Below, piece by piece: positions 1-64,000 of a DNA stretch of 64,000 nucleotides. This DNA comes from Embleya scabrispora (GTDB lineage: Bacteria; Actinomycetota; Actinomycetes; Streptomycetales; Streptomycetaceae). Position 1 is the stretch's first letter. Each line of letters starts with the position of its first letter. The stretch lies in contig NZ_MWQN01000001.1 of NCBI RefSeq assembly GCF_002024165.1, forward strand, positions 6,510,001 to 6,574,000. The letters are read 5' to 3'. A program made the translations under genes and the position numbers. The notes below the pieces were generated by a model. It had not been told where the DNA came from. It searched no databases and worked only from the letters and a program-made list of their open reading frames with translations.

Positions 1-1
1 C

Positions 2-814
2 GAGTTCCGGGCCTCGCTGGCGGAGGTCGAATTCGGGTCGCCGGTGGAGGCGGACGCGCTGGACCGGTGGGTCGCGCGGGCCACCGATGGGCTGATCGAG
101 CGGATGCCGGTGCGGATCTCCGAGGCGACGCGGCTGCTCGTGGTCGGCGCGCTCGCGCTGCGCGCCCGCTGGCGGGACGGGTTCGATCCCGCGCGCACGC
201 GCGATCGGCCGTTCCGTGCCGCCGACGGCGCCCGGGAGCCGGTCCCGATGATGCACCGGGAGGTGCCCGCCGCCGATGTGTGGACGATCGACGGCCGCGA
301 CGGCGAGGTCACCGTGGTGGAACTGCCGTGCGCGGGGGAACGGCCCGCAAGGGTGCGCTTCGCGCTCGGCCCGCCGCAGGCCCCGCCGGCGTCGGTGATC
401 ACCGCCGGGTGGGCGCCGCGCGAGACGGGCAAGCCGTACGAGGGCGCGGCGGTGGAGGTGGCCGTGCCGCGCTTCGAGCTGCGCACCCGGCTCGACGTGG
501 TGCCGCGGCTGCGGGAGCTCGGCGTGGCGGCGCCGCTGGGCGATGCCGCGGACTTTCGCTGGGCGAGCGACGAGCCGGTACGGATCGACGCGATGGTCCA
601 GGAGTCGCTGCTGCGGGTCACCGAGGAGGGCGTCGAGGCGGCGGCGGTGAGCGCCGTCCAGCTCACCCCCGTGAGCTGGACCCCCAAGCCGCGTCCGGTG
701 TGCTTCGACCGGCCCTTCGCGTGTGTGGTGACGGATCCCACCGGCTACGTGCCGCTGTTCGCGGGTTACCAGGCCACGGTGCCCCGGGAAGCGGCGGCGC
801 CGACCTCCCGGTAG
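2..814 (+). CDS. Serpin-family protease inhibitor (5' end outside window)
   Basis: The frame is open from base 2, so the N-terminal part lies upstream of the window; about 270 residues of a usual 370-400 are seen. The order of serpin landmarks is clear: a WV..AT.GLI helix, an LLVVGALALRARW strand resembling the family's ALYFKA.W, and the C-terminal FDRPFACVV strand. The reactive-loop hinge EEGVEAAA is at about 623-646. Counting from P17, P1 would be Val at 671-673 and P1' Ser, which suggests elastase-like targets (inference). P14 is Val instead of the usual Thr/Ser, so inhibitory function is likely but not certain. Serpins are patchily distributed in bacteria and trap serine or cysteine proteases by loop insertion. 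Confidence 0.85.
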   Translation, partial: EFRASLAEVEFGSPVEADALDRWVARATDGLIERMPVRISEATRLLVVGALALRARWRDGFDPARTRDRPFRAADGAREPVPMMHREVPAADVWTIDGRDGEVTVVELPCAGERPARVRFALGPPQAPPASVITAGWAPRETGKPYEGAAVEVAVPRFELRTRLDVVPRLRELGVAAPLGDAADFRWASDEPVRIDAMVQESLLRVTEEGVEAAAVSAVQLTPVSWTPKPRPVCFDRPFACVVTDPTGYVPLFAGYQATVPREAAAPTSR

Positions 815-1104
815 CCGGGGGCCGGGCACATCCGCCTGGACCACGGTCATGGCCGGCCGGACCGGCTCGTGTCGCGTACACGTGCGGCCGATGGCCGCGC
901 GTGGGCCGGCGGCGAACGTCGCGCCGCCCACCTCGACGGTCGTCGTGCCCTCGTGCACGTGCACGTGCAGAAGCTCGCGCGTACCGGTCGGGCGCACGTC
1001 GGCGGACACCTCGCCGTGTGCCGCCGGACGCGGTTCCCACACCTCGGTGAACGGTGCGGAGGGCTCGTCGATCGGCGGCGGAGCACCCGTTCCCGGCCGC
1101 ATGA

Positions 1105-1400
1105 CCGGGTCGGCGCGCCGTCGCCGTCGCGGTCGCCGCGGTCACCACGGCCGACCGAAGCGTGTCCGCGCTCACCTGGGCATTCGGGGTCGAACCCGCC
1201 GACCGGGCGCGCACCCTGGCCGCCTACCGCGCGGTGGTCACCCTCGAGATCAGCCTCGGCGCCCCGGCCATCGGCCCGAACGACGCGGCGGCGTTCCGCG
1301 GTCGTGCCCGTCGACGCCGCCGTGCTCGTCCGGGTGGCCGGGCCGCTCACGACGATCCCGGTGCCGCCGGCTCGGACGGCGAACACGCACGTCGGCACGC
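1105..1400 (+). pseudogene. Possible decayed gene fragment, unknown family
   Basis: Starting after an in-frame stop at 1102-1104, the frame reads sensibly (…ADRSVSALTWAFGVEPADR…) with strong third-position GC until about 1300. Sense then continues in the +1 neighbouring frame (VVPVDAAVLVRVAGPL) before dissolving into proline/arginine-rich low complexity. This pattern fits a gene broken by a frameshift and eroded at both ends. I do not recognise the family. It could also be chance sense in a GC-rich spacer. Confidence 0.25.
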
Positions 1401-1404
1401 CGCC

Positions 1405-1605
1405 CGCCCGGCCGCCGCGCTGCCCGGTCGCGCTCCCCGCCGCCGCGCTGCCCGGCCGCTGCGCCGCTGCCCCGCCGCCGCGCTGCCCGGCCGCCGCGTT
1501 GCCCGCCGCCCCGCTGCCCCGTTGCCCGGCCGCCCCGCCGCCCCGCCGCCCGGTCGCCCCGCCGCCCGGTCGCCCCGCTGCCCGGCCGCCCAGCTGCCGA
1601 CGCTC
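1405..1605. repeat. Low-complexity imperfect repeats (CGCTGCCCGGCCGCC-like)
   Basis: About 200 bp consist of degenerate units close to cgctgcccggccgcc and gccccgccgcccggtc, with irregular spacing. Translation in any frame gives only Ala/Pro/Arg/Gly strings. It sits immediately upstream of the 1701 gene and may have grown by slippage. Confidence 0.55.
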
Positions 1606-1700
1606 GCCATTGGCGCGAGCGGCGCGTCGTGCGCACGGCCGCGCTGTGGTAGTCCTGATCGACCACCACGACCGTCTCGGGAGTACGCGAAGGAGCACGC

Positions 1701-2675
1701 ATGGATCAGGCCCGCTTCGGGATCACCGTTCCGCTCAACGCCCCGCTCACCGAACACCCCCGCCTGATCCGCGAGTTGCGCAAGGCGGGCTACACCGACG
1801 TCTGGTCGGCCGAGGTGGACGGCTCGGACGGCTTCACCCCGCTCGCCGTGGCGGCCCTCGCCGACCCGGACGTGCGCCTGGGCACCGCGATCGTCTCGCC
1901 GTACACGCGCGGCCCGGCCACCCTGGCGATGACCGCGGCGGCACTCGCCGAGGTCGCCCCCGGCCGCTTCCACCTGGGCCTCGGTGCCGGCTCCGCGCCG
2001 ATCGTCGAGGGCTGGAACGGGGCCGAGTTCACCCGGCCGTACCAGCGGGTGCGGGACACCGTGCGGTTCCTGCGCGCGGCGTTCGCGGGGGAGAAGGTCA
2101 CCGAGGAGTACGAGACCTTCGCGGTGCGCGGCTTCCGGCTGTCCCGGCCGCCGCAGAGCCCGCCGCCGATCCTGGTCGCCGCGCTGCGCCCGGGCATGTT
2201 GCGGCTCGCCGGCCGCGAGGCGGACGGCGCGATCCTGAACTGGCTCTCCGCCGAGGACGTCGAGCGGGTGGTGCCCCATGTGCGCGAGGGCGGCCCGGAC
2301 AAGGAGGTCGTCGCGCGGATCTTCGTCGTGCCGACGGGGGACCGGGACACCGCGCGGGCGATCGGCCGACGGATGATCACCGCCTACCTCACCGTCCCGG
2401 TCTACGCCGACTTCCACCGGTGGCTCGGGCGCGAGGAGCAGTTGGCGCCGATGTGGGAGGCGTGGGCCGAGGGCGACCGCAAGCGGGCCCTGGACCTGGT
2501 CCCGGACACGGTGCTCGACGACCTGATCGTGCACGGCGAACCGGCCGAGTGCCGGGCGCGAATCGCCCGCTACGTCGCGGCCGGCGTCACCGTCCCGGTC
2601 CTGGCCGTCATCGACCCCCGCCCCGGCGCGGATCCGATCGAGGCGGCACTCGCCCTGGCCCCGACGGCGGGCTGA
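1701..2675 (+). CDS. LLM-class (bacterial luciferase-like) flavin/F420-dependent oxidoreductase
   Basis: A 324-residue luciferase-like TIM-barrel protein. It has the family's N-terminal strand (FGITVPL), the LGTAIVSPYTRGPATLAMTAAAL segment and the GRFHLGLGAGS loop, followed by a PPPILVAALRPGMLRLAGREADGAILN region typical of F420-dependent actinobacterial members. The cofactor (F420 or FMN) and the substrate cannot be read from sequence. The start is set by AAGGAG at 1690-1695, five bases before the ATG. It is convergent with the amidohydrolase gene, with only 14 bp between the stops. Confidence 0.88.
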   Translation: MDQARFGITVPLNAPLTEHPRLIRELRKAGYTDVWSAEVDGSDGFTPLAVAALADPDVRLGTAIVSPYTRGPATLAMTAAALAEVAPGRFHLGLGAGSAPIVEGWNGAEFTRPYQRVRDTVRFLRAAFAGEKVTEEYETFAVRGFRLSRPPQSPPPILVAALRPGMLRLAGREADGAILNWLSAEDVERVVPHVREGGPDKEVVARIFVVPTGDRDTARAIGRRMITAYLTVPVYADFHRWLGREEQLAPMWEAWAEGDRKRALDLVPDTVLDDLIVHGEPAECRARIARYVAAGVTVPVLAVIDPRPGADPIEAALALAPTAG

Positions 2676-2689
2676 ACGCCGGCGGTCGA

Positions 2690-3556
2690 TCAGAGCCCGA
2701 GCACCCGCAGGGCGTTGGTCCGCAGGAACTTCGGCCACACCTCGTCCTTGAAGCCGACCCCGGGCAACTCGGCGAAGATCCGGTCCAGGGTCAGCCCGTA
2801 CGGGAAGTAGCCCGCGTACATGATCTTGTCCGCCCCGCGCGTGTTCGCGTAGTCGACGATCGCGCGCGGGTAGTGCTTGGGCGCGAACGCCGACGAGGAC
2901 CAGTGCAGGCCCGGCCACTTGAGCATCAGTTTGACCGCCAGGTCGCACCACGGTTCGCCGCCGTGGCGCAGCACCACGGTCAGTTCGGGGAAGTCGTAGC
3001 AGACCCGGTCGAAGCGCATCACCTCCTGCGCCGCGGCCGGCACCCGGGGCCCGGGGATGCCCGCGTTCACGAACACCGGCAGGCCCAGGTCCACGCAGGT
3101 CGCGTAGAGCGGATACGCCAGCCGGTCGTCGATCGGCACCGGGGGTGTGCAGCCGCACGGGAAGAAGGTCGCGGCCAGGACGCCCGCCTCCTCGCGGGCC
3201 CGGCGCAACCCGCGCACGCCCGCCATCACGTCGGTCGGATCCACCTGGAAGCTGCCGAGCAGCCGATCCGGGTGCCGGCGCACCGCGTCGAGGGTGTCCG
3301 GGTCCTCGAACGAGACCGGGATCAGCGCCTTTTCCACGCCGAACCGGTCCATCTCGCGCAGCAGGTCCTCGGCCGAGGAATCGGTGCGCTCCATCTCGGG
3401 CAGGTCCTTGAACATGTAGCCGGCCGGATGGGTCATCCCGGTCCGGCTGTCCTCGTCCCGCAGGGTGCCCGCCATCGCGGTCGCCCACCAGCGCCGGTCC
3501 CGATTCGGCAGACCCATCAGCAGGTCGACCACGCCGATGCCGTCCGGAATACCCAT
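2690..3556 (-). CDS. Amidohydrolase-2 family metal-dependent hydrolase
   Basis: A protein of 288 residues matching the amidohydrolase_2 TIM-barrel family, whose members are decarboxylases and hydrolases of aromatic or acyl intermediates. It shows a barrel strand KALIPVSF, a central LGSFQVDPTD segment, an ELTVVLRHGGEPWCDL region carrying the family's His, and a MYAGYFPYGLTLDRI end region where a metal-ligand Asp usually sits. The N-terminal HxH metal motif of classic members is not obvious (…VVDLLMG…), so the metal site may differ. ATG at 3556 is preferred over an in-frame GTG at 3562 because GGAGG lies five bases before the ATG and would touch the GTG. It follows the thiolase gene on the same strand, about 105 bp away, and probably belongs to its operon. 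Confidence 0.8.
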   Translation of the reverse strand: MGIPDGIGVVDLLMGLPNRDRRWWATAMAGTLRDEDSRTGMTHPAGYMFKDLPEMERTDSSAEDLLREMDRFGVEKALIPVSFEDPDTLDAVRRHPDRLLGSFQVDPTDVMAGVRGLRRAREEAGVLAATFFPCGCTPPVPIDDRLAYPLYATCVDLGLPVFVNAGIPGPRVPAAAQEVMRFDRVCYDFPELTVVLRHGGEPWCDLAVKLMLKWPGLHWSSSAFAPKHYPRAIVDYANTRGADKIMYAGYFPYGLTLDRIFAELPGVGFKDEVWPKFLRTNALRVLGL

Positions 3557-3661
3557 GCACACCTCCGTACAACGGAAGCGACCCCGGAGCCGGCCGGGGC
3601 CGTGTCGCGGCCGGGGCTCCGGGATCGTTTCGGTGACTTGTCGGTTCGTTCCCGCAGGCCG

Positions 3662-4855
3662 CTAGCGGGTGACCACGATCGACGAACCGTGCCCGAACAG
3701 GCCCTGGTTGGCGGTGATGCCCACGCGTGCGCCCGCCACCTGGCGGTCGCCGGCCTCGCCGCGCAACTGCCAGGTCAGCTCGCAGACCTGGGCGATCGCC
3801 TGCGCGGGGACCGCCTCGCCGAACGAGGCCAGGCCGCCGGAGGCGTTGACCGGGATCCGGCCGCCGATCTCCGTCGCGCCGTCGCGCAGCAGCTTCTCCG
3901 CCTCGCCGCGCGCACAGATGCCCAGATCCTCGATCCAGTCCAACTCCAGGGCGGTGGACAGGTCGTAGACCTCGGCCAGGCTCAGGTCCTCGGGCCCGAT
4001 GCCGGCCTCCTCGTACGCGGCGTGCGCGAGCGAGGCGCGGAAGGACAACTCCTGCGGGGCGACCGCGGCCGAGGAGTCGGTCGCGATGTCGGGCAGCTCG
4101 ATCAGCGCGCTCGGGAAGGTCGGGGTGACCGTGGAGACCGCCGAGATGCGCACCGGGTCGGTGGTGTGCCGGGCGGCGAACTCCTTGCTGCACAGCACCA
4201 CGGCCGCCGCGCCGTCGGAGGTCGCGCAGATGTCCATCAGCCGCAGCGGGTCGCACACGATCGGGGAGGCGGCCACATCCTCCGCGGTGAACGCCTTGCG
4301 GTAGCGGGCGTTCGGGTTGGCCAGGCCGTTGCGCGCGTTCTTGACCTTGACCTTGGCGAAGTCCTCGACCGAGGCGCCGTACAGGTCGATCCGCCGCCGG
4401 GCGTACATCCCGAAGTAGGCCGGGTTGGTGGCGCCGAGCAGGTGGAAGCGCACCCAGTCCGGGTCGTCGGGGCGGTCCCCGCCGACCGGCGCGAAGAAGC
4501 CCTTGGGGGCCGCGTCGGCGCCGACCACGAGGGCCACGTCGCACAGGCCGGCCAGGATCTGCGCGCGAGCGCTCGCGATGGCGTGCGAGCCGGAGGCGCA
4601 GGCCGCGTACGAGCTGGAGATGCGCGCCCCGGTCCAGCCGAGCGCCTGGGCGAAGGTGGCGCCGGCGACGAAGCCCGGGTAGCCGTTGCGGATGGTGTCC
4701 GCGCCCGCGACGAACTGGATGTCCTGCCAGGCCAGCCCGGCGTCCTTCAGCGCGTCCTGGGCGGCCTTGACGCCGTACTCGACGAAGTTGCGGCCCCACT
4801 TGCCCCACGGGTGCATGCCCGCGCCCAGGACGACGATCTCGCGGTCGTTGCTCAT
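3662..4855 (-). CDS. Thiolase-like / lipid-transfer protein (acyl-CoA side-chain degradation type)
   Basis: A 397-residue thiolase-fold protein. The YAACASGSHAIASARAQIL segment carries the nucleophile-type Cys, followed by LVVGADAAPKGFF, an ATSDGAAAVVLCS segment, a DLSTALELDWIEDLG region and NASGGLASFGEAVPA. This is the nonspecific lipid-transfer/thiolase subfamily (SCP2-thiolase, Ltp-like), whose actinobacterial members often work with a DUF35 partner as thiolases or aldolases in sterol or fatty-acyl side-chain breakdown. The upstream gene is exactly such a DUF35 protein. The ATG at 4855 overlaps that gene's stop (ATGA), implying translational coupling and a two-subunit complex. The precise acyl-CoA substrate is unknown. 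Confidence 0.88.
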   Translation of the reverse strand: MSNDREIVVLGAGMHPWGKWGRNFVEYGVKAAQDALKDAGLAWQDIQFVAGADTIRNGYPGFVAGATFAQALGWTGARISSSYAACASGSHAIASARAQILAGLCDVALVVGADAAPKGFFAPVGGDRPDDPDWVRFHLLGATNPAYFGMYARRRIDLYGASVEDFAKVKVKNARNGLANPNARYRKAFTAEDVAASPIVCDPLRLMDICATSDGAAAVVLCSKEFAARHTTDPVRISAVSTVTPTFPSALIELPDIATDSSAAVAPQELSFRASLAHAAYEEAGIGPEDLSLAEVYDLSTALELDWIEDLGICARGEAEKLLRDGATEIGGRIPVNASGGLASFGEAVPAQAIAQVCELTWQLRGEAGDRQVAGARVGITANQGLFGHGSSIVVTR

Positions 4856-5298
4856 GCCCGAACCTCCACCGGCCGCACGTTCCACGTGGTGTGCACGTAC
4901 TCGTCGTCCTCGTACAGCACGCCAGGCACGATCTCCACCGTGTCGCCGACCTTCAGGTCGTCCACGCCCACCCCGGGCGCGCCCTGGCCGAGCACGATCA
5001 GGCCCTCGGCCTCCAGGCGCACCGCGACGATCGTGTACGGCCGCCACTCGACGTCCGGATCGGACACGAACGGCGCCGGCGGGCGGTAGCCGGCGTTCGT
5101 GTACGACCACACGGTGCCGCGCCGGGACAGCGGTATCTCGGCGAACTCGGTGCCGGAGCACGCCGGGTTGCCGCAGAACGTCTCCCGGCGCGGGAAGAAC
5201 ACGGTCCCACAGGCGGTACACCGGGTGCCGAGGAGGGAGAAATCCTCCCCGGACGTGGTGAACCAACCGGGGACCACGGGCTTGTGGTCCTTCGTCAC
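4852..5298 (-). CDS. DUF35 OB-fold / zinc-ribbon acyl-CoA-associated protein
   Basis: A 148-residue protein with an N-terminal rubredoxin-like zinc ribbon (CTACGTVFFPRRETFCGNPAC, Cys pairs near residues 28-48) followed by an OB-fold ending in VGDTVEIVPGVLYEDDEYVHTTW. This is the standard DUF35 architecture; in characterised systems these proteins bind the thiolase/aldolase or the CoA part of its substrate. Start GTG at 5298 is chosen because GGAGGG sits five to nine bases upstream; a longer frame to 5379 lacks such a site. A 15-bp palindrome at 5352-5366 lies 54 bp upstream of the start, within the probable promoter. Confidence 0.87.
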   Translation of the reverse strand: MTKDHKPVVPGWFTTSGEDFSLLGTRCTACGTVFFPRRETFCGNPACSGTEFAEIPLSRRGTVWSYTNAGYRPPAPFVSDPDVEWRPYTIVAVRLEAEGLIVLGQGAPGVGVDDLKVGDTVEIVPGVLYEDDEYVHTTWNVRPVEVRA

Positions 5299-5351
5299 GG
5301 GGCCCTCCAACTCGTCTGGCCGTCTCGTCCGATGTGTGTCCGGACCACAGT

Positions 5352-5366
5352 CTGACGGATCGTCAG
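5352..5366. promoter_or_regulatory. Palindromic operator CTGACGGATCGTCAG before the DUF35-thiolase operon
   Basis: Six-base arms CTGACG/CGTCAG flank a 3-bp centre. On the minus strand the palindrome falls between a TTGGCG-like -35 and a CAGACT-like -10, the usual place for a repressor operator. Two further near-identical copies occur at 52798-52812 and 60981-60995, each just upstream of another gene. The arm length and symmetry suit a TetR-type dimer (inference). Confidence 0.6.
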
Positions 5367-5400
5367 TTCCGTGCGCCAACCCGACCGGGGGTATTTACGG

Positions 5401-6348
5401 TCACACCCGTCGGCGTGCCGGGGACGGTTCCTGACGCCCCATCAGGCCCGACGCCCGCCACAACCGCAGGCCCGGCCCACCGAGCAGGCCCTGCTCGTCG
5501 TAGAACCCGATCAGCCGCCGCGACCAGTGGGCGAGCGTGTCCAGCCGGTGCGGATTGGCCCGCGCGGCGCGATACGCCTCGGCCGAATCCAGACCCACCG
5601 CCGCGTACACCCCCGGGTGCACCAGTCGGGTGGCGATGATGTGCGCGGCCCGGGCCAGCGCCAGCCGGGTGATCGCCCGCTCCGCCCGGGACAGGTGCGG
5701 CGCGCCCCGGGCCACCTCGTCGCGCGCGTAGCGCACGTGCCGGGCCTCCTCGATCACGTGGATTCGGGCGGTTTGCCGGGTGATCGGCTGCAGCGACTCG
5801 TCGGCCGTCATCTCGCGCTGCATCGTGTCCAGGACCTCCTCGGCGATCAGCGCCATCGCGAAGGCCTGCACGCCCGAGCCGAAGGTCTTCATCGCCCGCG
5901 CCGCCATGTGCGCGTACGGGCCGGGTCCGTACTCCGGGCACTCCAGCTTGTCGATCAACCGGCCGAACATGGTCGAGTGCCGGCACTCCTCGGCGATCTC
6001 CATGAACGCGTACTGCACGTGTCGCGAGGTCAACGGCCGGTCGTAGACGTGCCGGATGAGCAGTTGCATCAGCACGACCTCGAACCAGATGCCGACACTG
6101 GCCATCGAGGCGACCTCGTGCCGGGACAGGTCGACGCGCTGCCGCTCGCTCATCCGCTCCCACAGGGGCGTGCCGTACAGACTGACCCGATGCGCGGGCA
6201 GGAAGTAGGCGCCGTCGACCAGCGGGGCGTCCCAGTCGACGTCGGTGATCGGATCGAACGCGTGCGCGTGGGACGCGGCCAGCAGCCGTTCCGCGACGCG
6301 TTCGCGGTCGGTGCCGGAGTCGCTGACGGTGGGGTGTGGGGTGGGCAT
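5401..6348 (-). CDS. AurF-type diiron oxygenase (p-aminobenzoate N-oxygenase family)
   Basis: A 315-residue all-helical protein with the carboxylate/His pattern of AurF-type non-haem diiron oxygenases: HEVASMASVGIWFEVVLMQ, EIAEECRHSTMFG (E-x2-H), ALIAEEVLD and IHVIEEARHVRYARDE (E-x2-H). Family members oxidise aryl amines or hydroxylate carrier-bound substrates; the substrate here cannot be deduced. Start ATG 6348 has a strong AGGAGG six bases upstream. It is divergent from the acetoacetyl-CoA synthetase gene across a 176-bp spacer that must hold both promoters, and lies just upstream of the DUF35-thiolase operon in the same direction. Confidence 0.85.
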   Translation of the reverse strand: MPTPHPTVSDSGTDRERVAERLLAASHAHAFDPITDVDWDAPLVDGAYFLPAHRVSLYGTPLWERMSERQRVDLSRHEVASMASVGIWFEVVLMQLLIRHVYDRPLTSRHVQYAFMEIAEECRHSTMFGRLIDKLECPEYGPGPYAHMAARAMKTFGSGVQAFAMALIAEEVLDTMQREMTADESLQPITRQTARIHVIEEARHVRYARDEVARGAPHLSRAERAITRLALARAAHIIATRLVHPGVYAAVGLDSAEAYRAARANPHRLDTLAHWSRRLIGFYDEQGLLGGPGLRLWRASGLMGRQEPSPARRRV

Positions 6349-6524
6349 GCGGGGCCTCCTTCGCCGGTTGTGCCGCCGGACTTGTTTCCCGTCGGTAACA
6401 TCCCGCGTTCGCTCCGCCGCGTCCAGAGTCCGCACGAAGATCCTTTGCGACTCGCCCGGGGGATGCGCGCGCGGGCGCGAGATGGCAGGGTCGGGGGGCA
6501 CACCGCGTGGAGGGGGCAACAAAG

Positions 6525-8570
6525 ATGACGGAATCGAGCGAGCGGGCCGAGTTGCTGTGGCAGCCGTCGGCCGAGCGGGTCGCCGCCGCGGCGGTCACCC
6601 GCTATCGCGCGTGGCTCGCCGCCGAACGCGGCGTCCACGCCGTGGACTACGCCCGATTGTGGGAGTGGTCGACCACCGAACCCGAGGCGTTCTGGGCCTC
6701 GCTGTGCGACTGGTTCGACCTCGACCTGGGCGATCGTGAGGTGGTGCTGGCGGACCGGACCATGCCCGGTGCCCGCTGGTTCCCGAACGCCCGGCTGAAC
6801 TACGCCCAGCAGGTGCTGCGGCATGCCGAGGACGGCGACCCCGAGCGCCCCGCGATCGTCCACCTGGACGAGGAGCTGACCCCGCGCGAGATCTCCTGGG
6901 TCGAGCTGCGCCGCCAAGTGGCGTCCTGCGCGGCGACCCTGCGCGAGTTGGGCGTGCGCCCCGGCGACCGGGTCGCGGCCTACGTGCCGAACACCCCGCA
7001 CGCGGTGATCGGGCTGCTCGCCTGCGCCTCGATCGGCGCGGTGTGGTCGGCCTGCGCGCCCGACTTCGGCGCGCGCAGCGTGCTCGACCGGTTCCAGCAG
7101 ATCGAGCCGGTGGTGCTGCTCGCGGTGGACGGCTACCGCTACGGCGGCAAGGAGGTCCGCCGCGCCGACGTGGTCGCCGAACTGCGCGAGGGCCTGCCGA
7201 CCGTGCGACACGTGTTGCACGTACCGCTGCTCGACGAGCCGACGCCCGACGGCGTGCTGCCCTGGGCCGAGGTGATCGGGCGCGACCTGCCCGACGACGG
7301 GCTCGACTTCGCGTCGGTCGGCTTCGACCACCCGCTGTGGATCCTGTACTCCTCCGGCACCACAGGCCTGCCCAAGGCGATCGTCCAGGGCCACGGCGGG
7401 ATCGTGCTCGAACACCTCAAGCAGGCCGCGTTCCAGCTCGACTTGGGCCCGAACGACCGCTTCTTCTGGTACACCTCCACCGGCTGGATGATGTGGAACA
7501 TGCTGGTCGGCGGCCTGCTCGCGGGCAGCACGATCGTGCTCTACGACGGCAGCCCCGGCTACCCGGGCCCCGAGGCCCAGTGGACCGTGGTGGAGCGGGC
7601 CGAGGTGACCTGGTTCGGCACCTCCGCCGCCTACGTGATGGCCTGCCGCAAGAAGGGGCTGACCCCGCGCGCCTCGCACGACCTGAGCCGGGTGCGGGCG
7701 CTGGGCACCACCGGCTCGCCGCTCCCGCCGGACGGCTTCCGCTGGGTCTACGACGCGGTGGGCGCCGACATGTGGCTGGCCTCGGTCAGCGGCGGCACCG
7801 ACGTGTGCAGCGCCTTCGTCGGCGGCAGCCCGGACCTGCCCGTATATCTCGGCGAGATCCAGTGCCGGGCGCTGGGCTGCGCGATCGAGGCCTGGGACGA
7901 GCAGGGCCGGCCGGTGGTCGACGAGGTGGGCGAACTGGTGATCACCCAGCCGATGCCCTCGATGCCGATCCACTTCTGGAACGACCCCGACGACGCGCGC
8001 TACCGGGCCAGCTACTTCGACACCTACCCCGGCGTGTGGCGGCACGGCGACTGGATCACGCTCACCGAGCGCGGCACGGTCGTGGTGCACGGCCGCTCCG
8101 ACTCGACGCTGAACCGGCAGGGCGTGCGGATGGGGTCGAGCGACATCTACGAGGCCGTCGAACGCCTCCCCGAGGTGCGCGAGTCGCTGGTGGTCGGTCT
8201 GGAGCTGCCCGACGGCGGCTACTGGATGCCGCTGTTCGTGGTCCCCGCGCCCGGCCACACGCTCGACGAGGCGCTCCAGGCCCGGATCCGCGCGGTGATC
8301 CGCGAGGAGGTCTCGCCCCGGCACGTACCGGACGAGATCATCGCCGCGCCGGGCGTGCCGCACACCCTCACCGGGAAGCGGATCGAGATCCCGGTGAAGA
8401 AGCTGCTCCAGGGGCGCGCCCTGGAGGACGCGGTCAACCCCGGCTCGGTCGACGACCTCGACGTGCTGCGCTTCTACGCCGAGGTGGGCCGCTCGCGGGC
8501 GCGGGCGCAGGAAAGCAGGCAGGCGGACAAGCCGGCCGACAAGCCCGAGGACAGGCCCGCAGACAAGTAG
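6525..8570 (+). CDS. Acetoacetate-CoA ligase (acetoacetyl-CoA synthetase)
   Basis: A 681-residue ANL-superfamily adenylate-forming enzyme. The acetoacetyl-CoA synthetase hallmarks are the N-terminal LLWQPSAERVAAAAVTRYRAWL, MPGARWFPNARLNYAQ, the A3 loop YSSGTTGLPKAIVQGHGG, FFWYTSTGWMMWN, SGGTDVCSAFVGG, VWRHGDWI, and the C-terminal TGKRIEIPVKKLLQG with the catalytic Lys. It converts acetoacetate, ATP and CoA to acetoacetyl-CoA, a ready substrate for the thiolase-type enzymes nearby. ATG 6525 is preferred over GTG 6507 because GGAGGGG lies at 6509-6515. The last 20 or so residues form an unusual charged ADKP-like repeat (KPADKPEDRPADK) outside the conserved fold. Confidence 0.95.
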   Translation: MTESSERAELLWQPSAERVAAAAVTRYRAWLAAERGVHAVDYARLWEWSTTEPEAFWASLCDWFDLDLGDREVVLADRTMPGARWFPNARLNYAQQVLRHAEDGDPERPAIVHLDEELTPREISWVELRRQVASCAATLRELGVRPGDRVAAYVPNTPHAVIGLLACASIGAVWSACAPDFGARSVLDRFQQIEPVVLLAVDGYRYGGKEVRRADVVAELREGLPTVRHVLHVPLLDEPTPDGVLPWAEVIGRDLPDDGLDFASVGFDHPLWILYSSGTTGLPKAIVQGHGGIVLEHLKQAAFQLDLGPNDRFFWYTSTGWMMWNMLVGGLLAGSTIVLYDGSPGYPGPEAQWTVVERAEVTWFGTSAAYVMACRKKGLTPRASHDLSRVRALGTTGSPLPPDGFRWVYDAVGADMWLASVSGGTDVCSAFVGGSPDLPVYLGEIQCRALGCAIEAWDEQGRPVVDEVGELVITQPMPSMPIHFWNDPDDARYRASYFDTYPGVWRHGDWITLTERGTVVVHGRSDSTLNRQGVRMGSSDIYEAVERLPEVRESLVVGLELPDGGYWMPLFVVPAPGHTLDEALQARIRAVIREEVSPRHVPDEIIAAPGVPHTLTGKRIEIPVKKLLQGRALEDAVNPGSVDDLDVLRFYAEVGRSRARAQESRQADKPADKPEDRPADK

Positions 8571-8705
8571 GACGAGAAGTCGACATAGGCGGTGGCATCG
8601 GACGGATCGGTTCGCAACGGCTCGGAACATCCGATGAACACAACACCGTGACGCGCACGGAGTAGTGCGGAGCAAACGGACGTCGGCGGTGGCACGATCA
8701 GGTGC

Positions 8706-10064
8706 ATGCCCGAGACGTCACGTCGCATCCAGCGCTTCCCCGGACGTCTCCCGGTGCTGGCCGCGGCCCTGATCGCGGGGTCGGTCACCGCCTACGTCGC
8801 GCTCGCGCTGAGCCGGCCGGCGGCCATGTGGTGGCTCGGCGACCTGCGGGTCTACCAGGCCGGCGGGCGGGCCATCCTGGACGGTCGGGGGCGGCTCTAC
8901 TCGATGTCGGTCGGGATGGCCCACCTGCCGTTCACCTACACCCCGTGCGCCGCGCTGCTGTTCACCCCGCTGGCCTGGTTGCCGTGGGGGGTGCTGCGCT
9001 GGGTGTCGGTCGCGGGCAACCTCGTGCTGCTCACCCTGGCCGCGCATCTGGCCTGGGGCATGGTCGGCGTGCGCCGCCCGCGCCGACTGCCCGCGGCGGC
9101 GATCACCGCCGCCGTCCTGCTGTGGAGCGAACCCGTCCAGGAGACGCTGCGGTTCGGCCAGATCAACCTGCTGCTGCTGGTGGTGATCCTGGCCGACCTC
9201 TCCCGGGCGCCCGGTACCCGACTGCGCGGCTGCGGGGTGGGTCTGGCGGCCGGGCTCAAGCTCACCCCGGCGATCCTGATCCCCTACCTGTTCCTGACCG
9301 GCCGGGTGCGCGAGGGGCGCAACGCCGTCCTCGCGCTCGGGGCCGGACTGTTCGTCGCCTTCGCCGTGCTGCCGCGCGAGTCGCTGCGCTACTGGGGCGG
9401 CCTGTTCCTGGACGACACCCGGGTCGGCCCCGTGCAACTCCCGGGCAACCAGTCGCTGCGCGGGATACTGATCCGCCTCACCCACGAGGCACCCCCGCCG
9501 GGCCCGCTGTGGTTCGCGATCGCGGGCGCGGTCGGCGCCGGCGGCCTCGCCCTGGCCGCGGTGATCGGCCGCGGCCGACCGAACGACCCGCGCCGCGACC
9601 TGGCCGGCCTGTGCGTCACCGCGCTGACCGGACTGCTGGTGTCGCCGATCTCGTGGACCCACCACTGGGTGTGGATCGTGCCCGGCGGCGTGCTCCTGGT
9701 CGACGTCGCCCGGCGGGCCGGTCCGTTCCGGATCCGGGCCGGGCTCGCCGCGCTCGCCCTGGTCGCGCTCACCGCCGCGGTGCCGGGACGCCGGGTGGAG
9801 TTGCCGGTGCCGGTGCCGACCGGACTGATCTGGCAGGTGCCCTACCGCGACGGCCGCGAACTGCGGCTCGCCGGGTGGGACCTGGTGCTGGCCGACGCGT
9901 ACACTCTCGCCGGGCTGGCCGCGCTGCTCACGATCGCGGTGGGTCTGGCCGCGAGCCGGCGAAAGTGCGCGAGCCCGTCGGCGGAAGCCGTTACTCTCGA
10001 TCCGCCGGAACCGGTGGGCCGACCGTCCCCGGGGAGTTCCACGCCCACCCCGGCCGGGGTGTAG
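8706..10064 (+). CDS. GT87-family membrane mannosyltransferase-like protein (DUF2029)
   Basis: A 452-residue polytopic membrane protein. The first loop after TM1 has GDLRVYQAGGRAIL (Asp-containing, the place where GT-C enzymes keep catalytic acid residues), then FTYTPCAALLFTPLAWLP, FGQINLLLLVVILADL, GLAAGLKLTPAILIPYL, LPGNQSLRGILIRLTH and SPISWTHHWVW, the ordered motifs of GT87. Known members use polyprenyl-phosphate-mannose to add alpha-mannose to lipids on the outer membrane face (PimE-like). The homologous next gene and the downstream phosphotransferase and mannose-1-P guanylyltransferase homologues point to envelope mannolipids. The ribosome binding site is weak. Confidence 0.85.
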   Translation: MPETSRRIQRFPGRLPVLAAALIAGSVTAYVALALSRPAAMWWLGDLRVYQAGGRAILDGRGRLYSMSVGMAHLPFTYTPCAALLFTPLAWLPWGVLRWVSVAGNLVLLTLAAHLAWGMVGVRRPRRLPAAAITAAVLLWSEPVQETLRFGQINLLLLVVILADLSRAPGTRLRGCGVGLAAGLKLTPAILIPYLFLTGRVREGRNAVLALGAGLFVAFAVLPRESLRYWGGLFLDDTRVGPVQLPGNQSLRGILIRLTHEAPPPGPLWFAIAGAVGAGGLALAAVIGRGRPNDPRRDLAGLCVTALTGLLVSPISWTHHWVWIVPGGVLLVDVARRAGPFRIRAGLAALALVALTAAVPGRRVELPVPVPTGLIWQVPYRDGRELRLAGWDLVLADAYTLAGLAALLTIAVGLAASRRKCASPSAEAVTLDPPEPVGRPSPGSSTPTPAGV

Positions 10065-10212
10065 CCCCCGTCCGGACGGACGCGGTGTCACGGTCCGCGG
10101 TTCCCGTCCGCGGCACTGAACGCCGGGCCGTTTCGACCGTGTGGATATCCTGACCCGGCGCCACCCGGACTGGCGCCCATTGAACCGTGCAGTTGTGGAG
10201 TCCCCGACCGAC

Positions 10213-11673
10213 ATGTCCTTGCCCCGCGTGCTCGTCACCTCCTGCCGCGAGTTGTTGACGCTCGCGCCCCGCGTCCCGTTCGGGCACGAGCACAGCCGGG
10301 AACCCCGTCGGCCCGGACGCGTCGCGCTCGTCGGCGGCGCCCTGATGGTGCTCTCGCTCGGACTGTGGGCGCTGTGGACCTACCTCAATCGCCGCGACAT
10401 GTGGCACATGCTCGACCTGAGCGTCTATCACGACGCCGTGCACAGGTTGCGCGACGGCGACCGGATCTACACCGAGAACTACGGCAAGTGGGAACTGCCC
10501 TTCATCTACCCGCCGATCTCCGGGCTGCTCTTCTACGTCGTGCTGCCGCTGGGCTTCGCCGGCCTCAAATGGTTCATGGCGAGCCTCAGCCTGCTCTCGC
10601 TGTTCGCCGTGGTCTGGGCCTCGTGGGGAATGCTCGGCTACCGCCGCGGCGCGGGCCGGTTCGGGGTCAGCGCGGCCACCTTCGCCGTGGTCCTGTGGTT
10701 GGAGCCGGTCGAATGGACGCTGGTCTGGGGGCAGATCAATCTGCTGCTCCTGGCGCTGATCGTGCTCGACCTGGCGCTGCCCGACGATCGCCGCTACAAG
10801 GGCATCGGGGTCGGCGTCGCGGCCGGCCTCAAACTCACCCCCGCGATCTTCGTCGTATACCTGCTGATCACCCGCCGGTTCCGGGCCGCCGCCGTGGCCT
10901 CCGGCGCGTTCGTCGGCACCGTCCTGGTGGGTCTGGTCGCCGCGCCGTCGGCGTCCGCGTACTACTGGGCGAACCTGGTGTCGATCAGCGGCAAGGTCAA
11001 TTCCAAGCTCAGCGTCGGCACCCTCAACAACCAGTCGGTGCAGGGCATGTTCACCCGCATGCTCGGCGACGGCGGGGCGGCCACGGGGCTGTGGCTGCTG
11101 CTCTGCCTGGTCATCGGGGCGCTCGGCCTCCTGGCCGCCGCACGCGCCTCGCTGTACGGCAACGAACTGGTCGGCGTAGTGGTCACCGGCGGCCTGTCGC
11201 TGTTCGTCTCGCCCATCTCGTGGTCGCACCACTGGGTGTGGGTCGTGCCCGTGTTCGTTCTGCTCACGCACACCGCGCTGACCCGGGCGAGACCGCTGTG
11301 GTGGTGGCTGACCGGCACCTTTTTCGTGTTCTTCGCGGCCTGGCCGATGCGGCTGAACGTCTTCGGCGACTGGGACGGCGCGCAGACGCTCCAGCCCTGG
11401 GGCCTGATCTGGCTCGCCCCCCGGGACGGCGACCGGGAACGGCACTGGACGCCCATCGAGTTCGTGCTCGGCAACGGCTACCTGATCGCGGGCATCGTGC
11501 TCACCCTGACCCTGGTCCTGCACATCCTGCGCGATCGCACCGCGCTGCCGACGCTCCCCGCACCGGGCGCCGCGAGCACCGAGGCCGCGAGCGCCGGCGA
11601 GGGCGCGGCCGAGACCGGCACGCCCGAGAGCCCCGCCCCGGACCCGGTCTCCGGCGGCTCCGGGCGTCGCTGA
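10213..11673 (+). CDS. Second GT87-family membrane mannosyltransferase-like protein
   Basis: A 486-residue homologue of the preceding protein with the same motif order: LDLSVYHDAVHRLRDGD, LPFIYPPISGLLFY, VWGQINLLLLALIVLDL, GVAAGLKLTPAIFVVYL, TLNNQSVQGMFTRML and SPISWSHHWVWVVP. It has about ten membrane segments and a disordered Ala/Glu/Pro-rich cytoplasmic tail of some 45 residues. The start is uncertain: ATG 10213 has GGAG at 10197-10200 (12 bases away), while an in-frame GTG at 10141 has no recognisable site. The pair probably arose by duplication and may act on successive mannose additions. Confidence 0.83.
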   Translation: MSLPRVLVTSCRELLTLAPRVPFGHEHSREPRRPGRVALVGGALMVLSLGLWALWTYLNRRDMWHMLDLSVYHDAVHRLRDGDRIYTENYGKWELPFIYPPISGLLFYVVLPLGFAGLKWFMASLSLLSLFAVVWASWGMLGYRRGAGRFGVSAATFAVVLWLEPVEWTLVWGQINLLLLALIVLDLALPDDRRYKGIGVGVAAGLKLTPAIFVVYLLITRRFRAAAVASGAFVGTVLVGLVAAPSASAYYWANLVSISGKVNSKLSVGTLNNQSVQGMFTRMLGDGGAATGLWLLLCLVIGALGLLAAARASLYGNELVGVVVTGGLSLFVSPISWSHHWVWVVPVFVLLTHTALTRARPLWWWLTGTFFVFFAAWPMRLNVFGDWDGAQTLQPWGLIWLAPRDGDRERHWTPIEFVLGNGYLIAGIVLTLTLVLHILRDRTALPTLPAPGAASTEAASAGEGAAETGTPESPAPDPVSGGSGRR

Positions 11674-11735
11674 GCCCGTTCGGCGCGACATAGGCTGACC
11701 TCGAACGAAGACCACCGGAAGAAAGCAGAGGACCC

Positions 11736-12392
11736 GTGGACGCCCACGTGGACGCGGCCCCGCCGCCTACCCGGGAGGGCGGCGTCGACGCTCCCAGCGA
11801 CCGGATCGTGACGATCCCCAACCTGCTCAGCTTCGCCCGCCTGCTCGGTGTCCCCGTCTTCCTGTGGCTCATCCTGGCGCCCGAGTTCGGCGGCCCCAAA
11901 CACGACCTGTGGGCGCTGGCGCTGCTCATGCTCAGCGGGATCAGCGACTACCTCGACGGCAAACTGGCCCGCCGCTGGAACCAGGTCAGCAAGGTCGGCG
12001 CGATCCTGGACCCGGCCGCCGACCGGCTCTACATCCTCGCCACCCTGGTCGGCCTGACCTGGCGCGAGATCCTGCCGATCTGGCTGACCGCGATCATCCT
12101 GGGCCGCGAGTTGTTCATGGGCGTGGTGCTGTTGATCCTGCGCCGGCACCGCTACGGCGCGCTCTCGGTCAGCTTCGTCGGCAAGGCCGCGACCTTCAAT
12201 CTCATGTACGCCTTCCCGCTCCTGCTGCTCAGCGACGGCACCGGACGTGTCGCAACTCTCGCCGCGATCTTCGGATGGGCGTTCGCCTGGTGGGGTACCG
12301 CGCTGTACTGGTGGGCAGGAGTCCTCTACGCAGCCCAGGCCAAACGGCTCGTGGCCGCGGACAAGGCGAGTCGCACAGCGACCGCCGGGTAG
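11736..12392 (+). CDS. CDP-alcohol phosphatidyltransferase family membrane enzyme
   Basis: A 218-residue protein with the complete CDP-alcohol phosphotransferase motif D-x2-D-G-x2-A-R-x8-G-x3-D-x3-D (SDYLDGKLARRWNQVSKVG followed by AILDPAADRLY). The eight-residue gap in this motif and about six hydrophobic segments are normal for the family. Members make phosphatidylglycerophosphate, phosphatidylinositol phosphate or cardiolipin; which one is not decidable here. GTG 11736 follows an AGAGGA-like site. It lies between the mannosyltransferases and the mannose-1-P guanylyltransferase homologue, so a role in making the lipid anchor of a mannolipid is plausible. Confidence 0.9.
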   Translation: MDAHVDAAPPPTREGGVDAPSDRIVTIPNLLSFARLLGVPVFLWLILAPEFGGPKHDLWALALLMLSGISDYLDGKLARRWNQVSKVGAILDPAADRLYILATLVGLTWREILPIWLTAIILGRELFMGVVLLILRRHRYGALSVSFVGKAATFNLMYAFPLLLLSDGTGRVATLAAIFGWAFAWWGTALYWWAGVLYAAQAKRLVAADKASRTATAG

Positions 12393-12504
12393 CGAAGGGA
12401 ACGCCGGACAACACGGCGATCACGAGATACTCAAGCCACGCCACCCGGCCCCGGCAATTCAGCCGTGGGTGCGGGTGGTGTGACGCGATAGGAGGACGAG
12501 ACCG

Positions 12505-15000
12505 ATGAAGGCCGTCGTCATGGCCGGAGGCGAAGGCACCCGCCTGCGCCCGATGACCTCCAGCATGCCCAAGCCGCTGCTGCCGGTGGTCAACCGACCG
12601 ATCATGGAGCATGTGCTAAGGCTCCTCAAGCGCCACGGGCTTTCCGAGACCGTCGTCACCGTCCAGTTCCTCGCGTCGCTCGTACGCAACTACTTCGGCG
12701 ACGGCGAAGAACTCGGCATGAGCCTGACGTACGCGAACGAGGAGACCCCGCTCGGCACCGCGGGCAGCGTCAAGAACGCCGAGGAGGCGCTCAAGGACGA
12801 CACGTTCCTGGTCATCTCCGGCGACGCACTCACCGACTTCGACCTCACGGCACTGGTCGAGTACCACCGGGCCAAGGGGGCCCTGGTCACCGTCTGTCTG
12901 ACCCGGGTGCCCGACCCCCTCGAATTCGGCATCACGATCATCGACGACGAGGGCCGGGTGGACCGGTTCCTGGAGAAGCCGACCTGGGGTCAGGTCTTCT
13001 CGGACACCGTCAACACCGGCATCTACGTGATGGAACCCGAGGTCTTCGACTACGTCGCCGCGGGTGTGTCGGTGGACTGGTCGGGTGACGTGTTCCCCAA
13101 GCTCCTCAAGGAGGGCAAGCCGATCTACGGCTATGTCGCCGAGGGCTACTGGGAGGACGTCGGCACCCACGAGAGCTACCTCAAGGCCCAGGCCGACGTG
13201 CTCACCGGCAAGGTCGACGTGGACATCGACGGCTTCGAACTGTCCCCGGGGGTATGGGTCGCCGAGGGCGCCGAGGTGGACCGCGACGCGATCCTCAAGG
13301 GCCCGCTCTACATCGGCGACTACGCCAAGGTCGAGGGCGGCGTGGAACTGCGCGAGCACACCGTGCTCGGCTCCAACGTGGTGGTCAAGCGCGGCGCCTT
13401 CCTGCACAAGGCGGTGGTGCACGACAACGTCTACATCGGCCCGCAGACCAATCTGCGCGGCTGTGTGATCGGCAAGAACACCGACGTGATGCGCGCCGCC
13501 CGGATCGAGGAGGGCGCGGTCATCGGCGACGAGTGCCTGATCGAGGAGGAGTCGCTGGTCTCCGGCGACGTGCGGATCTATCCGTTCAAGACGATCGAGG
13601 CCGGCGCGGTCGTCAACACCTCGGTGATCTGGGAGTCGCGCGGTCAGAAGTACCTGTTCGGCCCGCGCGGGGTCTCCGGCATCCTCAATGTCGAGATCAC
13701 CCCCGAACTCGCCGTCCGGCTGGCCGGGGCCTACGCCACCACGCTCAAGAAGGGCGCCACCGTCACCACCGCGCGCGACCACTCGCGCGGTGCCCGGGCG
13801 CTCAAGCGGGCGGTGATCTCCGCGCTCCAGGCCAGCGCGATCAACGTGCGCGACCTGGAGAACGTGCCGATGCCGGTGGCCCGTCAGGAGACCGCGCGCG
13901 GCTCGGCCGGCGGGATCATGATCCGAACCACGCCCGGGGTGCCGGACTCGGTGGACATCATGTTCTTCGACGAGCGCGGGGCCGACCTCTCGCAGGCCGC
14001 GCAGCGCAAGCTCGACCGGGTCTTCTCGCGCCAGGAGTATCGCCGGGCCTTCCCCGGCGAGATCGGGGAACTCACGTTCCCCGCGCGGCCGTTCGACAGC
14101 TACTCCGGATCGCTGCTGAAGGCCCTGGACATCACCGGGGTGCCCGAGTCCGGGCTCAAGGTGGTGGTGGACGCCGCGCACGGCAACGCCGCCCTGCTGC
14201 TGCCCAGCATCCTGGGCCGGCTGGGCATCGACGCGCTCACCGTCAACTCCGGGCTCGACGACGCCCGGCCCACCGAGACCGCCGACGAGCGGCACGAGGG
14301 GCTGCTGCGGCTCGGCGAGATCGTCGCCTCCTCGAAGTCCGGGTTCGGCGTGCGCTTCGACCCGGTCGGCGAGCGCATGTCGCTGGTGGACGAGCGCGGC
14401 CGGATCATCGACGACCACCGGGCGCTGCTCGTCCTGCTCGACTGCGTGGCGGCCGAGCGCGGCGGCGGCAAGATCGCGCTGCCGGTGACCACGACCCGGA
14501 TCGCCGAGCAGGTCGCGGCCTATCACGGCGTCCAGGTGCAGTGGACCACCACCTCGCCCGACGACCTGGCGCGGGCCGCCCAGTCCGACGACACGATCTT
14601 CGGCGGCGACGGGCGCGGCGGGTTCGTCATCCCCGAGTTCAGCACCGTCTTCGACGGCACCGCCGCGTTCGTCCGGCTGATCGGCCTGGTCGCGCGCACC
14701 CAGCTGACGCTGAGCCAGATCGACGCGCGCATCCCGCGCGCGCACGTGCGCCGGCGGGACGTGGCCACGCCGTGGGCGGCCAAGGGCATGGTGATGCGCC
14801 GCGTGGTCGAGGCCGCGGGCGACCGGGAGATCGACACCACCGACGGCGTGCGCGTGGTGGAGACCGACGGCCGCTGGGCGCTGGTGCTGCCGGACCCGGC
14901 CGAGGCGGTCACACACGTGTGGGCCGAGGGCCCCGACGACGACGCCGCGGACGAACTCCTGGACGAGTGGAGCCGGGTGGTGGAGCACGCGGGCGACTGA
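12505..15000 (+). CDS. Mannose-1-phosphate guanylyltransferase-like nucleotidyltransferase fused to a degenerate phosphomannomutase domain
   Basis: An 831-residue three-part protein. Residues 1-235 are a nucleotidyltransferase with [27 protein letters not shown] and [10 protein letters not shown], all active-site elements present. Residues 240-390 are a left-handed beta-helix hexapeptide region. Residues 400-820 resemble alpha-D-phosphohexomutase, but the key loops are altered: the phosphoserine loop (TASHNP) is replaced by [10 protein letters not shown], the metal loop DPDADR reads DPVGER, and the sugar loop GEMSGH reads GDGRGG. The first domain probably makes GDP-mannose or another NDP-sugar, and the last is probably non-catalytic. 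AGGAGG at 12490-12495 fixes the ATG. Confidence 0.88.
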
Positions 15001-15169
15001 CGCCCGTTCCCCCTCGATCCGATCCCGCTCGCCGGCCGCCGCCGTCGGCGGTGGCCGGGAGTGTCTTGTAGGGTCTTTTCCGGCCGTGGATCGCCGCACG
15101 CGATCCGCGGCCGGATCCCGTATCGGACCCTGCAGCCGGCACTCCGACCGGCATGGAACGATGGGGCGC

Positions 15170-16201
15170 ATGTCAACGCGGGAGACACCGGGAACAAGCC
15201 GGTACAGGCGGCCGGACGCCTCGATGTCCCTGCTCGTGGACATGATGACCAACAGCCTCGACGCCGGCTACGCGGAAGCCACCGCGCGGCGCGCGGTGCG
15301 CGGCGACACCGGCATGAACAAGGGCCCGCTGGCCCGGATACTCGCGGTCGTCGGAGTCGCGCTGATCGCGATGATCCTGATGGTCGCCGCGATGAAGGTG
15401 CACGCCGCCGCGCCGCAGGCCGAGCGCGAGCGGCACCAGCTGGTCGACCGCATCCACGCCGACGAGGCAGAGGTGGACGGCCTCCAGTCCACCGTGGAGC
15501 GGTTGCGCGACGAGGTGGACGCGATCCAGGAGGTCTCCCTGCCCAAGGGGGCCAAGGACCGGGTCGAACTGCTCGCGCTGCTCACCGGATCCGAACCGGT
15601 CGAGGGGCCGGGGCTGAAGGTGGTCGCCGACGACGCCAAGGGCTCGGACAACACCAACGGCACCAGCGACCCGCGCCAGGCCGAGGCCGCGGCCAACGGC
15701 CGGATCCTGGACCGGGACCTCCAGCGGCTGGTCAACGGCCTGTGGAAGGCCGGCGCCGAGGCCATCTCGATCAACAACCAGCGGCTGACCGCGCTGTCCG
15801 CGATCCGCGCCGCCGGTGCCTCGATCCTGGTCGACAACCGCCCGCTCGCGCCGCCCTATACGATCCTGGCGATCGGCAACGCGAAGCCGATGCAGGTGGA
15901 GTTCATGGTCGGCGCGGACGGGCGGTATCTGCGCCAGTTGCAGGAGAACTACGGGATCCGGGTCAACCTGAGCGCGCAGAAGAAGATGAAGCTGCCCGCC
16001 GCCCTGGGCACCTCGCTGCGCTACGCGAACCCGGCGGGCGCGCCGCCGCCGGCCCCGCCGCCGAGCACCCCGGCCAAGTCGACCCCGACCACACCGCCCG
16101 CCACGCCCTCGGGCACCGGCGGACCGCCGAGCGGTTCGGCCCGGCCGACCGGCGCGCCGACAACGTCGCAAAAGGCGACCGAACGAAAGGGTAAACAGTG
16201 A
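15170..16201 (+). CDS. DUF881 family membrane-anchored protein (first copy)
   Basis: A 343-residue protein with one N-terminal membrane segment (ILAVVGVALIAMILMVAAM), an extracytoplasmic coiled coil (AERERHQLVDRIHADEAEV…), the DUF881 core (GPGLKVVADD…, LVNGLWKAGAEAISINNQRL, YTILAIGN) and a Pro/Thr/Ser-rich tail. DUF881 proteins are conserved next to division and septation genes in Gram-positives; the molecular role is unknown. Start ATG 15170 is chosen by resemblance to streptomycete homologues, which begin shortly before RPDASMSLL; upstream in-frame starts extend into non-coding-like sequence. The stop overlaps the next start (GTGA). Confidence 0.85.
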   Translation: MSTRETPGTSRYRRPDASMSLLVDMMTNSLDAGYAEATARRAVRGDTGMNKGPLARILAVVGVALIAMILMVAAMKVHAAAPQAERERHQLVDRIHADEAEVDGLQSTVERLRDEVDAIQEVSLPKGAKDRVELLALLTGSEPVEGPGLKVVADDAKGSDNTNGTSDPRQAEAAANGRILDRDLQRLVNGLWKAGAEAISINNQRLTALSAIRAAGASILVDNRPLAPPYTILAIGNAKPMQVEFMVGADGRYLRQLQENYGIRVNLSAQKKMKLPAALGTSLRYANPAGAPPPAPPPSTPAKSTPTTPPATPSGTGGPPSGSARPTGAPTTSQKATERKGKQ

Positions 16202-16530
16202 TCGCGGTCCTCGGCCTGGTCCTCGGGGTCGTGGTCGGGTATCTCGCCCGACCCGTGATCCCGCACGAGCTGGAGCCGTACCTGCCCATCGCGGTCGTGG
16301 CCGCCCTCGACGCGGTCTTCGGCGGCCTGCGCGCACTGCTCGACGGCATCTTCGACGACAAGGTCTTCGTGGTCTCGTTCCTGTCGAACGTGGTCGTCGC
16401 GGCCCTGATCGTCTTCCTCGGCGACAAGCTGGGCGTCGGCGCGCAGTTGTCCACCGGCGTGGTGGTCGTGCTCGGCATCCGGATCTTCTCCAACGCGGCG
16501 GCCATCCGGCGGCACGTCTTCCGGGCCTGA
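16198..16530 (+). CDS. sbp: Small basic protein, DUF1290 family
   Basis: A 110-residue, mostly hydrophobic protein with three predicted membrane segments and the DUF1290 signature ALDAVFGGLRALLDGIFDDKVF, ending NAAAIRRHVF. It sits between the two DUF881 genes, as in most actinomycetes and Bacillus, and overlaps the first by four bases. The family is linked by conserved neighbourhood to cell-division genes; no enzymatic motif is visible. Confidence 0.92.
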   Translation: MIAVLGLVLGVVVGYLARPVIPHELEPYLPIAVVAALDAVFGGLRALLDGIFDDKVFVVSFLSNVVVAALIVFLGDKLGVGAQLSTGVVVVLGIRIFSNAAAIRRHVFRA

Positions 16531-16543
16531 CGGGGAGTCACAC

Positions 16544-17806
16544 ATGGCCGACGAAACGGACGAGACGCACGGGCGACACGCCCGCCACGACGAGGATCCA
16601 CGGGAGTTGGGCCTCCCGCGCGCACCGCAGGAGCCGCAACGCCCGCCGGCGCGGGTGCCGGCACCGGACGCGGAACCGGTGCCGGCACCCGGGATCGAGC
16701 CGGAGCCGGAGGCGCCCTCCGCCCGCAAGCCCACGATCGAGACCCGGCGCCCGGTCGACCTCTACCACGAGGGTCGCCACATCCGGGAGCGGATCCGCGA
16801 GCAGGCCGCCGAGGTGACCTCGGAGATCGCGCCGATCACCGCGCCGGTGCGCGAGTCCGCGCACGAGGTACGGCACACGCTCCCGGCGTACGAACCGCGT
16901 GAAACACCCGAACCGGGCGACCTGTCCGGACTTTCGCACGCGGGGGCGCGCGCCGAAGCGCGCGACACGCCCGGGTCGGAATCGGATTCGGCCCGGGCCG
17001 CGCCGCCCGTCGGGGCCGACCACGTCGATCCGCACCCGGTCGCGTCGCATTCCGCCGAGCCGGTCGACGACCAGCCGGGTCGACGCCGGCTGATCGAGGC
17101 GTTCTGGCCGCCGCGCGTGAGCCGGGCCCAACTCGTGGGCGCCGTGCTGCTGTTCGCGCTCGGCGCCGGGCTGGCCATCCAGGTCAGATCGAACAACGAG
17201 TCGGACCCGCTGCGCGGCGCGCGGCAGGAGGACCTGGTCCGGGTGCTGGACGAACTCAACGCGCGCACTCGGCGGTTGGAGGACGAGAAGCACCGCCTCG
17301 AGAACAGCCGCACACAGCTCCAGAGCAGCAACGACCGGGTCCAGGAGGCCCGCCAGCAGAACGCGGCCAAGGCGGACGCCCTGGGCGTGCTGGCGGGCAC
17401 CGTCAAGGCGAGCGGGCCCGGTATCACGCTGACCATCACCGACCCGCAGCGCCAGGTCACCGGCGACGTGCTGCTCGACACGCTCCAGGAACTGCGCGCG
17501 GCGGGCGCCGAGGTGATCCAGATCAACGATGTCCGCGTGGTGGCCGGGACCTGGTTCAATGGCACGCCGCCGGGCGACATCGTGATCGACGACGTCAAGG
17601 TGCTGCCGCCGTACGTGTTCAAGGTGATCGGCAATCCGCAGGATCTCCAGCCCGCGCTGAACATCCCCGGAGGCGTGGTGAAGACGCTGGAGAAGAAGCA
17701 GGCGGGGGCCATCGTCACCCCCTCGCAGGACGTGCAGATCGACGCCTTGCGGCCTGCGAACAAGCCTGGTTACGCTCGCTCGGCACCGGGCGCCGGTAAC
17801 GGGTGA
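16544..17806 (+). CDS. DUF881 family membrane-anchored protein (second copy)
   Basis: A 420-residue protein. The first 185 residues are hydrophilic, acidic and proline-rich and probably cytoplasmic, then comes a membrane segment (LVGAVLLFALGAGLAIQV), a coiled coil with RLEDEKHRLENSRTQLQSSN and the DUF881 domain (GPGITLTITDPQ, LLDTLQELRAAGAEVIQIND, YVFKVIGNPQDLQPALNIPG). The cytoplasmic extension is much longer than in the first copy, which suggests the pair is not redundant. It follows sbp by 13 bp in the same operon. Confidence 0.87.
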   Translation: MADETDETHGRHARHDEDPRELGLPRAPQEPQRPPARVPAPDAEPVPAPGIEPEPEAPSARKPTIETRRPVDLYHEGRHIRERIREQAAEVTSEIAPITAPVRESAHEVRHTLPAYEPRETPEPGDLSGLSHAGARAEARDTPGSESDSARAAPPVGADHVDPHPVASHSAEPVDDQPGRRRLIEAFWPPRVSRAQLVGAVLLFALGAGLAIQVRSNNESDPLRGARQEDLVRVLDELNARTRRLEDEKHRLENSRTQLQSSNDRVQEARQQNAAKADALGVLAGTVKASGPGITLTITDPQRQVTGDVLLDTLQELRAAGAEVIQINDVRVVAGTWFNGTPPGDIVIDDVKVLPPYVFKVIGNPQDLQPALNIPGGVVKTLEKKQAGAIVTPSQDVQIDALRPANKPGYARSAPGAGNG

Positions 17807-17880
17807 GCACACCTGACAGAATCAGTCCGCCGGTCGCCGTCGGTGCATCACTTCTCAGGCAAGAAGGGCAGGCTGTCCGC

Positions 17881-18267
17881 ATGTACCCCGCAGATCTCGC
17901 GTACACGACGGAGCACGAATGGGTGCGCGTCATGGAAGAGATCTCCGGGACGGTGCGGATCGGCATCACCGAATACGCGCAGGACGCGCTCGGCGACATC
18001 GTCTACGTCACGCTGCCGCCGGTCGGCACCCGCGTCGTGGCCGGACAGCCCTGCGGCGAACTGGAATCGACCAAGAGTGTCAGCGACCTCTTCGCGCCGC
18101 TCGACGGCGTCGTGACCACCGTCAACGACGCGCTCGACGGCGCACCGGAGTTGGTCAACTCCGATCCCTACGGCGATGGTTGGATGTTCGAGGTGCGCCT
18201 CGACGACCCCGCCGCCCCGGCCGCGCTCTTGGACGCGGCCGCCTACCAGAACAGCCTGGGCTCCTGA
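17881..18267 (+). CDS. gcvH: Glycine cleavage system H protein
   Basis: A 128-residue lipoyl carrier. YTTEHEWVRV, GITEYAQDALGDIVYVTLP and the lipoyl-Lys loop GELESTKSVSDLFAP are all present. It shuttles the aminomethyl group between the P and T proteins of glycine cleavage. A longer frame from GTG 17803 overlaps the DUF881 stop, but family length and the conserved MYPADLAYTTEHEW start favour ATG 17881. gcvP lies 6 kb downstream under a glycine riboswitch; no gcvT is in the window. Confidence 0.95.
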   Translation: MYPADLAYTTEHEWVRVMEEISGTVRIGITEYAQDALGDIVYVTLPPVGTRVVAGQPCGELESTKSVSDLFAPLDGVVTTVNDALDGAPELVNSDPYGDGWMFEVRLDDPAAPAALLDAAAYQNSLGS

Positions 18268-18319
18268 CGGCCCGGCGAAGCGGTAGGCAGTCCATCACCA
18301 CGACCCACTCCTCCTGCCC

Positions 18320-18358
18320 CACGGGCGGGCCAGGTTCTCTCGGGGAGGTTCGCCCGTG
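18320..18358 (+). promoter_or_regulatory. Hairpin occluding the FHA-gene start codon
   Basis: CACGGGCG (18320-18327) is perfectly complementary to CGCCCGTG (18351-18358). The last three bases of the right arm are the GTG start of the FHA gene, and its GGGGAGG ribosome binding site lies in the 23-base loop. The structure would hide the start codon while presenting the Shine-Dalgarno sequence in a loop. Translational control is inferred only from this geometry. Confidence 0.4.
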
Positions 18359-19165
18359 AAGTTGTTCGCGAAATTGTTCGGTCGTTCCCGTCGCTCCGGC
18401 GACGCGCCGGCTGCCGATGCGGGAAGGTCCGGCAATCCGCCGGCCGCCCCGCCGACGATGCCGCCGGGTTCCCCCTACGGGGCCTCCACCGGCGCGTCGC
18501 CCGCTCCCGACTCCGCCCCCCGGATGGGCGAATCCGACGCCACCGCCGGGCATGTCGCTGTTGACCAGGAACACACGGCGCGCATAAGTTTCGGGCAACT
18601 CTCGACCGAAGGTCGAGGTTCGACCGGGACGGGTCAGGAGGCCGACGTGATCGTGTGCGGCACCTGTGGGCACCACAACCCGCCCGGCGGCCGGTTCTGC
18701 TCCAACTGCGGCGCGCGCCTGGGCGCCGGCGCCGAGCGGGCGTCGGAGCAGACCTCGACCATCTCGATCAGCGGCATCGAGGCGCTGGACGCGGAACCCG
18801 CGCCCCGCGAGATCCTGACCCCCGAGGCGCAGGCCGCGGTGGACGCGCTGCCGCCGGGGACCGCGCTCCTCGTGGTGCGGCGGGGCCCCAACTCCGGCAG
18901 CCGCTTCCTGCTCGACTCGGACCGCACCACGGCCGGTCGGCACCCGCAGAGCGACATCTTCCTCGACGACGTGACGGTCTCGCGCAAGCACGCCGAGTTC
19001 CGCCGCACCGCCGGGGGCTTCGCGGTCGCCGACGTGGGCAGCCTGAACGGCACCTACGTGGGCCGCGAGCGCATCGACGAGGTTCCGCTGACGCCCGGCG
19101 ACGAGGTCCAGATCGGCAAGTATCGACTGGTCTTCTTCCCGAGCAGGCAGGGGCTGATGGGGTGA
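18356..19165 (+). CDS. Zinc-ribbon plus FHA-domain signalling protein (GarA-like)
   Basis: A 269-residue protein: a Pro-rich N-terminus, a zinc ribbon CGTCGHHNPPGGRFCSNCG near residue 100, a Ser/Thr cluster TSTISISGIEAL, and a C-terminal FHA domain (TAGRHPQSDIFLDDVTVSRKHAEF, VADVGSLNGTYV, VQIGKYRLVFF). In GarA/OdhI relatives a Thr N-terminal to the FHA domain is phosphorylated by Ser/Thr kinases and then bound by the FHA domain itself; the cluster seen here is the likely counterpart. GTG start with GGGGAGG seven bases upstream. The stop overlaps the next gene by GTGA, so the two are coupled. Confidence 0.88.
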   Translation: MKLFAKLFGRSRRSGDAPAADAGRSGNPPAAPPTMPPGSPYGASTGASPAPDSAPRMGESDATAGHVAVDQEHTARISFGQLSTEGRGSTGTGQEADVIVCGTCGHHNPPGGRFCSNCGARLGAGAERASEQTSTISISGIEALDAEPAPREILTPEAQAAVDALPPGTALLVVRRGPNSGSRFLLDSDRTTAGRHPQSDIFLDDVTVSRKHAEFRRTAGGFAVADVGSLNGTYVGRERIDEVPLTPGDEVQIGKYRLVFFPSRQGLMG

Positions 19166-19923
19166 GTCCGGCGGCGGCCGGATCGGTCTCCTCGAGCATC
19201 GGCGGGGTGTTGACCCTGCTGCGTCCCGAGTTCCCGGACATCAGCATCTCCAAGATCCGGTTCCTCGAGGCGGAAGGGCTCATCGAGCCGCAGCGGAGCC
19301 CGTCGGGCTACCGCAAGTTCGGCCCCGCCGACATCGAACGACTGCGCTACGTGCTGCGTGTGCAGCGCGACCGCTACCTGCCCCTGCGGGTGATCAAGGA
19401 CCAACTCGACGCGATGGATCGCGGGCTCGAACCGGCCGGCCCGACCCCGGCCGAATCCGCGCACCCCGGGGACGGGGACGGCGATCCCGGAGCGGCCGGC
19501 CGGGACGGGGGCACGGTGCTCCTCGACCGGCCGGGGCTGATCGCCGCGGCCGGCATCCAGGACGCGGATCTGGCCCGGCTCGAGGAGTTCGGCCTGATCC
19601 AGCCGCACCGGCCGCGCCCCGACGGGGCCGGTGCGGACCCGGCCGAGGAGGGCGTTGTCTACGACGGGGACGCGCTCGTGGTGGCCCGCCTGGTGGCCGC
19701 GCTCGGCCGCTACGGCGTCGAGCCGCGCCACCTGCGCCAGGCCAAGGCCGCGGCGGACCGCGAGGCCGCCCTGGTCGAGCAGATCGTCGCGCCGCTCCTG
19801 CACCGCAGGGGCGCCCGCGCGAAGGCGGGCGCCGAGGAGACCGTCCGCGACCTGCTGGCGCTCACCTCGCGCCTGCACACCGTCCTGGTCACCACCGCGC
19901 TCGCGCCCCGCCTGGGCCGCTGA
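19162..19923 (+). CDS. ftsR: MerR-family regulator, FtsR type
   Basis: A 253-residue protein with a winged-helix MerR domain (SIGGVLTLLRPEFPDISISKIRFLEAEGL and SPSGYRKFGPADIERLRYVLRVQR) and a long C-terminal region containing a second helical repeat (GDALVVARLVAALGRYGVEPRHLRQAKAAADREA). This double arrangement and the place next to an FHA gene fit FtsR, a DNA-binding regulator linked to ftsZ expression in actinobacteria. The Asp/Gly-rich segment around residues 95-115 is an apparently disordered linker. The GTG start overlaps the FHA stop. Confidence 0.85.
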   Translation: MSPAAAGSVSSSIGGVLTLLRPEFPDISISKIRFLEAEGLIEPQRSPSGYRKFGPADIERLRYVLRVQRDRYLPLRVIKDQLDAMDRGLEPAGPTPAESAHPGDGDGDPGAAGRDGGTVLLDRPGLIAAAGIQDADLARLEEFGLIQPHRPRPDGAGADPAEEGVVYDGDALVVARLVAALGRYGVEPRHLRQAKAAADREAALVEQIVAPLLHRRGARAKAGAEETVRDLLALTSRLHTVLVTTALAPRLGR

Positions 19924-20109
19924 TCGGCGCCCCGACGCGGCGTGCCCGCCTCGGCGCCCTACCCCGGCGTACGGTCGGCGCGCCGAACGCCGCCCGTCCC
20001 GGCCCCTCGCCGGCCGCCTCGCGGCGCCGCGAAGAAAAAACGACGAATCCCCGACCTATTCGGCCCCCGGGGATCGGTCACCGACAGTCGGGCGCGCTAG
20101 TGTGGCGAT

Positions 20110-20583
20110 GTGAACGAGCTAGAGGTTGTGGGCGTCCGGGTGGAGATGCCCTCTAACCAGCCGATCGTGCTCCTACGGGAGACGGGGGGCGATCGTTATC
20201 TCCCCATCTGGATCGGCCCGGTAGAGGCGACGGCCATCGCGTTCGCCCAACAGGGCGTGGTACCCGCGCGTCCTCTGACGCACGATCTGTTCAAGGACGT
20301 GCTGGAGGCGTTGGGGCAGGAATTGACCCAGATCCGGATCATCGACCTGCGCGAGGGCGTGTTCTACGCCGAGCTGGTCTTCTCCGGCGGCGTGGAGGTC
20401 AGCGCGCGCCCGTCGGACGCGATCGCGCTCGCGCTGCGCACCGGGACGTCGATCGTGGGCAGCGACGCGGTCCTGGACGAGGCGGGCATCGTGATCCCCA
20501 ACGAGCAGGAGGACGAGATCGAGAAGTTCAGGGAGTTCCTGAACGACATCTCGCCCGAGGACTTCGGCACCACGAGCCAGTAG
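20110..20583 (+). CDS. DUF151 bifunctional nuclease family protein
   Basis: A 157-residue DUF151 protein: LEVVGVRVEMPSNQPIVLLRE, YLPIWIGPVEATAIAFAQQG, RPLTHDLFKDVLEALG and ARPSDAIALALRTGTSI are family signatures. Relatives have been reported to have RNase and DNase activity, but physiological roles are unclear. A TAGTGT -10-like element at 20099-20104 lies only six bases before the GTG, so transcription may start at or near the start codon (leaderless mRNA). The position between two MerR genes is conserved in streptomycetes. Confidence 0.93.
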   Translation: MNELEVVGVRVEMPSNQPIVLLRETGGDRYLPIWIGPVEATAIAFAQQGVVPARPLTHDLFKDVLEALGQELTQIRIIDLREGVFYAELVFSGGVEVSARPSDAIALALRTGTSIVGSDAVLDEAGIVIPNEQEDEIEKFREFLNDISPEDFGTTSQ

Positions 20584-20951
20584 CCGGCCCGCCCCGGCCC
20601 CGGCGCATCCTCGGAACCGTCGACCGACCCCTCGCCTCCTCGGCGACCGGGTCCCGGTCGGCGGTTCTTCGCGTCTCGGACCCGATCAGGGTCGATCGAT
20701 TCCGAGCAGAGGCGATCAGTGGCAAAGTCGGCAGACCTACCCGTGTCCATGGGGTTCAAACCACTCGTGCGAGCAGCGTCACTCGGCGTGCCGAACGGCC
20801 CGGTCGTTGACGCGCTGTTGGTGACTGCCTACCGTCGAAATCGACAGTTCCGGGATGACCCCTGCGCGTTGCACCTCGCCGCCTGCGGCCCGGGACTGAA
20901 AGAGACTCCTCGCGCCGTACCCGGGCGCGCGGGGACGAAAGGGAGGTCGGC
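20584..20951. other. 368-bp spacer upstream of the second MerR gene
   Basis: No convincing gene: a GTG-started 78-codon frame at 20719-20955 lacks the third-position GC seen in neighbouring genes and runs through the promoter. The spacer holds a good promoter at 20807-20835 and the GGGAGG ribosome binding site of the MerR gene. Confidence 0.5.
20807..20835 (+). promoter_or_regulatory. Sigma-70-type promoter for the second MerR gene
   Basis: TTGACG at 20807-20812 and TACCGT at 20830-20835 are separated by exactly 17 bp, matching the vegetative (HrdB-like) consensus. The GTG of the MerR gene is at 20952, giving a leader of about 110 bases. Confidence 0.65.
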
Positions 20952-21566
20952 GTGAGCAGCACCGGCGACATCACGGCGGCGGAGCGCGCCCGCACGGCAC
21001 GTCCTCTGCCGGCGACCGACCCCGGTGCGGGCCTCCGGCGGCCGGACGTCGTCCCACCCGGCACTCCGTCGGAGGACGTGGGCTACCGCGGCCCGACCGC
21101 CTGCGCGGCGGCCGGCATCACCTACCGGCAACTCGACTACTGGGCCCGCACCGGCCTGGTCGAGCCCACGGTCCGCTCGGCCCACGGTCCGGGCACGCAG
21201 CGGCTGTACGGCTTCCGCGACATCCTGGTGCTGAAGATCGTCAAACGGCTCCTGGACACCGGCGTCTCGCTGCAGAACATCCGGATCGCGGTCGCCCACC
21301 TGCGCGGACGCGGCATCGGCGACCTGGCCGGGATGACCCTGATGAGCGATGGGGCGAGCGTGTACGAGTGCACGTCCTACGACGAGGTCATCGACCTGGT
21401 CCAGGGCGGCCAGGGCGTCTTCGGCATCGCGGTGGGGGCGGTGTGGCGCGAGGTCGAGGGCTCGCTCGCGCAACTCCAGGGCGAGCACACCGGCACCGGG
21501 GAGCCGACGCCACAGGTCCATCCGGGCGACGAGTTGGCCCGCAGACGTCGAGATCGCGCGGTCTGA
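20952..21566 (+). CDS. MerR-family transcriptional regulator (second)
   Basis: A 204-residue regulator with a central MerR DNA-binding domain (GPTACAAAGITYRQLDYWARTGLVEP, TQRLYGFRDILVLKIVKRLLDTGVSLQNIRIAVAHLR) and a C-terminal region (YECTSYDEVIDLVQGGQGVFGIAVGAVWREVEGSLAQL) that binds no obvious metal. The first 45 residues are probably disordered. GGGAGG precedes the GTG. It is typical of the actinobacterial ftsR/DUF151/MerR cluster; its targets are unknown. Confidence 0.9.
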   Translation: MSSTGDITAAERARTARPLPATDPGAGLRRPDVVPPGTPSEDVGYRGPTACAAAGITYRQLDYWARTGLVEPTVRSAHGPGTQRLYGFRDILVLKIVKRLLDTGVSLQNIRIAVAHLRGRGIGDLAGMTLMSDGASVYECTSYDEVIDLVQGGQGVFGIAVGAVWREVEGSLAQLQGEHTGTGEPTPQVHPGDELARRRRDRAV

Positions 21567-21613
21567 GCGGCGACACCGCCGACGGGAACCGGTGCGCGGG
21601 GCCGGACGTCCAC

Positions 21614-22300
21614 ATGGATGTGCCCATTCGTCGCCCCACCCTGCCCCGCTCACGCCGTGCCCAGCGGCGCGGCTATCAGGCCGTGGTCCTGCTCACGGTG
21701 GCCGGACTGGCCCCGGTGACGGGGCTGCATCTGTACGCCGGGGACCGGGTGCGCTCGGTGCAGCGGGTGCCCGCGCGCGACGTCACGATGGTGCTCGGCG
21801 CGGGTGTGCGGGGGGATCGGCCGTCGGAACTGCTGGCCCGCCGACTCGACGTGGCGCTGCGGCTGTACCGCTCCGGCAAGACCCGGGTGATCCTGGTCAG
21901 CGGCGACGGCGGCGGCAACCGCCACGACGAGACCAAGGTGATGCGTCGCTACCTCGTCGAGCGCGGCGTCCCGGACAAACGTGTCGTGAGCGACGACTCG
22001 GGATTCTCCACCTGGGAGTCCTGCGCCCGGGCGAAGCGGATCTTCGGCGTCGAGCGGATGATCGTGGTCACGCAGAGCTTCCATCTGCGCCGTGCGCTGG
22101 CGTTGTGCAAGGCCGCCGGCATCGATGCCTACGGTGTTCCGGACCGATCCCTGACATGGGGCCACATCGGGCCCACCGTGTACGGAACCGGTCGCGAGGT
22201 GCTCGCCGCGATCAAGGCGACCGGAACGATCGTGTTCAAGCCGGACCCCCGCGTGACCGCCCGCCCCAGCGACGCGATCCGGCGCGCCCTGGCGGACTGA
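21614..22300 (+). CDS. YdcF/SanA-type DUF218 membrane protein
   Basis: A 228-residue protein with one N-terminal membrane segment (AVVLLTVAGLAPVTGLHLYAG) and an external DUF218 domain: VTMVLGAGVRGDRPSELLARRLDVAL, VILVSGDGGGNRHDET, MRRYLVERGVPDKRVVSDDSGFSTWESC and VTQSFHLRRALALCKAAG. SanA-type proteins affect envelope permeability to large antibiotics; the biochemical role is uncertain. ATG 21614 is chosen because longer frames run into the preceding MerR gene; the ribosome binding site is weak. Confidence 0.85.
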   Translation: MDVPIRRPTLPRSRRAQRRGYQAVVLLTVAGLAPVTGLHLYAGDRVRSVQRVPARDVTMVLGAGVRGDRPSELLARRLDVALRLYRSGKTRVILVSGDGGGNRHDETKVMRRYLVERGVPDKRVVSDDSGFSTWESCARAKRIFGVERMIVVTQSFHLRRALALCKAAGIDAYGVPDRSLTWGHIGPTVYGTGREVLAAIKATGTIVFKPDPRVTARPSDAIRRALAD

Positions 22301-22333
22301 CCGCCGGCCGCCCGGCCGCCCGAGACGGCGCGC

Positions 22334-22349
22334 CCGAACGAGCGTTCAC
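22334..22349. promoter_or_regulatory. LexA-like SOS box upstream of dinB
   Basis: CCGAACGAGCGTTCAC resembles the Gram-positive LexA box TCGAACrnnnGTTCGA, keeping CGAAC and GTTC with the correct 4-bp spacing. It lies about 22 bp upstream of a CAGAAT -10-like hexamer (22372-22377), that is over the -35 region, where LexA would block transcription. The outermost bases deviate, so affinity may be modest. Confidence 0.5.
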
Positions 22350-22385
22350 CGGGCATGTCGGACCGATGCGTCAGAATTGCGCGGT

Positions 22386-23792
22386 GTGAGACAGGCGCCG
22401 GGCATCCTCCACCTCGACATGGACGCGTTCTACGCGTCGGTCGAGCAGGTCGCCAAGCCCAGCCTGGCCGGCAAGGCGGTGATCGTGGGCGGCATCGGGG
22501 CCCGAGGTGTGGTGGCCACCGCCTCCTACGAGGCCAGGGTCTTCGGCGTCCGCTCCGCGATGTCCATCGGCGAGGCCCGTCGGCGCTGCCCCAACGCCGC
22601 CTTCCTCAGCCCCCGCTTCGGCCTCTACCGGCAGGTCAGCGACACCGTGATGGAGCTGCTGCACCGGTTGTCCCCACTGGTCGAACCGCTCAGCCTGGAC
22701 GAGGCGTTCATCGACCTGGACGCGGGCCCGCACGGCGGCGCCCTGGACACCGCCCGGGTCACCGAGATCGCCGTGCGCCTGCGCGCCGACATACACGCCG
22801 CCACCGGCCTGACCTGCTCGGTCGGCGCGGCCACCTCGAAGCTGCTGGCCAAGATCGCCTCCGAGGCGGACAAGCCCGACGGGTTGTGCGTGGTGGTGCC
22901 CGGCACCGAGCGGGCGATGCTCGATCCGCTTCCGGTGCGCGCGCTGCCCGGGGTCGGACCGGCCACCGGTGACGTGCTGCGCCGGGCCGGCCTGGACACC
23001 GTCGCCGAACTGGCCGCGGTGGACGAGAGCGAACTGGTCCGCCTGCTGGGCCAGGCGCACGGACACGGCCTGTACGTACTGGCCGCGGGCCTGGACGCGC
23101 GCCCGGTGGTGGCCGACCGCGACGCCAAGTCGGTGTCGGTCGAGGACACCTTCGCCACCGACCTGGTCGACCGCGAGCGGATCACCCGGGAACTGGACCG
23201 CCTCTCGATCCGCTGCGTGGAGCGGCTGCGCGCGGCCGGCCGCTCCGGTCGCACCATCGTGTTGAAGCTGCGCCGCTACGACTTCAGCACGCTCACCCGC
23301 TCGGAGACGCTGCGCGGCCCCACCGACGACCCGGGCGTGGTGCGCGAGACGATCCGCCGGTTGGCCGCCCAGGTGGACGTCACCGGCGGGGTGCGGCTGC
23401 TCGGGGTGGGCGTCAGCGGCCTGGCCGACTTCGCCCAGCAGGACCTGTTCGGCGCCGCCGACGCGCCGGCACAGGAGCCGGCGGAGGACGACGACGCGGA
23501 GCCGACGGGGGAGGAGCCCGCCGAGGCCGGCCCCGGGCGGGTCTCCTGGTCCCCCGGGCAGGACGTGGTCCACGAGGACTTCGGCCCCGGCTGGGTCCAG
23601 GGCAGCGGCGTCGGGCGCGTCACGGTGCGCTTCGAGGTCCCGGGCGGAAAACCCGGCCGGGTGCGCACCTTCGCCCTCGCCGACCCGGCGCTGCGACCGG
23701 GGGAGCCGCTGCCCCTGCCGGGCACGGGCGGCGACCGGGGCGACCGGCCGGCCGGTCCCGGCGACCTCGGTCCGCCGGACCCGCCGACCTGA
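22386..23792 (+). CDS. dinB: DNA polymerase IV (Y-family translesion polymerase)
   Basis: A 468-residue Y-family polymerase. Catalytic acids are in LHLDMDAFYASVEQ and PLSLDEAFIDLDAG; the helix-hairpin-helix region is at RALPGVGPATGDVL, followed by the little-finger domain. QQDLFG is a beta-clamp-binding motif. After an acidic linker the C-terminus adds a domain (DVVHEDFGPGWVQGSGVGRVTVRFE…) like the Tudor/SH3-like tail of UvrD-type helicases, which is absent from E. coli DinB. GTG 22386 is preferred over TTG 22377. A LexA-like box upstream suggests damage induction. Confidence 0.93.
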   Translation: MRQAPGILHLDMDAFYASVEQVAKPSLAGKAVIVGGIGARGVVATASYEARVFGVRSAMSIGEARRRCPNAAFLSPRFGLYRQVSDTVMELLHRLSPLVEPLSLDEAFIDLDAGPHGGALDTARVTEIAVRLRADIHAATGLTCSVGAATSKLLAKIASEADKPDGLCVVVPGTERAMLDPLPVRALPGVGPATGDVLRRAGLDTVAELAAVDESELVRLLGQAHGHGLYVLAAGLDARPVVADRDAKSVSVEDTFATDLVDRERITRELDRLSIRCVERLRAAGRSGRTIVLKLRRYDFSTLTRSETLRGPTDDPGVVRETIRRLAAQVDVTGGVRLLGVGVSGLADFAQQDLFGAADAPAQEPAEDDDAEPTGEEPAEAGPGRVSWSPGQDVVHEDFGPGWVQGSGVGRVTVRFEVPGGKPGRVRTFALADPALRPGEPLPLPGTGGDRGDRPAGPGDLGPPDPPT

Positions 23793-23870
23793 CAACCCCC
23801 GCACCTCCGGCCTGGCGTCCCGTCCGTACCCGATGCCACGCTGATACCGTTGAAGCCGCCCATTACGTTC

Positions 23871-24102
23871 GCGCGGGAGAGTCCTCGTGTCGTCCGCACG
23901 AGGCGCCGAAGGAGCAACTCCTCCCCGGAATCTCTCAGGCACCCGTACCGCGTGGTCGTGGGCACTCTGGAAAGCAGGATCCGCACGTGGCTCGCCGAGT
24001 CGGGTCGGATCCTCGCCGACGGTGCAAATCGCGTTCGTGGGACCGGCCCCGCCGGTGTTCCGGGCGGGGTGAAGCTCTCAGGTACCGATGACAGAGGGGG
24101 AG
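23871..24102 (+). ncRNA. Tandem glycine riboswitch (gcvT-type) upstream of gcvP
   Basis: Aptamer 1 is near-complete: GCGGGAGAG at 23873-23881, the GGCGCCGAAGGAGCAA core, ATCTCTCAGGCA, the ACCGC segment and the closing CTCTGGAAAG near 23965-23974. A second aptamer follows, with GACGGTGCAAATC and GGGTGAAGCTCTCAGGTACC GATGACAGAGGGG ending near 24102. Two aptamers in series before a glycine-cleavage gene is the classic arrangement for sensing glycine and raising gcv expression. A TGA-TACCGT extended -10 at about 23842-23850 may be the promoter. gcvP begins 58 bases after the end. Confidence 0.93.
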
Positions 24103-24159
24103 GCCGGTGGGCGCGCGACCCGCGTGTCCGTCCAGGAGCGATCCAGGAGGCCTTTCGCG

Positions 24160-27081
<2,922 letters not shown>

Positions 27082-27092
27082 GCCGCAGGCCC

Positions 27093-27133
27093 GCGCGGCC
27101 CGTCCCCGAGCACCGCTCAGGGGCGGGCCGCGC
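27093..27133. terminator. Bidirectional hairpin between gcvP and the TetR gene
   Basis: GCGCGGCCC (27093-27101) pairs with GGGCCGCGC (27125-27133), and CCCC with GGGG inside it, with a small internal bulge and a 12-base loop. It lies between convergent genes, overlapping the TetR stop. There is no T-run, as is normal for streptomycete terminators. Confidence 0.75.
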
Positions 27134-27716
27134 CGTGTGTCAGCAGGCGCGCCACCGACGCGGCGAAGCCGGGCTTCGTGGCCAGGTCGCTGCCCAGGAC
27201 GCCGAACATCAGCGCGCCGCTGAGCGATTCGAACAACAGATCCGCGTCCAGGTCCGGCCGGGCCTGGCCACGCGCGATCGCGTCCGCGACGAAGGCCCGG
27301 AAGATCGCCCGGACCGGATCCATCCGGGCCACGAGCAGATCCTTCAGCTCGGGCTGGTCGCGGTACTCGGCGAGCAGCCCGGGCACCGCCGCCGCGGTCT
27401 CCGGGCGCCGGAAGGAGTCGAGCGCGGCCTCGGCGAAGCGCGACACGCCGGTGGCGAAGTCCTCGTGCGGCAGCGGCCGGAAGCTCATCTCGCGGGCCGG
27501 GTACACCGCCTCGTGCACCAGGTGCGCCTTCGAGGGCCAGCGGCGGTACACGGTGGGCCTGGTCACCCCCGCACGGCGGGCGACCGCGTCGATGCTGACC
27601 CGGTTGTACCCCTGCTCCGCGACCAGTTCGCGGGCCGCGGCCAGGATCGACTCGTCGGTGCGCGGGTCACGCGGGCGGCCGGGCCGAGGGGTGTCGCCAG
27701 TGTCGCCAATGCCCAT
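27117..27716 (-). CDS. TetR/AcrR-family transcriptional regulator
   Basis: A 199-residue TetR regulator: helix-turn-helix SILAAARELVAEQGYNRVSIDAVARRAGVTRPTVYRRWPSKAHLV near residues 23-67, then a ligand domain with LFESLSGALMFGVLGSDLA of the TetR_C_11-like type. It is transcribed alone and convergent with gcvP. The target is unknown; it is one candidate regulator for the palindromes at 5.35, 52.8 and 60.98 kb, but nothing in the sequence links them. Confidence 0.92.
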   Translation of the reverse strand: MGIGDTGDTPRPGRPRDPRTDESILAAARELVAEQGYNRVSIDAVARRAGVTRPTVYRRWPSKAHLVHEAVYPAREMSFRPLPHEDFATGVSRFAEAALDSFRRPETAAAVPGLLAEYRDQPELKDLLVARMDPVRAIFRAFVADAIARGQARPDLDADLLFESLSGALMFGVLGSDLATKPGFAASVARLLTHGAARP

Positions 27717-27822
27717 GGGGACAAAACTCCGAGTCGTCGCGCGTAGCCGGTGCCGCTCGGACTGTATCGGGACCCCGGGCCGCCGCTGCGATTCGCCGCC
27801 GGACCGGGTTCCGGGCAGACGA

Positions 27823-27855
27823 GAGCCGGAGGTCGTTCCGAGGGACCTCCGGCTC
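27823..27855. terminator. Perfect 12-bp hairpin downstream of the DUF5999 gene
   Basis: GAGCCGGAGGTC (27823-27834) and GACCTCCGGCTC (27844-27855) form a perfect stem with a nine-base loop, 21 bp past the DUF5999 stop and before the TetR start on the minus strand. It separates the two transcription units. Confidence 0.7.
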
Positions 27856-27875
27856 GTCAGGGCCGTGCGAACGGT

Positions 27876-28076
27876 TCAGGCCGCCGAAACCAACCCCACC
27901 CGGGGTCGGTGCGGGGCGATGGTGCGTCCGTCCGGCAGCAGTTCGCCCGTGTCCTCGAACAGGACGACGCCGTTGCACAGCAGGCTCCATCCCTGTTCGA
28001 AATGAGCGGCCACAACGGCGGCGGCCTCACGATCGGGGCTGTCCGCCGGGGGGCAATGCGGTCGGTGCTGGCACAT
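27876..28076 (-). CDS. DUF5999 family small protein
   Basis: A 66-residue protein matching the small actinobacterial family DUF5999: it begins MCQHRPHCPPADSPDREAAA, has the core EQGWSLLCNGVVLFEDTGEL and ends with LPDGRTIAPHRP. Two early Cys and two His could bind a metal, but this is not established. ATG 28076 is preceded by an AAGG-type site; longer upstream frames show no protein-like sequence. Function unknown. It is abundant in streptomycete genomes as a stand-alone gene. Confidence 0.88.
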   Translation of the reverse strand: MCQHRPHCPPADSPDREAAAVVAAHFEQGWSLLCNGVVLFEDTGELLPDGRTIAPHRPRVGLVSAA

Positions 28077-28228
28077 CCTCGTACCTTCTCTGTCTGCGCG
28101 GAGCGCGCCGGGCCCCATTGCCCGGCAGATCACAGTCTCCGCCTTGAAACCGCCTCGCGCAGGACTTATCGCGGTTCTCACCCGACTGCGCCCAAGATGT
28201 GACCACACGTGTGAACGGCGGGGTGTGA

Positions 28229-28798
28229 TCAGCTGTCCGCAGCCCCCACGGCGGCCGGCCGGCGGGTACGCGCGGCCAGGACCTCGGCCAGTTCGGCCGC
28301 GGTGTATCCGCGCAGCGCCTGCACCCCGCACGGCGCCGGGGCGAGCGGGATGAGCAGGTCGACACCGCCCGCCTCGTCCGCCAGCCACAGCGCGACCATG
28401 TACATCCCGGGGACGTTCAGCAGGCGCGCCTCGTCGCGGCGCAGCATGGTCTGCGGCAGTGCGCGGGCCGCTGCGGCGGCGGGCGCGGTGGCGACGGTGA
28501 ACGGGCCCTCGACGAATCGGCCGACGCCGTGGCCGGTCGGACCGGTGCGGACCTCGATGCCGCCGACGACCGTGTCCCCGGACCACAGGAGCCAGCGCCA
28601 ACCCACCTGCCGAGCGCTGCGGACACCGCGCTCGGAGACCAGGTCCAGCAGGTCGATCTCGAAGACGCGGTGCGGGAATCCGGCCGTGAGCGCGGCTTGC
28701 TCGGTGCGGCAGTCGGCGGGAAGCGATTCACGGGAATCGAGCACGGCTCGCGCCGCTCGTCGGGCCGATTCGGGAGCCTCGGGCACACGCAGGACCAT
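28229..28798 (-). CDS. Hypothetical protein, 189 aa
   Basis: The frame has consistent third-position GC and a start (ATG 28798) preceded by a GAGG-like site. The sequence has an N-terminal helical stretch, then a beta-rich core (GWRWLLWSGDTVVGGIEVRTGP, VGRFVEGPFTVAT, MYMVALWLADEAGGVDLLIPLAP) and ends with an Ala-rich helix. No signal peptide or membrane segment is seen, and I do not recognise a family. The TVVGGIEVRTG strand pattern could suit a small alpha/beta fold. It is monocistronic, flanked by 152 and 222 bp spacers. Confidence 0.72.
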   Translation of the reverse strand: MVLRVPEAPESARRAARAVLDSRESLPADCRTEQAALTAGFPHRVFEIDLLDLVSERGVRSARQVGWRWLLWSGDTVVGGIEVRTGPTGHGVGRFVEGPFTVATAPAAAAARALPQTMLRRDEARLLNVPGMYMVALWLADEAGGVDLLIPLAPAPCGVQALRGYTAAELAEVLAARTRRPAAVGAADS

Positions 28799-29020
28799 GA
28801 GACCGCCTCATTTCGATGCAGAGTCCAAGAAACCCGGAAAATCCGGGGAGGGGAAAGCGGCGCTGTGCTGTGGGGAACCGGGTATCCGACCGGGGGACGA
28901 CCCGGCGGCGTTCAGAGGGACCCGGCAGGGCCGGTCAGCGCATTGTACCGAAACGGCTGCGAAAAGTAACGGTGTATTGCGAACTGACACCCGTTTGAAG
29001 ACCTTTTGGAACAGTCTCGA

Positions 29021-30007
29021 TCAGGGGAAAAGCGAGGACATCACGTCGTCGAGGGTGACCAGGCCCAGTGGCGCGGAGTCCGGCGCCAGCACCAGGGCCA
29101 GGTGGGTGCGGGAGCCGCGCATGCGGGCCAACAGGCCGGTCAGCGCGGTGTCCGGGGTGACGGTGACAAGCGGATAGACCGGTACCGAAGCATCCGTTTC
29201 GGGCGCCAGCACGTCGAGGACGTGGACGTAGCCCTCGGGGCGCCCGGCCGGGTCCAGAACGGGGAAGCGGGACAGACCGGTGCGCACCGCGACCTCTTCG
29301 AGGGCGGCCGCCGACACCGGCGCGGGCAGCGCCACCACGTCGGACCACGGGTGCAGCACCTCGCCGGCCGTGCCGGAGTGCAGCGCGAGCGCGCCGGCGA
29401 GCCGGTCGTGTTCGTCCACGTCCAGCAGGTCGTGCTCGCGCGACTCGGCGAGCAGCGCCGGAAGTTCCTCGGCGGTGTACACGCTGCGCACCTCGTCCAC
29501 CTGCCGCACCCCGAAGACGCGCAGGCAGAGGTTGGCGATGTGGTTGAACAACCACAGGATCGGCGCGGTCACCCGGGCGAACACCAACAGCGGCGGGGTC
29601 AGCCACATCGCGCACTCCTCGGGCCCGGCCAGCGCGATGTTCTTGGGCACCATCTCGCCGAGCACCATGTGGCAGAACACCACCACGGCCAGGCCCACCA
29701 CGAAGGCGATCGGATGCACCGCGCCGGCGGGCAGGCCCAGCGCCTCGATCGGGGTGCCGAGCAGGTGTGCGAGCGCGGGCTCGGCCACCGCGCCCAGGCC
29801 GAGCGAGGCCACCGTGATGCCGAGTTGGGCGGCGGCGAGCATGGTGGACAGCCGGCCCATCGCGGTGAGCACCATCGTCGCCCGGCGCGAGCCGGCCTCG
29901 GCCCGGGGCGCGATCCGGGTGCGGCGGGCGGAGATCACCGAGAACTCGGCGCCGACGAAGAACGCGTTGGCCGCGAGCAGGACCAGCGACAGCAGCAGGT
30001 CGCCCAT
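29021..30007 (-). CDS. CNNM/HlyC-CorC-type membrane protein with CBS domains (second of pair)
   Basis: A 328-residue protein with a CNNM (DUF21) transmembrane domain (LLSLVLLAANAFFVGAEFSVISARRTRI, AAAQLGITVASLGLGAVAEPALAHLL, HMVLGEMVPKNIAL) followed by a CBS-pair region starting near LALHSGTAGEVLHPWSDVV and ending GLVTLDDVMSSLF. Family members are linked to Mg2+/Co2+ efflux or homeostasis. It lacks the CorC_HlyC C-terminal domain that the upstream gene has. ATG 30007 overlaps the upstream stop by one base (TGATG), so the two are coupled and may form a heterodimer. Confidence 0.9.
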   Translation of the reverse strand: MGDLLLSLVLLAANAFFVGAEFSVISARRTRIAPRAEAGSRRATMVLTAMGRLSTMLAAAQLGITVASLGLGAVAEPALAHLLGTPIEALGLPAGAVHPIAFVVGLAVVVFCHMVLGEMVPKNIALAGPEECAMWLTPPLLVFARVTAPILWLFNHIANLCLRVFGVRQVDEVRSVYTAEELPALLAESREHDLLDVDEHDRLAGALALHSGTAGEVLHPWSDVVALPAPVSAAALEEVAVRTGLSRFPVLDPAGRPEGYVHVLDVLAPETDASVPVYPLVTVTPDTALTGLLARMRGSRTHLALVLAPDSAPLGLVTLDDVMSSLFP

Positions 30008-31347
30008 CACTCGTCGATCTCCGTCCGCAGTTCCACCTCGTCGATCCGGTGGCGGTCCATCCGGACCACGGTGAGCCGCCGGCCGGCCACGACCACGTGG
30101 TCGCCCACCTGCGGCAGCCGGCCCAGCTCGGCCAGGACCAGGCCGGCCAGCGTGTTGTAGTCGCCGACCGGCATGCGCCAGCCGGCGGCCTCCTCGACCT
30201 CGTCGGCGCGCAGCAGGCCGGACAGGCGCAGCACGTGGGTGCTCGGGGGGCGCTGCGGCGGCGCGTCCGGCTCGTCCGCCGGGTCGTGTTCGTCGGCGAG
30301 GTCGCCGACCAGTTCCTCGGCCAGGTCCTCGGCGGTCAGGATGCCGGCGGTGCCGCCGTACTCGTCGACCACGACGGCCAGCTGGGTGCGACCCTCGCGC
30401 AGGCGCTCGACGGCGCGTTGGAGGTCGAGCGAGGTGGGCACCAGGACCGGGGCACGGGCGATCCGGGTGAGCGGGGTGTGCGGGCGCTCCGCGGCGGGCA
30501 CGCGCAGCGCGTCGCGGACCACGGCCACGCCGACGATCTCGTCCAGGTCCTGGCCGCGCACCGGGATCCGGCTGTGGCCGCACGCGCGGGCGGTGTCGAG
30601 GAGTTCGGTCACCGACGCGGTCGCGGGCAGGGTGACCAGTTCGGTGCGGGGGGTCATCGCCTCGGCGGCCTGCTTGCCGGCGAAGCGCAGGGCGCGGTTC
30701 AGGATCCGGGCGGTGCCGACGGGCAGCGCGCCGGCGCGGGCCGAATGCCGGACCAGTTGGGCCAGTTCGTCGGGGGAGCGGGCCGAGCCGAGTTCCTCCT
30801 GCGGCTCGATCCCGAGCCTTCGCACCAGGGCGTTGGCGGAGCCGTTGAGGAAGACGATCAGCGGGCGGCAGAGCCGGGAGAAGCCGATCTGGAACGGACC
30901 GGCGACGCGGGCGACGCCCAGGGGGCGGGCGATCGCGGCGTTCTTGGGCACGAGTTCGCCGAGCACCATCTGCAAGGCGGAGGCCAGCACGAGGGCGGCG
31001 AACCTCGGGAGGCGGAACGCGGCCTCGGCGAGGTAGCCGGCGATCAGCGAGGTCAGCGTGATGCCGAGTTGGGCGCCGGAGAGTTGGAAGGACAGGGTGC
31101 GCAGGCCGTGGAGTACGCGACGGGCGCCGCGGTCGCCGGCTTCGGCTCGGGCGGCGACGTCGCTGCGCTCGACGGTGACGAGGGAGAACTCGGCGGCGAC
31201 GAACATGCCGTTGCCGGCGATGAGGACGAGGAGGAGGCCGATGGCGAGGGGGGTGTCGATGGGGGCCTCCGGGGGGGAGCGAGCGGCGCCGCTTGCGCCC
31301 GTGCGCTCGTGCCCGGTGGGCGCGGGAGTATGCGTTCGGCCGCCCAT
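30007..31347 (-). CDS. CNNM/CBS/CorC_HlyC membrane protein (first of pair)
   Basis: A protein of up to 446 residues: CNNM domain (NGMFVAAEFSLVTVERSDVAARAEAGDRGARR, SGAQLGITLTSLIAGYLAEAAF, QMVLGELVPKNAAIARPL), CBS pair (AMTPRTELVTLPATASVTELLDTARACGHSRIPV; TQLAVVVDEYGGTAGILTAEDLAEELVGDLADE) and a CorC_HlyC domain (LSGLLRADEVEEAAGWRMP…GDHVVVAGRRLTVVRMDRHRI). The start is unusual: the only in-frame ATG is at 31347, beside an intergenic repeat array and without a Shine-Dalgarno site, whereas GGAGG lies five bases before an ATC codon at 31260 exactly where homologues begin. See findings. Confidence 0.85.
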   Translation of the reverse strand: MGGRTHTPAPTGHERTGASGAARSPPEAPIDTPLAIGLLLVLIAGNGMFVAAEFSLVTVERSDVAARAEAGDRGARRVLHGLRTLSFQLSGAQLGITLTSLIAGYLAEAAFRLPRFAALVLASALQMVLGELVPKNAAIARPLGVARVAGPFQIGFSRLCRPLIVFLNGSANALVRRLGIEPQEELGSARSPDELAQLVRHSARAGALPVGTARILNRALRFAGKQAAEAMTPRTELVTLPATASVTELLDTARACGHSRIPVRGQDLDEIVGVAVVRDALRVPAAERPHTPLTRIARAPVLVPTSLDLQRAVERLREGRTQLAVVVDEYGGTAGILTAEDLAEELVGDLADEHDPADEPDAPPQRPPSTHVLRLSGLLRADEVEEAAGWRMPVGDYNTLAGLVLAELGRLPQVGDHVVVAGRRLTVVRMDRHRIDEVELRTEIDE

Positions 31348-31351
31348 CCGG

Positions 31352-31640
31352 GGGCCTTGTCCTCAAGCGCCGGACGGGCTGGGTGGGTTGCCCCGGGTGG
31401 GGAGGCTGCGGTTGTGGGTTGCTTTGTCCTCAAGCGCCGGACGGGCTGGATTTGGTGGTGTTGTGCTGGGAGGCTGCGGTTTGGTGGGGCTTTGTCCTCA
31501 AGCGCCGGACGGGCTGGGTGGGTTGCGCCGGACGGGCTGGGGTTGGTGGTGTTGTGCGGGGAGGCTGCGGTTTGGTGGGGCTTTGTCCTCAAGCGCCGGA
31601 CGGGCTGGGTGGGTTGCGCCGGATGGGCTGGGTGGGTTGC
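31352..31640. repeat. Cluster of streptomycete intergenic repeats (ttgtcctcaagcgccggacg)
   Basis: Four near-complete copies start at about 31357, 31423, 31491 and 31582, and two partial copies (gcgccggacgggctgg, or with one substitution) lie at about 31525 and 31617. They alternate with a second G-rich motif (gggaggctgcggtttggtgg). All copies have the same orientation. No reading frame in the 31348-31675 gap looks coding. The core unit is a common short repeat in Streptomyces intergenic regions; usually one or two copies occur at a site. Confidence 0.85.
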
Positions 31641-31675
31641 CCCGGGTGGGGTTTTGGGCTTGGGGGGCGGCTTGG

Positions 31676-32509
31676 TTATGGGGTTACGAAGGTGTAGCCG
31701 TTGGACTTTAGTTCGGGGATTATTTGTTCGAGCATTGTCATGGTTTGGCTGCGTTCGCCGCCGCCGTCGTGGCACAGGATGATGCCTCGGGGGCCGAGTT
31801 GGCCGTGGACGTTCTGGAGCATTTTGGGGACGCCGGCCTTCTGCCAGTCGTTGGTGTCCACCGTCCAGTGCAGTGAGCCCATGCCCAGTGACGCGGCGGT
31901 CTGGCGCACCTCCTCGGACCAGTTGCCGCCCGGAGCGCGGAACCAGCGCACGGGCGTTCCGGGGGAGGCCTTGTGGATCCACTCCAGCGTCTCCTGCATC
32001 TGGCCGTGCATCTCCTGCGGCGTGCGCTTCTTCAGGTTGATGTCGTGCGTCATGCTGTGGTTGCACAACGTGTGGCCGGCCGCGACCACCTTGCGGACCA
32101 GGTCCGGGTGGTCCTTGGCCTGTTGGCCGACCATGCAGAAGGTGGCCTTGACGTCGTTGCGGGCGAGGATCGACAGGGCCTTGTCGGTCCACTCCGGCCA
32201 CGGCCCGTCGTCCAGGGTCAGGGCGACCACCTTGCCCTCGCCCTTGACCTTGCTCACCAAAGTGGCGTCCGCCGGCGGCTGCTGCGCGGCCGGCGGCGTG
32301 GCCGGCTCCTGCGCGTTCGGGCTGCCCGGTTGCAGCGGTGCCTGTATCTCCTTGGGCGCGTCGCCGGCCCTGGGCGAGGCCGCCGCCGACCAGCGGCCGT
32401 CGCCGGCGACATTCCACACGAGTGCGCCACAGACGAGGATCGCGATGACCGTGACCACTGCCTGGAATCGCAGACCCTGTATCGGCAGTGCCCGAATCAA
32501 CCCCCGCAC
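31676..32509 (-). CDS. Membrane-anchored polysaccharide deacetylase (NodB/CE4)
   Basis: A protein of about 277 residues with an N-terminal membrane segment (FQAVVTVIAILVCGALVW), a Pro/Gln-rich linker and a complete CE4 domain: TLDDGPWP (catalytic base and metal Asp), HSMTHD (metal His pair), RAPGGNW, DTNDW and LCHDGGGERSQT. It should deacetylate an extracellular polysaccharide such as peptidoglycan or chitin-like material. GTG 32509 is favoured by a GGGGG tract seven bases upstream; TTG 32521 is an in-frame alternative. Its 3' end abuts the repeat cluster. Confidence 0.9.
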   Translation of the reverse strand: MRGLIRALPIQGLRFQAVVTVIAILVCGALVWNVAGDGRWSAAASPRAGDAPKEIQAPLQPGSPNAQEPATPPAAQQPPADATLVSKVKGEGKVVALTLDDGPWPEWTDKALSILARNDVKATFCMVGQQAKDHPDLVRKVVAAGHTLCNHSMTHDINLKKRTPQEMHGQMQETLEWIHKASPGTPVRWFRAPGGNWSEEVRQTAASLGMGSLHWTVDTNDWQKAGVPKMLQNVHGQLGPRGIILCHDGGGERSQTMTMLEQIIPELKSNGYTFVTP

Positions 32510-32810
32510 GACAACCCCCAAAAAGATCTCGCTTCGGCGCCTTGGGAAGAGGCCACCCTAGGTGATCGCCGACAAGGCTTGAAGATCCACCACCGGATGC
32601 TTCCTCGATGTGATCAGTGACGTGGTTGTCGGCCTCGTGGTTCCCCTGTGTTTCGTCACGGTCGATCGGTAATGTTCCCAATGTCGGCCCGATGCATCGG
32701 TTGGGGGGAACGTCGGCGGGAACGTTCGGCACGTCCCGATCCGACAGGTACCGGATTGCGACCACTCGACCGGCTCCCTACCGGAGCCGGGTTCCTGGGG
32801 AGGGGCATTC
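32510..32810. other. Divergent promoter spacer (301 bp)
   Basis: It separates the divergent deacetylase and GCS2-ligase genes. It is clearly less GC-rich than the flanking genes and contains no protein-like frame, as expected of a double promoter region. The GGGGAGGGG site for the downstream gene is at its right edge. I see no clear -35/-10 pair or palindrome. Confidence 0.5.
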
Positions 32811-34289
32811 ATGGGCGAAAAGGTCGAGGTCACCGAGTTCGGCAGGTCCGATCGGCAGCGCTACCGGCACAAATTGCGTCGATGTCTGGAAACGCTCCAG
32901 CGCATGCTCGACGAGAACCGGTTCGAGAGCGCTCGAAAGCTCATGGGTGTCGAGATCGAACTCAACCTGGCCGATGCCGCCGGCCGGCCCCGGATGAGCA
33001 ATGCCGAAGTACTGCGGCGGATAGCCAGCCCCGATTTCCAGACGGAACTGGGCCTGTTCAACATCGAGGTCAACATTCCGCCGCACCGGCTGACCGGACC
33101 GGTGTTCTCCGAATTGGTGGAGGAACTGCGCACGAGTCTGGACTACGCGGATCGCAAGGCCGCCGAACTCGACGCGCGGATCGTGATGATCGGAATTCTG
33201 CCGACCCTCACCGACGCGCACATGGCGTTCGAGACGATATCCGACAACGCGCGCTACACGCTGCTCAACGACCAGATCCTGAACGCCCGGGGCGAGGACA
33301 TCCGGCTGCGCATCGACGGCGTCGAGCGGCTGGACACCACCTCCACCACGATCGTCTCCGAGGCCGCGTGCACGTCCGTGCAGTTCCACCTCCAGGTCAC
33401 GCCGCGCAATTTCGCCCCGCTGTGGAACGCGGCGCAGTCGATCACCGGAGTGCAGTGCGGCATCGGCGCGAACTCGCCGTTCCTGTTCGGTCGCGAGTTG
33501 TGGTGCGAGACCCGGCCGATCCTGTTCGAGCAGGCGTGCGACACCCGGCCGGAGGAATTGATCGCGCAGGGTGTCCGGCCGCTGACGTGGTTCGGCGAAC
33601 GCTGGATCGATTCGGTGGTCGACCTGTTCGAGGAGAACCTGCGGTATTTCCCGTCGCTGTTGCCGATCTGCGACGACGAGGATCCGATCGAGGCGCTGGA
33701 TCGGGGCGACGTGCCGCATCTGCGCGAGCTCAAGCTGCACAACGGCACCATCTACCGGTGGAACCGCCCGGTCTACGACGTCGCACGCGGGAAACCGCAT
33801 CTGCGGGTGGAGAACCGGGTGTTGCCGGCCGGACCGACCGTGGTCGACATCATGGCCAACGCGGCGTTCTACTACGGCCTGGTGCGCTCGCTGGTGGACG
33901 ACGACCACCCGGTGTGGGAGCGGATGCCGTTCGAGGTGGCCACCGGCAACTTCCACGCGGGCGCCCGCTTCGGCATCGACGCCGAGTTGAACTGGCCCGG
34001 ACACGGCACCGTTCCGGTTACCCGACTGGTCCTGGACGACCTGCTGCCGCGCGCGTACGAGGGGCTGGACCGGTGGGGCATCGACCCGCGCGAGCGGGAC
34101 GAGTACCTGGGCATCATCGAGCAGCGCTGCCTCCTGCGGGTCAACGGGGCCGGCTGGCAGAGCGCGCAGTACCACCACTACCGCGACGCCAAGGGCATGG
34201 ACCGACTGGAGGCGTTGCGCGCGATGACCCTGCGCTATGCCGAGCACATGCGCGGCGGTGACCCGGTGCACACGTGGCCCGTGGGCTGA
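32811..34289 (+). CDS. GCS2-type glutamate-cysteine ligase-like carboxylate-amine ligase
   Basis: A 492-residue protein of the glutamate-cysteine ligase type 2 superfamily. KLMGVEIELNLAD near residue 45 carries the Mg-ATP glutamates of this fold, NIEVNIPPHRL is the second acidic strand, and later come SVQFHLQV, YRWNRPVYDVARGKPHLRVENRVLPAGPTVVDIMANAAFY and GNFHAGARFG. It probably couples an amino acid to a carboxylate with ATP; whether cysteine is the acceptor (as in EgtA or mycothiol-related enzymes) cannot be settled here. GGGGAGGGG precedes the ATG. It is followed at 35 bp by a CPBP protease gene. Confidence 0.82.
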   Translation: MGEKVEVTEFGRSDRQRYRHKLRRCLETLQRMLDENRFESARKLMGVEIELNLADAAGRPRMSNAEVLRRIASPDFQTELGLFNIEVNIPPHRLTGPVFSELVEELRTSLDYADRKAAELDARIVMIGILPTLTDAHMAFETISDNARYTLLNDQILNARGEDIRLRIDGVERLDTTSTTIVSEAACTSVQFHLQVTPRNFAPLWNAAQSITGVQCGIGANSPFLFGRELWCETRPILFEQACDTRPEELIAQGVRPLTWFGERWIDSVVDLFEENLRYFPSLLPICDDEDPIEALDRGDVPHLRELKLHNGTIYRWNRPVYDVARGKPHLRVENRVLPAGPTVVDIMANAAFYYGLVRSLVDDDHPVWERMPFEVATGNFHAGARFGIDAELNWPGHGTVPVTRLVLDDLLPRAYEGLDRWGIDPRERDEYLGIIEQRCLLRVNGAGWQSAQYHHYRDAKGMDRLEALRAMTLRYAEHMRGGDPVHTWPVG

Positions 34290-34323
34290 CGACGGGCTTG
34301 TCCGCGCTCGATACCGTGTGCCT

Positions 34324-35121
34324 GTGATCACCGAGCCCGCGTCCGAGACCGTCGAGACGCCCACCCAGCCCCGGCGCCGCGTGCTGCGCTCCGAGGTGGT
34401 GCTGGTGCTGGCCCTGTCCCTGGGGGCGTCCGGGGTCTCCTCGCTGATCTCCTTCCTGGGTTCGCTGACCGCGCCGGGCGGGCTCGGCCACAAGGCCGCG
34501 GTGTTGAACGGCTCGCGCGCGGTGGATCGGCCCTGGTTGGACCTGGCCTGGCAACTGTTCGGGATCGCCACCGCGCTGGTGCCGGTCTTCCTGGTCGCGC
34601 ACCTGCTGATGCGCGAGGGCTCCTCGCTGCGCGTACTCGGGGTGGACCGCACCCGCCCGTGGTGGGACCTGGGGCGCGGGACGGCGGTCGCGGCGGCGAT
34701 CGGCGGATCCGGCCTGGCGCTGTACCTGGGCGCGCACGCGGCCGGGGCCAACCTGACCGTGGTGCCCACCACGCTGCCCGACGTGTGGTGGCGGATCCCG
34801 GTCCTGGTCCTGTCCGCGATCCAGAACGCGGCCCTCGAGGAGGTGATCGTCCTCGGCTATCTGCTGCGCCGGCTCGACCAGTTGCGGGTGCCGTGGATCA
34901 AGGCGGTGGTGATCGGCTCGGTCGTGCGCGGCTCCTATCACCTGTACCAGGGCATCGGCGGGTTCTTCGGCAACGTGGTGATGGGCGTGCTGTTCTGCCT
35001 GCTCTACCGGCGCTGGGGACGGGTGATGCCGCTGCTCGTGGCGCACGCGCTGATCGACATCGTGGCGTTCGTGGGCTACGTGCTGCTGGCCGGCCGGGTG
35101 GACTGGCTGCCGACGGCGTAG
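34324..35121 (+). CDS. CPBP-family intramembrane metalloprotease
   Basis: A 265-residue polytopic membrane protein of the CAAX protease/bacteriocin-processing (CPBP/Abi) family. The motifs are motif 1 ALEEVIVLGYLLRRL with the EE pair, motif 2 RGSYHLYQG with His, and motif 3 AHALIDI with His. About seven or eight membrane segments are seen. The EExxxR arginine is displaced (EEVIVLGYLLRR), as in some actinobacterial members. GTG 34324 (or GTG 34318) follows GATACCGT only a few bases upstream, consistent with a leaderless transcript. Substrate unknown. Confidence 0.87.
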   Translation: MITEPASETVETPTQPRRRVLRSEVVLVLALSLGASGVSSLISFLGSLTAPGGLGHKAAVLNGSRAVDRPWLDLAWQLFGIATALVPVFLVAHLLMREGSSLRVLGVDRTRPWWDLGRGTAVAAAIGGSGLALYLGAHAAGANLTVVPTTLPDVWWRIPVLVLSAIQNAALEEVIVLGYLLRRLDQLRVPWIKAVVIGSVVRGSYHLYQGIGGFFGNVVMGVLFCLLYRRWGRVMPLLVAHALIDIVAFVGYVLLAGRVDWLPTA

Positions 35122-35311
35122 CGGCGGGGTCGGCCCGACTCCGGGGTCGTGCGGGGTTGTCGTGGCCGGTCGCGACGATCGATTTGTGGACTCATGGGTA
35201 CGTCTTGGGGGCGCCGTTGGTGTCTGATGGGCATTGTGGGCAGACCTCCATCGAGCGGGGTTCGCCGGCGGACAGGCGCATATCGGGCGACGCGGGGACG
35301 CAGGGGGTCGT

Positions 35312-35890
35312 ATGGACAACCGGAGGCGGGCGGAGTTCTTCTCCACACCGAACCCCATCGGCGGGCCGCCGCGCGGGCGGTTCGGGCTGAACGCGCTGAG
35401 TCGACACCCGGTCCGGATCCTGATGGTGGCCGGCGGACTGATCCTGCTGGTGATCGTCTTCTTCGTGGCGCTGCTCACGGTGGACGGCGGCGGGTCGGGC
35501 GACAAGAAGAAGTCGGTGGACGCGACCGGCGGCAAGAGTTCGTCGGCCTCGCCGAGTCCGGGCAAGTCCGGTACGGGCAAGGCCACGACCGGGCCCGGGC
35601 AGAGCGCGGCGGGGCCCAAGCCGGGCTCGGTCGCGGCCACCGTGCACACCGGCGGCTGGCTGGTGATGTACAAGGGCACGTCGTACCAGTCGGACAAGGT
35701 CGTGCAGATCAAGACCGGCACCGAGGTGCGCGCGAACTGCCATGCGGAGGGCTCGATCGCCTACTACGCGGGCTCCTCCAGCAAGACGTGGGCGCAGATC
35801 GACGTGGAGGGCAGGACCGGGTTCGTGCCCGCGATATTCCTGGACACCGGCGGCGACGTGAGCAAACAGATACCCGCCTGCACGAGTTGA
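35312..35890 (+). CDS. Membrane-anchored hypothetical protein with an extracellular SH3-like domain
   Basis: A 192-residue protein: a short cytoplasmic N-terminus, one membrane segment (PVRILMVAGGLILLVIVFFVALLTV), a Gly/Ser/Lys/Pro-rich linker, and a C-terminal beta-rich domain (GGWLVMYKGTSYQSDKVVQIKTGTEV…KTWAQIDVEGRTGFVPAIFL) that reads like a bacterial SH3 domain (WaqV…GrtGwVpa). Two Cys (ANCHAEG and IPACTS) could form a disulphide outside the cell. ATG 35312 follows AGGGGG. It lies just before the conflict-type gene cluster but is separated from it by 96 bp, so membership is uncertain. Confidence 0.75.
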   Translation: MDNRRRAEFFSTPNPIGGPPRGRFGLNALSRHPVRILMVAGGLILLVIVFFVALLTVDGGGSGDKKKSVDATGGKSSSASPSPGKSGTGKATTGPGQSAAGPKPGSVAATVHTGGWLVMYKGTSYQSDKVVQIKTGTEVRANCHAEGSIAYYAGSSSKTWAQIDVEGRTGFVPAIFLDTGGDVSKQIPACTS

Positions 35891-35986
35891 GCGCTCGCGC
35901 ACGCCTCGGAACGCACTCCATCGGGTCGGTCGGATCACCGGCGTACGGCGGGCGGGCGGACCGGGATCGACTCCGGGGGAGAGCCC

Positions 35987-37207
35987 ATGACCACGCTCGT
36001 CTTCGTGCACGGAACCGGCGTGCGCGATGTGACCGACTCGGCCGCGGTCCGCACCATCACCGCCAGGGTCGCCGCACGGCTGCCGGGGGTGCGGGTGGAA
36101 CCGGTGGACTGGGGCGCGGCGTTCGGCGTCGAGGTCTCGCCCGAACTGCGCACGCTGATCGGGATCGCCGACCCCGCCGAGTGCGGACCGGCCGCCGAGG
36201 TCGACCCCGAGGAGGCCGAACTGCGGTTGTGGGCGGTGTTGGAACGACACCCCCGCCACGAACTGCGCGAGGTGGCCGCGGGCGTGGCGCCCGGCGGGCG
36301 GCGGACCGAGGCGGCCGAGGATCTGCGCTGGGCGGTGGAGCACGACGTGGTCGGGATCGACCTCGCCGCGGTGTTGCCCGGCGTGCCGCCCGAGTGGCCG
36401 GACGTCTTCGCCGCGGCGGCGCGGGACGTCGCCGACTCCGCCGAGTTCACCGGCGCGGTCGAGGCGTTGGCCGCCGGCGCCGACTACGACGTGATCGGCC
36501 GCGCCGTGGTGGCCGGCTTCGAGCAGGCGCTCGCCGCCCGGCCCGGGGCGCCGAGCGCGTGGTCGCCGGAGTGGCGCGACACCCTGGTCGCCGCCGTGCG
36601 CGACGCGTGCGGCGGCACCACCGCCGGCGGCACCTGGGTCGGCCGGACCTTCAAGAGCGGCCTGATGTACGCGAGTTGGCCGCTGCAGAACACGCTGCGC
36701 GGCGGCACCCTGGGCAACAGCGTGCCCGCGATCGGCGACATCCTCCACTACCAGGCGCACGGCGCGACGCTGCGCGCCTACCTCGCGGCGCGGATCGCCC
36801 GGATCGAGGGGCCGGTGGTGCTGCTCGCGCACTCCCTGGGCGGGATCGCCTCGTTCGAGACGCTGGCCGAGGCGGCCGGGCCCGACACGCCCGAGCGGCG
36901 GCGCCATCCGCTCCCGGGCGTACGGGCGCTGATCACCGTCGGCTCGCAGATCGGCTACCTCGGCGCGGTCGGCGCGCTCGCGACCCACCCGGCGCAGGCG
37001 GAGCCGCCGAGCCGGTTGAGCATTCCGTGGACCAACGTGTGGAACGCCCGCGACTGGTTGTCGTTCCGCGCCGCACCGGTCTTCGGGACGGCGGTGCGCG
37101 ACGTCGAGGTCCGGGTGCGCCGGCCCTTCCCCCGGTCCCACGGGGCCTACTGGCGCTGCCCGCGGCTCTACGACGAGATCGCGCGCGCGGTGGAGGGCGC
37201 TCGGTGA
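35987..37207 (+). CDS. Alpha/beta-hydrolase (lipase-like), first gene of module A
   Basis: A 406-residue protein starting TTLVFVHGTGVRD (HG motif of the oxyanion-hole strand), with the nucleophile elbow LLAHSLGGIASFE near residue 280 and a later NVWNARDWLSF segment whose Asp fits the catalytic acid. The first Gly of GxSxG is Ala here, which some hydrolases tolerate. The middle 150 residues (Ala/Asp/Glu-rich helices) are lid-like and unfamiliar. GGGGGAGAG precedes the ATG. Its stop overlaps the caspase-like gene (GTGA), so the hydrolase is co-translated with the signalling module and may be an effector acting on lipids, esters or peptides (inference). Confidence 0.72.
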   Translation: MTTLVFVHGTGVRDVTDSAAVRTITARVAARLPGVRVEPVDWGAAFGVEVSPELRTLIGIADPAECGPAAEVDPEEAELRLWAVLERHPRHELREVAAGVAPGGRRTEAAEDLRWAVEHDVVGIDLAAVLPGVPPEWPDVFAAAARDVADSAEFTGAVEALAAGADYDVIGRAVVAGFEQALAARPGAPSAWSPEWRDTLVAAVRDACGGTTAGGTWVGRTFKSGLMYASWPLQNTLRGGTLGNSVPAIGDILHYQAHGATLRAYLAARIARIEGPVVLLAHSLGGIASFETLAEAAGPDTPERRRHPLPGVRALITVGSQIGYLGAVGALATHPAQAEPPSRLSIPWTNVWNARDWLSFRAAPVFGTAVRDVEVRVRRPFPRSHGAYWRCPRLYDEIARAVEGAR

Positions 37208-39216
37208 CGGTGCACGCCCTGTTCGTCTGCGTCGAGCACTATCCGGCGGACGAGCACGGCGTGGGAGATCTGCCGGGCGCGCTCGCGCAGACCCTGGAAC
37301 TGGTCGAGTGGCTGCACGCGAGCGGCGCCGCCGGTGCCGAGCGGATCACCGTGCTCGCGTCGGTGCGGGCCGCGTCGAAGCCGACCGCCGAGCGGCTGCG
37401 GGACCTGATCGCGCGGGATTCGATCCTGCTGGGACCCGGCGCCGGGCCCGGTGAGCTGCAACACGTCCACTTCGAGCGGGTGATCGGCGGGATCGGGGAG
37501 AACTGGCGGGACGGCGACCGGTTCCTGCTGCACTGGACCGGCCACGGCCGGCTGGACGCGCACGGGCGGTGGCTGGAGCTGCCCGCGTTCCACCTGGCGG
37601 GTGATTCCCGGCTGTCGGTCCGGGCGATCGGCGTCGACGAACTCCTGGCCCGATGCGGCGAGGTGCCGCGCCGGGTCGACCAGTTCCTGATCTTCGAGAC
37701 CTGCGCAGACCGTCGCGGTGAGCCCAGGGCCATCCCGCTGAACCTGACCGCGGCCGGCCCGAGCGACAAGTCGGCCAAGGCCCGGATCTCCGCCGTCTTC
37801 GCCGCCGACGACGGCCAGTTCGCGTACCGCCCCGCGGACCGGCCCGCGTTCACCACGGCCCTGATCGAACACCTGACCCTGCGGGGAGTGGACGCGCTGA
37901 CCGTGCCGGCCTTTCGCGAGATGTTCGACGAGATCGACACCCGGCTCGCCGCAGGCGACCCCGGAGGCCGGCCGCTGCGCCAGTCGCCGATGTACCGCGG
38001 GCCCGGCGCCGCCGACTGGCGCGAGGGAGAGCGCGATCCGGAGAACCAGTTCGGCCTGTACCGACACCGCCTGCTCGCCCTCCTCGCCGACCTGGAGATC
38101 GGCGCCGGCGAACCCGCCGTGCTGCGCACCTACCTGCGCGAACGAGGCGTGCCCGAGTGGGTCTTCGCCGGCGCCGACCTCCTCGCGTGGGGAGAGGCGC
38201 TGATGTCGCTGTCGGGACCGCCGGGCCGGCATCCGATCCGGCACCTGCTGGAATGGCTGTACGCCGGATGCCATCAGACGCATGTCGCGGAGTGGGCCGA
38301 GCGGTTGCGCGAGGCCGGACACATCGACGCGTTCCGCCCGGCCGAGGTGCGCGAGCGGCAACCGCTGACGCTGGTGATGTTCATCCGCGAGAACGAACAC
38401 TCGCCCGACCGGCCGGACCGAGTGCGCTACGACGCCGAAGCACAGTTCTACGTCGGCCTCGAACGCTTCGAGGCGCCCCCGGGCCTGCCCTCGGGCACCG
38501 GCCTGCCCCGGGAGCGACTCGACGACCACCTCGCCGACTTCTACCTGACCATCCGCACCGGCTGGACCTCCCTGGCCAGGGCCAGGGTGCAACTGGTGGT
38601 GCCGACCGAGTTGTTCAACGAGCCCTTCGAGGCGGTCCGGATCGGCGGCGCCGACGACCACATCGTGCTCGGCGAGCACCACGAGGTGGTGCTGCGGCCG
38701 ATCGTGCGGCACGGCGTGGTCCGGCCGATGCACTACGACACCTGGGCCGACTCCGCGAACCTGCGTGCCAACCCGGCGGTGCGGCACCTGAACCGGCACC
38801 TGTGCGGCCGCGGCAGCCGCGACTGCGACGACGAGGCCGTCGGCTTCCTCCAGGACTACCGGTGGGAGCACCGACCGGGCCGACCCGGCACGGTCGAGAC
38901 CGCGGTCGGCCGCGGCGACTGGGCCCTGCTGTGGACACACGGGACCACCTGTACCGACGCGTGCGCCGGCACGAACGGCGCGCACGCCGACTGCTCCGGC
39001 GCCGCCCTGGGGCGGGACCTGTACCGGATACTGGAGCAAAAGAACCGAAAACTGACGCAACTGCCTTCCGCCGTGACCCTCCTGCGGCGCACCCTGGGGC
39101 GCAGGGCCACGCCGCCGGAGCGGGTCGTGCTGTTGTTCGACGATCCCGGTTGGCGTCCGTGGCAGGGTGCGGGACTGCTGCGCGGCGCCCCGGCGGGCAG
39201 GGGGGACGGGCGATGA
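37204..39216 (+). CDS. Caspase-like protease with VMAP-type C-terminal domain
   Basis: A 670-residue protein. The N-terminal 260 residues are a caspase-like (peptidase C14) fold: FVCVEHYP…LPGALAQTLELVEWL opening, His114 in LLHWTGHG and Cys167 in LIFETCAD as the probable dyad. A helical middle (about 280-400) follows. The C-terminal part (LTLVMFIREN…, ARVQLVVPTELFNEPFEA, GEHHEVVLRPIVRHGVV) matches my recollection of the vWA-MoxR-associated protein (VMAP) C-terminal region described in bacterial NTP-dependent conflict systems. Overlaps on both sides (GTGA, ATGA) tie it to the hydrolase and the MoxR ATPase. The likely role is a protease switched on by the ATPase/vWA pair. Confidence 0.78.
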   Translation: MTVHALFVCVEHYPADEHGVGDLPGALAQTLELVEWLHASGAAGAERITVLASVRAASKPTAERLRDLIARDSILLGPGAGPGELQHVHFERVIGGIGENWRDGDRFLLHWTGHGRLDAHGRWLELPAFHLAGDSRLSVRAIGVDELLARCGEVPRRVDQFLIFETCADRRGEPRAIPLNLTAAGPSDKSAKARISAVFAADDGQFAYRPADRPAFTTALIEHLTLRGVDALTVPAFREMFDEIDTRLAAGDPGGRPLRQSPMYRGPGAADWREGERDPENQFGLYRHRLLALLADLEIGAGEPAVLRTYLRERGVPEWVFAGADLLAWGEALMSLSGPPGRHPIRHLLEWLYAGCHQTHVAEWAERLREAGHIDAFRPAEVRERQPLTLVMFIRENEHSPDRPDRVRYDAEAQFYVGLERFEAPPGLPSGTGLPRERLDDHLADFYLTIRTGWTSLARARVQLVVPTELFNEPFEAVRIGGADDHIVLGEHHEVVLRPIVRHGVVRPMHYDTWADSANLRANPAVRHLNRHLCGRGSRDCDDEAVGFLQDYRWEHRPGRPGTVETAVGRGDWALLWTHGTTCTDACAGTNGAHADCSGAALGRDLYRILEQKNRKLTQLPSAVTLLRRTLGRRATPPERVVLLFDDPGWRPWQGAGLLRGAPAGRGDGR

Positions 39217-40310
39217 GCCAGGCCACGACGAGCAGCGCCGGGGACCACGATCCGGGGGAGTCCGCCGCGTCGTGGTGGATCTACCGCGACGCCCACGGCG
39301 AGACCGGGGGCCCGGCCGGGACCGGCCCGGTCGCACTCCCGGCTCCGCCACCGTGGCGGCTGTTCGGCACCGACGACGTCGGCGACCACGTGCCGGAGCC
39401 CGCCGCGCTGCCCGGCGAACGCTCCGGCGAGCCGTACTCGGGCGAATTCCACGGCAACCGCCGCGTCTACGACCTCGTCAACGCCGCGATCTACCTGCGC
39501 CGGCCGCTCCTGGTCACCGGCCGCCCCGGCACCGGCAAGACCACCCTGGCCCGCAGCATCGCCACCCGCCTGCGCCTGGGCCCGGTGCTGCGCTGGGGGA
39601 TCACCAGCCGCTCCACCCTCCGCGAGGGGCTGTACGGATACGACGTGCTCGCCCGCCTGCACGACATGAACCTGCGCGCCAAGGGCGCGACGGGCCCGAT
39701 AGGCGCCGACGCCGACGACATCGGCGCCTACATCACCCTCGGCCCGCTCGGCGACGCCCTGCTGCGCCGCCCGCACCCGAGGGTGCTGCTGATCGACGAG
39801 ATCGACAAGAGCGATGTCGACCTGCCCAACGACCTGCTGCACGTGTTCGAGACCGGCCGCTTCGAGATCCCCGAACTGCGCCGGGCCCGGCTGCGCAGCG
39901 CGAAGGTGACACCGTACGACGGCGACTTCGGCGACCGGGTCGAGGTGCGCGACGGCACCGTGCGCTGCGCCGCGTTCCCGATCGTCATCCTCACCAGCAA
40001 CGGCGAACGCGCCTTCCCGGCCGCGTTTTTGCGGCGCTGCGTGCCGCTGGAACTGCGCGCGCCGGATCGCGACGTGCTCAAGCGCATCGTGCGCAGCCGA
40101 CTGCCCGAGGGAGTGCCCCTGGACGAGTCGTTGCTGGACCACTACCTGGAGTTGGCGAACGGCGTCGACGGGCCGCTGCTGTCGCCGGACCAACTGCTCA
40201 ACGCGCTGCAGTTCCGCGACCGGATCCGCGAGCGCACCGGGCCGGCCGGCCGGCTGCCCACCAACGACACGCTCGCCACCCTCCTGTTCCACGACCTGGA
40301 CGGGGGATGA
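39213..40310 (+). CDS. MoxR-type AAA+ ATPase
   Basis: A 365-residue AAA+ protein. After a disordered 70-residue N-terminus come Walker A GRPGTGKTT (residues 103-111), Walker B VLLIDEIDKSD (191-201), sensor 1 IVILTSNGER and the arginine-rich FLRRCVPLEL. MoxR ATPases act as chaperones that remodel vWA-domain partners; the next gene encodes a vWA-like protein. The start overlaps the caspase gene (ATGA), and the next gene begins four bases after the stop. Confidence 0.92.
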   Translation: MSQATTSSAGDHDPGESAASWWIYRDAHGETGGPAGTGPVALPAPPPWRLFGTDDVGDHVPEPAALPGERSGEPYSGEFHGNRRVYDLVNAAIYLRRPLLVTGRPGTGKTTLARSIATRLRLGPVLRWGITSRSTLREGLYGYDVLARLHDMNLRAKGATGPIGADADDIGAYITLGPLGDALLRRPHPRVLLIDEIDKSDVDLPNDLLHVFETGRFEIPELRRARLRSAKVTPYDGDFGDRVEVRDGTVRCAAFPIVILTSNGERAFPAAFLRRCVPLELRAPDRDVLKRIVRSRLPEGVPLDESLLDHYLELANGVDGPLLSPDQLLNALQFRDRIRERTGPAGRLPTNDTLATLLFHDLDGG

Positions 40311-40313
40311 GCG

Positions 40314-43007
40314 ATGGCGGAGGAGGAACCCGCCGAGGTCACCGTCGACGCGGTCCTGGACTGGGCGTGGTTGACCGCCGTGATCGGCACGCGAGGCGCC
40401 CCGCCCGATGCGGCGGTCGAGATCGCGGCGCCGGCGGCAGCGGCGCCCGCGGCTCGCGGACCCGGGCCGCCGGTCCCGCCCGGACCGGAGCCCCCGCCCG
40501 CGCCGATCGCCCGCCGCCCGCCACGGGCGGTGCGCGGCCCCCGCCCGGAGACCTCCCTCGCCTTCACCGCCGTGCCCGACTCCGTCGAGTCGATCGAGCG
40601 GATCGGCACCGGCCCGGCGGGCGCGGTCGCCCGTCGCCTTCCCGCCTGGCTCGGCGAGGCCCGGCCGCCGGCCGCCTCGGTCCTGCCCGACCGGCTCGAA
40701 CTCGCGCGCCTGCTGCGCCGGTTGCGCTCCCACGGCACCGCGCCCCACGCGGTGGTCCTGGACGAGGAGGCCACCGCGGAACAGGCGGCGCTGACCGACC
40801 TGATCGTGCCGGTGCTCGAACCGGCCCGGGAGCGCTGGTTCGAACTCGCCCTCGTCGTGGACAGCGCGCCCTCGATCGCCCCGTGGCGACGACTGCTCGC
40901 CGAGTTCACCCGACTCGTGAACGGGAACGGTACGTTCCGCGCGGTGCGTTCCTGGTCCCTCGACACCGACGTGCCCGGCCGTGCGGTGCTGCGCACGCCG
41001 TTCGGCATGCCGGCCCCACCCGCCGCACCGGTCGGCCCCACCGGACGGCGGATCGTCATGGTGATCACCGACGGGGTCGGCCGCGCCTGGTCCCACCCCC
41101 AGACCTCGGCCATGCTCGCCTCGTGGGCGAAGCAGTGTCCCGTGGTGCTGCTGAACCTGCTGCCCAAACGCTGGTGGGACCGCGCGCGGATCCCGTCCAC
41201 CCCGGTCGTCTTCCGCAGCCGAGGTACGGGCGCCGCCCGCCGATCGGCCTTTCGGGTCCGGCACACCACGCGCTGGACGGGCCCGCCCGAACGGGTCGCC
41301 GTCCCGCTGATCGCCCTGCACCCCGAGGGCCTGTGGGCGGACGACCCGGCGGATCGCCGAGCCGGTCGGTGGAGCGAACTCTCCCGCTGGGCCCGGATGA
41401 TCACCGACGAGCGCGGTCGCGAGTTCGCGGGCCCCGCGTGGGTGCTCGACCCGCGCGCGCCGGCGGGCGGGCCCGTGCCCGCCCCGGTGCCGGCCGAGGA
41501 CCGGCGCACACCGGCGGTACGGCTCGCCGAATTCCGCGCCGGCGCCTCCCCGGACGCCGTCGAACTGCTCGGAAAACTCGCCGCCGCGCCGATCAGCCCG
41601 GCCACGATGCGCGTCGTGCAATCGGCGGTGCTCGGGCAGGAGGACCCCGCGTTCGCCGCCGAGGTGATGCTGAGCGGCCTGCTGGTCGAGTCGCCGGATC
41701 GGGACGAGGCGGCGCGAGCGGACGACGTGGTGTACGACCTGGACGAGCAGGTCCGGGAGACGTTGCTGACCGCGATGAGCCGACGGTCGGCGCTGGAGGT
41801 GTACTTCCGGGTCGCCGAGTTCCTGCACGAGCGCAACGGCCACGCCGAGTTCGACTTCCAGGACCTGCTCACCGCGCGCGAGCCCGCGGCGGTCGGTCTG
41901 CTCGGCCCGCACAGCCGCCCGCTCGCCCGGGTCGGCGCGACGCTGCTGCACCATCTCGGGCCCGACTACCGGCCCCGGGCCCGACGCCTGGAGGCCCGGG
42001 CGAACGGCCCGATGTGGCGCCGACGCGAGCTGACCCGGGCGTGGACGGCGCGGATGAGCGACTGGATCCGGGCGCGGCCGGTGGTCACGGACGGGCTGAT
42101 CGTGGTGCAGGACGTGGCGGGGATGCTGGTGGTCCTCGATCCGCTGACGGGGATGGCCCGGTGGACGGCTCACCTGGGCGCGCCGTCGCGGTGCGCTCCG
42201 GTGGTGACGTCGGGGCGGGTGTGGGCGGGGTGTGACGACGGTGGGCTGTATCGGTACGACCCGACGAGGAGGCTCGGGCCGGACGCGTCGGTGACGGTCG
42301 GCGACGCCGCCGTGGTGGCGCTGGTACCGGGGCCGGTCGGTGCGGACGCGGTGTTCGTCGCCACTTCGGACGGCCGCGTCGTGTGGCTCGACGCCGCGAA
42401 CGACACGACGGAGCTGTGGGGAACGCGCTCGGGCGTACCGGCCGGACTGTGTGTCTCGGGGGATCGGACCGCGGCGGTGGACCGGGCCGGCCGGGTCGGG
42501 GCGTGGCGCGCGCCCCCGGAATCCGCCTCGTGGACGCGGGACCTGTCCGAGGCCGTGCACGCCGCCCCGGTGGCCGACGAGGAGCACGTGTACGTCCCGC
42601 TCGCCACCGCCGGGATCGCGGCGCTGCGCTGGGCCGATGGGGAGGTCGCCTGGCGGGCGCGGTTGCCGGGTGGGGTGTTGAGCACACCCGGGGTCGGCGC
42701 CGGGCTGGTGGTGGCGGTGTCCACCGACGGTCTCCTGTACGCGTTCGACGTCGAATCGGGACGTCGGGTGTGGCACACCGTCGACGTGCCGCAACCCGGG
42801 TTGCGGGTGACCCTGGCGGACGGGCTGGTCCATGTGGCCGGTGACGCCGGCGGCATCCGTACCCACGACCTGGCCACCGGTCGTCGACTGGCCGAAATCC
42901 GCTCCGACGTAGGGGTGTCCGTGGCGGCCGCCGCGCGGGGACGGCTGATCCTCGCCGGGCTCGACGGCACGGTGACGTCGCTGGAAGGACCGGTGGTGGT
43001 CGACTGA
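40314..43007 (+). CDS. vWA-like (SAV_2336-type) protein with C-terminal beta-propeller
   Basis: An 897-residue protein. Residues 120-330 form a Rossmann-like vWA region (LALVVDSAPSIAPWRRLLAEF; VMVITDGVGRAW), but the MIDAS DxSxS reads D-S-A-P-S, so metal binding may be altered. A helical region (410-570) with LLGKLAAAPISPATMRVVQ and YFRVAEFLHERNGHAEFDF recalls SAV_2336-related proteins. Residues 580-897 are repeated blades with GLIVVQDVAGMLVVLDPLTGMARW, GLLYAFDVESGRRVW and GGIRTHDLATGRRLAEI, a PQQ/WD-type propeller likely to act as sensor. It is the vWA partner of the MoxR ATPase in module A. Confidence 0.82.
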   Translation: MAEEEPAEVTVDAVLDWAWLTAVIGTRGAPPDAAVEIAAPAAAAPAARGPGPPVPPGPEPPPAPIARRPPRAVRGPRPETSLAFTAVPDSVESIERIGTGPAGAVARRLPAWLGEARPPAASVLPDRLELARLLRRLRSHGTAPHAVVLDEEATAEQAALTDLIVPVLEPARERWFELALVVDSAPSIAPWRRLLAEFTRLVNGNGTFRAVRSWSLDTDVPGRAVLRTPFGMPAPPAAPVGPTGRRIVMVITDGVGRAWSHPQTSAMLASWAKQCPVVLLNLLPKRWWDRARIPSTPVVFRSRGTGAARRSAFRVRHTTRWTGPPERVAVPLIALHPEGLWADDPADRRAGRWSELSRWARMITDERGREFAGPAWVLDPRAPAGGPVPAPVPAEDRRTPAVRLAEFRAGASPDAVELLGKLAAAPISPATMRVVQSAVLGQEDPAFAAEVMLSGLLVESPDRDEAARADDVVYDLDEQVRETLLTAMSRRSALEVYFRVAEFLHERNGHAEFDFQDLLTAREPAAVGLLGPHSRPLARVGATLLHHLGPDYRPRARRLEARANGPMWRRRELTRAWTARMSDWIRARPVVTDGLIVVQDVAGMLVVLDPLTGMARWTAHLGAPSRCAPVVTSGRVWAGCDDGGLYRYDPTRRLGPDASVTVGDAAVVALVPGPVGADAVFVATSDGRVVWLDAANDTTELWGTRSGVPAGLCVSGDRTAAVDRAGRVGAWRAPPESASWTRDLSEAVHAAPVADEEHVYVPLATAGIAALRWADGEVAWRARLPGGVLSTPGVGAGLVVAVSTDGLLYAFDVESGRRVWHTVDVPQPGLRVTLADGLVHVAGDAGGIRTHDLATGRRLAEIRSDVGVSVAAAARGRLILAGLDGTVTSLEGPVVVD

Positions 43008-43061
43008 CCAACGCTCGGATCACGAGCCGGCGGACGACCGATCACAACCCGTGGGAAACGC

Positions 43062-43090
43062 TTCGACTCGGCCACGCGCGGGACTACGAT
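43062..43090 (+). promoter_or_regulatory. Promoter between module A and module B
   Basis: TTCGAC (43062-43067) and TACGAT (43085-43090) are separated by 17 bp. The downstream leader contains GGGTAAGT and ACTTACCC about 45 bases apart, an inverted repeat that could fold. The 245-bp gap is the largest inside the cluster, so module B probably has its own transcription start. Confidence 0.5.
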
Positions 43091-43252
43091 CGACCACTGC
43101 GGGTAAGTGGTCGTCACGGCACGCAGGGTCGTTCGCCGACCCGCGATGTCGACTTACCCGGGGTTCCACGACCGGTGAGGCGTCGGCGGGGCGCTCCGGA
43201 AGGGACGAACGGGGGGATTCGTGCCGGGAGTTCAGCGACGGGTCGGTGACCG

Positions 43253-45207
43253 GTGAGCACAGCGTCGACGGGCCCGCGCGCGCCGGGCGACCGGTACACG
43301 ATTCCGGAGGCGGTGTGCCCCGTCTGCTGGGGCCCGGCTCCGGCCGCGGGCCCGTGCCGGACCTGCGCGTGGCCGCCGGCAGATCCCGGGCCCACCGCCT
43401 ACCAGGACGCGGCGCGGGCCTTCGACCACGCGGCCGTGCTCCGGGTCGCGCCGGCCCGCGGGTTGACCGAGGTGCCCAGTGCGCTGGCCGATCTGGTCAG
43501 GTTCGGCCCGGTCGTCTCCGAGCCGGCCTCGACCGCCGCCGCCCCGGTTCCCGGGACCGGACGGGCCGCGGTGCTCACCCTGCTCGCCGCGCTGACCGCC
43601 GGCGAACTGGACCTGGTGTTGTTCGTGGACATCGGGACCCGGTACCTGGCGGCGCAGTGGGTGACGCTCGACGAACGCGGTTTCGTCAGCGCGCCGTCGG
43701 CGAACCGGACCCGCCACGACTGGCGCGAGGTGGTGCCCTGGCTGCCCGAGGACGACGCGGCCCGCGATCTGACCCTGGCCGGCGGGGTGGGGCGACGACC
43801 GGCCGTGGGCACGGCCGAAGCTCCCGAGGCATTGGCTCCCAGGGCCCGGTCGACGCTGCGGGAGAACTGGGCCGATCCGAGTGGTTGGCGCGCGCTGCCG
43901 GGTGACCCCTGGGCGCGGGCCTGGGCCCTGGTGCTGGTGGAACGCCGCCCGGAGTGGACCTGGTGCGCGCTCGCCGCCGAGGTGGTGCGGGAGCAGGTGC
44001 GGCCGGCCGCCGTGCTGGGCGGCGGTTGCCTCCACGACGAGAGCATCGAACTCCCGGCCGTGATCGAGATGTTGGCCCTCGACGTGCCCGCTCGCCACGC
44101 ACTGCACCTGGTCGGCGTCGACCCGGGGCCGGAGGACTCGACCCGAGATCGCCCCACCATGCTCCTGGATCGAGGGGCGACGCCGGGTGCGGCCGACGGC
44201 CCCCCGCTCGCCGAGATCACCCTCGGCCTGCGCGGCGAAGCCCCGCACGGGCACGACGTCGCGGTGGCGGTCGCCGACGTGGCCGACCCCGCCGGGTGGT
44301 CCGAGCTGGAGCGGGTCACCGTCTTCGCGCCGCCCGGCGAAGTCCGGCTCACCGTGCGGATGACCGGCCCGGGACGGGTGGACCTCACCGTCTGCGGCGG
44401 GGCCGCCTGGGTGCTGGGTACCGGCCGCACCGACCTTCGGCCGGCCGGGCCGCCGGCCGCCGACGCGGCGCTGCCCCGTCCCTTCTGGCAGCCGACCCCG
44501 CCGACCGCCCACGACCTCCTCTGCGTGGTCGAATTGGGCGGCTCCCCCAACAGAGCGCCGCCCGGCTCGACTTCGTCCGCGCGCTGCTCGCGGAGGCGGC
44601 CCGCGCCGACCGGTCGACGCGCTGGGAGCAGGCCGCCGTGCTCGGCTACGACGACCACCCCCGACCCCGGCGCAGCCGTCACGACCCGCTGCGCCGGGTC
44701 GACTTCGCCCCGCCCCACGCGACGCGGGCGGCGATCGCCGACTGGGTCGGGACACCTGTGGTGGACCCGTACGCCGCACCCCTGGAGCGGGTGTGCGCAC
44801 TGCTGCGCACGAACACGCTCGGCCGGCAGGTGCATCGGCCCACCCTCGTGGTGACCGTCGGCCTGCGCGGCCCGCACCCGTACGTGCAGGGCCTCGACCC
44901 GGCGCAGGCGTACGGCGGCGGCCGATGGGACGCGGACCTGGCGAGTCGACGGGCGGCCCGGCCGGACGATCGCCACCTGCTGGTGACCGACGACCCCGGA
45001 TACGCGGGCGCGGCGGACCCCCGGGTACACGATCGCACCCTGAAGGCGTGGCGACTGCTGGGCGCCGACGGGTGTTTCACGCTCGGCCGCACCACACCCG
45101 CCGACCTGCTGCGATTCGGCCGCGCCGCGCTGACCGGCACGACCGGCGCGCCGCTGCTGCTCGACGTGGTCACCAGGCCGTCGGGCGGGAAAGGGGTGCG
45201 CCGATGA
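43253..45207 (+). pseudogene. Zinc-ribbon module B protein interrupted by a frameshift
   Basis: Translation from GTG 43253 gives an N-terminal zinc ribbon (CPVCWGPAPAAGPCRTCAW) and a convincing protein to about 44540 (ending VVELGGS). Sense then moves to another frame (QQSAARLDFVRALLAEAARADRS…) and continues to the stop at 45207, which overlaps the next start by ATGA. The shift is at a run of five C (44544-44548); one extra C restores one frame of about 650 residues. It may be a recent mutation, a sequencing error or recoding. The intact far end and its coupling to the next gene favour a very recent event or an error. Function unknown; no membrane segment is seen. Confidence 0.75.
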
Positions 45208-46178
45208 CGCGATCGTCCGGCTCCCGGGACGGGGAGCCGACCGGTGGCGCGGTCCTGGAGAAGCGGATAGCCCTGTGGGGCGCGCCGGAATCGGGCCGCA
45301 CCACGTTCGTCGCCATGGTCCCCGAGGCCGCCGAGGAGCGCTCACGCGGACTCGGGCACGGCGGCACCGGCCGAGACCATCCGCCCCGGTGGAAGGTGTT
45401 CGGCACGGACGACGCCACCCAGCGCTTCCTCCGGCACACCGACCACGCGCTGCTGAGCGAACACCGGTTCCCGGGCGAGCCCGGCGGGAGCGTCGATACC
45501 GCCGAGCCGACGCGATACCGCTTCCTCTTCCGGCGCGACCCGCGCCTCGTGCCGCTGCACCGCTTCACCGACCACTTCCGATTCGCGGCCACGATCACCG
45601 AGTTGCCGGACCCGAGCACCCGGCGGGACGAGGTCAAGCGGGCCCTGGCCGACTGCACCGGCCTGATCGTGCTGTTCGACCCCACCGACGCGAGCGGCGC
45701 GGGCGAGGACGCGGTACGCGCGCTGGACCGCATGCTCACCGAAGCCGCCGCCGACCTCCAGCCGCGCACCGACCCCCGCGGCCGGTTGCCCTTCGAACCG
45801 GCCGTGTGCGTCACCAAGATCGACGACATGACGCTGTATCGGGAGGCGCGCCTGGGCGCCTGGGCCGAGTTGGACCGCGACGGCCGGGTCCGGGTGCGCG
45901 ACCCCCGGGCGTACTTCCGCCGGTTGTGCGAGCGCGACGGGCCGTGCCCGTACCCGGCCGCCGCCGAATTGCCCGGCATCCTGGAGCGGCACTTCGGCCG
46001 GATCCGCTACTACGCGACCTCGGCGGCGGGCTTTCGCCGCTCCGCGGGCCGGATCGACCCGGAGAGTTGCCGCAACGTCGACCCGCACGGGAACCGCCTC
46101 GACGGACCGCCGCACCCCCAGGGTGTGCTGGAACCCATTCTCGGCATGCGCGCGGTGCGCATCGCGAAGGGGGGATGA
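45204..46178 (+). CDS. TRAFAC-type GTPase domain protein of module B
   Basis: A 324-residue P-loop protein: Walker A GAPESGRTTF (residues 26-35), a switch/Walker B-like segment AATITELPDP, ALADCTGLIVLFDPTDAS and a G4-like TKID. This agrees with the small-GTPase-like proteins found with vWA and GTPase-associated proteins in actinobacterial conflict loci. The absence of membrane segments places it in the cytoplasm. The start overlaps the zinc-ribbon gene, and the secreted vWA gene begins three bases after its stop. Confidence 0.8.
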   Translation: MTRSSGSRDGEPTGGAVLEKRIALWGAPESGRTTFVAMVPEAAEERSRGLGHGGTGRDHPPRWKVFGTDDATQRFLRHTDHALLSEHRFPGEPGGSVDTAEPTRYRFLFRRDPRLVPLHRFTDHFRFAATITELPDPSTRRDEVKRALADCTGLIVLFDPTDASGAGEDAVRALDRMLTEAAADLQPRTDPRGRLPFEPAVCVTKIDDMTLYREARLGAWAELDRDGRVRVRDPRAYFRRLCERDGPCPYPAAAELPGILERHFGRIRYYATSAAGFRRSAGRIDPESCRNVDPHGNRLDGPPHPQGVLEPILGMRAVRIAKGG

Positions 46179-46181
46179 CCG

Positions 46182-48005
46182 ATGTCCCGAATCGCCCCGA
46201 ACTCCCGCCGGCCCCGGACCCGTACCCGGTTCGTGGCCCCCGTGTTGCTGCTGCTCGTCCTGGCGCTGTCCGCGTCCCCGGCGCACGGCGTCGGCCGGGC
46301 CGACGGCGAGCCGCCCGCCGATTCGACCGCGCAACTCCTGGACGAGTTGGGCGCCGACGCCCAACCGGCCGACTTCTACATGGTGCTCGACGTGTCGACG
46401 TCGATGCGGGAGAACGGCGGCTACGACGAGGCGAAGACGGCGCTGCGCAACCTGCTGACCGCGATGCAGCCCCGGGACCGGATCTCGGTGATCCGATTCG
46501 GCGCGACCACCACCGTTTTTCGGCCACTGGACGCGGCCCCCCGGGGCGGTCCCGCGGTCTCCGAGTTCCTCGCCGGGTTGCCCAAGCCGAACGACGAGGA
46601 GAGCGACTTCGGCGCGGCGATGGTGTCGGTGTCCGGGATCGTCGCCGCGGCGCCTCCCGCCGCGGACGGATATCGGCCGCCCACCGCGATCGTGGTACTC
46701 ACCGACGCCGATCTGTACGCGCCGAACAATCCGCGCTTCGCCGACGAATCGGCGCCGGGGTGGGAGGCGTTGCGGCAGGAGTACGCGAAGGCGGTCGCCG
46801 AACGCGGCCCGATCTCCGCGTACGCGATGCCGCTCGGCGACAACGGGCGCGGGGTCAACCTGATCGCCAAGGTCCTGCCCAGGGCCGAGACGCTCAGCGG
46901 CTCGGTCGCCGAGCAGGCGGCCCGGGTGCGCGCCCTCGAACAGGACGCGCGCGTGCGCAAGGGGGCCGCGGTGGTGCGGGCGGACAAGGACGCGACGGTC
47001 CGGGCCCGGTTCGCCCCGGCGCCCGCACACCCGCGCGGCGTTCACCCCACCGACGCCGACTGCGCCGGCGCCGGGCCGCCGGTCGACCCGATCGACCTGT
47101 CCGCCCGAGGCACGCTCTGCCTGACTCTGGCCTCCACGGCACACCGCATCCGGTTGACCGTCGCCGACCTGCACACCGGCGATCCGGCGATCGATCGGGC
47201 GCTGCCGCGCGACCCGATCACCCTGGAGCCCGGGGTGCCGCGACACTTCCCGATCGAGGTGCGGGCGCACGAGCGCACCCGCTCCGACCTGTTCGCCCGG
47301 TCGCGGACCTACGCCGCGTCGACGACGGTGCGGGGCACCGTGACCGCCACCCGGGCCGCCGAGTTCGCCGAACTGCTGCGGGTGGAGGGCCCGTACGCCG
47401 CCGCGGGCCTGCGCGACGGCCGCCTGGCCTACACGGGCCGGGTGCGCGGATCGGTCATGTGGTCGGTGTGGGCCCTCGTGCTGGCGGCGACGACACTGGT
47501 CGCGGCGGGGGGAACGGCGGCGTGGCGCTGGTTCCCGGCCGGTGTGTACATCGAACTGAGCATGGAGGAGGAACGCTCGGAGTTCCCCCAGAGCACGGCA
47601 CACCCGGCTCTGGGCATGCGCCATCGCTGGACCCACGAGCACGATCCGGCGGCCGGCGCGATCACGTCCTTCCTGGCCCGGGGCCGCCGGCCGCGCTCCG
47701 GGCGGGGTGTGACGTTGACCGCGCGCCACGAGCGGGACGGGCACATCCACACGTCCCGTCGGCGGCTGGCCGTCGACGACGCCACCATGCTGTACGGCGT
47801 CCGCGCCCGGGTGTTGCGCCGACCGCCGACACCGCGGCCCGGCGCCGACCCGGCGTCGACCACCGCGGAGGCGACCGCGATCGACGCGCCCGCGCAGAAC
47901 GGCCGGTACTCGGGGATCACCCGGCCCGATCCCGGGGAACAACACACACCGGTAGCACCGGCAGGATTGATCCCCCCGACCCCGACGCCCCGGCCGCCTC
48001 GCTGA
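46182..48005 (+). CDS. Exported, membrane-anchored vWA-domain protein
   Basis: A 607-residue protein with an N-terminal signal (RTRTRFVAPVLLLLVLALSASPAHG), an extracellular vWA domain with an intact MIDAS (YMVLDVSTSM, D70-x-S72-x-S74; later VVLTDAD), a beta-rich region, a single membrane segment near residues 425-450 (WSVWALVLAATTLVAAGG) and a cytoplasmic tail of about 155 residues ending Pro/Thr-rich. It resembles the C-terminal half of the next gene's product, indicating duplication. It could couple an outside ligand to the cytoplasmic GTPase (inference). Confidence 0.83.
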   Translation: MSRIAPNSRRPRTRTRFVAPVLLLLVLALSASPAHGVGRADGEPPADSTAQLLDELGADAQPADFYMVLDVSTSMRENGGYDEAKTALRNLLTAMQPRDRISVIRFGATTTVFRPLDAAPRGGPAVSEFLAGLPKPNDEESDFGAAMVSVSGIVAAAPPAADGYRPPTAIVVLTDADLYAPNNPRFADESAPGWEALRQEYAKAVAERGPISAYAMPLGDNGRGVNLIAKVLPRAETLSGSVAEQAARVRALEQDARVRKGAAVVRADKDATVRARFAPAPAHPRGVHPTDADCAGAGPPVDPIDLSARGTLCLTLASTAHRIRLTVADLHTGDPAIDRALPRDPITLEPGVPRHFPIEVRAHERTRSDLFARSRTYAASTTVRGTVTATRAAEFAELLRVEGPYAAAGLRDGRLAYTGRVRGSVMWSVWALVLAATTLVAAGGTAAWRWFPAGVYIELSMEEERSEFPQSTAHPALGMRHRWTHEHDPAAGAITSFLARGRRPRSGRGVTLTARHERDGHIHTSRRRLAVDDATMLYGVRARVLRRPPTPRPGADPASTTAEATAIDAPAQNGRYSGITRPDPGEQHTPVAPAGLIPPTPTPRPPR

Positions 48006-48062
48006 CATCGTGTGCGGGCACCGGGCCCGACCTCGACCGGCATCCCGCACGGAAAGGTTCAC

Positions 48063-51000
48063 GTGGACGCGACCGACCGACACGACCGCCCCCGCGAGAC
48101 CGCGGGCACGTTGCGGGCGCATTGGGCCTGGTACCACGACGGCGCGGTGCCGGCGTGCAGCGCGGGACCCGAACGGCGGGCGCACTTCGAACGGTTGGTG
48201 CGACCCACGCTGGACGAGTACGCGCCGCCCGGCTGGGTCGGGGTGACCGGCGCCGGGCGCGAGGACTCCTTCGTCGCGATGACGCTGCGCGATCCGGAGG
48301 GGGTGCGCTACTTCACCGCGCCCTATGCCGAGATCGCCGCCGCCGGCGCCACGTACACCGCGCTGTGGCTGGCCTTTCGCGGGATCGACCTGCCCACCGA
48401 CCGGGAACGGCCGCTGCGGGTGCGGCTGCCGGGACCGGCGCCGACCGCCGCCCTGCACCTGGACGACTTCGAATGGCTCGCCGGGGTCGCGGCGGCGGTG
48501 CTGGCCGGCCCCGTGGTGATCACCGGCGCCGACCGCCTGGACAGCCGGGCCCGGCTCGAACTCCTGGACCGGATCACCGCGTTGCTCCCGTACGGCTGCC
48601 GCGCCGGACTGCGCTTCGCCACCTCGCTCGGCCCCACCGGCCGGCTGCGCCCCCGACTCGCCTTCGGCCGGGTGCCCGCGCCGGGGACGGTCCGGGTCGC
48701 CCTGGACGGCGTGCCGGCCGTACCCGACCTCCCCGCCGCCCGCGCCTACCTGGGCGAACTGACCATGCTGCGCCGCCGTATCGGGCTCGACCCGCTGGTG
48801 GCCGCGCTCGCGACGCTGCGCGAGGCGGGCCCGCCGGTGGCCGGGGACCGCCTGCTCGGGCTGCTCGCCGAGGTGGGCGCGCGGTTCGGACCGGGCGCGG
48901 GAGTGGGGGTCGGCAACGGATCGGGTGTGCGGGTCGGCAACGGATCGGGTGTACGGGTCGGGCCGGCGCCGGGGTCCGAACCGGGCCGGGAGGCCGCCCG
49001 ATTCGCCGCCGAAGACCCGACCGGGCCGAGCTCGCGCGCGCGGGGCGTCGAGGCGCGGCCGTCGCCGTCGCCGGTACACCCGTCGCCGCCGCCGACACGC
49101 CCGTCACCCCCGCCGCCGCCGTCGCCGCCCCCGTCGCCGCTGGAGCGGCTGCTCGGCGGCGATGTCGCGCTGGCCGCGCCGATCGCCGAGCGCTGGCGGG
49201 CGGAGGACGGCGACGACGTGACCCGGGACATGGCCGCCGCGCTGCGCGCCCGCCCGGCGAGCCTGGCGCTGGGGTGGAACACGGCGGTGGCGGCCGGGCG
49301 CGGGGATCGGCTCGTGCACGTCCTGCTCGGCCCGGTGCCGCCGCTCCTTGCCGGCTCCACCCCGCCCGCCGGTCTCGACGCGCGGGCCCTGCGCGTGCCC
49401 GAACCCTCGGTCAACGGCGCCGGCAAGGCCGACGCGGACGTGGTCTCGCCGGAGGCCCTGGTCGCCGACCTGTGCCGACTGCTCGGGCCCACCCCGACCA
49501 CCGAGGTGCCCGCGCTCTACGACGCGCTGTGGAACCACCCCGTGGTGCTGCGCCGCCTCCTGGACACCGCGGGCGGCGACCTGGGCGCGTGGTTGGGGGT
49601 GATCCGACCCTGGGACGACCGGGCGCCGGAGTGGCTGGCGCCGTACGCGCTGCTCGCGGGCGAGCGGTTGCGGCCGGCCGAGATCCCGCCCGCCGAGGCG
49701 GTGTTCACCCTGCGCGTGGCCGGACGCACCGACACCGCCACGATCGCCGCGGTGCTGCACGACCTGTGGCCGACCCTGGTCCCGCTCACCGAGCAGCGCG
49801 CCGACCCCGCCGCGCGCGGACTGGCCGCGCTCCTGGAGAAGCCGCTGGGCCCCGCGGCACCGGTCGCCGCCCGGGTGCGGGCAGACGTACTGCGGCTGGC
49901 GCTCGGCGGTGCGCCGACCGACGGGCCCTACGTGGCGGCCGATCTGCTGGCGCTGCGGCACGAGCCGGTCGCCGAGGGGCGGTTCGCCGGGTGGATCGCG
50001 GCGCTGCTGCGCGCGGTGGCGGTCACCCCCGAACTGCTCGGCGAGCTGGTGCGGGCCGGGGATCCGGCGGTCACCGCCGCGGTCGCGGACGCGGTGCTCG
50101 CCGACGCGCGGCTCGCCGAACTGCCCGGCCTGGACGACGCGTGGTGGGCGGCGATCGCCCGGGCCCGCCCGGAGTTGGCCGGGCGCGCCGCGAGCGGCTG
50201 GTTCCGCAACGCGCTGCGCGGGGCGGACGCGCGGGCGGCGGCCGGGGTGTGGGCGGGCGAGATCGTGGACGGCGCGGCCCGCCCGCGGCGCGACCTGTAC
50301 GTGCACGAGGTCGGCCGCTGGTGGCACGCCGCGCCCGACCGCGAACGCGACCTGCTGCTGCCCAGCCTGGAACGGGAGTTGATCGTGCGCGGCGGCACCC
50401 CGGCGCAGGCCCGGGAGGAACTGCGCGCGATCCGGGTGGCGATCGCCGCGCACGCGTGGGGGCCGGAGGCCGCTTCGTCGATCGTCGAACGCGAGCAGGA
50501 GGAGTTCGAGACGTTCCGCCGCCACCTCAAGCAGTTGCGGGCCGCGCTCAAGCACGGCGACGCGCTGCGGGTGCTGGCGATACCGGCGATCCTCGCGCTG
50601 ATCGCCCTGCTGGCCGCGGTGCCGCCGGGTGGCGCCGCGGCCGCCGCGCGCCCTCCGACCGCGAGGACTGAACCGCCCGACCCCTATGGCGCCGAGCGGC
50701 TGATCACCACCCTGGGCGCGGACCGGGAGCGGGTGAACTACGTGATCCTGGTGGACACCTCGGCCTCGATGCGGCGCACCGGTCGCTATGCCACGGCCAG
50801 GTCCGCGCTGACCGCGTTCCTGGCCCGGTTGACCGCGCGCGACCGGGTCGCGCTGGTCACCTTCGACGGTGTGGCGACCGAGCACGGCAACGGCCTGGAA
50901 CCGGTCACCGACCCGGCCGCGATGGCCGCGCGCCTGCCCCTCCCGCGCCCGAGCGAGCCGGCCGACGCGAACCCGGCGGGCGGCGCGCCGCCGCTCCGGG

Positions 51001-51917
51001 CCGAGCCGCCGAGCGATGTGCACGCGGCGCTCGAACGCGCGCTGGTGGTGTTGCGCACCTCCGCGCCGGATTCGGTGAACGGGGTCGTGCTGATCTCGGA
51101 CGCGGCCCGCGACGCGGTGGGCCCGGACCTGCGCAAGGACTTCGACCGGCTCGGCGAGGAGGGCCGTGCGGTGGCCGGGTTCGCCGTCCCGCTGGCCAGT
51201 GACAGCAGCGCGGGGCCGGCCCTGCAGCGGGTGTTGCCGAACACCCGGGAGCTGCGCGACGATCCGGCCGACCCGGGCATCGCGCTGACCCAGGCCCGGA
51301 CCGGTCTGTACCTGCGGCACGCCGCCCGGTTCGTCGACGCGGACCGGGACAAGGGTGTGCAGGCGACCTGGCTGATGCCGCCGCCGGAGCAACCGGACGC
51401 GGTGGACTGCCGCGCCTTCCGGCCGGTTCCGCCGGACCGGCGACTCGATCTGTCCTCGGGGCGCGAGATGTGCCTGCGCCTGGTGGCCGGCACCACCAGG
51501 GTGCCGCTCCAGGTGACCCGGTTGCGGGTGGACGGCGTGGGCGTGGTCGGCCTCAAGGACGGCGCGCCGCTGCTGGCCCCCGGGCAGCCGGTGTACTTCT
51601 CGGTCAATCTGGCCGCCCGTACGCACCGCACGGACGGCATGTGGGCGGACGCCGGTCACTACGACGCGCGGGCGCGCGTGGTGGGGGAGGTGCACAGCCC
51701 GCTGGCCGAGACGATCAAGCAGCAACTCCCGGACGCCCGGCTCGCGTTGCGCACGGATGTGGTGGGCGACGAACTGCTCTACCGGGGCGACGAGCGGGTG
51801 GACCTGAGCTGGTGGCCGTGGCTGCTCGCGGGCCTGGGCACCCTCGCCGTCGCCGGGGTGGCGTGGTTCGGATGGTCCTGGGTACGCCCGCGTGTTCGAC
51901 GTCGTTGGGTACGGTGA
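48063..51917 (+). CDS. GTPase-associated region fused through a membrane segment to an extracellular vWA domain
   Basis: A 1284-residue protein. The N-terminal 830 residues are soluble; RITALLPYGCRAGLRFATSL and the long Ala-rich helical array recall GTPase-associated proteins of conflict loci. They include a Pro/Ser-rich linker and a duplicated VGNGSGVR segment near residues 283-300. Then comes a membrane segment (about 837-856, LAIPAILALIALLAAVP), an extracellular vWA domain with intact MIDAS (LVDTSASM, D898-x-S900-x-S902), and a final membrane segment near 1250-1275. GTG 48063 has GGAAAGG five bases upstream; the upstream in-frame GTG 48012 lacks one. No stop or internal ribosome site separates the halves. 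Confidence 0.8.
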   Translation: MDATDRHDRPRETAGTLRAHWAWYHDGAVPACSAGPERRAHFERLVRPTLDEYAPPGWVGVTGAGREDSFVAMTLRDPEGVRYFTAPYAEIAAAGATYTALWLAFRGIDLPTDRERPLRVRLPGPAPTAALHLDDFEWLAGVAAAVLAGPVVITGADRLDSRARLELLDRITALLPYGCRAGLRFATSLGPTGRLRPRLAFGRVPAPGTVRVALDGVPAVPDLPAARAYLGELTMLRRRIGLDPLVAALATLREAGPPVAGDRLLGLLAEVGARFGPGAGVGVGNGSGVRVGNGSGVRVGPAPGSEPGREAARFAAEDPTGPSSRARGVEARPSPSPVHPSPPPTRPSPPPPPSPPPSPLERLLGGDVALAAPIAERWRAEDGDDVTRDMAAALRARPASLALGWNTAVAAGRGDRLVHVLLGPVPPLLAGSTPPAGLDARALRVPEPSVNGAGKADADVVSPEALVADLCRLLGPTPTTEVPALYDALWNHPVVLRRLLDTAGGDLGAWLGVIRPWDDRAPEWLAPYALLAGERLRPAEIPPAEAVFTLRVAGRTDTATIAAVLHDLWPTLVPLTEQRADPAARGLAALLEKPLGPAAPVAARVRADVLRLALGGAPTDGPYVAADLLALRHEPVAEGRFAGWIAALLRAVAVTPELLGELVRAGDPAVTAAVADAVLADARLAELPGLDDAWWAAIARARPELAGRAASGWFRNALRGADARAAAGVWAGEIVDGAARPRRDLYVHEVGRWWHAAPDRERDLLLPSLERELIVRGGTPAQAREELRAIRVAIAAHAWGPEAASSIVEREQEEFETFRRHLKQLRAALKHGDALRVLAIPAILALIALLAAVPPGGAAAAARPPTARTEPPDPYGAERLITTLGADRERVNYVILVDTSASMRRTGRYATARSALTAFLARLTARDRVALVTFDGVATEHGNGLEPVTDPAAMAARLPLPRPSEPADANPAGGAPPLRAEPPSDVHAALERALVVLRTSAPDSVNGVVLISDAARDAVGPDLRKDFDRLGEEGRAVAGFAVPLASDSSAGPALQRVLPNTRELRDDPADPGIALTQARTGLYLRHAARFVDADRDKGVQATWLMPPPEQPDAVDCRAFRPVPPDRRLDLSSGREMCLRLVAGTTRVPLQVTRLRVDGVGVVGLKDGAPLLAPGQPVYFSVNLAARTHRTDGMWADAGHYDARARVVGEVHSPLAETIKQQLPDARLALRTDVVGDELLYRGDERVDLSWWPWLLAGLGTLAVAGVAWFGWSWVRPRVRRRWVR

Positions 51918-51922
51918 GCGGC

Positions 51923-52720
51923 ATGCGCATTTACGTCGTGGACGCGTTCACCGACCGGCCGTTCCGGGGCAATCCGGCGGGGGTGTGCCTGCCCGACGCG
52001 GCACATGCCGACGACGTCGCCTGGATGCAGTCGGTGGCGGCGGAACTGGGCTACTCGGAGACCGCGTTCGCGGTGCCCGCCACGGGCGGCGCGGCGGACT
52101 TCGGGCTGCGCTGGTTCACCCCGCAGACCGAGGTGGACCTGTGCGGGCACGCGACGCTGGCCACCGCGCACGTGTTGTTCGGGCAGGGGTCGGCGCCGGC
52201 GTCGCGGATTCGGTTCGCCACCCGCAGCGGGGTGCTGACCGCGTCGCTCGACAGCGCCGGCGTGGTCCTGGACTTCCCGGCGCTGCCGCCGCGCGAGGTG
52301 CCGGTCCCGACCGAACTGGGCCTGGCGCTGGGGGTGGAGCCGATCCTGGTCGCGGCCGGCGGTGACGACCTGCTGGTGGAGGTGGCGTCGGCGGCGGCGG
52401 TGCGTACGGTGGCGCCGGACCTGGCGATGCTGGCCACCCTGCCGTATCGGGCGGTGATCGTCACCGCCGCGGGGGAGGGGCGGGTCGACTTCGTCTCGCG
52501 GGTGTTCGCGCCCGCGGTCGGCGTTGCCGAGGATCCCGTCACGGGTTCGGCGCACTGCGTGCTCGGCCCCTTCTGGGCCCCGCGCCTGGACCGCCGCCGG
52601 ATGACCGGCGGGCAACTGTCCGCGCGCGGCGGCACGGTCGGGGTGGAGTTGGTCGGCGACCGGGTACGGCTGTCCGGCGCGGCGGTCACCGTACTGGAGG
52701 GCGACCTGATCACCGACTGA
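51923..52720 (+). CDS. PhzF-family isomerase/epimerase
   Basis: A 265-residue PhzF-fold protein: VVDAFTDRPFRGNPAGVCLPD, the catalytic-Glu region ELGYSETAFAVP, RWFTPQTEVDLCGHATLATAHVLF and GVAEDPVTGSAHCVLGPFW are the family's paired half-site motifs. PhzF proteins catalyse isomerisations in phenazine synthesis, but most genomic members have unknown substrates. ATG 51923 is nine bases after an in-frame GTG (51914); neither has a clear ribosome binding site. It starts six bases after the fusion gene, so it may be transcribed with module B although its function looks unrelated. Confidence 0.92.
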   Translation: MRIYVVDAFTDRPFRGNPAGVCLPDAAHADDVAWMQSVAAELGYSETAFAVPATGGAADFGLRWFTPQTEVDLCGHATLATAHVLFGQGSAPASRIRFATRSGVLTASLDSAGVVLDFPALPPREVPVPTELGLALGVEPILVAAGGDDLLVEVASAAAVRTVAPDLAMLATLPYRAVIVTAAGEGRVDFVSRVFAPAVGVAEDPVTGSAHCVLGPFWAPRLDRRRMTGGQLSARGGTVGVELVGDRVRLSGAAVTVLEGDLITD

Positions 52721-52797
52721 GCCCGGGACGGCCGGCGGACCCCACGCGGTGGTGGATCATTGCGCCCGTCGTTGCTAGCGTGCGGGCACCACTGGAT

Positions 52798-52812
52798 CTG
52801 ACGCATCGTCAG
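52798..52812. promoter_or_regulatory. Palindromic operator CTGACGCATCGTCAG before the VOC gene
   Basis: The arms CTGACG/CGTCAG match the sites at 5352 and 60981, and this copy is the exact reverse complement of the latter. It lies 19 bp before the GTG start and 16 bp after a TAGCGT -10-like element (52776-52781), a place where a bound repressor would block transcription. Confidence 0.6.
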
Positions 52813-52831
52813 CAAACTCGGGAGCCGCGCC

Positions 52832-53284
52832 GTGTCCGACGCCGTCAGCTACACCCCGTCCCACCTCGGCGTGTGCGTCACCGACCTGGATCGGGCGCTG
52901 CGGTTCTACCGCGACGGCCTGGGCTTCGCCCCCGTGGCCCGCTACGACGTGGGCAACGAGGTCGCCCACACCCTGGAGGTCGAGGGCGACGTACGCCTGG
53001 TCTCCCAGCTGATCGCCAAGGAGGGCATGGTCGTCGAGCTGCTGTACTACGCCTCGCCCGAACCGCGGGGCGAACCGTCGCGGCGGCGCAATCAGCTCGG
53101 CCTGACCCACCTGTCCTTCCTGGTCGAGGATGTGGACGCGGCCGCCGCCCGACTGGTCGAACACGGCGGCACGCTGCTGACCGGGACCCGGGCGAGCCTG
53201 CCGAGCGAGACCGGTTCGACCGAACTGGTGTTCCTGGCCGACCCGGACGGCACCCGGATCGAACTGATGCGCCTCGACGGCTGA
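52832..53284 (+). CDS. VOC/glyoxalase-superfamily protein
   Basis: A 150-residue vicinal-oxygen-chelate protein: SHLGVCVTDLDRALRFYRDGLGF (metal His), HTLEVEGDVRLVSQLI, GMVVELLYY (metal Glu), LTHLSFLVEDVDAAAARLVEHGG (His) and STELVFLADPDGTRIELM (Glu), so a complete divalent-metal site is likely. VOC members include lyases, dioxygenases and epimerases; this one may be a methylmalonyl-CoA-epimerase-like or ring-cleavage enzyme, but that is open. It starts with GTG and is controlled by the shared palindrome just upstream. Confidence 0.9.
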   Translation: MSDAVSYTPSHLGVCVTDLDRALRFYRDGLGFAPVARYDVGNEVAHTLEVEGDVRLVSQLIAKEGMVVELLYYASPEPRGEPSRRRNQLGLTHLSFLVEDVDAAAARLVEHGGTLLTGTRASLPSETGSTELVFLADPDGTRIELMRLDG

Positions 53285-53287
53285 CCC

Positions 53288-53307
53288 GCGCGCGGCGCAC
53301 CGCGCGC
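53288..53307. terminator. GC hairpin between VOC and LysR genes
   Basis: GCGCGCGG and CCGCGCGC form an eight-base perfect stem with a CGCA loop, in the 25-bp gap between two convergent genes. Confidence 0.55.
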
Positions 53308-53309
53308 CG

Positions 53310-54215
53310 TCACGTCCTGCCCGCCGTCATCACGTCGCGCACACACCCGCGCAACCACGCGTGCCCGGGATCGGCGTCGTGGCGCGGATGCCAGGCCAGC
53401 CCCATCGGCAACGGGGGCAACGACAGCGGAACCTCGAAGGTGCGCAATCCCCGCGCCTCGGTCAAGCCGATCAACTGCGCCGCGACCAGGCCGACCAGGT
53501 CGCCTTCGAGCAGGATGAACAGCGAGGACGGGTAGGTCGGCACCGCGCCCACCACCCGCCGGGTGAGCCCGAGTTCGGCCAGCGCGGCGTCGACCGGGCC
53601 GTGCAGCTTGCCGCGTCGGGACACGATCAGATGCTCGGCGGCGGCGAATCGCTCCGGCGTACACCGACCGCGCAGCAGGGGGTGCCCGGCCCGGACGCAG
53701 CCGACCATGCGGTCGTCGAACAGATGCTCGGTCAGCACCTCCGGCGCGGTGGCGTCGATCACGCCCACCTCCAGGTCGGCGATCCCGTCGCGGAGCGCCT
53801 GGGTGTCGGTGTGACTCTCCGCCAGAAACTTCAGCCGTACCCCCGGGGCCTCGCGCGCCGCGCGCGCGAACAACTCCGCGGCACACGCCGCGGTGAACGC
53901 GTCGTGCGACAGCACCGTGAAGGTGCGGGAGAGCGTCCGCAGGTCCACCTCGCCGGCCGCGGTGAACAACGTCCGGGCGCGTTCCAGCACGACCCGCACC
54001 TCGGATCGGATGGCCAGCGCGTGCGGCGTGGGCACCATCGTCCGCCCGGCCCGGACCAGGACCGGGTCGCCCAGCGCCTTGCGGATCCGGCCCAGGGTGC
54101 GGCTCATCGCCGGCTCGGACAGGTGCATCCGCTGCGCCGCGCCGGAGACGCTGCACTCCTCCAGGAGCGCGTCGAGCGCGGTGAGCAGGTTGAGGTCCAT
54201 CCCGGATTGCGTCAC
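53310..54215 (-). CDS. LysR-family transcriptional regulator
   Basis: A 301-residue LysR protein: N-terminal winged helix (LNLLTALDALLEECSVSGAAQRMHLSEPAMSRTLGRIRKALGD) and a substrate-binding domain (GVRLKFLAESHTDTQALRDGIADLEVGV…; PLPMGLAWHPRHDADPGHAWLR), close to the NahR/PcpR subgroup. GTG 54215 is preferred because GGAAAGG lies six bases upstream; ATG 54200 and ATG 54221 are alternatives. It is divergent from the MFS gene across 134 bp with A/T-rich dyads (gatacatgcattgg), the expected location of its operator, so it probably controls the exporter operon. Confidence 0.9.
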   Translation of the reverse strand: MTQSGMDLNLLTALDALLEECSVSGAAQRMHLSEPAMSRTLGRIRKALGDPVLVRAGRTMVPTPHALAIRSEVRVVLERARTLFTAAGEVDLRTLSRTFTVLSHDAFTAACAAELFARAAREAPGVRLKFLAESHTDTQALRDGIADLEVGVIDATAPEVLTEHLFDDRMVGCVRAGHPLLRGRCTPERFAAAEHLIVSRRGKLHGPVDAALAELGLTRRVVGAVPTYPSSLFILLEGDLVGLVAAQLIGLTEARGLRTFEVPLSLPPLPMGLAWHPRHDADPGHAWLRGCVRDVMTAGRT

Positions 54216-54349
54216 ACGCATCCTTTCCATGCGATACATGCATTGGAGTAAATCGGTGCCCCAGCCTACGGTGAAGGGGTCCGGACTCGCAGTTCCCCGC
54301 ACCACTCGTGCTTCCCTTCCTTCGCAGACAGTCAGTTCCTGGGGGACCC

Positions 54350-55852
54350 ATGTCCACGCCCGTCCCGGGCACGGCGGCGCGGCGCGCCGACGGTGCCGAA
54401 ACCGAACGCGCCGGCTCCTCGCGCGCCGTGCTGCTCGCGATGTGCGCCTGCGTGCTGGTCGCGCAGAGCATGGTCGCCGCGATCAACCTGGCCATTCCGC
54501 AACTGGCCGCGTCCCGGCTGCATCCGTCCGCCGACAGCATCCTGTGGATCGTCGACGCGTACGTGATCGTCTTCGCCGGCCTGCTGATCCCCGCCGGCGC
54601 GCTCGGCGACCGGTACGGCCGCAAGGGCGCGCTGCTCGCCGGGCTCGGCGTGTTCGCCGCCGGGGCCACGGTCAGCGCGCTCGCCACGAACTCCGCCACG
54701 CTGATCGCCGGTCGCGGCATCTCCGGCGCGGGCGCCGCGCTGATCATGCCCGCGACCATGTCCATCCTGATGCACGTCTTCCCGGCCGAACGCCGCCCGC
54801 AGGCCATGGCGTCGTGGACGCTCGCGGTCGGCCTGGGCGGCCTGCTCGGCAACGTCGGCGGCGGCCTGGTCCAGGAGTACCTGCCCTGGCAGGGCCTGTT
54901 CTGGATCATGGTCCCGCTCGCCCTGGCACTCGCCGCGATCGTCCAGTGGGTCACCCCCCGCACCGAGACGCATCCGGCCGCGCTCGACCCGATCGGCGCC
55001 GCGCTGCTGATCGCCGGCCTGGTCGCGGTGTTGTACGGGATCATCGAAGGCCCGGAGTTCGGCTGGGGCTCCACGCACGTGATCGGCGGCTTCGCGCTGG
55101 GCGGTGGACTTCTGCTCGGCTTCGTGCTGTACGCGCTGCGCGCGAGGAATCCGCTGCTCGACCCGCGCGTGTTCACGTCCGCCAAGTTGCGGGCCGGCGT
55201 GCTCGGGATCGGCGCGAGCTTCTTCGGGCTGTTCGCGCTGTTCTTCATCAACGCCCAGTACCTGCAATACGTCAAGGGCTTCTCGGCCATGCGCACGGGC
55301 TTCGCGATCATCCCGCTCACGGTCGGCATGGCGCTCGCGCCCAAGGTCGCGGTCAAGGCGCAACAACGCTTCGGCGCCCGCCCGTTGGTGGTGCTCGGCC
55401 TGGGCCTGATCGGGGTCGGGTTGTTGTGCATGGCGATGGTGGACGCACGCACCCCGTACGCGGTCTACGCCGCCTACCTGCTGATCCTGTCCGCGGGCAT
55501 GGGGCTGTGCGCACCCGCGCTCTCCTTCGGTGTGGTCTCCGAACTGCCCAGGCACCAGGCGGGGTTGGGCTCCGGCTTGAACACCGCCGCGCGCGAGATC
55601 GGTGCCGCGCTCGGCGTCGCGGTGTTCGGCACCATTCTGGCCGTGCGATTCGACGGTCAGCCGGCGGTGGAACTGTCCCGGACCCGGGGCGCGGAACACG
55701 CGCGCGTGGTGGACTCGTTCACCGACGCGATGTCGATGGGCTTCCTGGCGGTCGGCGTCCTGGTCCTGGTGGCCACCGCCGCGGTCGCGGTGGGTTATCG
55801 CGACCGGGTCGGCACCTCGGCCGTCCGCGTGTCCTCCGGGAGCGCCGAATGA
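54350..55852 (+). CDS. MFS drug-type transporter, 14-TM DHA2 family
   Basis: A 500-residue transporter. The motifs are QLAASRLHPSADSILWIVDAYVIVFAGLLIPAGALGDRYGRKG (motif A) and GRGISGAGAALIMPATMSIL (motif C-like), with about fourteen hydrophobic segments, the EmrB/QacA type. These proton antiporters export drugs or secondary metabolites. ATG 54350 is chosen over 54308. The stop overlaps the next gene (ATGA), so it is coupled to a siderophore-reductase-like protein, which suggests the exported or handled molecule may be a siderophore (inference). Confidence 0.92.
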   Translation: MSTPVPGTAARRADGAETERAGSSRAVLLAMCACVLVAQSMVAAINLAIPQLAASRLHPSADSILWIVDAYVIVFAGLLIPAGALGDRYGRKGALLAGLGVFAAGATVSALATNSATLIAGRGISGAGAALIMPATMSILMHVFPAERRPQAMASWTLAVGLGGLLGNVGGGLVQEYLPWQGLFWIMVPLALALAAIVQWVTPRTETHPAALDPIGAALLIAGLVAVLYGIIEGPEFGWGSTHVIGGFALGGGLLLGFVLYALRARNPLLDPRVFTSAKLRAGVLGIGASFFGLFALFFINAQYLQYVKGFSAMRTGFAIIPLTVGMALAPKVAVKAQQRFGARPLVVLGLGLIGVGLLCMAMVDARTPYAVYAAYLLILSAGMGLCAPALSFGVVSELPRHQAGLGSGLNTAAREIGAALGVAVFGTILAVRFDGQPAVELSRTRGAEHARVVDSFTDAMSMGFLAVGVLVLVATAAVAVGYRDRVGTSAVRVSSGSAE

Positions 55853-56619
55853 GCCCCGAGGCGGGCCGCCGCCGCGGGCCGGTGAACCGACTGCTGGACC
55901 GGGTGTTCCTGTCCGGCACGATCGTCGAGACCGAGCCGATCGCGGCCCGGATGCGCCGGATCCGGATCGGGGACGCGGGGTTGCGCGAGGTGACCTGCCG
56001 GCCCGGTCAACAGGTCCGGGTGCACGTCAACGACGTGCTCTCGATGGCGGGTTGGCGCAAAGGGGTGGGCAATCTGCTACGCACCTACTCGGTCTGGGCC
56101 CACGATCCGACGGCCGGGACGCTGGACCTGTGCGTATTGGACCACGACGGCGGCACGGGCCCGGGGGCCGCGTGGGGCCGGGCGGCGCGGTGCGGTGACC
56201 GGGTCCGGTTCGGCCGGCCCGAGGGCGGCTTCGTGTTGCGATCCGACGCGCCGTACCACGTGTTCGTCGGCGAGGAGACCGCGTCGCCGGCACTGGGTGC
56301 GATGCTCGCGGCGGTGCGCTCCGGGGCGGAGGTGTACGGGGTGATCGAGACCGCGAGCGCGGCCGATCGGCTGCCGATGCCGCGCGCCGAACGGCTCACC
56401 TGGCTCGAGCGCGGCGACAGGTCGGCGGCCTCCTCGGCGACCCTGGCCGAGGCGGTGGGCCGACTGGCGCTGCCCGCCACCCCCGGGGTGGCGTATGTGG
56501 CGGGCGAGGCGAGGACGGTCAAGCTGGTCCGGGACCGCCTGGTCGCCGACCACGGCTGGAACCGCGGATCGGTGCTCACCAAACCCTTCTGGTCGCCGGG
56601 ACGCACCGGCATGGAGTAG
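55849..56619 (+). CDS. Siderophore-interacting protein (FAD-dependent ferric reductase family)
   Basis: A 256-residue protein of the ViuB/FSR family: the FAD-binding barrel has LLRTYSVWAHDPTAGTLDLCVLDHD (R-x-Y-S-x) and GPGAAWGRAARCGDRVRFGRPEGGF. The NAD(P)H part has YHVFVGEETASPALGAML and VAYVAGEARTVKLVRDRLVADHGWNRGSVLTKPFWSPG. Such enzymes reduce ferric siderophores in the cytoplasm to release iron. Start coupled to the MFS gene by ATGA; transcription ends at a perfect 16-bp hairpin. Confidence 0.92.
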   Translation: MSPEAGRRRGPVNRLLDRVFLSGTIVETEPIAARMRRIRIGDAGLREVTCRPGQQVRVHVNDVLSMAGWRKGVGNLLRTYSVWAHDPTAGTLDLCVLDHDGGTGPGAAWGRAARCGDRVRFGRPEGGFVLRSDAPYHVFVGEETASPALGAMLAAVRSGAEVYGVIETASAADRLPMPRAERLTWLERGDRSAASSATLAEAVGRLALPATPGVAYVAGEARTVKLVRDRLVADHGWNRGSVLTKPFWSPGRTGME

Positions 56620-56625
56620 CCGATC

Positions 56626-56663
56626 GGGCGCCGGTCGAGCCGTCGTCGGCTCGACCGGCGCCC
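56626..56663. terminator. Perfect 16-bp hairpin between SIP and RNHCP genes
   Basis: GGGCGCCGGTCGAGCC (56626-56641) and GGCTCGACCGGCGCCC (56648-56663) pair perfectly with a six-base loop, between convergent genes. It probably works in both directions. Confidence 0.85.
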
Positions 56664-56688
56664 ACCCGCTTCTGTGGGAGGCATTGCC

Positions 56689-57096
56689 CTACAGCGTGAG
56701 CAACGCGCGGATCGGTCGGGTCGAATCGGTCAGCGGGCGCAGCGCGAGCCGCAGGAGGGCGAGCGGATTGTCGTCGCCCGCGATCCGGTTCGCGCCCAGC
56801 TCGCCGCAGGACCGGCACTGATGGATCAGCTGCCACTCCCCGTCCGCCCGAACGGACATGCTCAGCGCGGTCATCCGTCCCCGGCACTCGGCCGCCCGGT
56901 CGCCCGGGACGCGGCGGTCGAGGTGCAGGCTGGTCAGACAGTGCGGACAGTGGTTGCGATGCGCCGTGCCGGGCGCGGTCAGCGGTACATCGAGCCGGCA
57001 CCCCACGCACCGGAAGGCGTCGCCGCGCCCGGTCCGGCCGTGGGTGACGTCCTTGTACCGCTGGGGGCGCCGGCCGCTCGATCGGTGTCGGCCCAT
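56689..57096 (-). CDS. RNHCP-domain zinc-binding protein (second of pair)
   Basis: A 135-residue protein with CVGCRLDVPL, the eponymous RNHCPHCLTSLHLD motif, ECRGRMTALSMSVR and QCRSCGELGANRIAGDDN, giving several Cys pairs able to hold two zinc ions. The N-terminus is basic (GRHRSSGRRPQRYKD). RNHCP proteins are small and of unknown function. It starts two bases after the stop of a homologous gene, so the pair is an operon derived by tandem duplication. Confidence 0.9.
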   Translation of the reverse strand: MGRHRSSGRRPQRYKDVTHGRTGRGDAFRCVGCRLDVPLTAPGTAHRNHCPHCLTSLHLDRRVPGDRAAECRGRMTALSMSVRADGEWQLIHQCRSCGELGANRIAGDDNPLALLRLALRPLTDSTRPIRALLTL

Positions 57097-57098
57097 GC

Positions 57099-57482
57099 TC
57101 ACAGCTCCCCGAACACTTCGAGCGGGAACGGTGGTTGGGCCAGCGGTCGCACGGCCATCCGGATCAGGATCAGCTGGTTGTCGTCCGGCGCGATGGCACT
57201 GGAGGTCAGCTCGTCGCAGCGGATGCACCGATGTACGAGCATCCAGTCGCCGTTGCGCAGCACCGCGATCGAGATCGGCGACATGCGCGCGCCGCACTCG
57301 GACGGGCCGCCCTCGACGTGGTCCACCACGTGCCGCGAGTGCAGGCAGCTCGGGCAGTGGTTGCGCCGGTCGCCGGCGGGGTCGACGGTAGTCACGGTCA
57401 GGCCGCAGCGTACGCACTTGAAGGTGTCGACGCGCGGTGAAGCGGGGTGATTCCGGCCGGAATCGGTGGTGCCGGTGGACAC
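57099..57482 (-). CDS. RNHCP-domain zinc-binding protein (first of pair)
   Basis: A 127-residue homologue of the next protein: TFKCVRCGLTVTTVDPAGDRRNHCPSCLHSRHVVD, ECGARMSPISIAV, HRCIRCDELTSSAIAPDDN. Start GTG 57482 is set by AAGGAG eight bases upstream; a longer frame to 57569 is not supported by codon use. Unlike its partner it lacks the basic N-terminal stretch. Function unknown; possibly nucleic-acid binding, by analogy with other multi-zinc ribbons (inference). Confidence 0.9.
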   Translation of the reverse strand: MSTGTTDSGRNHPASPRVDTFKCVRCGLTVTTVDPAGDRRNHCPSCLHSRHVVDHVEGGPSECGARMSPISIAVLRNGDWMLVHRCIRCDELTSSAIAPDDNQLILIRMAVRPLAQPPFPLEVFGEL

Positions 57483-57877
57483 TCGGGAATCTCCTTGCCG
57501 GGAGGTGGGATCACTGACAGCAAGGAAGCGCCGAGCGGTCTCGGAAGGGTCGTCGCCGCGGTCCGTCACGCCACGCGCCGTGCGCCGCGTGCGTGGACCG
57601 GCGAGCCCACCGGGGGATCAGTGCGGTCCGGGAGGTTTCCCGGTGCCGGATCCGACCGCGGTCGTACGAGGCGCGCTCGGCGCGGGCACGGGCATCAACA
57701 CCTGATTTCACAGAAGGGGGCCGCGCGGGTCGGCGCGGGCACGATGCGGCGAAGGTAACAGCGGGCTCGGAGCCGGGGCCAACGATTTTTCGCCCGGCAG
57801 GGTGCGGCGGGTGCGCACGGCCGCGGGCCGCGCGACGGGCTCGCCGGGCGGGCGATCGTTCCTGGCAGACTCGACGG
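57483..57877. other. 395-bp divergent spacer
   Basis: It separates the RNHCP operon (leftward) from the GNAT gene (rightward). It contains the AAGGAG site for the first RNHCP gene and less GC-rich stretches (gcatcaacacctgatttcac near 57690), typical of promoter DNA. I see no gene and no clear promoter pair. Confidence 0.45.
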
Positions 57878-58369
57878 ATGATCGTCAGACTCGCACAGCA
57901 GGCCGATCGGCCCGCATTCCTGACCCTGGCCGCCGAGGTGGAGCACTGGTTCGGGCCGATGGTCGCGGAACCCGGCTTCCACGCGGCCCTGGACGAGCAC
58001 GTGCGGGATCGTCGGGCACTGGTGGTGCCCGACGACGGGGATCCCGCCGGCGGGATCCTGGGCGGCCTGCTGTTCGGCGCCGAGGCGCCGGTGTACCGGG
58101 TGCACTGGCTGGTGGTGTCGGAACTCGCCCGGGGACGCGGGGTGGGTCGTGCGCTGATGGCCGAGGCGATGCGCCGATTCGGCCCCGGCACCGTCGAACT
58201 GGTTACCTTCGGGGTCGACCACCCGGGCGCGGTCGCGGGCGGCTCCCGCGCCTTCTACACGTCCCTGGGCTTCACCCCCGCCGAACCCGCCGCACCGGGC
58301 CCCGAGGGCGGCTCCCGGCAGGTGTTCCGGCGCACCGTCGAGCGGGACGTGTCCGTGCGCCCCGAGTGA
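57878..58369 (+). CDS. GNAT-family N-acetyltransferase
   Basis: A 163-residue acetyltransferase: VRLAQQADRPAFLTLAAEVEHWFGPM, VHWLVVSELARGRGVGRALMAEAMRRF (acetyl-CoA pyrophosphate loop R-G-x-G-x-G/A) and GGSRAFYTSLGFTPAE. The acceptor substrate is unknown. ATG 57878 has no Shine-Dalgarno site, so translation may be leaderless. It ends at a strong hairpin shared with gdhA. Confidence 0.87.
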   Translation: MIVRLAQQADRPAFLTLAAEVEHWFGPMVAEPGFHAALDEHVRDRRALVVPDDGDPAGGILGGLLFGAEAPVYRVHWLVVSELARGRGVGRALMAEAMRRFGPGTVELVTFGVDHPGAVAGGSRAFYTSLGFTPAEPAAPGPEGGSRQVFRRTVERDVSVRPE

Positions 58370-58371
58370 GT

Positions 58372-58405
58372 CGGGCCCGCCGCCCGTACGCGGGCGGCGG
58401 GCCCG
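58372..58405. terminator. Perfect 15-bp hairpin between GNAT and gdhA
   Basis: CGGGCCCGCCGCCCG (58372-58386), a TACG loop, then CGGGCGGCGGGCCCG (58391-58405), immediately between the convergent stop codons. It is one of the strongest potential terminators in the window. Confidence 0.88.
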
Positions 58406-58410
58406 GCGGG

Positions 58411-60915
<2,505 letters not shown>

Positions 60916-60980
60916 CCGGGGCGGGGCAGACGCCGATCGTGCCGCGAGAACGGGGCGGACGGCCGCTGTGGCAGCGGTTA

Positions 60981-60995
60981 CTGACGATGCGTCAG
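60981..60995. promoter_or_regulatory. Palindromic operator CTGACGATGCGTCAG before the second LLM gene
   Basis: Its reverse complement is identical to the site at 52798. The left arm coincides with a CTGACG -35-like hexamer that is 16 bp from TACGTT (61003-61008), eight bases before the ATG; a bound protein would cover the promoter. Confidence 0.62.
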
Positions 60996-61016
60996 GTCGC
61001 TGCTACGTTGCCGCCC

Positions 61017-61934
61017 ATGTTCCTTTCCCTCGGACTGCCCACGCACCTGGTCGAGGCCGGCGCCGATCTGATCGGCGCCGAGGCCGTGATGGAGATGTCC
61101 CGCGCGGCCGAGTCCGCCGGGTTCGACGCGGTCTTCACCACCGACCACCCGTTCCCCGGCGACCGCTGGCTCGCCCACGGCGGCCACCACACGCTGGACC
61201 CGATGGTCACGCTGTCCTTCGCCGCGGCGGCCACCACCCGGCTGCGCCTGCACACCAATCTGTTCGTCCCGGCGTACCGCAATCCGTACCTGTCCGCGAA
61301 GATGATCTCCTCGCTGGACGCGCTCTCCGGGGGCCGGCTGATCCTGGGCGTGGGCGCGGGCTACCTGGAGCCCGAGTTCGCCGCGCTCGGCGCCGACTAC
61401 GCGAATCGCAACGACGTGCTGGACGACGCGCTGCGGGCGATGCGCGCGGCCTGGACCGGGGAGAGCGTCGGGGGGAACACGATGCGGCCGCGGCCCGCGC
61501 AGGACCGCATCCCGGTGTGGGTGGGCGGCAACAGCAAGCGGGCGATCCGCCGCGTGGTGGACCTGGGCGACGGCTGGCTGCCGATGCCCGCCCCGGCCGG
61601 CGCGTCCCGGCACCTGAAGACCCCCGGCCTGGAAACGCTGGCCGATCTGGCCGCCCGGCTCGACTACGCCCGGGAGTACGCCGCCTCGGTCGGCCGCACC
61701 GACCCGATCGACATCACCTTCATGCCGCGCGGGATGAGCATGTTCGACGGCGACGGGTTCGATCCCGAGGCGATCGTGGCCGACCTGACCGAGCAGGCCG
61801 AGGCCGGGGTCACCGGAGTCACGCTGACGCTGCCGGCCACGACGCGGGCGCGGTATCTGGAGCAGACCGCGGCGCTCGGCGAGTCGGTGGTGCCGAGGGT
61901 GAAGGCGCTGGCGGTGCGCCCGCTGCTCGGCTGA
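61017..61934 (+). CDS. LLM-class F420/flavin-dependent oxidoreductase (second)
   Basis: A 305-residue luciferase-like protein: LGLPTHLVEAGADLIGAEAVMEMSRAAESAGFDAVFTTDHPFP, LHTNLFVPAYRNPYLSAKMISSLDALSGGRLILGVGAGYLEPEF and RIPVWVGGNSKRAIRRVVDLGDGWLP are typical of actinobacterial F420-dependent LLM proteins. It is only distantly like the copy at 1701. The promoter is tight against the ATG, suggesting a very short leader, and carries the shared palindrome, linking it to the thiolase and VOC genes. Confidence 0.9.
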   Translation: MFLSLGLPTHLVEAGADLIGAEAVMEMSRAAESAGFDAVFTTDHPFPGDRWLAHGGHHTLDPMVTLSFAAAATTRLRLHTNLFVPAYRNPYLSAKMISSLDALSGGRLILGVGAGYLEPEFAALGADYANRNDVLDDALRAMRAAWTGESVGGNTMRPRPAQDRIPVWVGGNSKRAIRRVVDLGDGWLPMPAPAGASRHLKTPGLETLADLAARLDYAREYAASVGRTDPIDITFMPRGMSMFDGDGFDPEAIVADLTEQAEAGVTGVTLTLPATTRARYLEQTAALGESVVPRVKALAVRPLLG

Positions 61935-61981
61935 GCGGGGACGCCGAGCGCGCCGCCGGACGCGGGCCGCGCCCCACGACA

Positions 61982-62016
61982 CGCGGGCCGGGCGTCGCGA
62001 CGACGCCGGGCCCGCG
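61982..62016. terminator. Hairpin between LLM and aminotransferase genes
   Basis: A 16-bp stem (61982-61997 with 62001-62016) with a single G-G mismatch and a three-base loop lies between convergent genes. Confidence 0.7.
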
Positions 62017-62045
62017 GGCTCGGCCGGCCGGCGGCCGGCGCCGGA

Positions 62046-63299
62046 TCACTGTCGGTAGGACCCGATGAACTCGCCGATCCGGGTGATCGCGTCGGTCAGG
62101 TCGTCGACCTGGGGGAGGGTCACGACGCGGAAGTGGTCCGGCTGGTGCCAGTTGAAGCCGGTGCCCTGCACGACCAGGATCCGCTGACTCTGCAACAGGT
62201 CGAAGACGAACTTCTCGTCGTCGACGATCTTGCACACGTCCGGATCGATCCGGGGGAACGCGTAGAGCGCGCCCTTGGGCTTGACGCAGGTCACGCCCGG
62301 GATCGAGGTCAGCGCCTCGTACGCGGCATCGCGCTGGGCGTGCAACCGGCCGCCCGGCAGGATCAGGTCGTTGATGCTCTGGTAGCCGCCGAGCGCGGTG
62401 GCGATCGCGTGCTGCGAGGGCACGTTCGCGCACAGGCGCATGTTGGCCAGGATGTTCAGGCCCTCGATGTAGCTGGTCGCGTGCTGCTTGGGGCCGGACA
62501 ACATCAGCCAGCCGGACCGGAAGCCGGCCACCCGGTACGCCTTGGACAGGCCGTTGAAGGTCAGGCACAGCAGGTCGGGCGCGAGCGAGGCGAGCGGGAT
62601 GTGCACGGCGTCGTCGTAGAGGATCTTGTCGTAGATCTCGTCGGCGAGGAGGAGGAGTCCGTGCCGGCGGGCCAGGTCGACGATGCCCTCGAGGATCGGC
62701 TCCGGGTAGACCGAGCCGGTCGGGTTGTTCGGATTGATCACCACGATCGCCCGGGTGCGGTCGGTGATCTTGGCCGCGATGTCGTCGAGGTCGGGATACC
62801 AGTCGGCGCCCTCGTCGCACAGGTAGTGCACCGGGGTGCCGCCGGACAGGCTCACCGCCGCCGTCCACAGCGGGTAGTCCGGCATCGGCACGAGCACCTC
62901 GTCGCCGTTGTTCAACAGCGCCTGGAGTGCCATCACGATCAGCTCGGAGACGCCGTTGCCCAGGTAGACGTCGTCGACGTCGACACCCTCGATGCCGCGC
63001 GTCTGGTAGTGCTGGACCACGGCCCGGCGAGCGGAGAGCACACCCTTGGAGTCCGAGTAGCCCTGCGCGGCCGGCAGGCTGCGGATCATGTCGTGCAGGA
63101 TCTCGTCGGGTGCCTCGAAACCGAACGGCGCGGGGTTGCCGATGTTCAGCTTGAGAATCCGGTGCCCCTCGTCCTCGAGGCGTTTCGCCTCGTCGAGAAC
63201 CGGGCCTCGGATGTCGTAACAGACGTCCGCGAGCTTGCCCGACTGGCGCAGCTCGGGCATCGGACGATTCTGTGGCTGCGACAACTCTTCGACGCTCAC
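62046..63299 (-). CDS. alaA: AlaA-type alanine/pyridoxal-phosphate aminotransferase
   Basis: A 417-residue class I aminotransferase: ILKLNIGNPAPFGFEAPDEIL, VYLGNGVSELIVMALQALLNNGDEVLVPMPDYPLW, VINPNNPTGSVYPEPIL, LLLADEIYDKILYDD and the PLP-lysine site FNGLSKAYRVAGFRSGWLMLSG. It is closest to E. coli AlaA, which makes alanine from glutamate and pyruvate. GTG 63299 is chosen because AGGAGG lies about ten bases upstream; a frame to 63380 runs through that site. Confidence 0.92.
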   Translation of the reverse strand: MSVEELSQPQNRPMPELRQSGKLADVCYDIRGPVLDEAKRLEDEGHRILKLNIGNPAPFGFEAPDEILHDMIRSLPAAQGYSDSKGVLSARRAVVQHYQTRGIEGVDVDDVYLGNGVSELIVMALQALLNNGDEVLVPMPDYPLWTAAVSLSGGTPVHYLCDEGADWYPDLDDIAAKITDRTRAIVVINPNNPTGSVYPEPILEGIVDLARRHGLLLLADEIYDKILYDDAVHIPLASLAPDLLCLTFNGLSKAYRVAGFRSGWLMLSGPKQHATSYIEGLNILANMRLCANVPSQHAIATALGGYQSINDLILPGGRLHAQRDAAYEALTSIPGVTCVKPKGALYAFPRIDPDVCKIVDDEKFVFDLLQSQRILVVQGTGFNWHQPDHFRVVTLPQVDDLTDAITRIGEFIGSYRQ

Positions 63300-63625
63300 C
63301 TGGATGTCTCCTCCTCGCAGGGCGGTCGCCCGCGCGATCCTCGAGCACATGGTGAGCGGGCGATCCTGCGAGTCTTCCACGCCGGCGGTGCGGAACGCAG
63401 TGGGATATCTGCCACGTGGACGGCTCGGAGCCCGCTCGTGACCGGTCCGGTACCCCCTCGCGATCGGTTCGGCACCACTTCGCGACCGGTCCGGCGTCCC
63501 CTCGTGCCGCCGTCGATTGCCGCCTCGTGTCGCCGTCGATCGGCCGCCAAGAGTTCACCCGAGCGTTGCCCGCGTGGCAGATCCAAATCACTCCGCGGCG
63601 CCCTCGTGGTGCCACCCTGCCGCAC
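63300..63625. other. 326-bp divergent spacer
   Basis: It separates the aminotransferase (leftward) from the ElaA-like gene (rightward). It contains the AGGAGG of the former and three imperfect tandem repeats at 63435-63501. I see no gene in it. Confidence 0.5.
63435..63501. repeat. Three imperfect 22-23-bp tandem repeats
   Basis: Units ctcgtgaccggtccggta, ctcgcgatcggttcggca and tcgcgaccggtccggcg follow each other with C-rich ends. Each core (gaccggtc) is itself palindromic, so they could be operator repeats or slippage products. Confidence 0.5.
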
Positions 63626-64000
63626 ATGGACGTGTCGTACTTCTACGGAACAGCGGGCGAAATCGACGCCGCGAGTCTGTACCGGCTGCTGGCGCTGCGC
63701 AGCCGGGTCTTCGTGGTCGCACGCCGACAGCCCTGGCTCGACCCCGACGGCCGCGACATCGAGCCCGGGACCGCGCACCTGTGGGCGGAAGCGGACGGCG
63801 TGGTGGTGTCCACGCTGCGACTCACCGAGGAGGGGGACGGCCTGTTGCGAATGGGCCGCGTCTGTACGCTTTTGTCCCATCGACGCCAGGGACACGCGAC
63901 GGTACTGGTTCGGCACGCCCTGGTCCTGGCCGGTCCGCGACCGGTGATCGCCGACGTGTACGCGCGCAGCGCCGACTGGTTCACCCGGCGCGGCTTCGAG
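63626..64000 (+). CDS. ElaA-like GNAT acetyltransferase (3' end outside window)
   Basis: 125 residues are seen, beginning MDVSYFYGTAGEIDAASLYRLLALRSRVFVVARRQPWLDPDGRD, the ElaA-type opening (L..LR..VFVVEQ.c.Y.e.DG.D), then HLWAEADGVVVSTLRLTEE and RMGRVCTLLSHRRQGHATVLVRHAL, the acetyl-CoA loop. In place of the usual Glu-Gln after VFVV it has Ala-Arg. The frame runs off the window edge at RRGFE, so about 25 residues are missing. No clear ribosome binding site. Confidence 0.85.
   Translation, partial: MDVSYFYGTAGEIDAASLYRLLALRSRVFVVARRQPWLDPDGRDIEPGTAHLWAEADGVVVSTLRLTEEGDGLLRMGRVCTLLSHRRQGHATVLVRHALVLAGPRPVIADVYARSADWFTRRGFE

Follow-up and report, generated by a model that had tools for sequence, protein, structure and literature searches.

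Eight genes (A-H) lying on the forward strand at positions 35987-51917 of the window, the 64,000-nucleotide stretch of DNA of the soil bacterium Embleya scabrispora analyzed here, combine in one block two kinds of systems that were previously described as separate. On sequence grounds, genes A-D (module A) are a VMAP ternary system comprising a caspase-VMAP-M19-VMAP-C protein, a MoxR ATPase and a SAV_2336-type vWA protein with a propeller, plus a hydrolase, and genes E-H (module B) are kin to GTPase-centred systems. Considering gene content, gene order, conservation, motifs, predicted membrane segments and the recurrent linkage or fusion of the modules, we lean toward the view that A-H form one composite signalling system, in which a caspase-type VMAP ternary complex (A-D) and a GTPase/GAP1-derived membrane module (E-H) connect the envelope to a protease. 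The same two modules were found to be joined or fused in other genera, which suggests a single pathway.

Gene content and conservation of the island

The eight co-directional genes claimed in the preliminary description were all recovered (Table 1). The accompanying claim of overlaps or short gaps holds for six of the seven junctions in the ORF coordinates, namely the GTGA overlap of A/B, the ATGA overlaps of B/C and E/F, and the gaps of 3, 3 and 6 bases at C/D, F/G and G/H, respectively, but not for D/E. In the alignment of the four Embleya genomes, the D/E gap showed a mean column identity of 68%, and it is perhaps the own promoter region of module B. The order of A-H was identical in all four Embleya genomes examined (the window genome and three congeners), albeit the contig of G199 stops within H. 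The two more distant congeners share 44-78% identity with the window, the figure for B, F and G in G199 being no more than 44%. The genes flanking the island on either side recur in G197 and G198, those upstream also in G199, and the island proteins diverged faster than most of the flanking proteins compared.

Table 1. Features of the island in the window (all coordinates are window positions).
Feature	Description	Coordinates	Strand	Length	Basis or remark
A	Alpha/beta-hydrolase-type protein	35987..37207	+	406 aa	Nucleophile motif AHSLGG
B	Caspase-like domain, VMAP-M19, VMAP-C	37204..39216	+	670 aa	Pfam and alignment
C	MoxR-type AAA+ ATPase	39213..40310	+	365 aa	AAA_5 E 4.5e-8; Walker A and B
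D	SAV_2336-type vWA component, C-terminal PQQ-type beta-propeller	40314..43007	+	897 aa	NF041121; PQQ_2
D/E gap	Intergenic; separates module A from module B	43008..43252	+	245 bases	Conserved blocks across the four Embleya genomes
E	Zinc ribbon seen by eye; HSP70-like region; vWA-like domain lacking the metal site	43253..45207	+		Frame broken near 44,546-44,553
F	Probable DO-GTPase2 relative	45204..46178	+	324 aa	TKxD and SA motifs retained; Walker A Lys replaced by Arg; DxxG absent
G	Exported vWA protein	46182..48005	+	607 aa	Signal-like segment 17-35; membrane segment 425-443; metal-site motif DVSTS
H	GAP1-like alpha/beta domain, helical repeats, membrane segment, vWA	48012..51917	+		Pfam, model, hydropathy, profile comparison

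In module A, the Ser_hydrolase match of A in Pfam was weak (E 0.039), and its identities in the three congeners were 96, 72 and 63%, the first figure covering 87% of the length of A. B matched VMAP-M19 (PF20022; E 4.1e-78) and VMAP-C (PF20028; E 9.3e-21, 75.2 bits against a cut-off of 27). The caspase profile matches of the window protein were weak (E 0.0027 and 0.0012), but all eight aligned rows have both His114 and Cys167, and the SID3343 protein matched Peptidase_C14 above the cut-off. Note that the row of G198 in this alignment is the upstream piece of a VMAP gene split over two frames. The assignment of C to MoxR ATPases was corroborated by the AAA_5 match, the Walker motifs and two N-terminal motifs, WWIYR(D) and PPPWRLF, which match the WxhapG / PsWRxa definition; at the final residue of the first motif, the window carries D (WWIYRD) and E. 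hyalina the G of the definition. C scored 18 bits against bpMoxR (PF20030), below the cut-off of 27. D exceeded the cut-off of the SAV_2336 N-terminal family NF041121 (304.6 bits against 200) and bears a PQQ_2 propeller (E 1.1e-25), in agreement with the vWA-propeller protein proposed earlier. Its metal-site motif is DSAPS, and a regular-expression search of the Streptomyces rows found no such motif where the vWA domain begins. A similarity comparison, made to see whether Embleya D was born by a deletion between a vWA gene and a kinase-propeller gene, put the kinase-propellers of composite loci first by too narrow a margin to decide it (57.8 against 51.2 bits).

Gene E had been described as encoding a zinc-ribbon protein. 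A ribbon can be recognized by eye, but the protein is more than a ribbon and is not encoded in one open frame here. No Pfam match was obtained for E, and the structure model of E. hyalina E (mean pLDDT 78.6) matched HSP70 (best E 3.1e-7) as well as vWA domains in Foldseek. In this assembly, E starts in one frame and ends in another owing to a one-base length difference within a C-rich run, possibly an error of the assembly. Programmed frameshifting was considered because the break sits in this run, but it was not adopted as the default explanation, since both halves share one frame in three congeners.

The GTPase claim for F needs to be narrowed. F of the window had no Pfam match, but five of the 11 aligned F relatives matched DO-GTPase2 (PF19993; best E 1e-7), and F retains the TKxD and SA motifs. 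On the other hand, both the G3 motif (DxxG) and the Walker A lysine are missing from F in all four Embleya genomes, in which the other motifs are kept; DxxG was present in 86 of the 91 rows of our GTPase motif census. Thus, F is probably a pseudo-GTPase, leaving MoxR as probably the only classical NTP motor of the island, and the label "NTP-dependent" that had been given to module B is unsupported.

G and H fit their earlier descriptions as an exported vWA protein (VWA_2, E 2e-9, together with hydropathy) and a membrane vWA fusion (vWA, E 1.9e-7 in Pfam, together with the membrane segment), respectively. H comprises the GAP1-like domain (about 33-290), helical repeats (about 370-850), the membrane segment (852-870) and the vWA domain (911-1030, motif DTSAS); a C-terminal hydrophobic stretch was seen by eye and was unflagged by the hydropathy script. 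The comparison of H with GAP1-N2 proteins by hhalign gave 64% and E 6.5e-5 with one alignment and 15% and E 0.0018 with a larger one, and GAP1-M was matched below the cut-off in two of seven H relatives. We rejected filing H as GAP1-N2, as PF20013 (GAP1-N2) had no match anywhere in the genome and the two profile comparisons were unequal in strength. Foldseek found no match of the H model (mean pLDDT 73.7) at E 0.001; below that level, the GEF domains of DENND1A and DENND1B appeared (probability 0.93 and 0.91, E 0.058 and 0.066), a predicted resemblance that we regard as a lead only. No FNIII match was found at E 0.1 in the nine pieces scanned. Altogether, the sequences are only suggestive of the membership of module B in the published GAP1 systems, and the combination of a membrane-spanning module with a cytosolic protease module proposed earlier is compatible with hydropathy.

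Composite loci in other genera

Whether modules A and B never co-occur in relatives was checked, and co-occurrence was found both in the four Embleya genomes and in Streptomyces, Actinomadura and Dactylosporangium, in which the modules are linked or fused with differing VMAP types. In Streptomyces aureus and Streptomyces spp. MUM 178J, PR69 and NWU339, genes for a hydrolase, a VMAP protein, MoxR and a vWA protein fused to an F-like GTPase domain are followed by short H-like, kinase-propeller, E, F, H and G genes. The VMAP proteins of these four composites are related to the caspase-VMAP-M18 of S. aureus, whose VMAP-C scored 73.9 bits in the genome search yet was unlisted by hmmscan. Actinomadura macra possesses trypsin-VMAP-M8 and a vWA-GTPase fusion beside F and H genes, and A. 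soli a vWA-E fusion. In Dactylosporangium siamense, a fusion of vWA, COR and GTPase and a VMAP-C protein with weak EAD2 and VMAP-M0 matches adjoin F and H. The fused GTPase domains matched DO-GTPase2 only below its cut-off.

VMAP-C genes were observed near F loci eight times against 0.22 expected by chance. Clear composites account for eight of the 77 named GTPase loci, and most GTPase modules have no linked VMAP system; the remaining 69 loci (67 without the probable L052 and the special case L079) include several cut by contig ends. In the class sample of 394 genomes, composites were found only in G000 and G012; G420 carries a fusion but lacks neighbouring E, F and H genes, and the two modules of G236 are about 9 kb apart. 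VMAP-M19 was detected above the cut-off solely in G000 (one of 197 and one of 296 genomes) and is therefore too narrow a marker. A MoxR-like match at the Streptosporangium locus L084 was not counted as a VMAP system, as it formed a very long branch in the MoxR tree and the genome had no VMAP-C match; those beside the Streptosporangium modules L094 and L103 were left out of the count as well.

In the MoxR phylogeny, the Embleya and Streptomyces composites formed one clade with a support of 100 and nothing else inside, and A. macra and Dactylosporangium were placed elsewhere. The fused state needs three changes in the GTPase phylogeny, forced by the starred branches. These changes may equally represent a single gain with two losses, and the tool issued a long-branch warning for this tree.

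Proposed pathway and alternative explanations

For the system as a whole, we infer a physical complex, a direction of signalling, a ligand, protease targets and a role in defence as follows. The vWA domains that G and H expose outside the cell would most likely bind a ligand, presumably of the envelope or foreign, and H would pass the change across the membrane to its cytosolic GAP1-like domain. Instead of hydrolysing GTP, F may here serve as a scaffold or as a switch that works by binding, and the GAP1-like domain, F and the HSP70-like/vWA protein E would engage the MoxR-vWA pair (C and D). ATP hydrolysis by MoxR would then remodel the complex and free the caspase of B, which, with hydrolase A, would cleave targets, so that the affected compartment stops growing or dies. 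From the fused proteins, one would expect mutual action between the GTPase side and the MoxR-vWA side. As the membrane half is a candidate sensor that can be deleted, the trigger of VMAP caspases becomes testable. The small share of composites among the GTPase loci, the below-cut-off matches of the fused GTPase domains, the D/E gap, the missing catalytic motifs of F and the frame break of E weigh against the single system.

Two independent conflict systems could instead lie side by side in a defence-rich spot, with only location or regulation in common. The clustering of conflict operons described in section 23 of PMC7159879, the 245 bases between the modules and the 69 loci that are not clear composites, though several end at contig edges, speak for such independence. 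Nevertheless, the gene order has been kept in four genomes at 44-78% identity to the two more distant ones, vWA-GTPase and vWA-E fusions occur in other lineages, and linked VMAP-C genes exceed the chance expectation; we regard independence as unlikely. The decay of the island in this strain is far less probable still. The frame break of E, the lost catalytic residues of F and the split VMAP gene of G198 could be read in this way, but the motif loss of F is common to all four genomes with the remaining motifs kept, and three of them carry E in a single frame, its break here being a one-base difference that may stem from the assembly.

A further alternative concerns purpose and is compatible with A-H as one pathway: the island may serve cell-envelope or developmental signalling of hyphal actinobacteria, not defence. 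The neighbours shared with the congeners and the finding that no PADLOC model matched E, F, G or H at E 0.1 are in line with such a role, while the rapid divergence of the island relative to its flanks and the conflict-type variability that PMC7159879 describes in its treatment of VMAP systems argue against it, and we see it as rather unlikely, though the least so of the three. Returning to the single envelope-to-protease pathway, we tentatively suggest that multicellular actinobacteria may have repeatedly welded MoxR-vWA-VMAP and GTPase-GAP1 switches together, the GTPase, whether functional or a pseudo-GTPase, acting as the hinge through its fusion to or pairing with the vWA component; this would be a possible bacterial analogue of the cascade of membrane receptor, G-protein and caspase.

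Relation to described systems

The island resembles the caspase-type VMAP ternary system with an alpha/beta hydrolase of the founding paper (Kaur et al., 2020; PMC7159879) in the VMAP-MoxR-vWA order at 37204-43007 (the same in three congeners), the VMAP-M19 and VMAP-C domains, the N-terminal motifs of MoxR and the hydrolase gene beside the caspase (A; AHSLGG, Pfam match weak), but differs in continuing on the same strand into a GTPase/GAP1-like membrane module; the founding paper links peptide-processing, DGR and DUF397 systems to this type. Likewise, it recalls the GAP1-N2-type GTPase-centric systems of that paper in a probable DO-GTPase2 kin (F), a nearby, possibly GAP1-like protein (H), membrane vWA proteins, the HSP70-like fold in E and kinase genes in the loci of relatives, HSP70 and kinase/vWA themes being reported there. 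In contrast to them, the zinc ribbon is on E rather than on the GTPase, neither FNIII nor GAP1-N2 was matched, F has no G3 motif, and the Embleya module is joined to a VMAP system. The C-terminal propeller of the vWA protein recalls the beta-propeller MoxR-vWA ternary system, but the third component here is VMAP and MoxR falls below the bpMoxR cut-off.

The two core pairs, on the MoxR-vWA and GTPase-GAP1 sides, are "not exchanged" according to the founding paper; the linkage and fusion in several lineages argue, to the contrary, that they are. The relay from a vWA sensor through MoxR to a VMAP N-terminal effector, proposed for DGR-diversified VMAP systems (PMC10907252), fits our reading of the island, except that the sensor side in Embleya would be the membrane module of GTPase kin.

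Composition of the eight-gene island

Gene calling (ORF lists, codon-position GC and a codon-usage model) placed eight co-directional genes, designated A to H, on the forward strand, in agreement with the preliminary description. The overlaps or short gaps proposed for most of their junctions were found at six of the seven (4-base overlaps or gaps of 3-6 bases) but not between D and E, which are 245 bases apart. The 10.96 Mb genome contains a single VMAP-C match. Modules A-D and E-H, whose co-occurrence in relatives had been put forward as a test, were found together in composites beyond the genus (see below) and, in the same order and strand, in all four genomes of the genus that were compared (the window, Embleya hyalina, G198 and SID3343, the contig of the last stopping inside H). 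Between the window and SID3343, identities are 44-65% for the island proteins, apart from H (77%, compared over 17% of its length), and 69-94% for the seven comparable flanking proteins.

Genes A to D fit the VMAP ternary system, including the hydrolase beside a caspase VMAP, which is the rule according to PMC7159879. In the profile search, B matched VMAP-M19 (E 4e-78) and VMAP-C (E 9e-21) downstream of a caspase-like N-terminus. C is a MoxR AAA+ protein bearing both N-terminal motifs given for VMAP systems in that paper, the first with one deviation, and D combines a SAV_2336 N-terminal family match (304.6 bits) with a PQQ propeller. The early assignments of the MoxR and vWA-propeller proteins were thus borne out, together with the VMAP domains, while those of the hydrolase and the caspase met weak profile matches in the window. 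A retains the nucleophile motif with a weak Pfam match; for B, the relatives in SID3343 and S. aureus score above the Peptidase_C14 cut-off. His114 and Cys167 of B are invariant in all eight aligned rows; in the G198 row the gene is split, and just its upstream piece is aligned.

F had been taken as a GTPase, a reading that its motifs count against. The window protein itself did not match any Pfam family; DO-GTPase2 was matched by 5 of 11 aligned members (best E 1e-7). Of 91 aligned GTPase domains (95 matches minus five rows of duplicate genomes, plus the window), 86 carry the G3 motif DxxG. It is missing from all four proteins of the window's genus and from the vWA-fused Dactylosporangium copy. 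Four of the 91 rows, namely those of the genus, have Arg in place of the Walker A Lys; TKxD and the SA region are retained. Since the losses are shared by all four genus proteins, F is probably a stably kept pseudo-GTPase, and MoxR is probably the sole classical NTP motor of the island.

In H, a globular alpha/beta domain is followed by helical repeats, a membrane segment and then a vWA domain (Pfam, hydropathy and model). Its N-terminus was collinear with GAP1-N2 proteins at 64% (E 6.5e-5) with an 18-row alignment and at 15% (E 0.0018) with a 55-row alignment. Of seven H relatives scanned, two gave a GAP1-M match below the cut-off, as did none of nine others, and the profile search found no GAP1-N2 in the own genome. 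Identification as GAP1 was therefore set aside, and we call the domain GAP1-like. The model of the E. hyalina E protein (mean pLDDT 78.6) retrieved HSP70/DnaK over ~365 columns in Foldseek (best E 3.1e-7), as well as vWA/I-domains. Because TM-scores to whole HSP70 chains were low (0.13-0.24), perhaps reflecting differently placed domains, we regard the HSP70 likeness as a fold-level lead; no E relative scanned matched an HSP70 family in Pfam. G is predicted to be an exported vWA protein with a membrane segment (Pfam, hydropathy).

Coordinates of the island and of associated features
Sequence	Position	Feature
Window	35987-51917 (+)	Genes A to H
Window	43045-43130	Blocks in the D/E gap conserved across the four genomes of the genus; look regulatory
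Window	44,546-44,553	Approximate frame switch in E, whose start and end frames differ (frame broken)
Window	48108-48881	H; most probable solved neighbours of the model include DENN-type GEF domains, E-values not significant
Own genome (G000:C1)	4411975-4412349	Second weak GTPase-alignment match (E 3e-7), in a 633-aa frame
G198 (L017)	16605-18636	VMAP gene split across two frames, through either mutation or an assembly error
Class-sample genome G420 (L193)	8284-13791	1835-aa protein with vWA, WD40 propeller, NTPase and GTPase-kin parts, downstream of trypsin-VMAP-M8 and MoxR
Streptomyces rhizosphaerihabitans (L069)	4371-7073	900-aa protein with GTPase-kin C-terminus; upstream region with kinase-like motif by eye
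Actinomadura soli (L079)	8907-12131	vWA fused to E-like domain (1074 aa), adjoining convergent F-H-H module

Distribution of composite loci

The GTPase alignment, run against named genomes, yielded 166 pattern matches and 119 confirmed relatives, the best 80 of which represented 77 distinct loci; all were searched for the other island genes within the fetched flanks. Eight of the 77 are clear composites, belonging to the window's genus (L028, L029), Streptomyces (L032, L035, L040, L056), Actinomadura macra (L054) and Dactylosporangium siamense (L075, the remainder lying on L138). The S. hirsutus locus (L052), divided between contigs, is a probable composite, and in A. soli (L079) an F-H-H module adjoins MoxR and vWA-E fusion genes of the opposite strand, with a third gene weakly matching VMAP-M0. 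For the other 67 loci, the fetched flanks, several of them truncated at contig ends, contain no VMAP system of this kind linked to the GTPase gene; weak MoxR-like matches at L084, L094 and L103 were not counted.

In the class sample of 394 genomes (at most five GTPase candidates scored per genome at first look), at least 31 had a GTPase match below E 1e-40, 18 of them with a VMAP-C match. Composites occur in the own genome and G012, the fusion alone in G420, and modules ~9 kb apart with other genes between in G236; in each of the remaining 14, the listed matches are separated by hundreds of kilobases or fall on different contigs. Coupling of the modules is a recurrent yet minority state. Across the genomes carrying 50 of the 77 loci, 67 VMAP-C genes exceeded the cut-off; 0.22 were expected at random within 15 kb of a GTPase locus and eight were observed, one of which (L054) adjoins the second GTPase locus in its genome. 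With kinship ignored, the Poisson value is 1e-10; for four lineages it is 9e-5, against three lineages by the MoxR tree.

Fusions and the number of couplings

The vWA protein of the VMAP system bears an F-like C-terminus in four Streptomyces, A. macra and Dactylosporangium. The DO-GTPase2 matches of the three fused domains scanned (23, 18.3 and 14 bits) lie below the curated cut-off of 27, so that their identification as F-like is based on similarity to F and its relatives. The last part of the G420 fusion is 40% identical to the fused GTPase of A. macra, and no E, F or H gene was found beside it in the fetched 30 kb. The VMAP at these fusions is of the caspase type with M18 in S. aureus and of the trypsin type with M8 in A. 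macra and G420; at the Dactylosporangium locus, a VMAP-C protein has EAD2 and M0 matches below the cut-off.

In the GTPase tree (quick method, SH-aLRT only), three changes are required to explain the vWA-fused domains, a number forced by starred branches; the tree was flagged for long branches, including the Dactylosporangium fused row. Three changes could also reflect a single gain with two losses; we favour three gains. The MoxR tree (quick method) was built from the window and 41 of 44 loci, 42 rows in all; the other three loci gave no match of sufficient length. L112 and L142 represent one gene, and the row from L084 does not belong to a VMAP system. In this tree, the composites of Embleya and Streptomyces formed one clade with a support of 100 and nothing else inside, and A. 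macra and Dactylosporangium were placed elsewhere. Taken together, the two trees and the differing VMAP types therefore favour at least three separate couplings, one common to Embleya and Streptomyces.

Relation to described systems and a candidate pathway

PMC7159879 links three systems to ternary systems (peptide processing, DGR and DUF397), states that MoxR-vWA and DO-GTPase-GAP1 pairs are not exchanged (section 36), and describes the tubulin subset of GAP1-N2 systems as mutually exclusive with VMAP systems in actinobacteria. The main text of PMC8195603 contains neither 'DO-GTPase' nor 'GAP1', and that of PMC10907252 does not contain 'GTPase'. Literature searches on VMAP combined with DO-GTPase, and on GAP1-N2, GTPase-associated protein 1 or double-GTPase, brought up PMC7159879 and an alignment-methods paper, most subscription journals lying outside the search; a published neighbourhood with both modules may already stand in the source data of PMC7159879.

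Gene content, order, motifs, predicted membrane segments and recurrent linkage were observed, and the best reading of A to H is a single pathway from the envelope to the caspase, for which we infer contacts, a signal direction, a ligand, protease targets and a role in defence. The signal may also run in the opposite direction, with the protease first and a membrane event last. In the envelope-to-caspase order, the vWA domains of G and H would lie outside the cell, and H would span the membrane so that its GAP1-like domain acts inside with F and E. These would in turn act on MoxR and D, and the output would be the caspase of B together with A.
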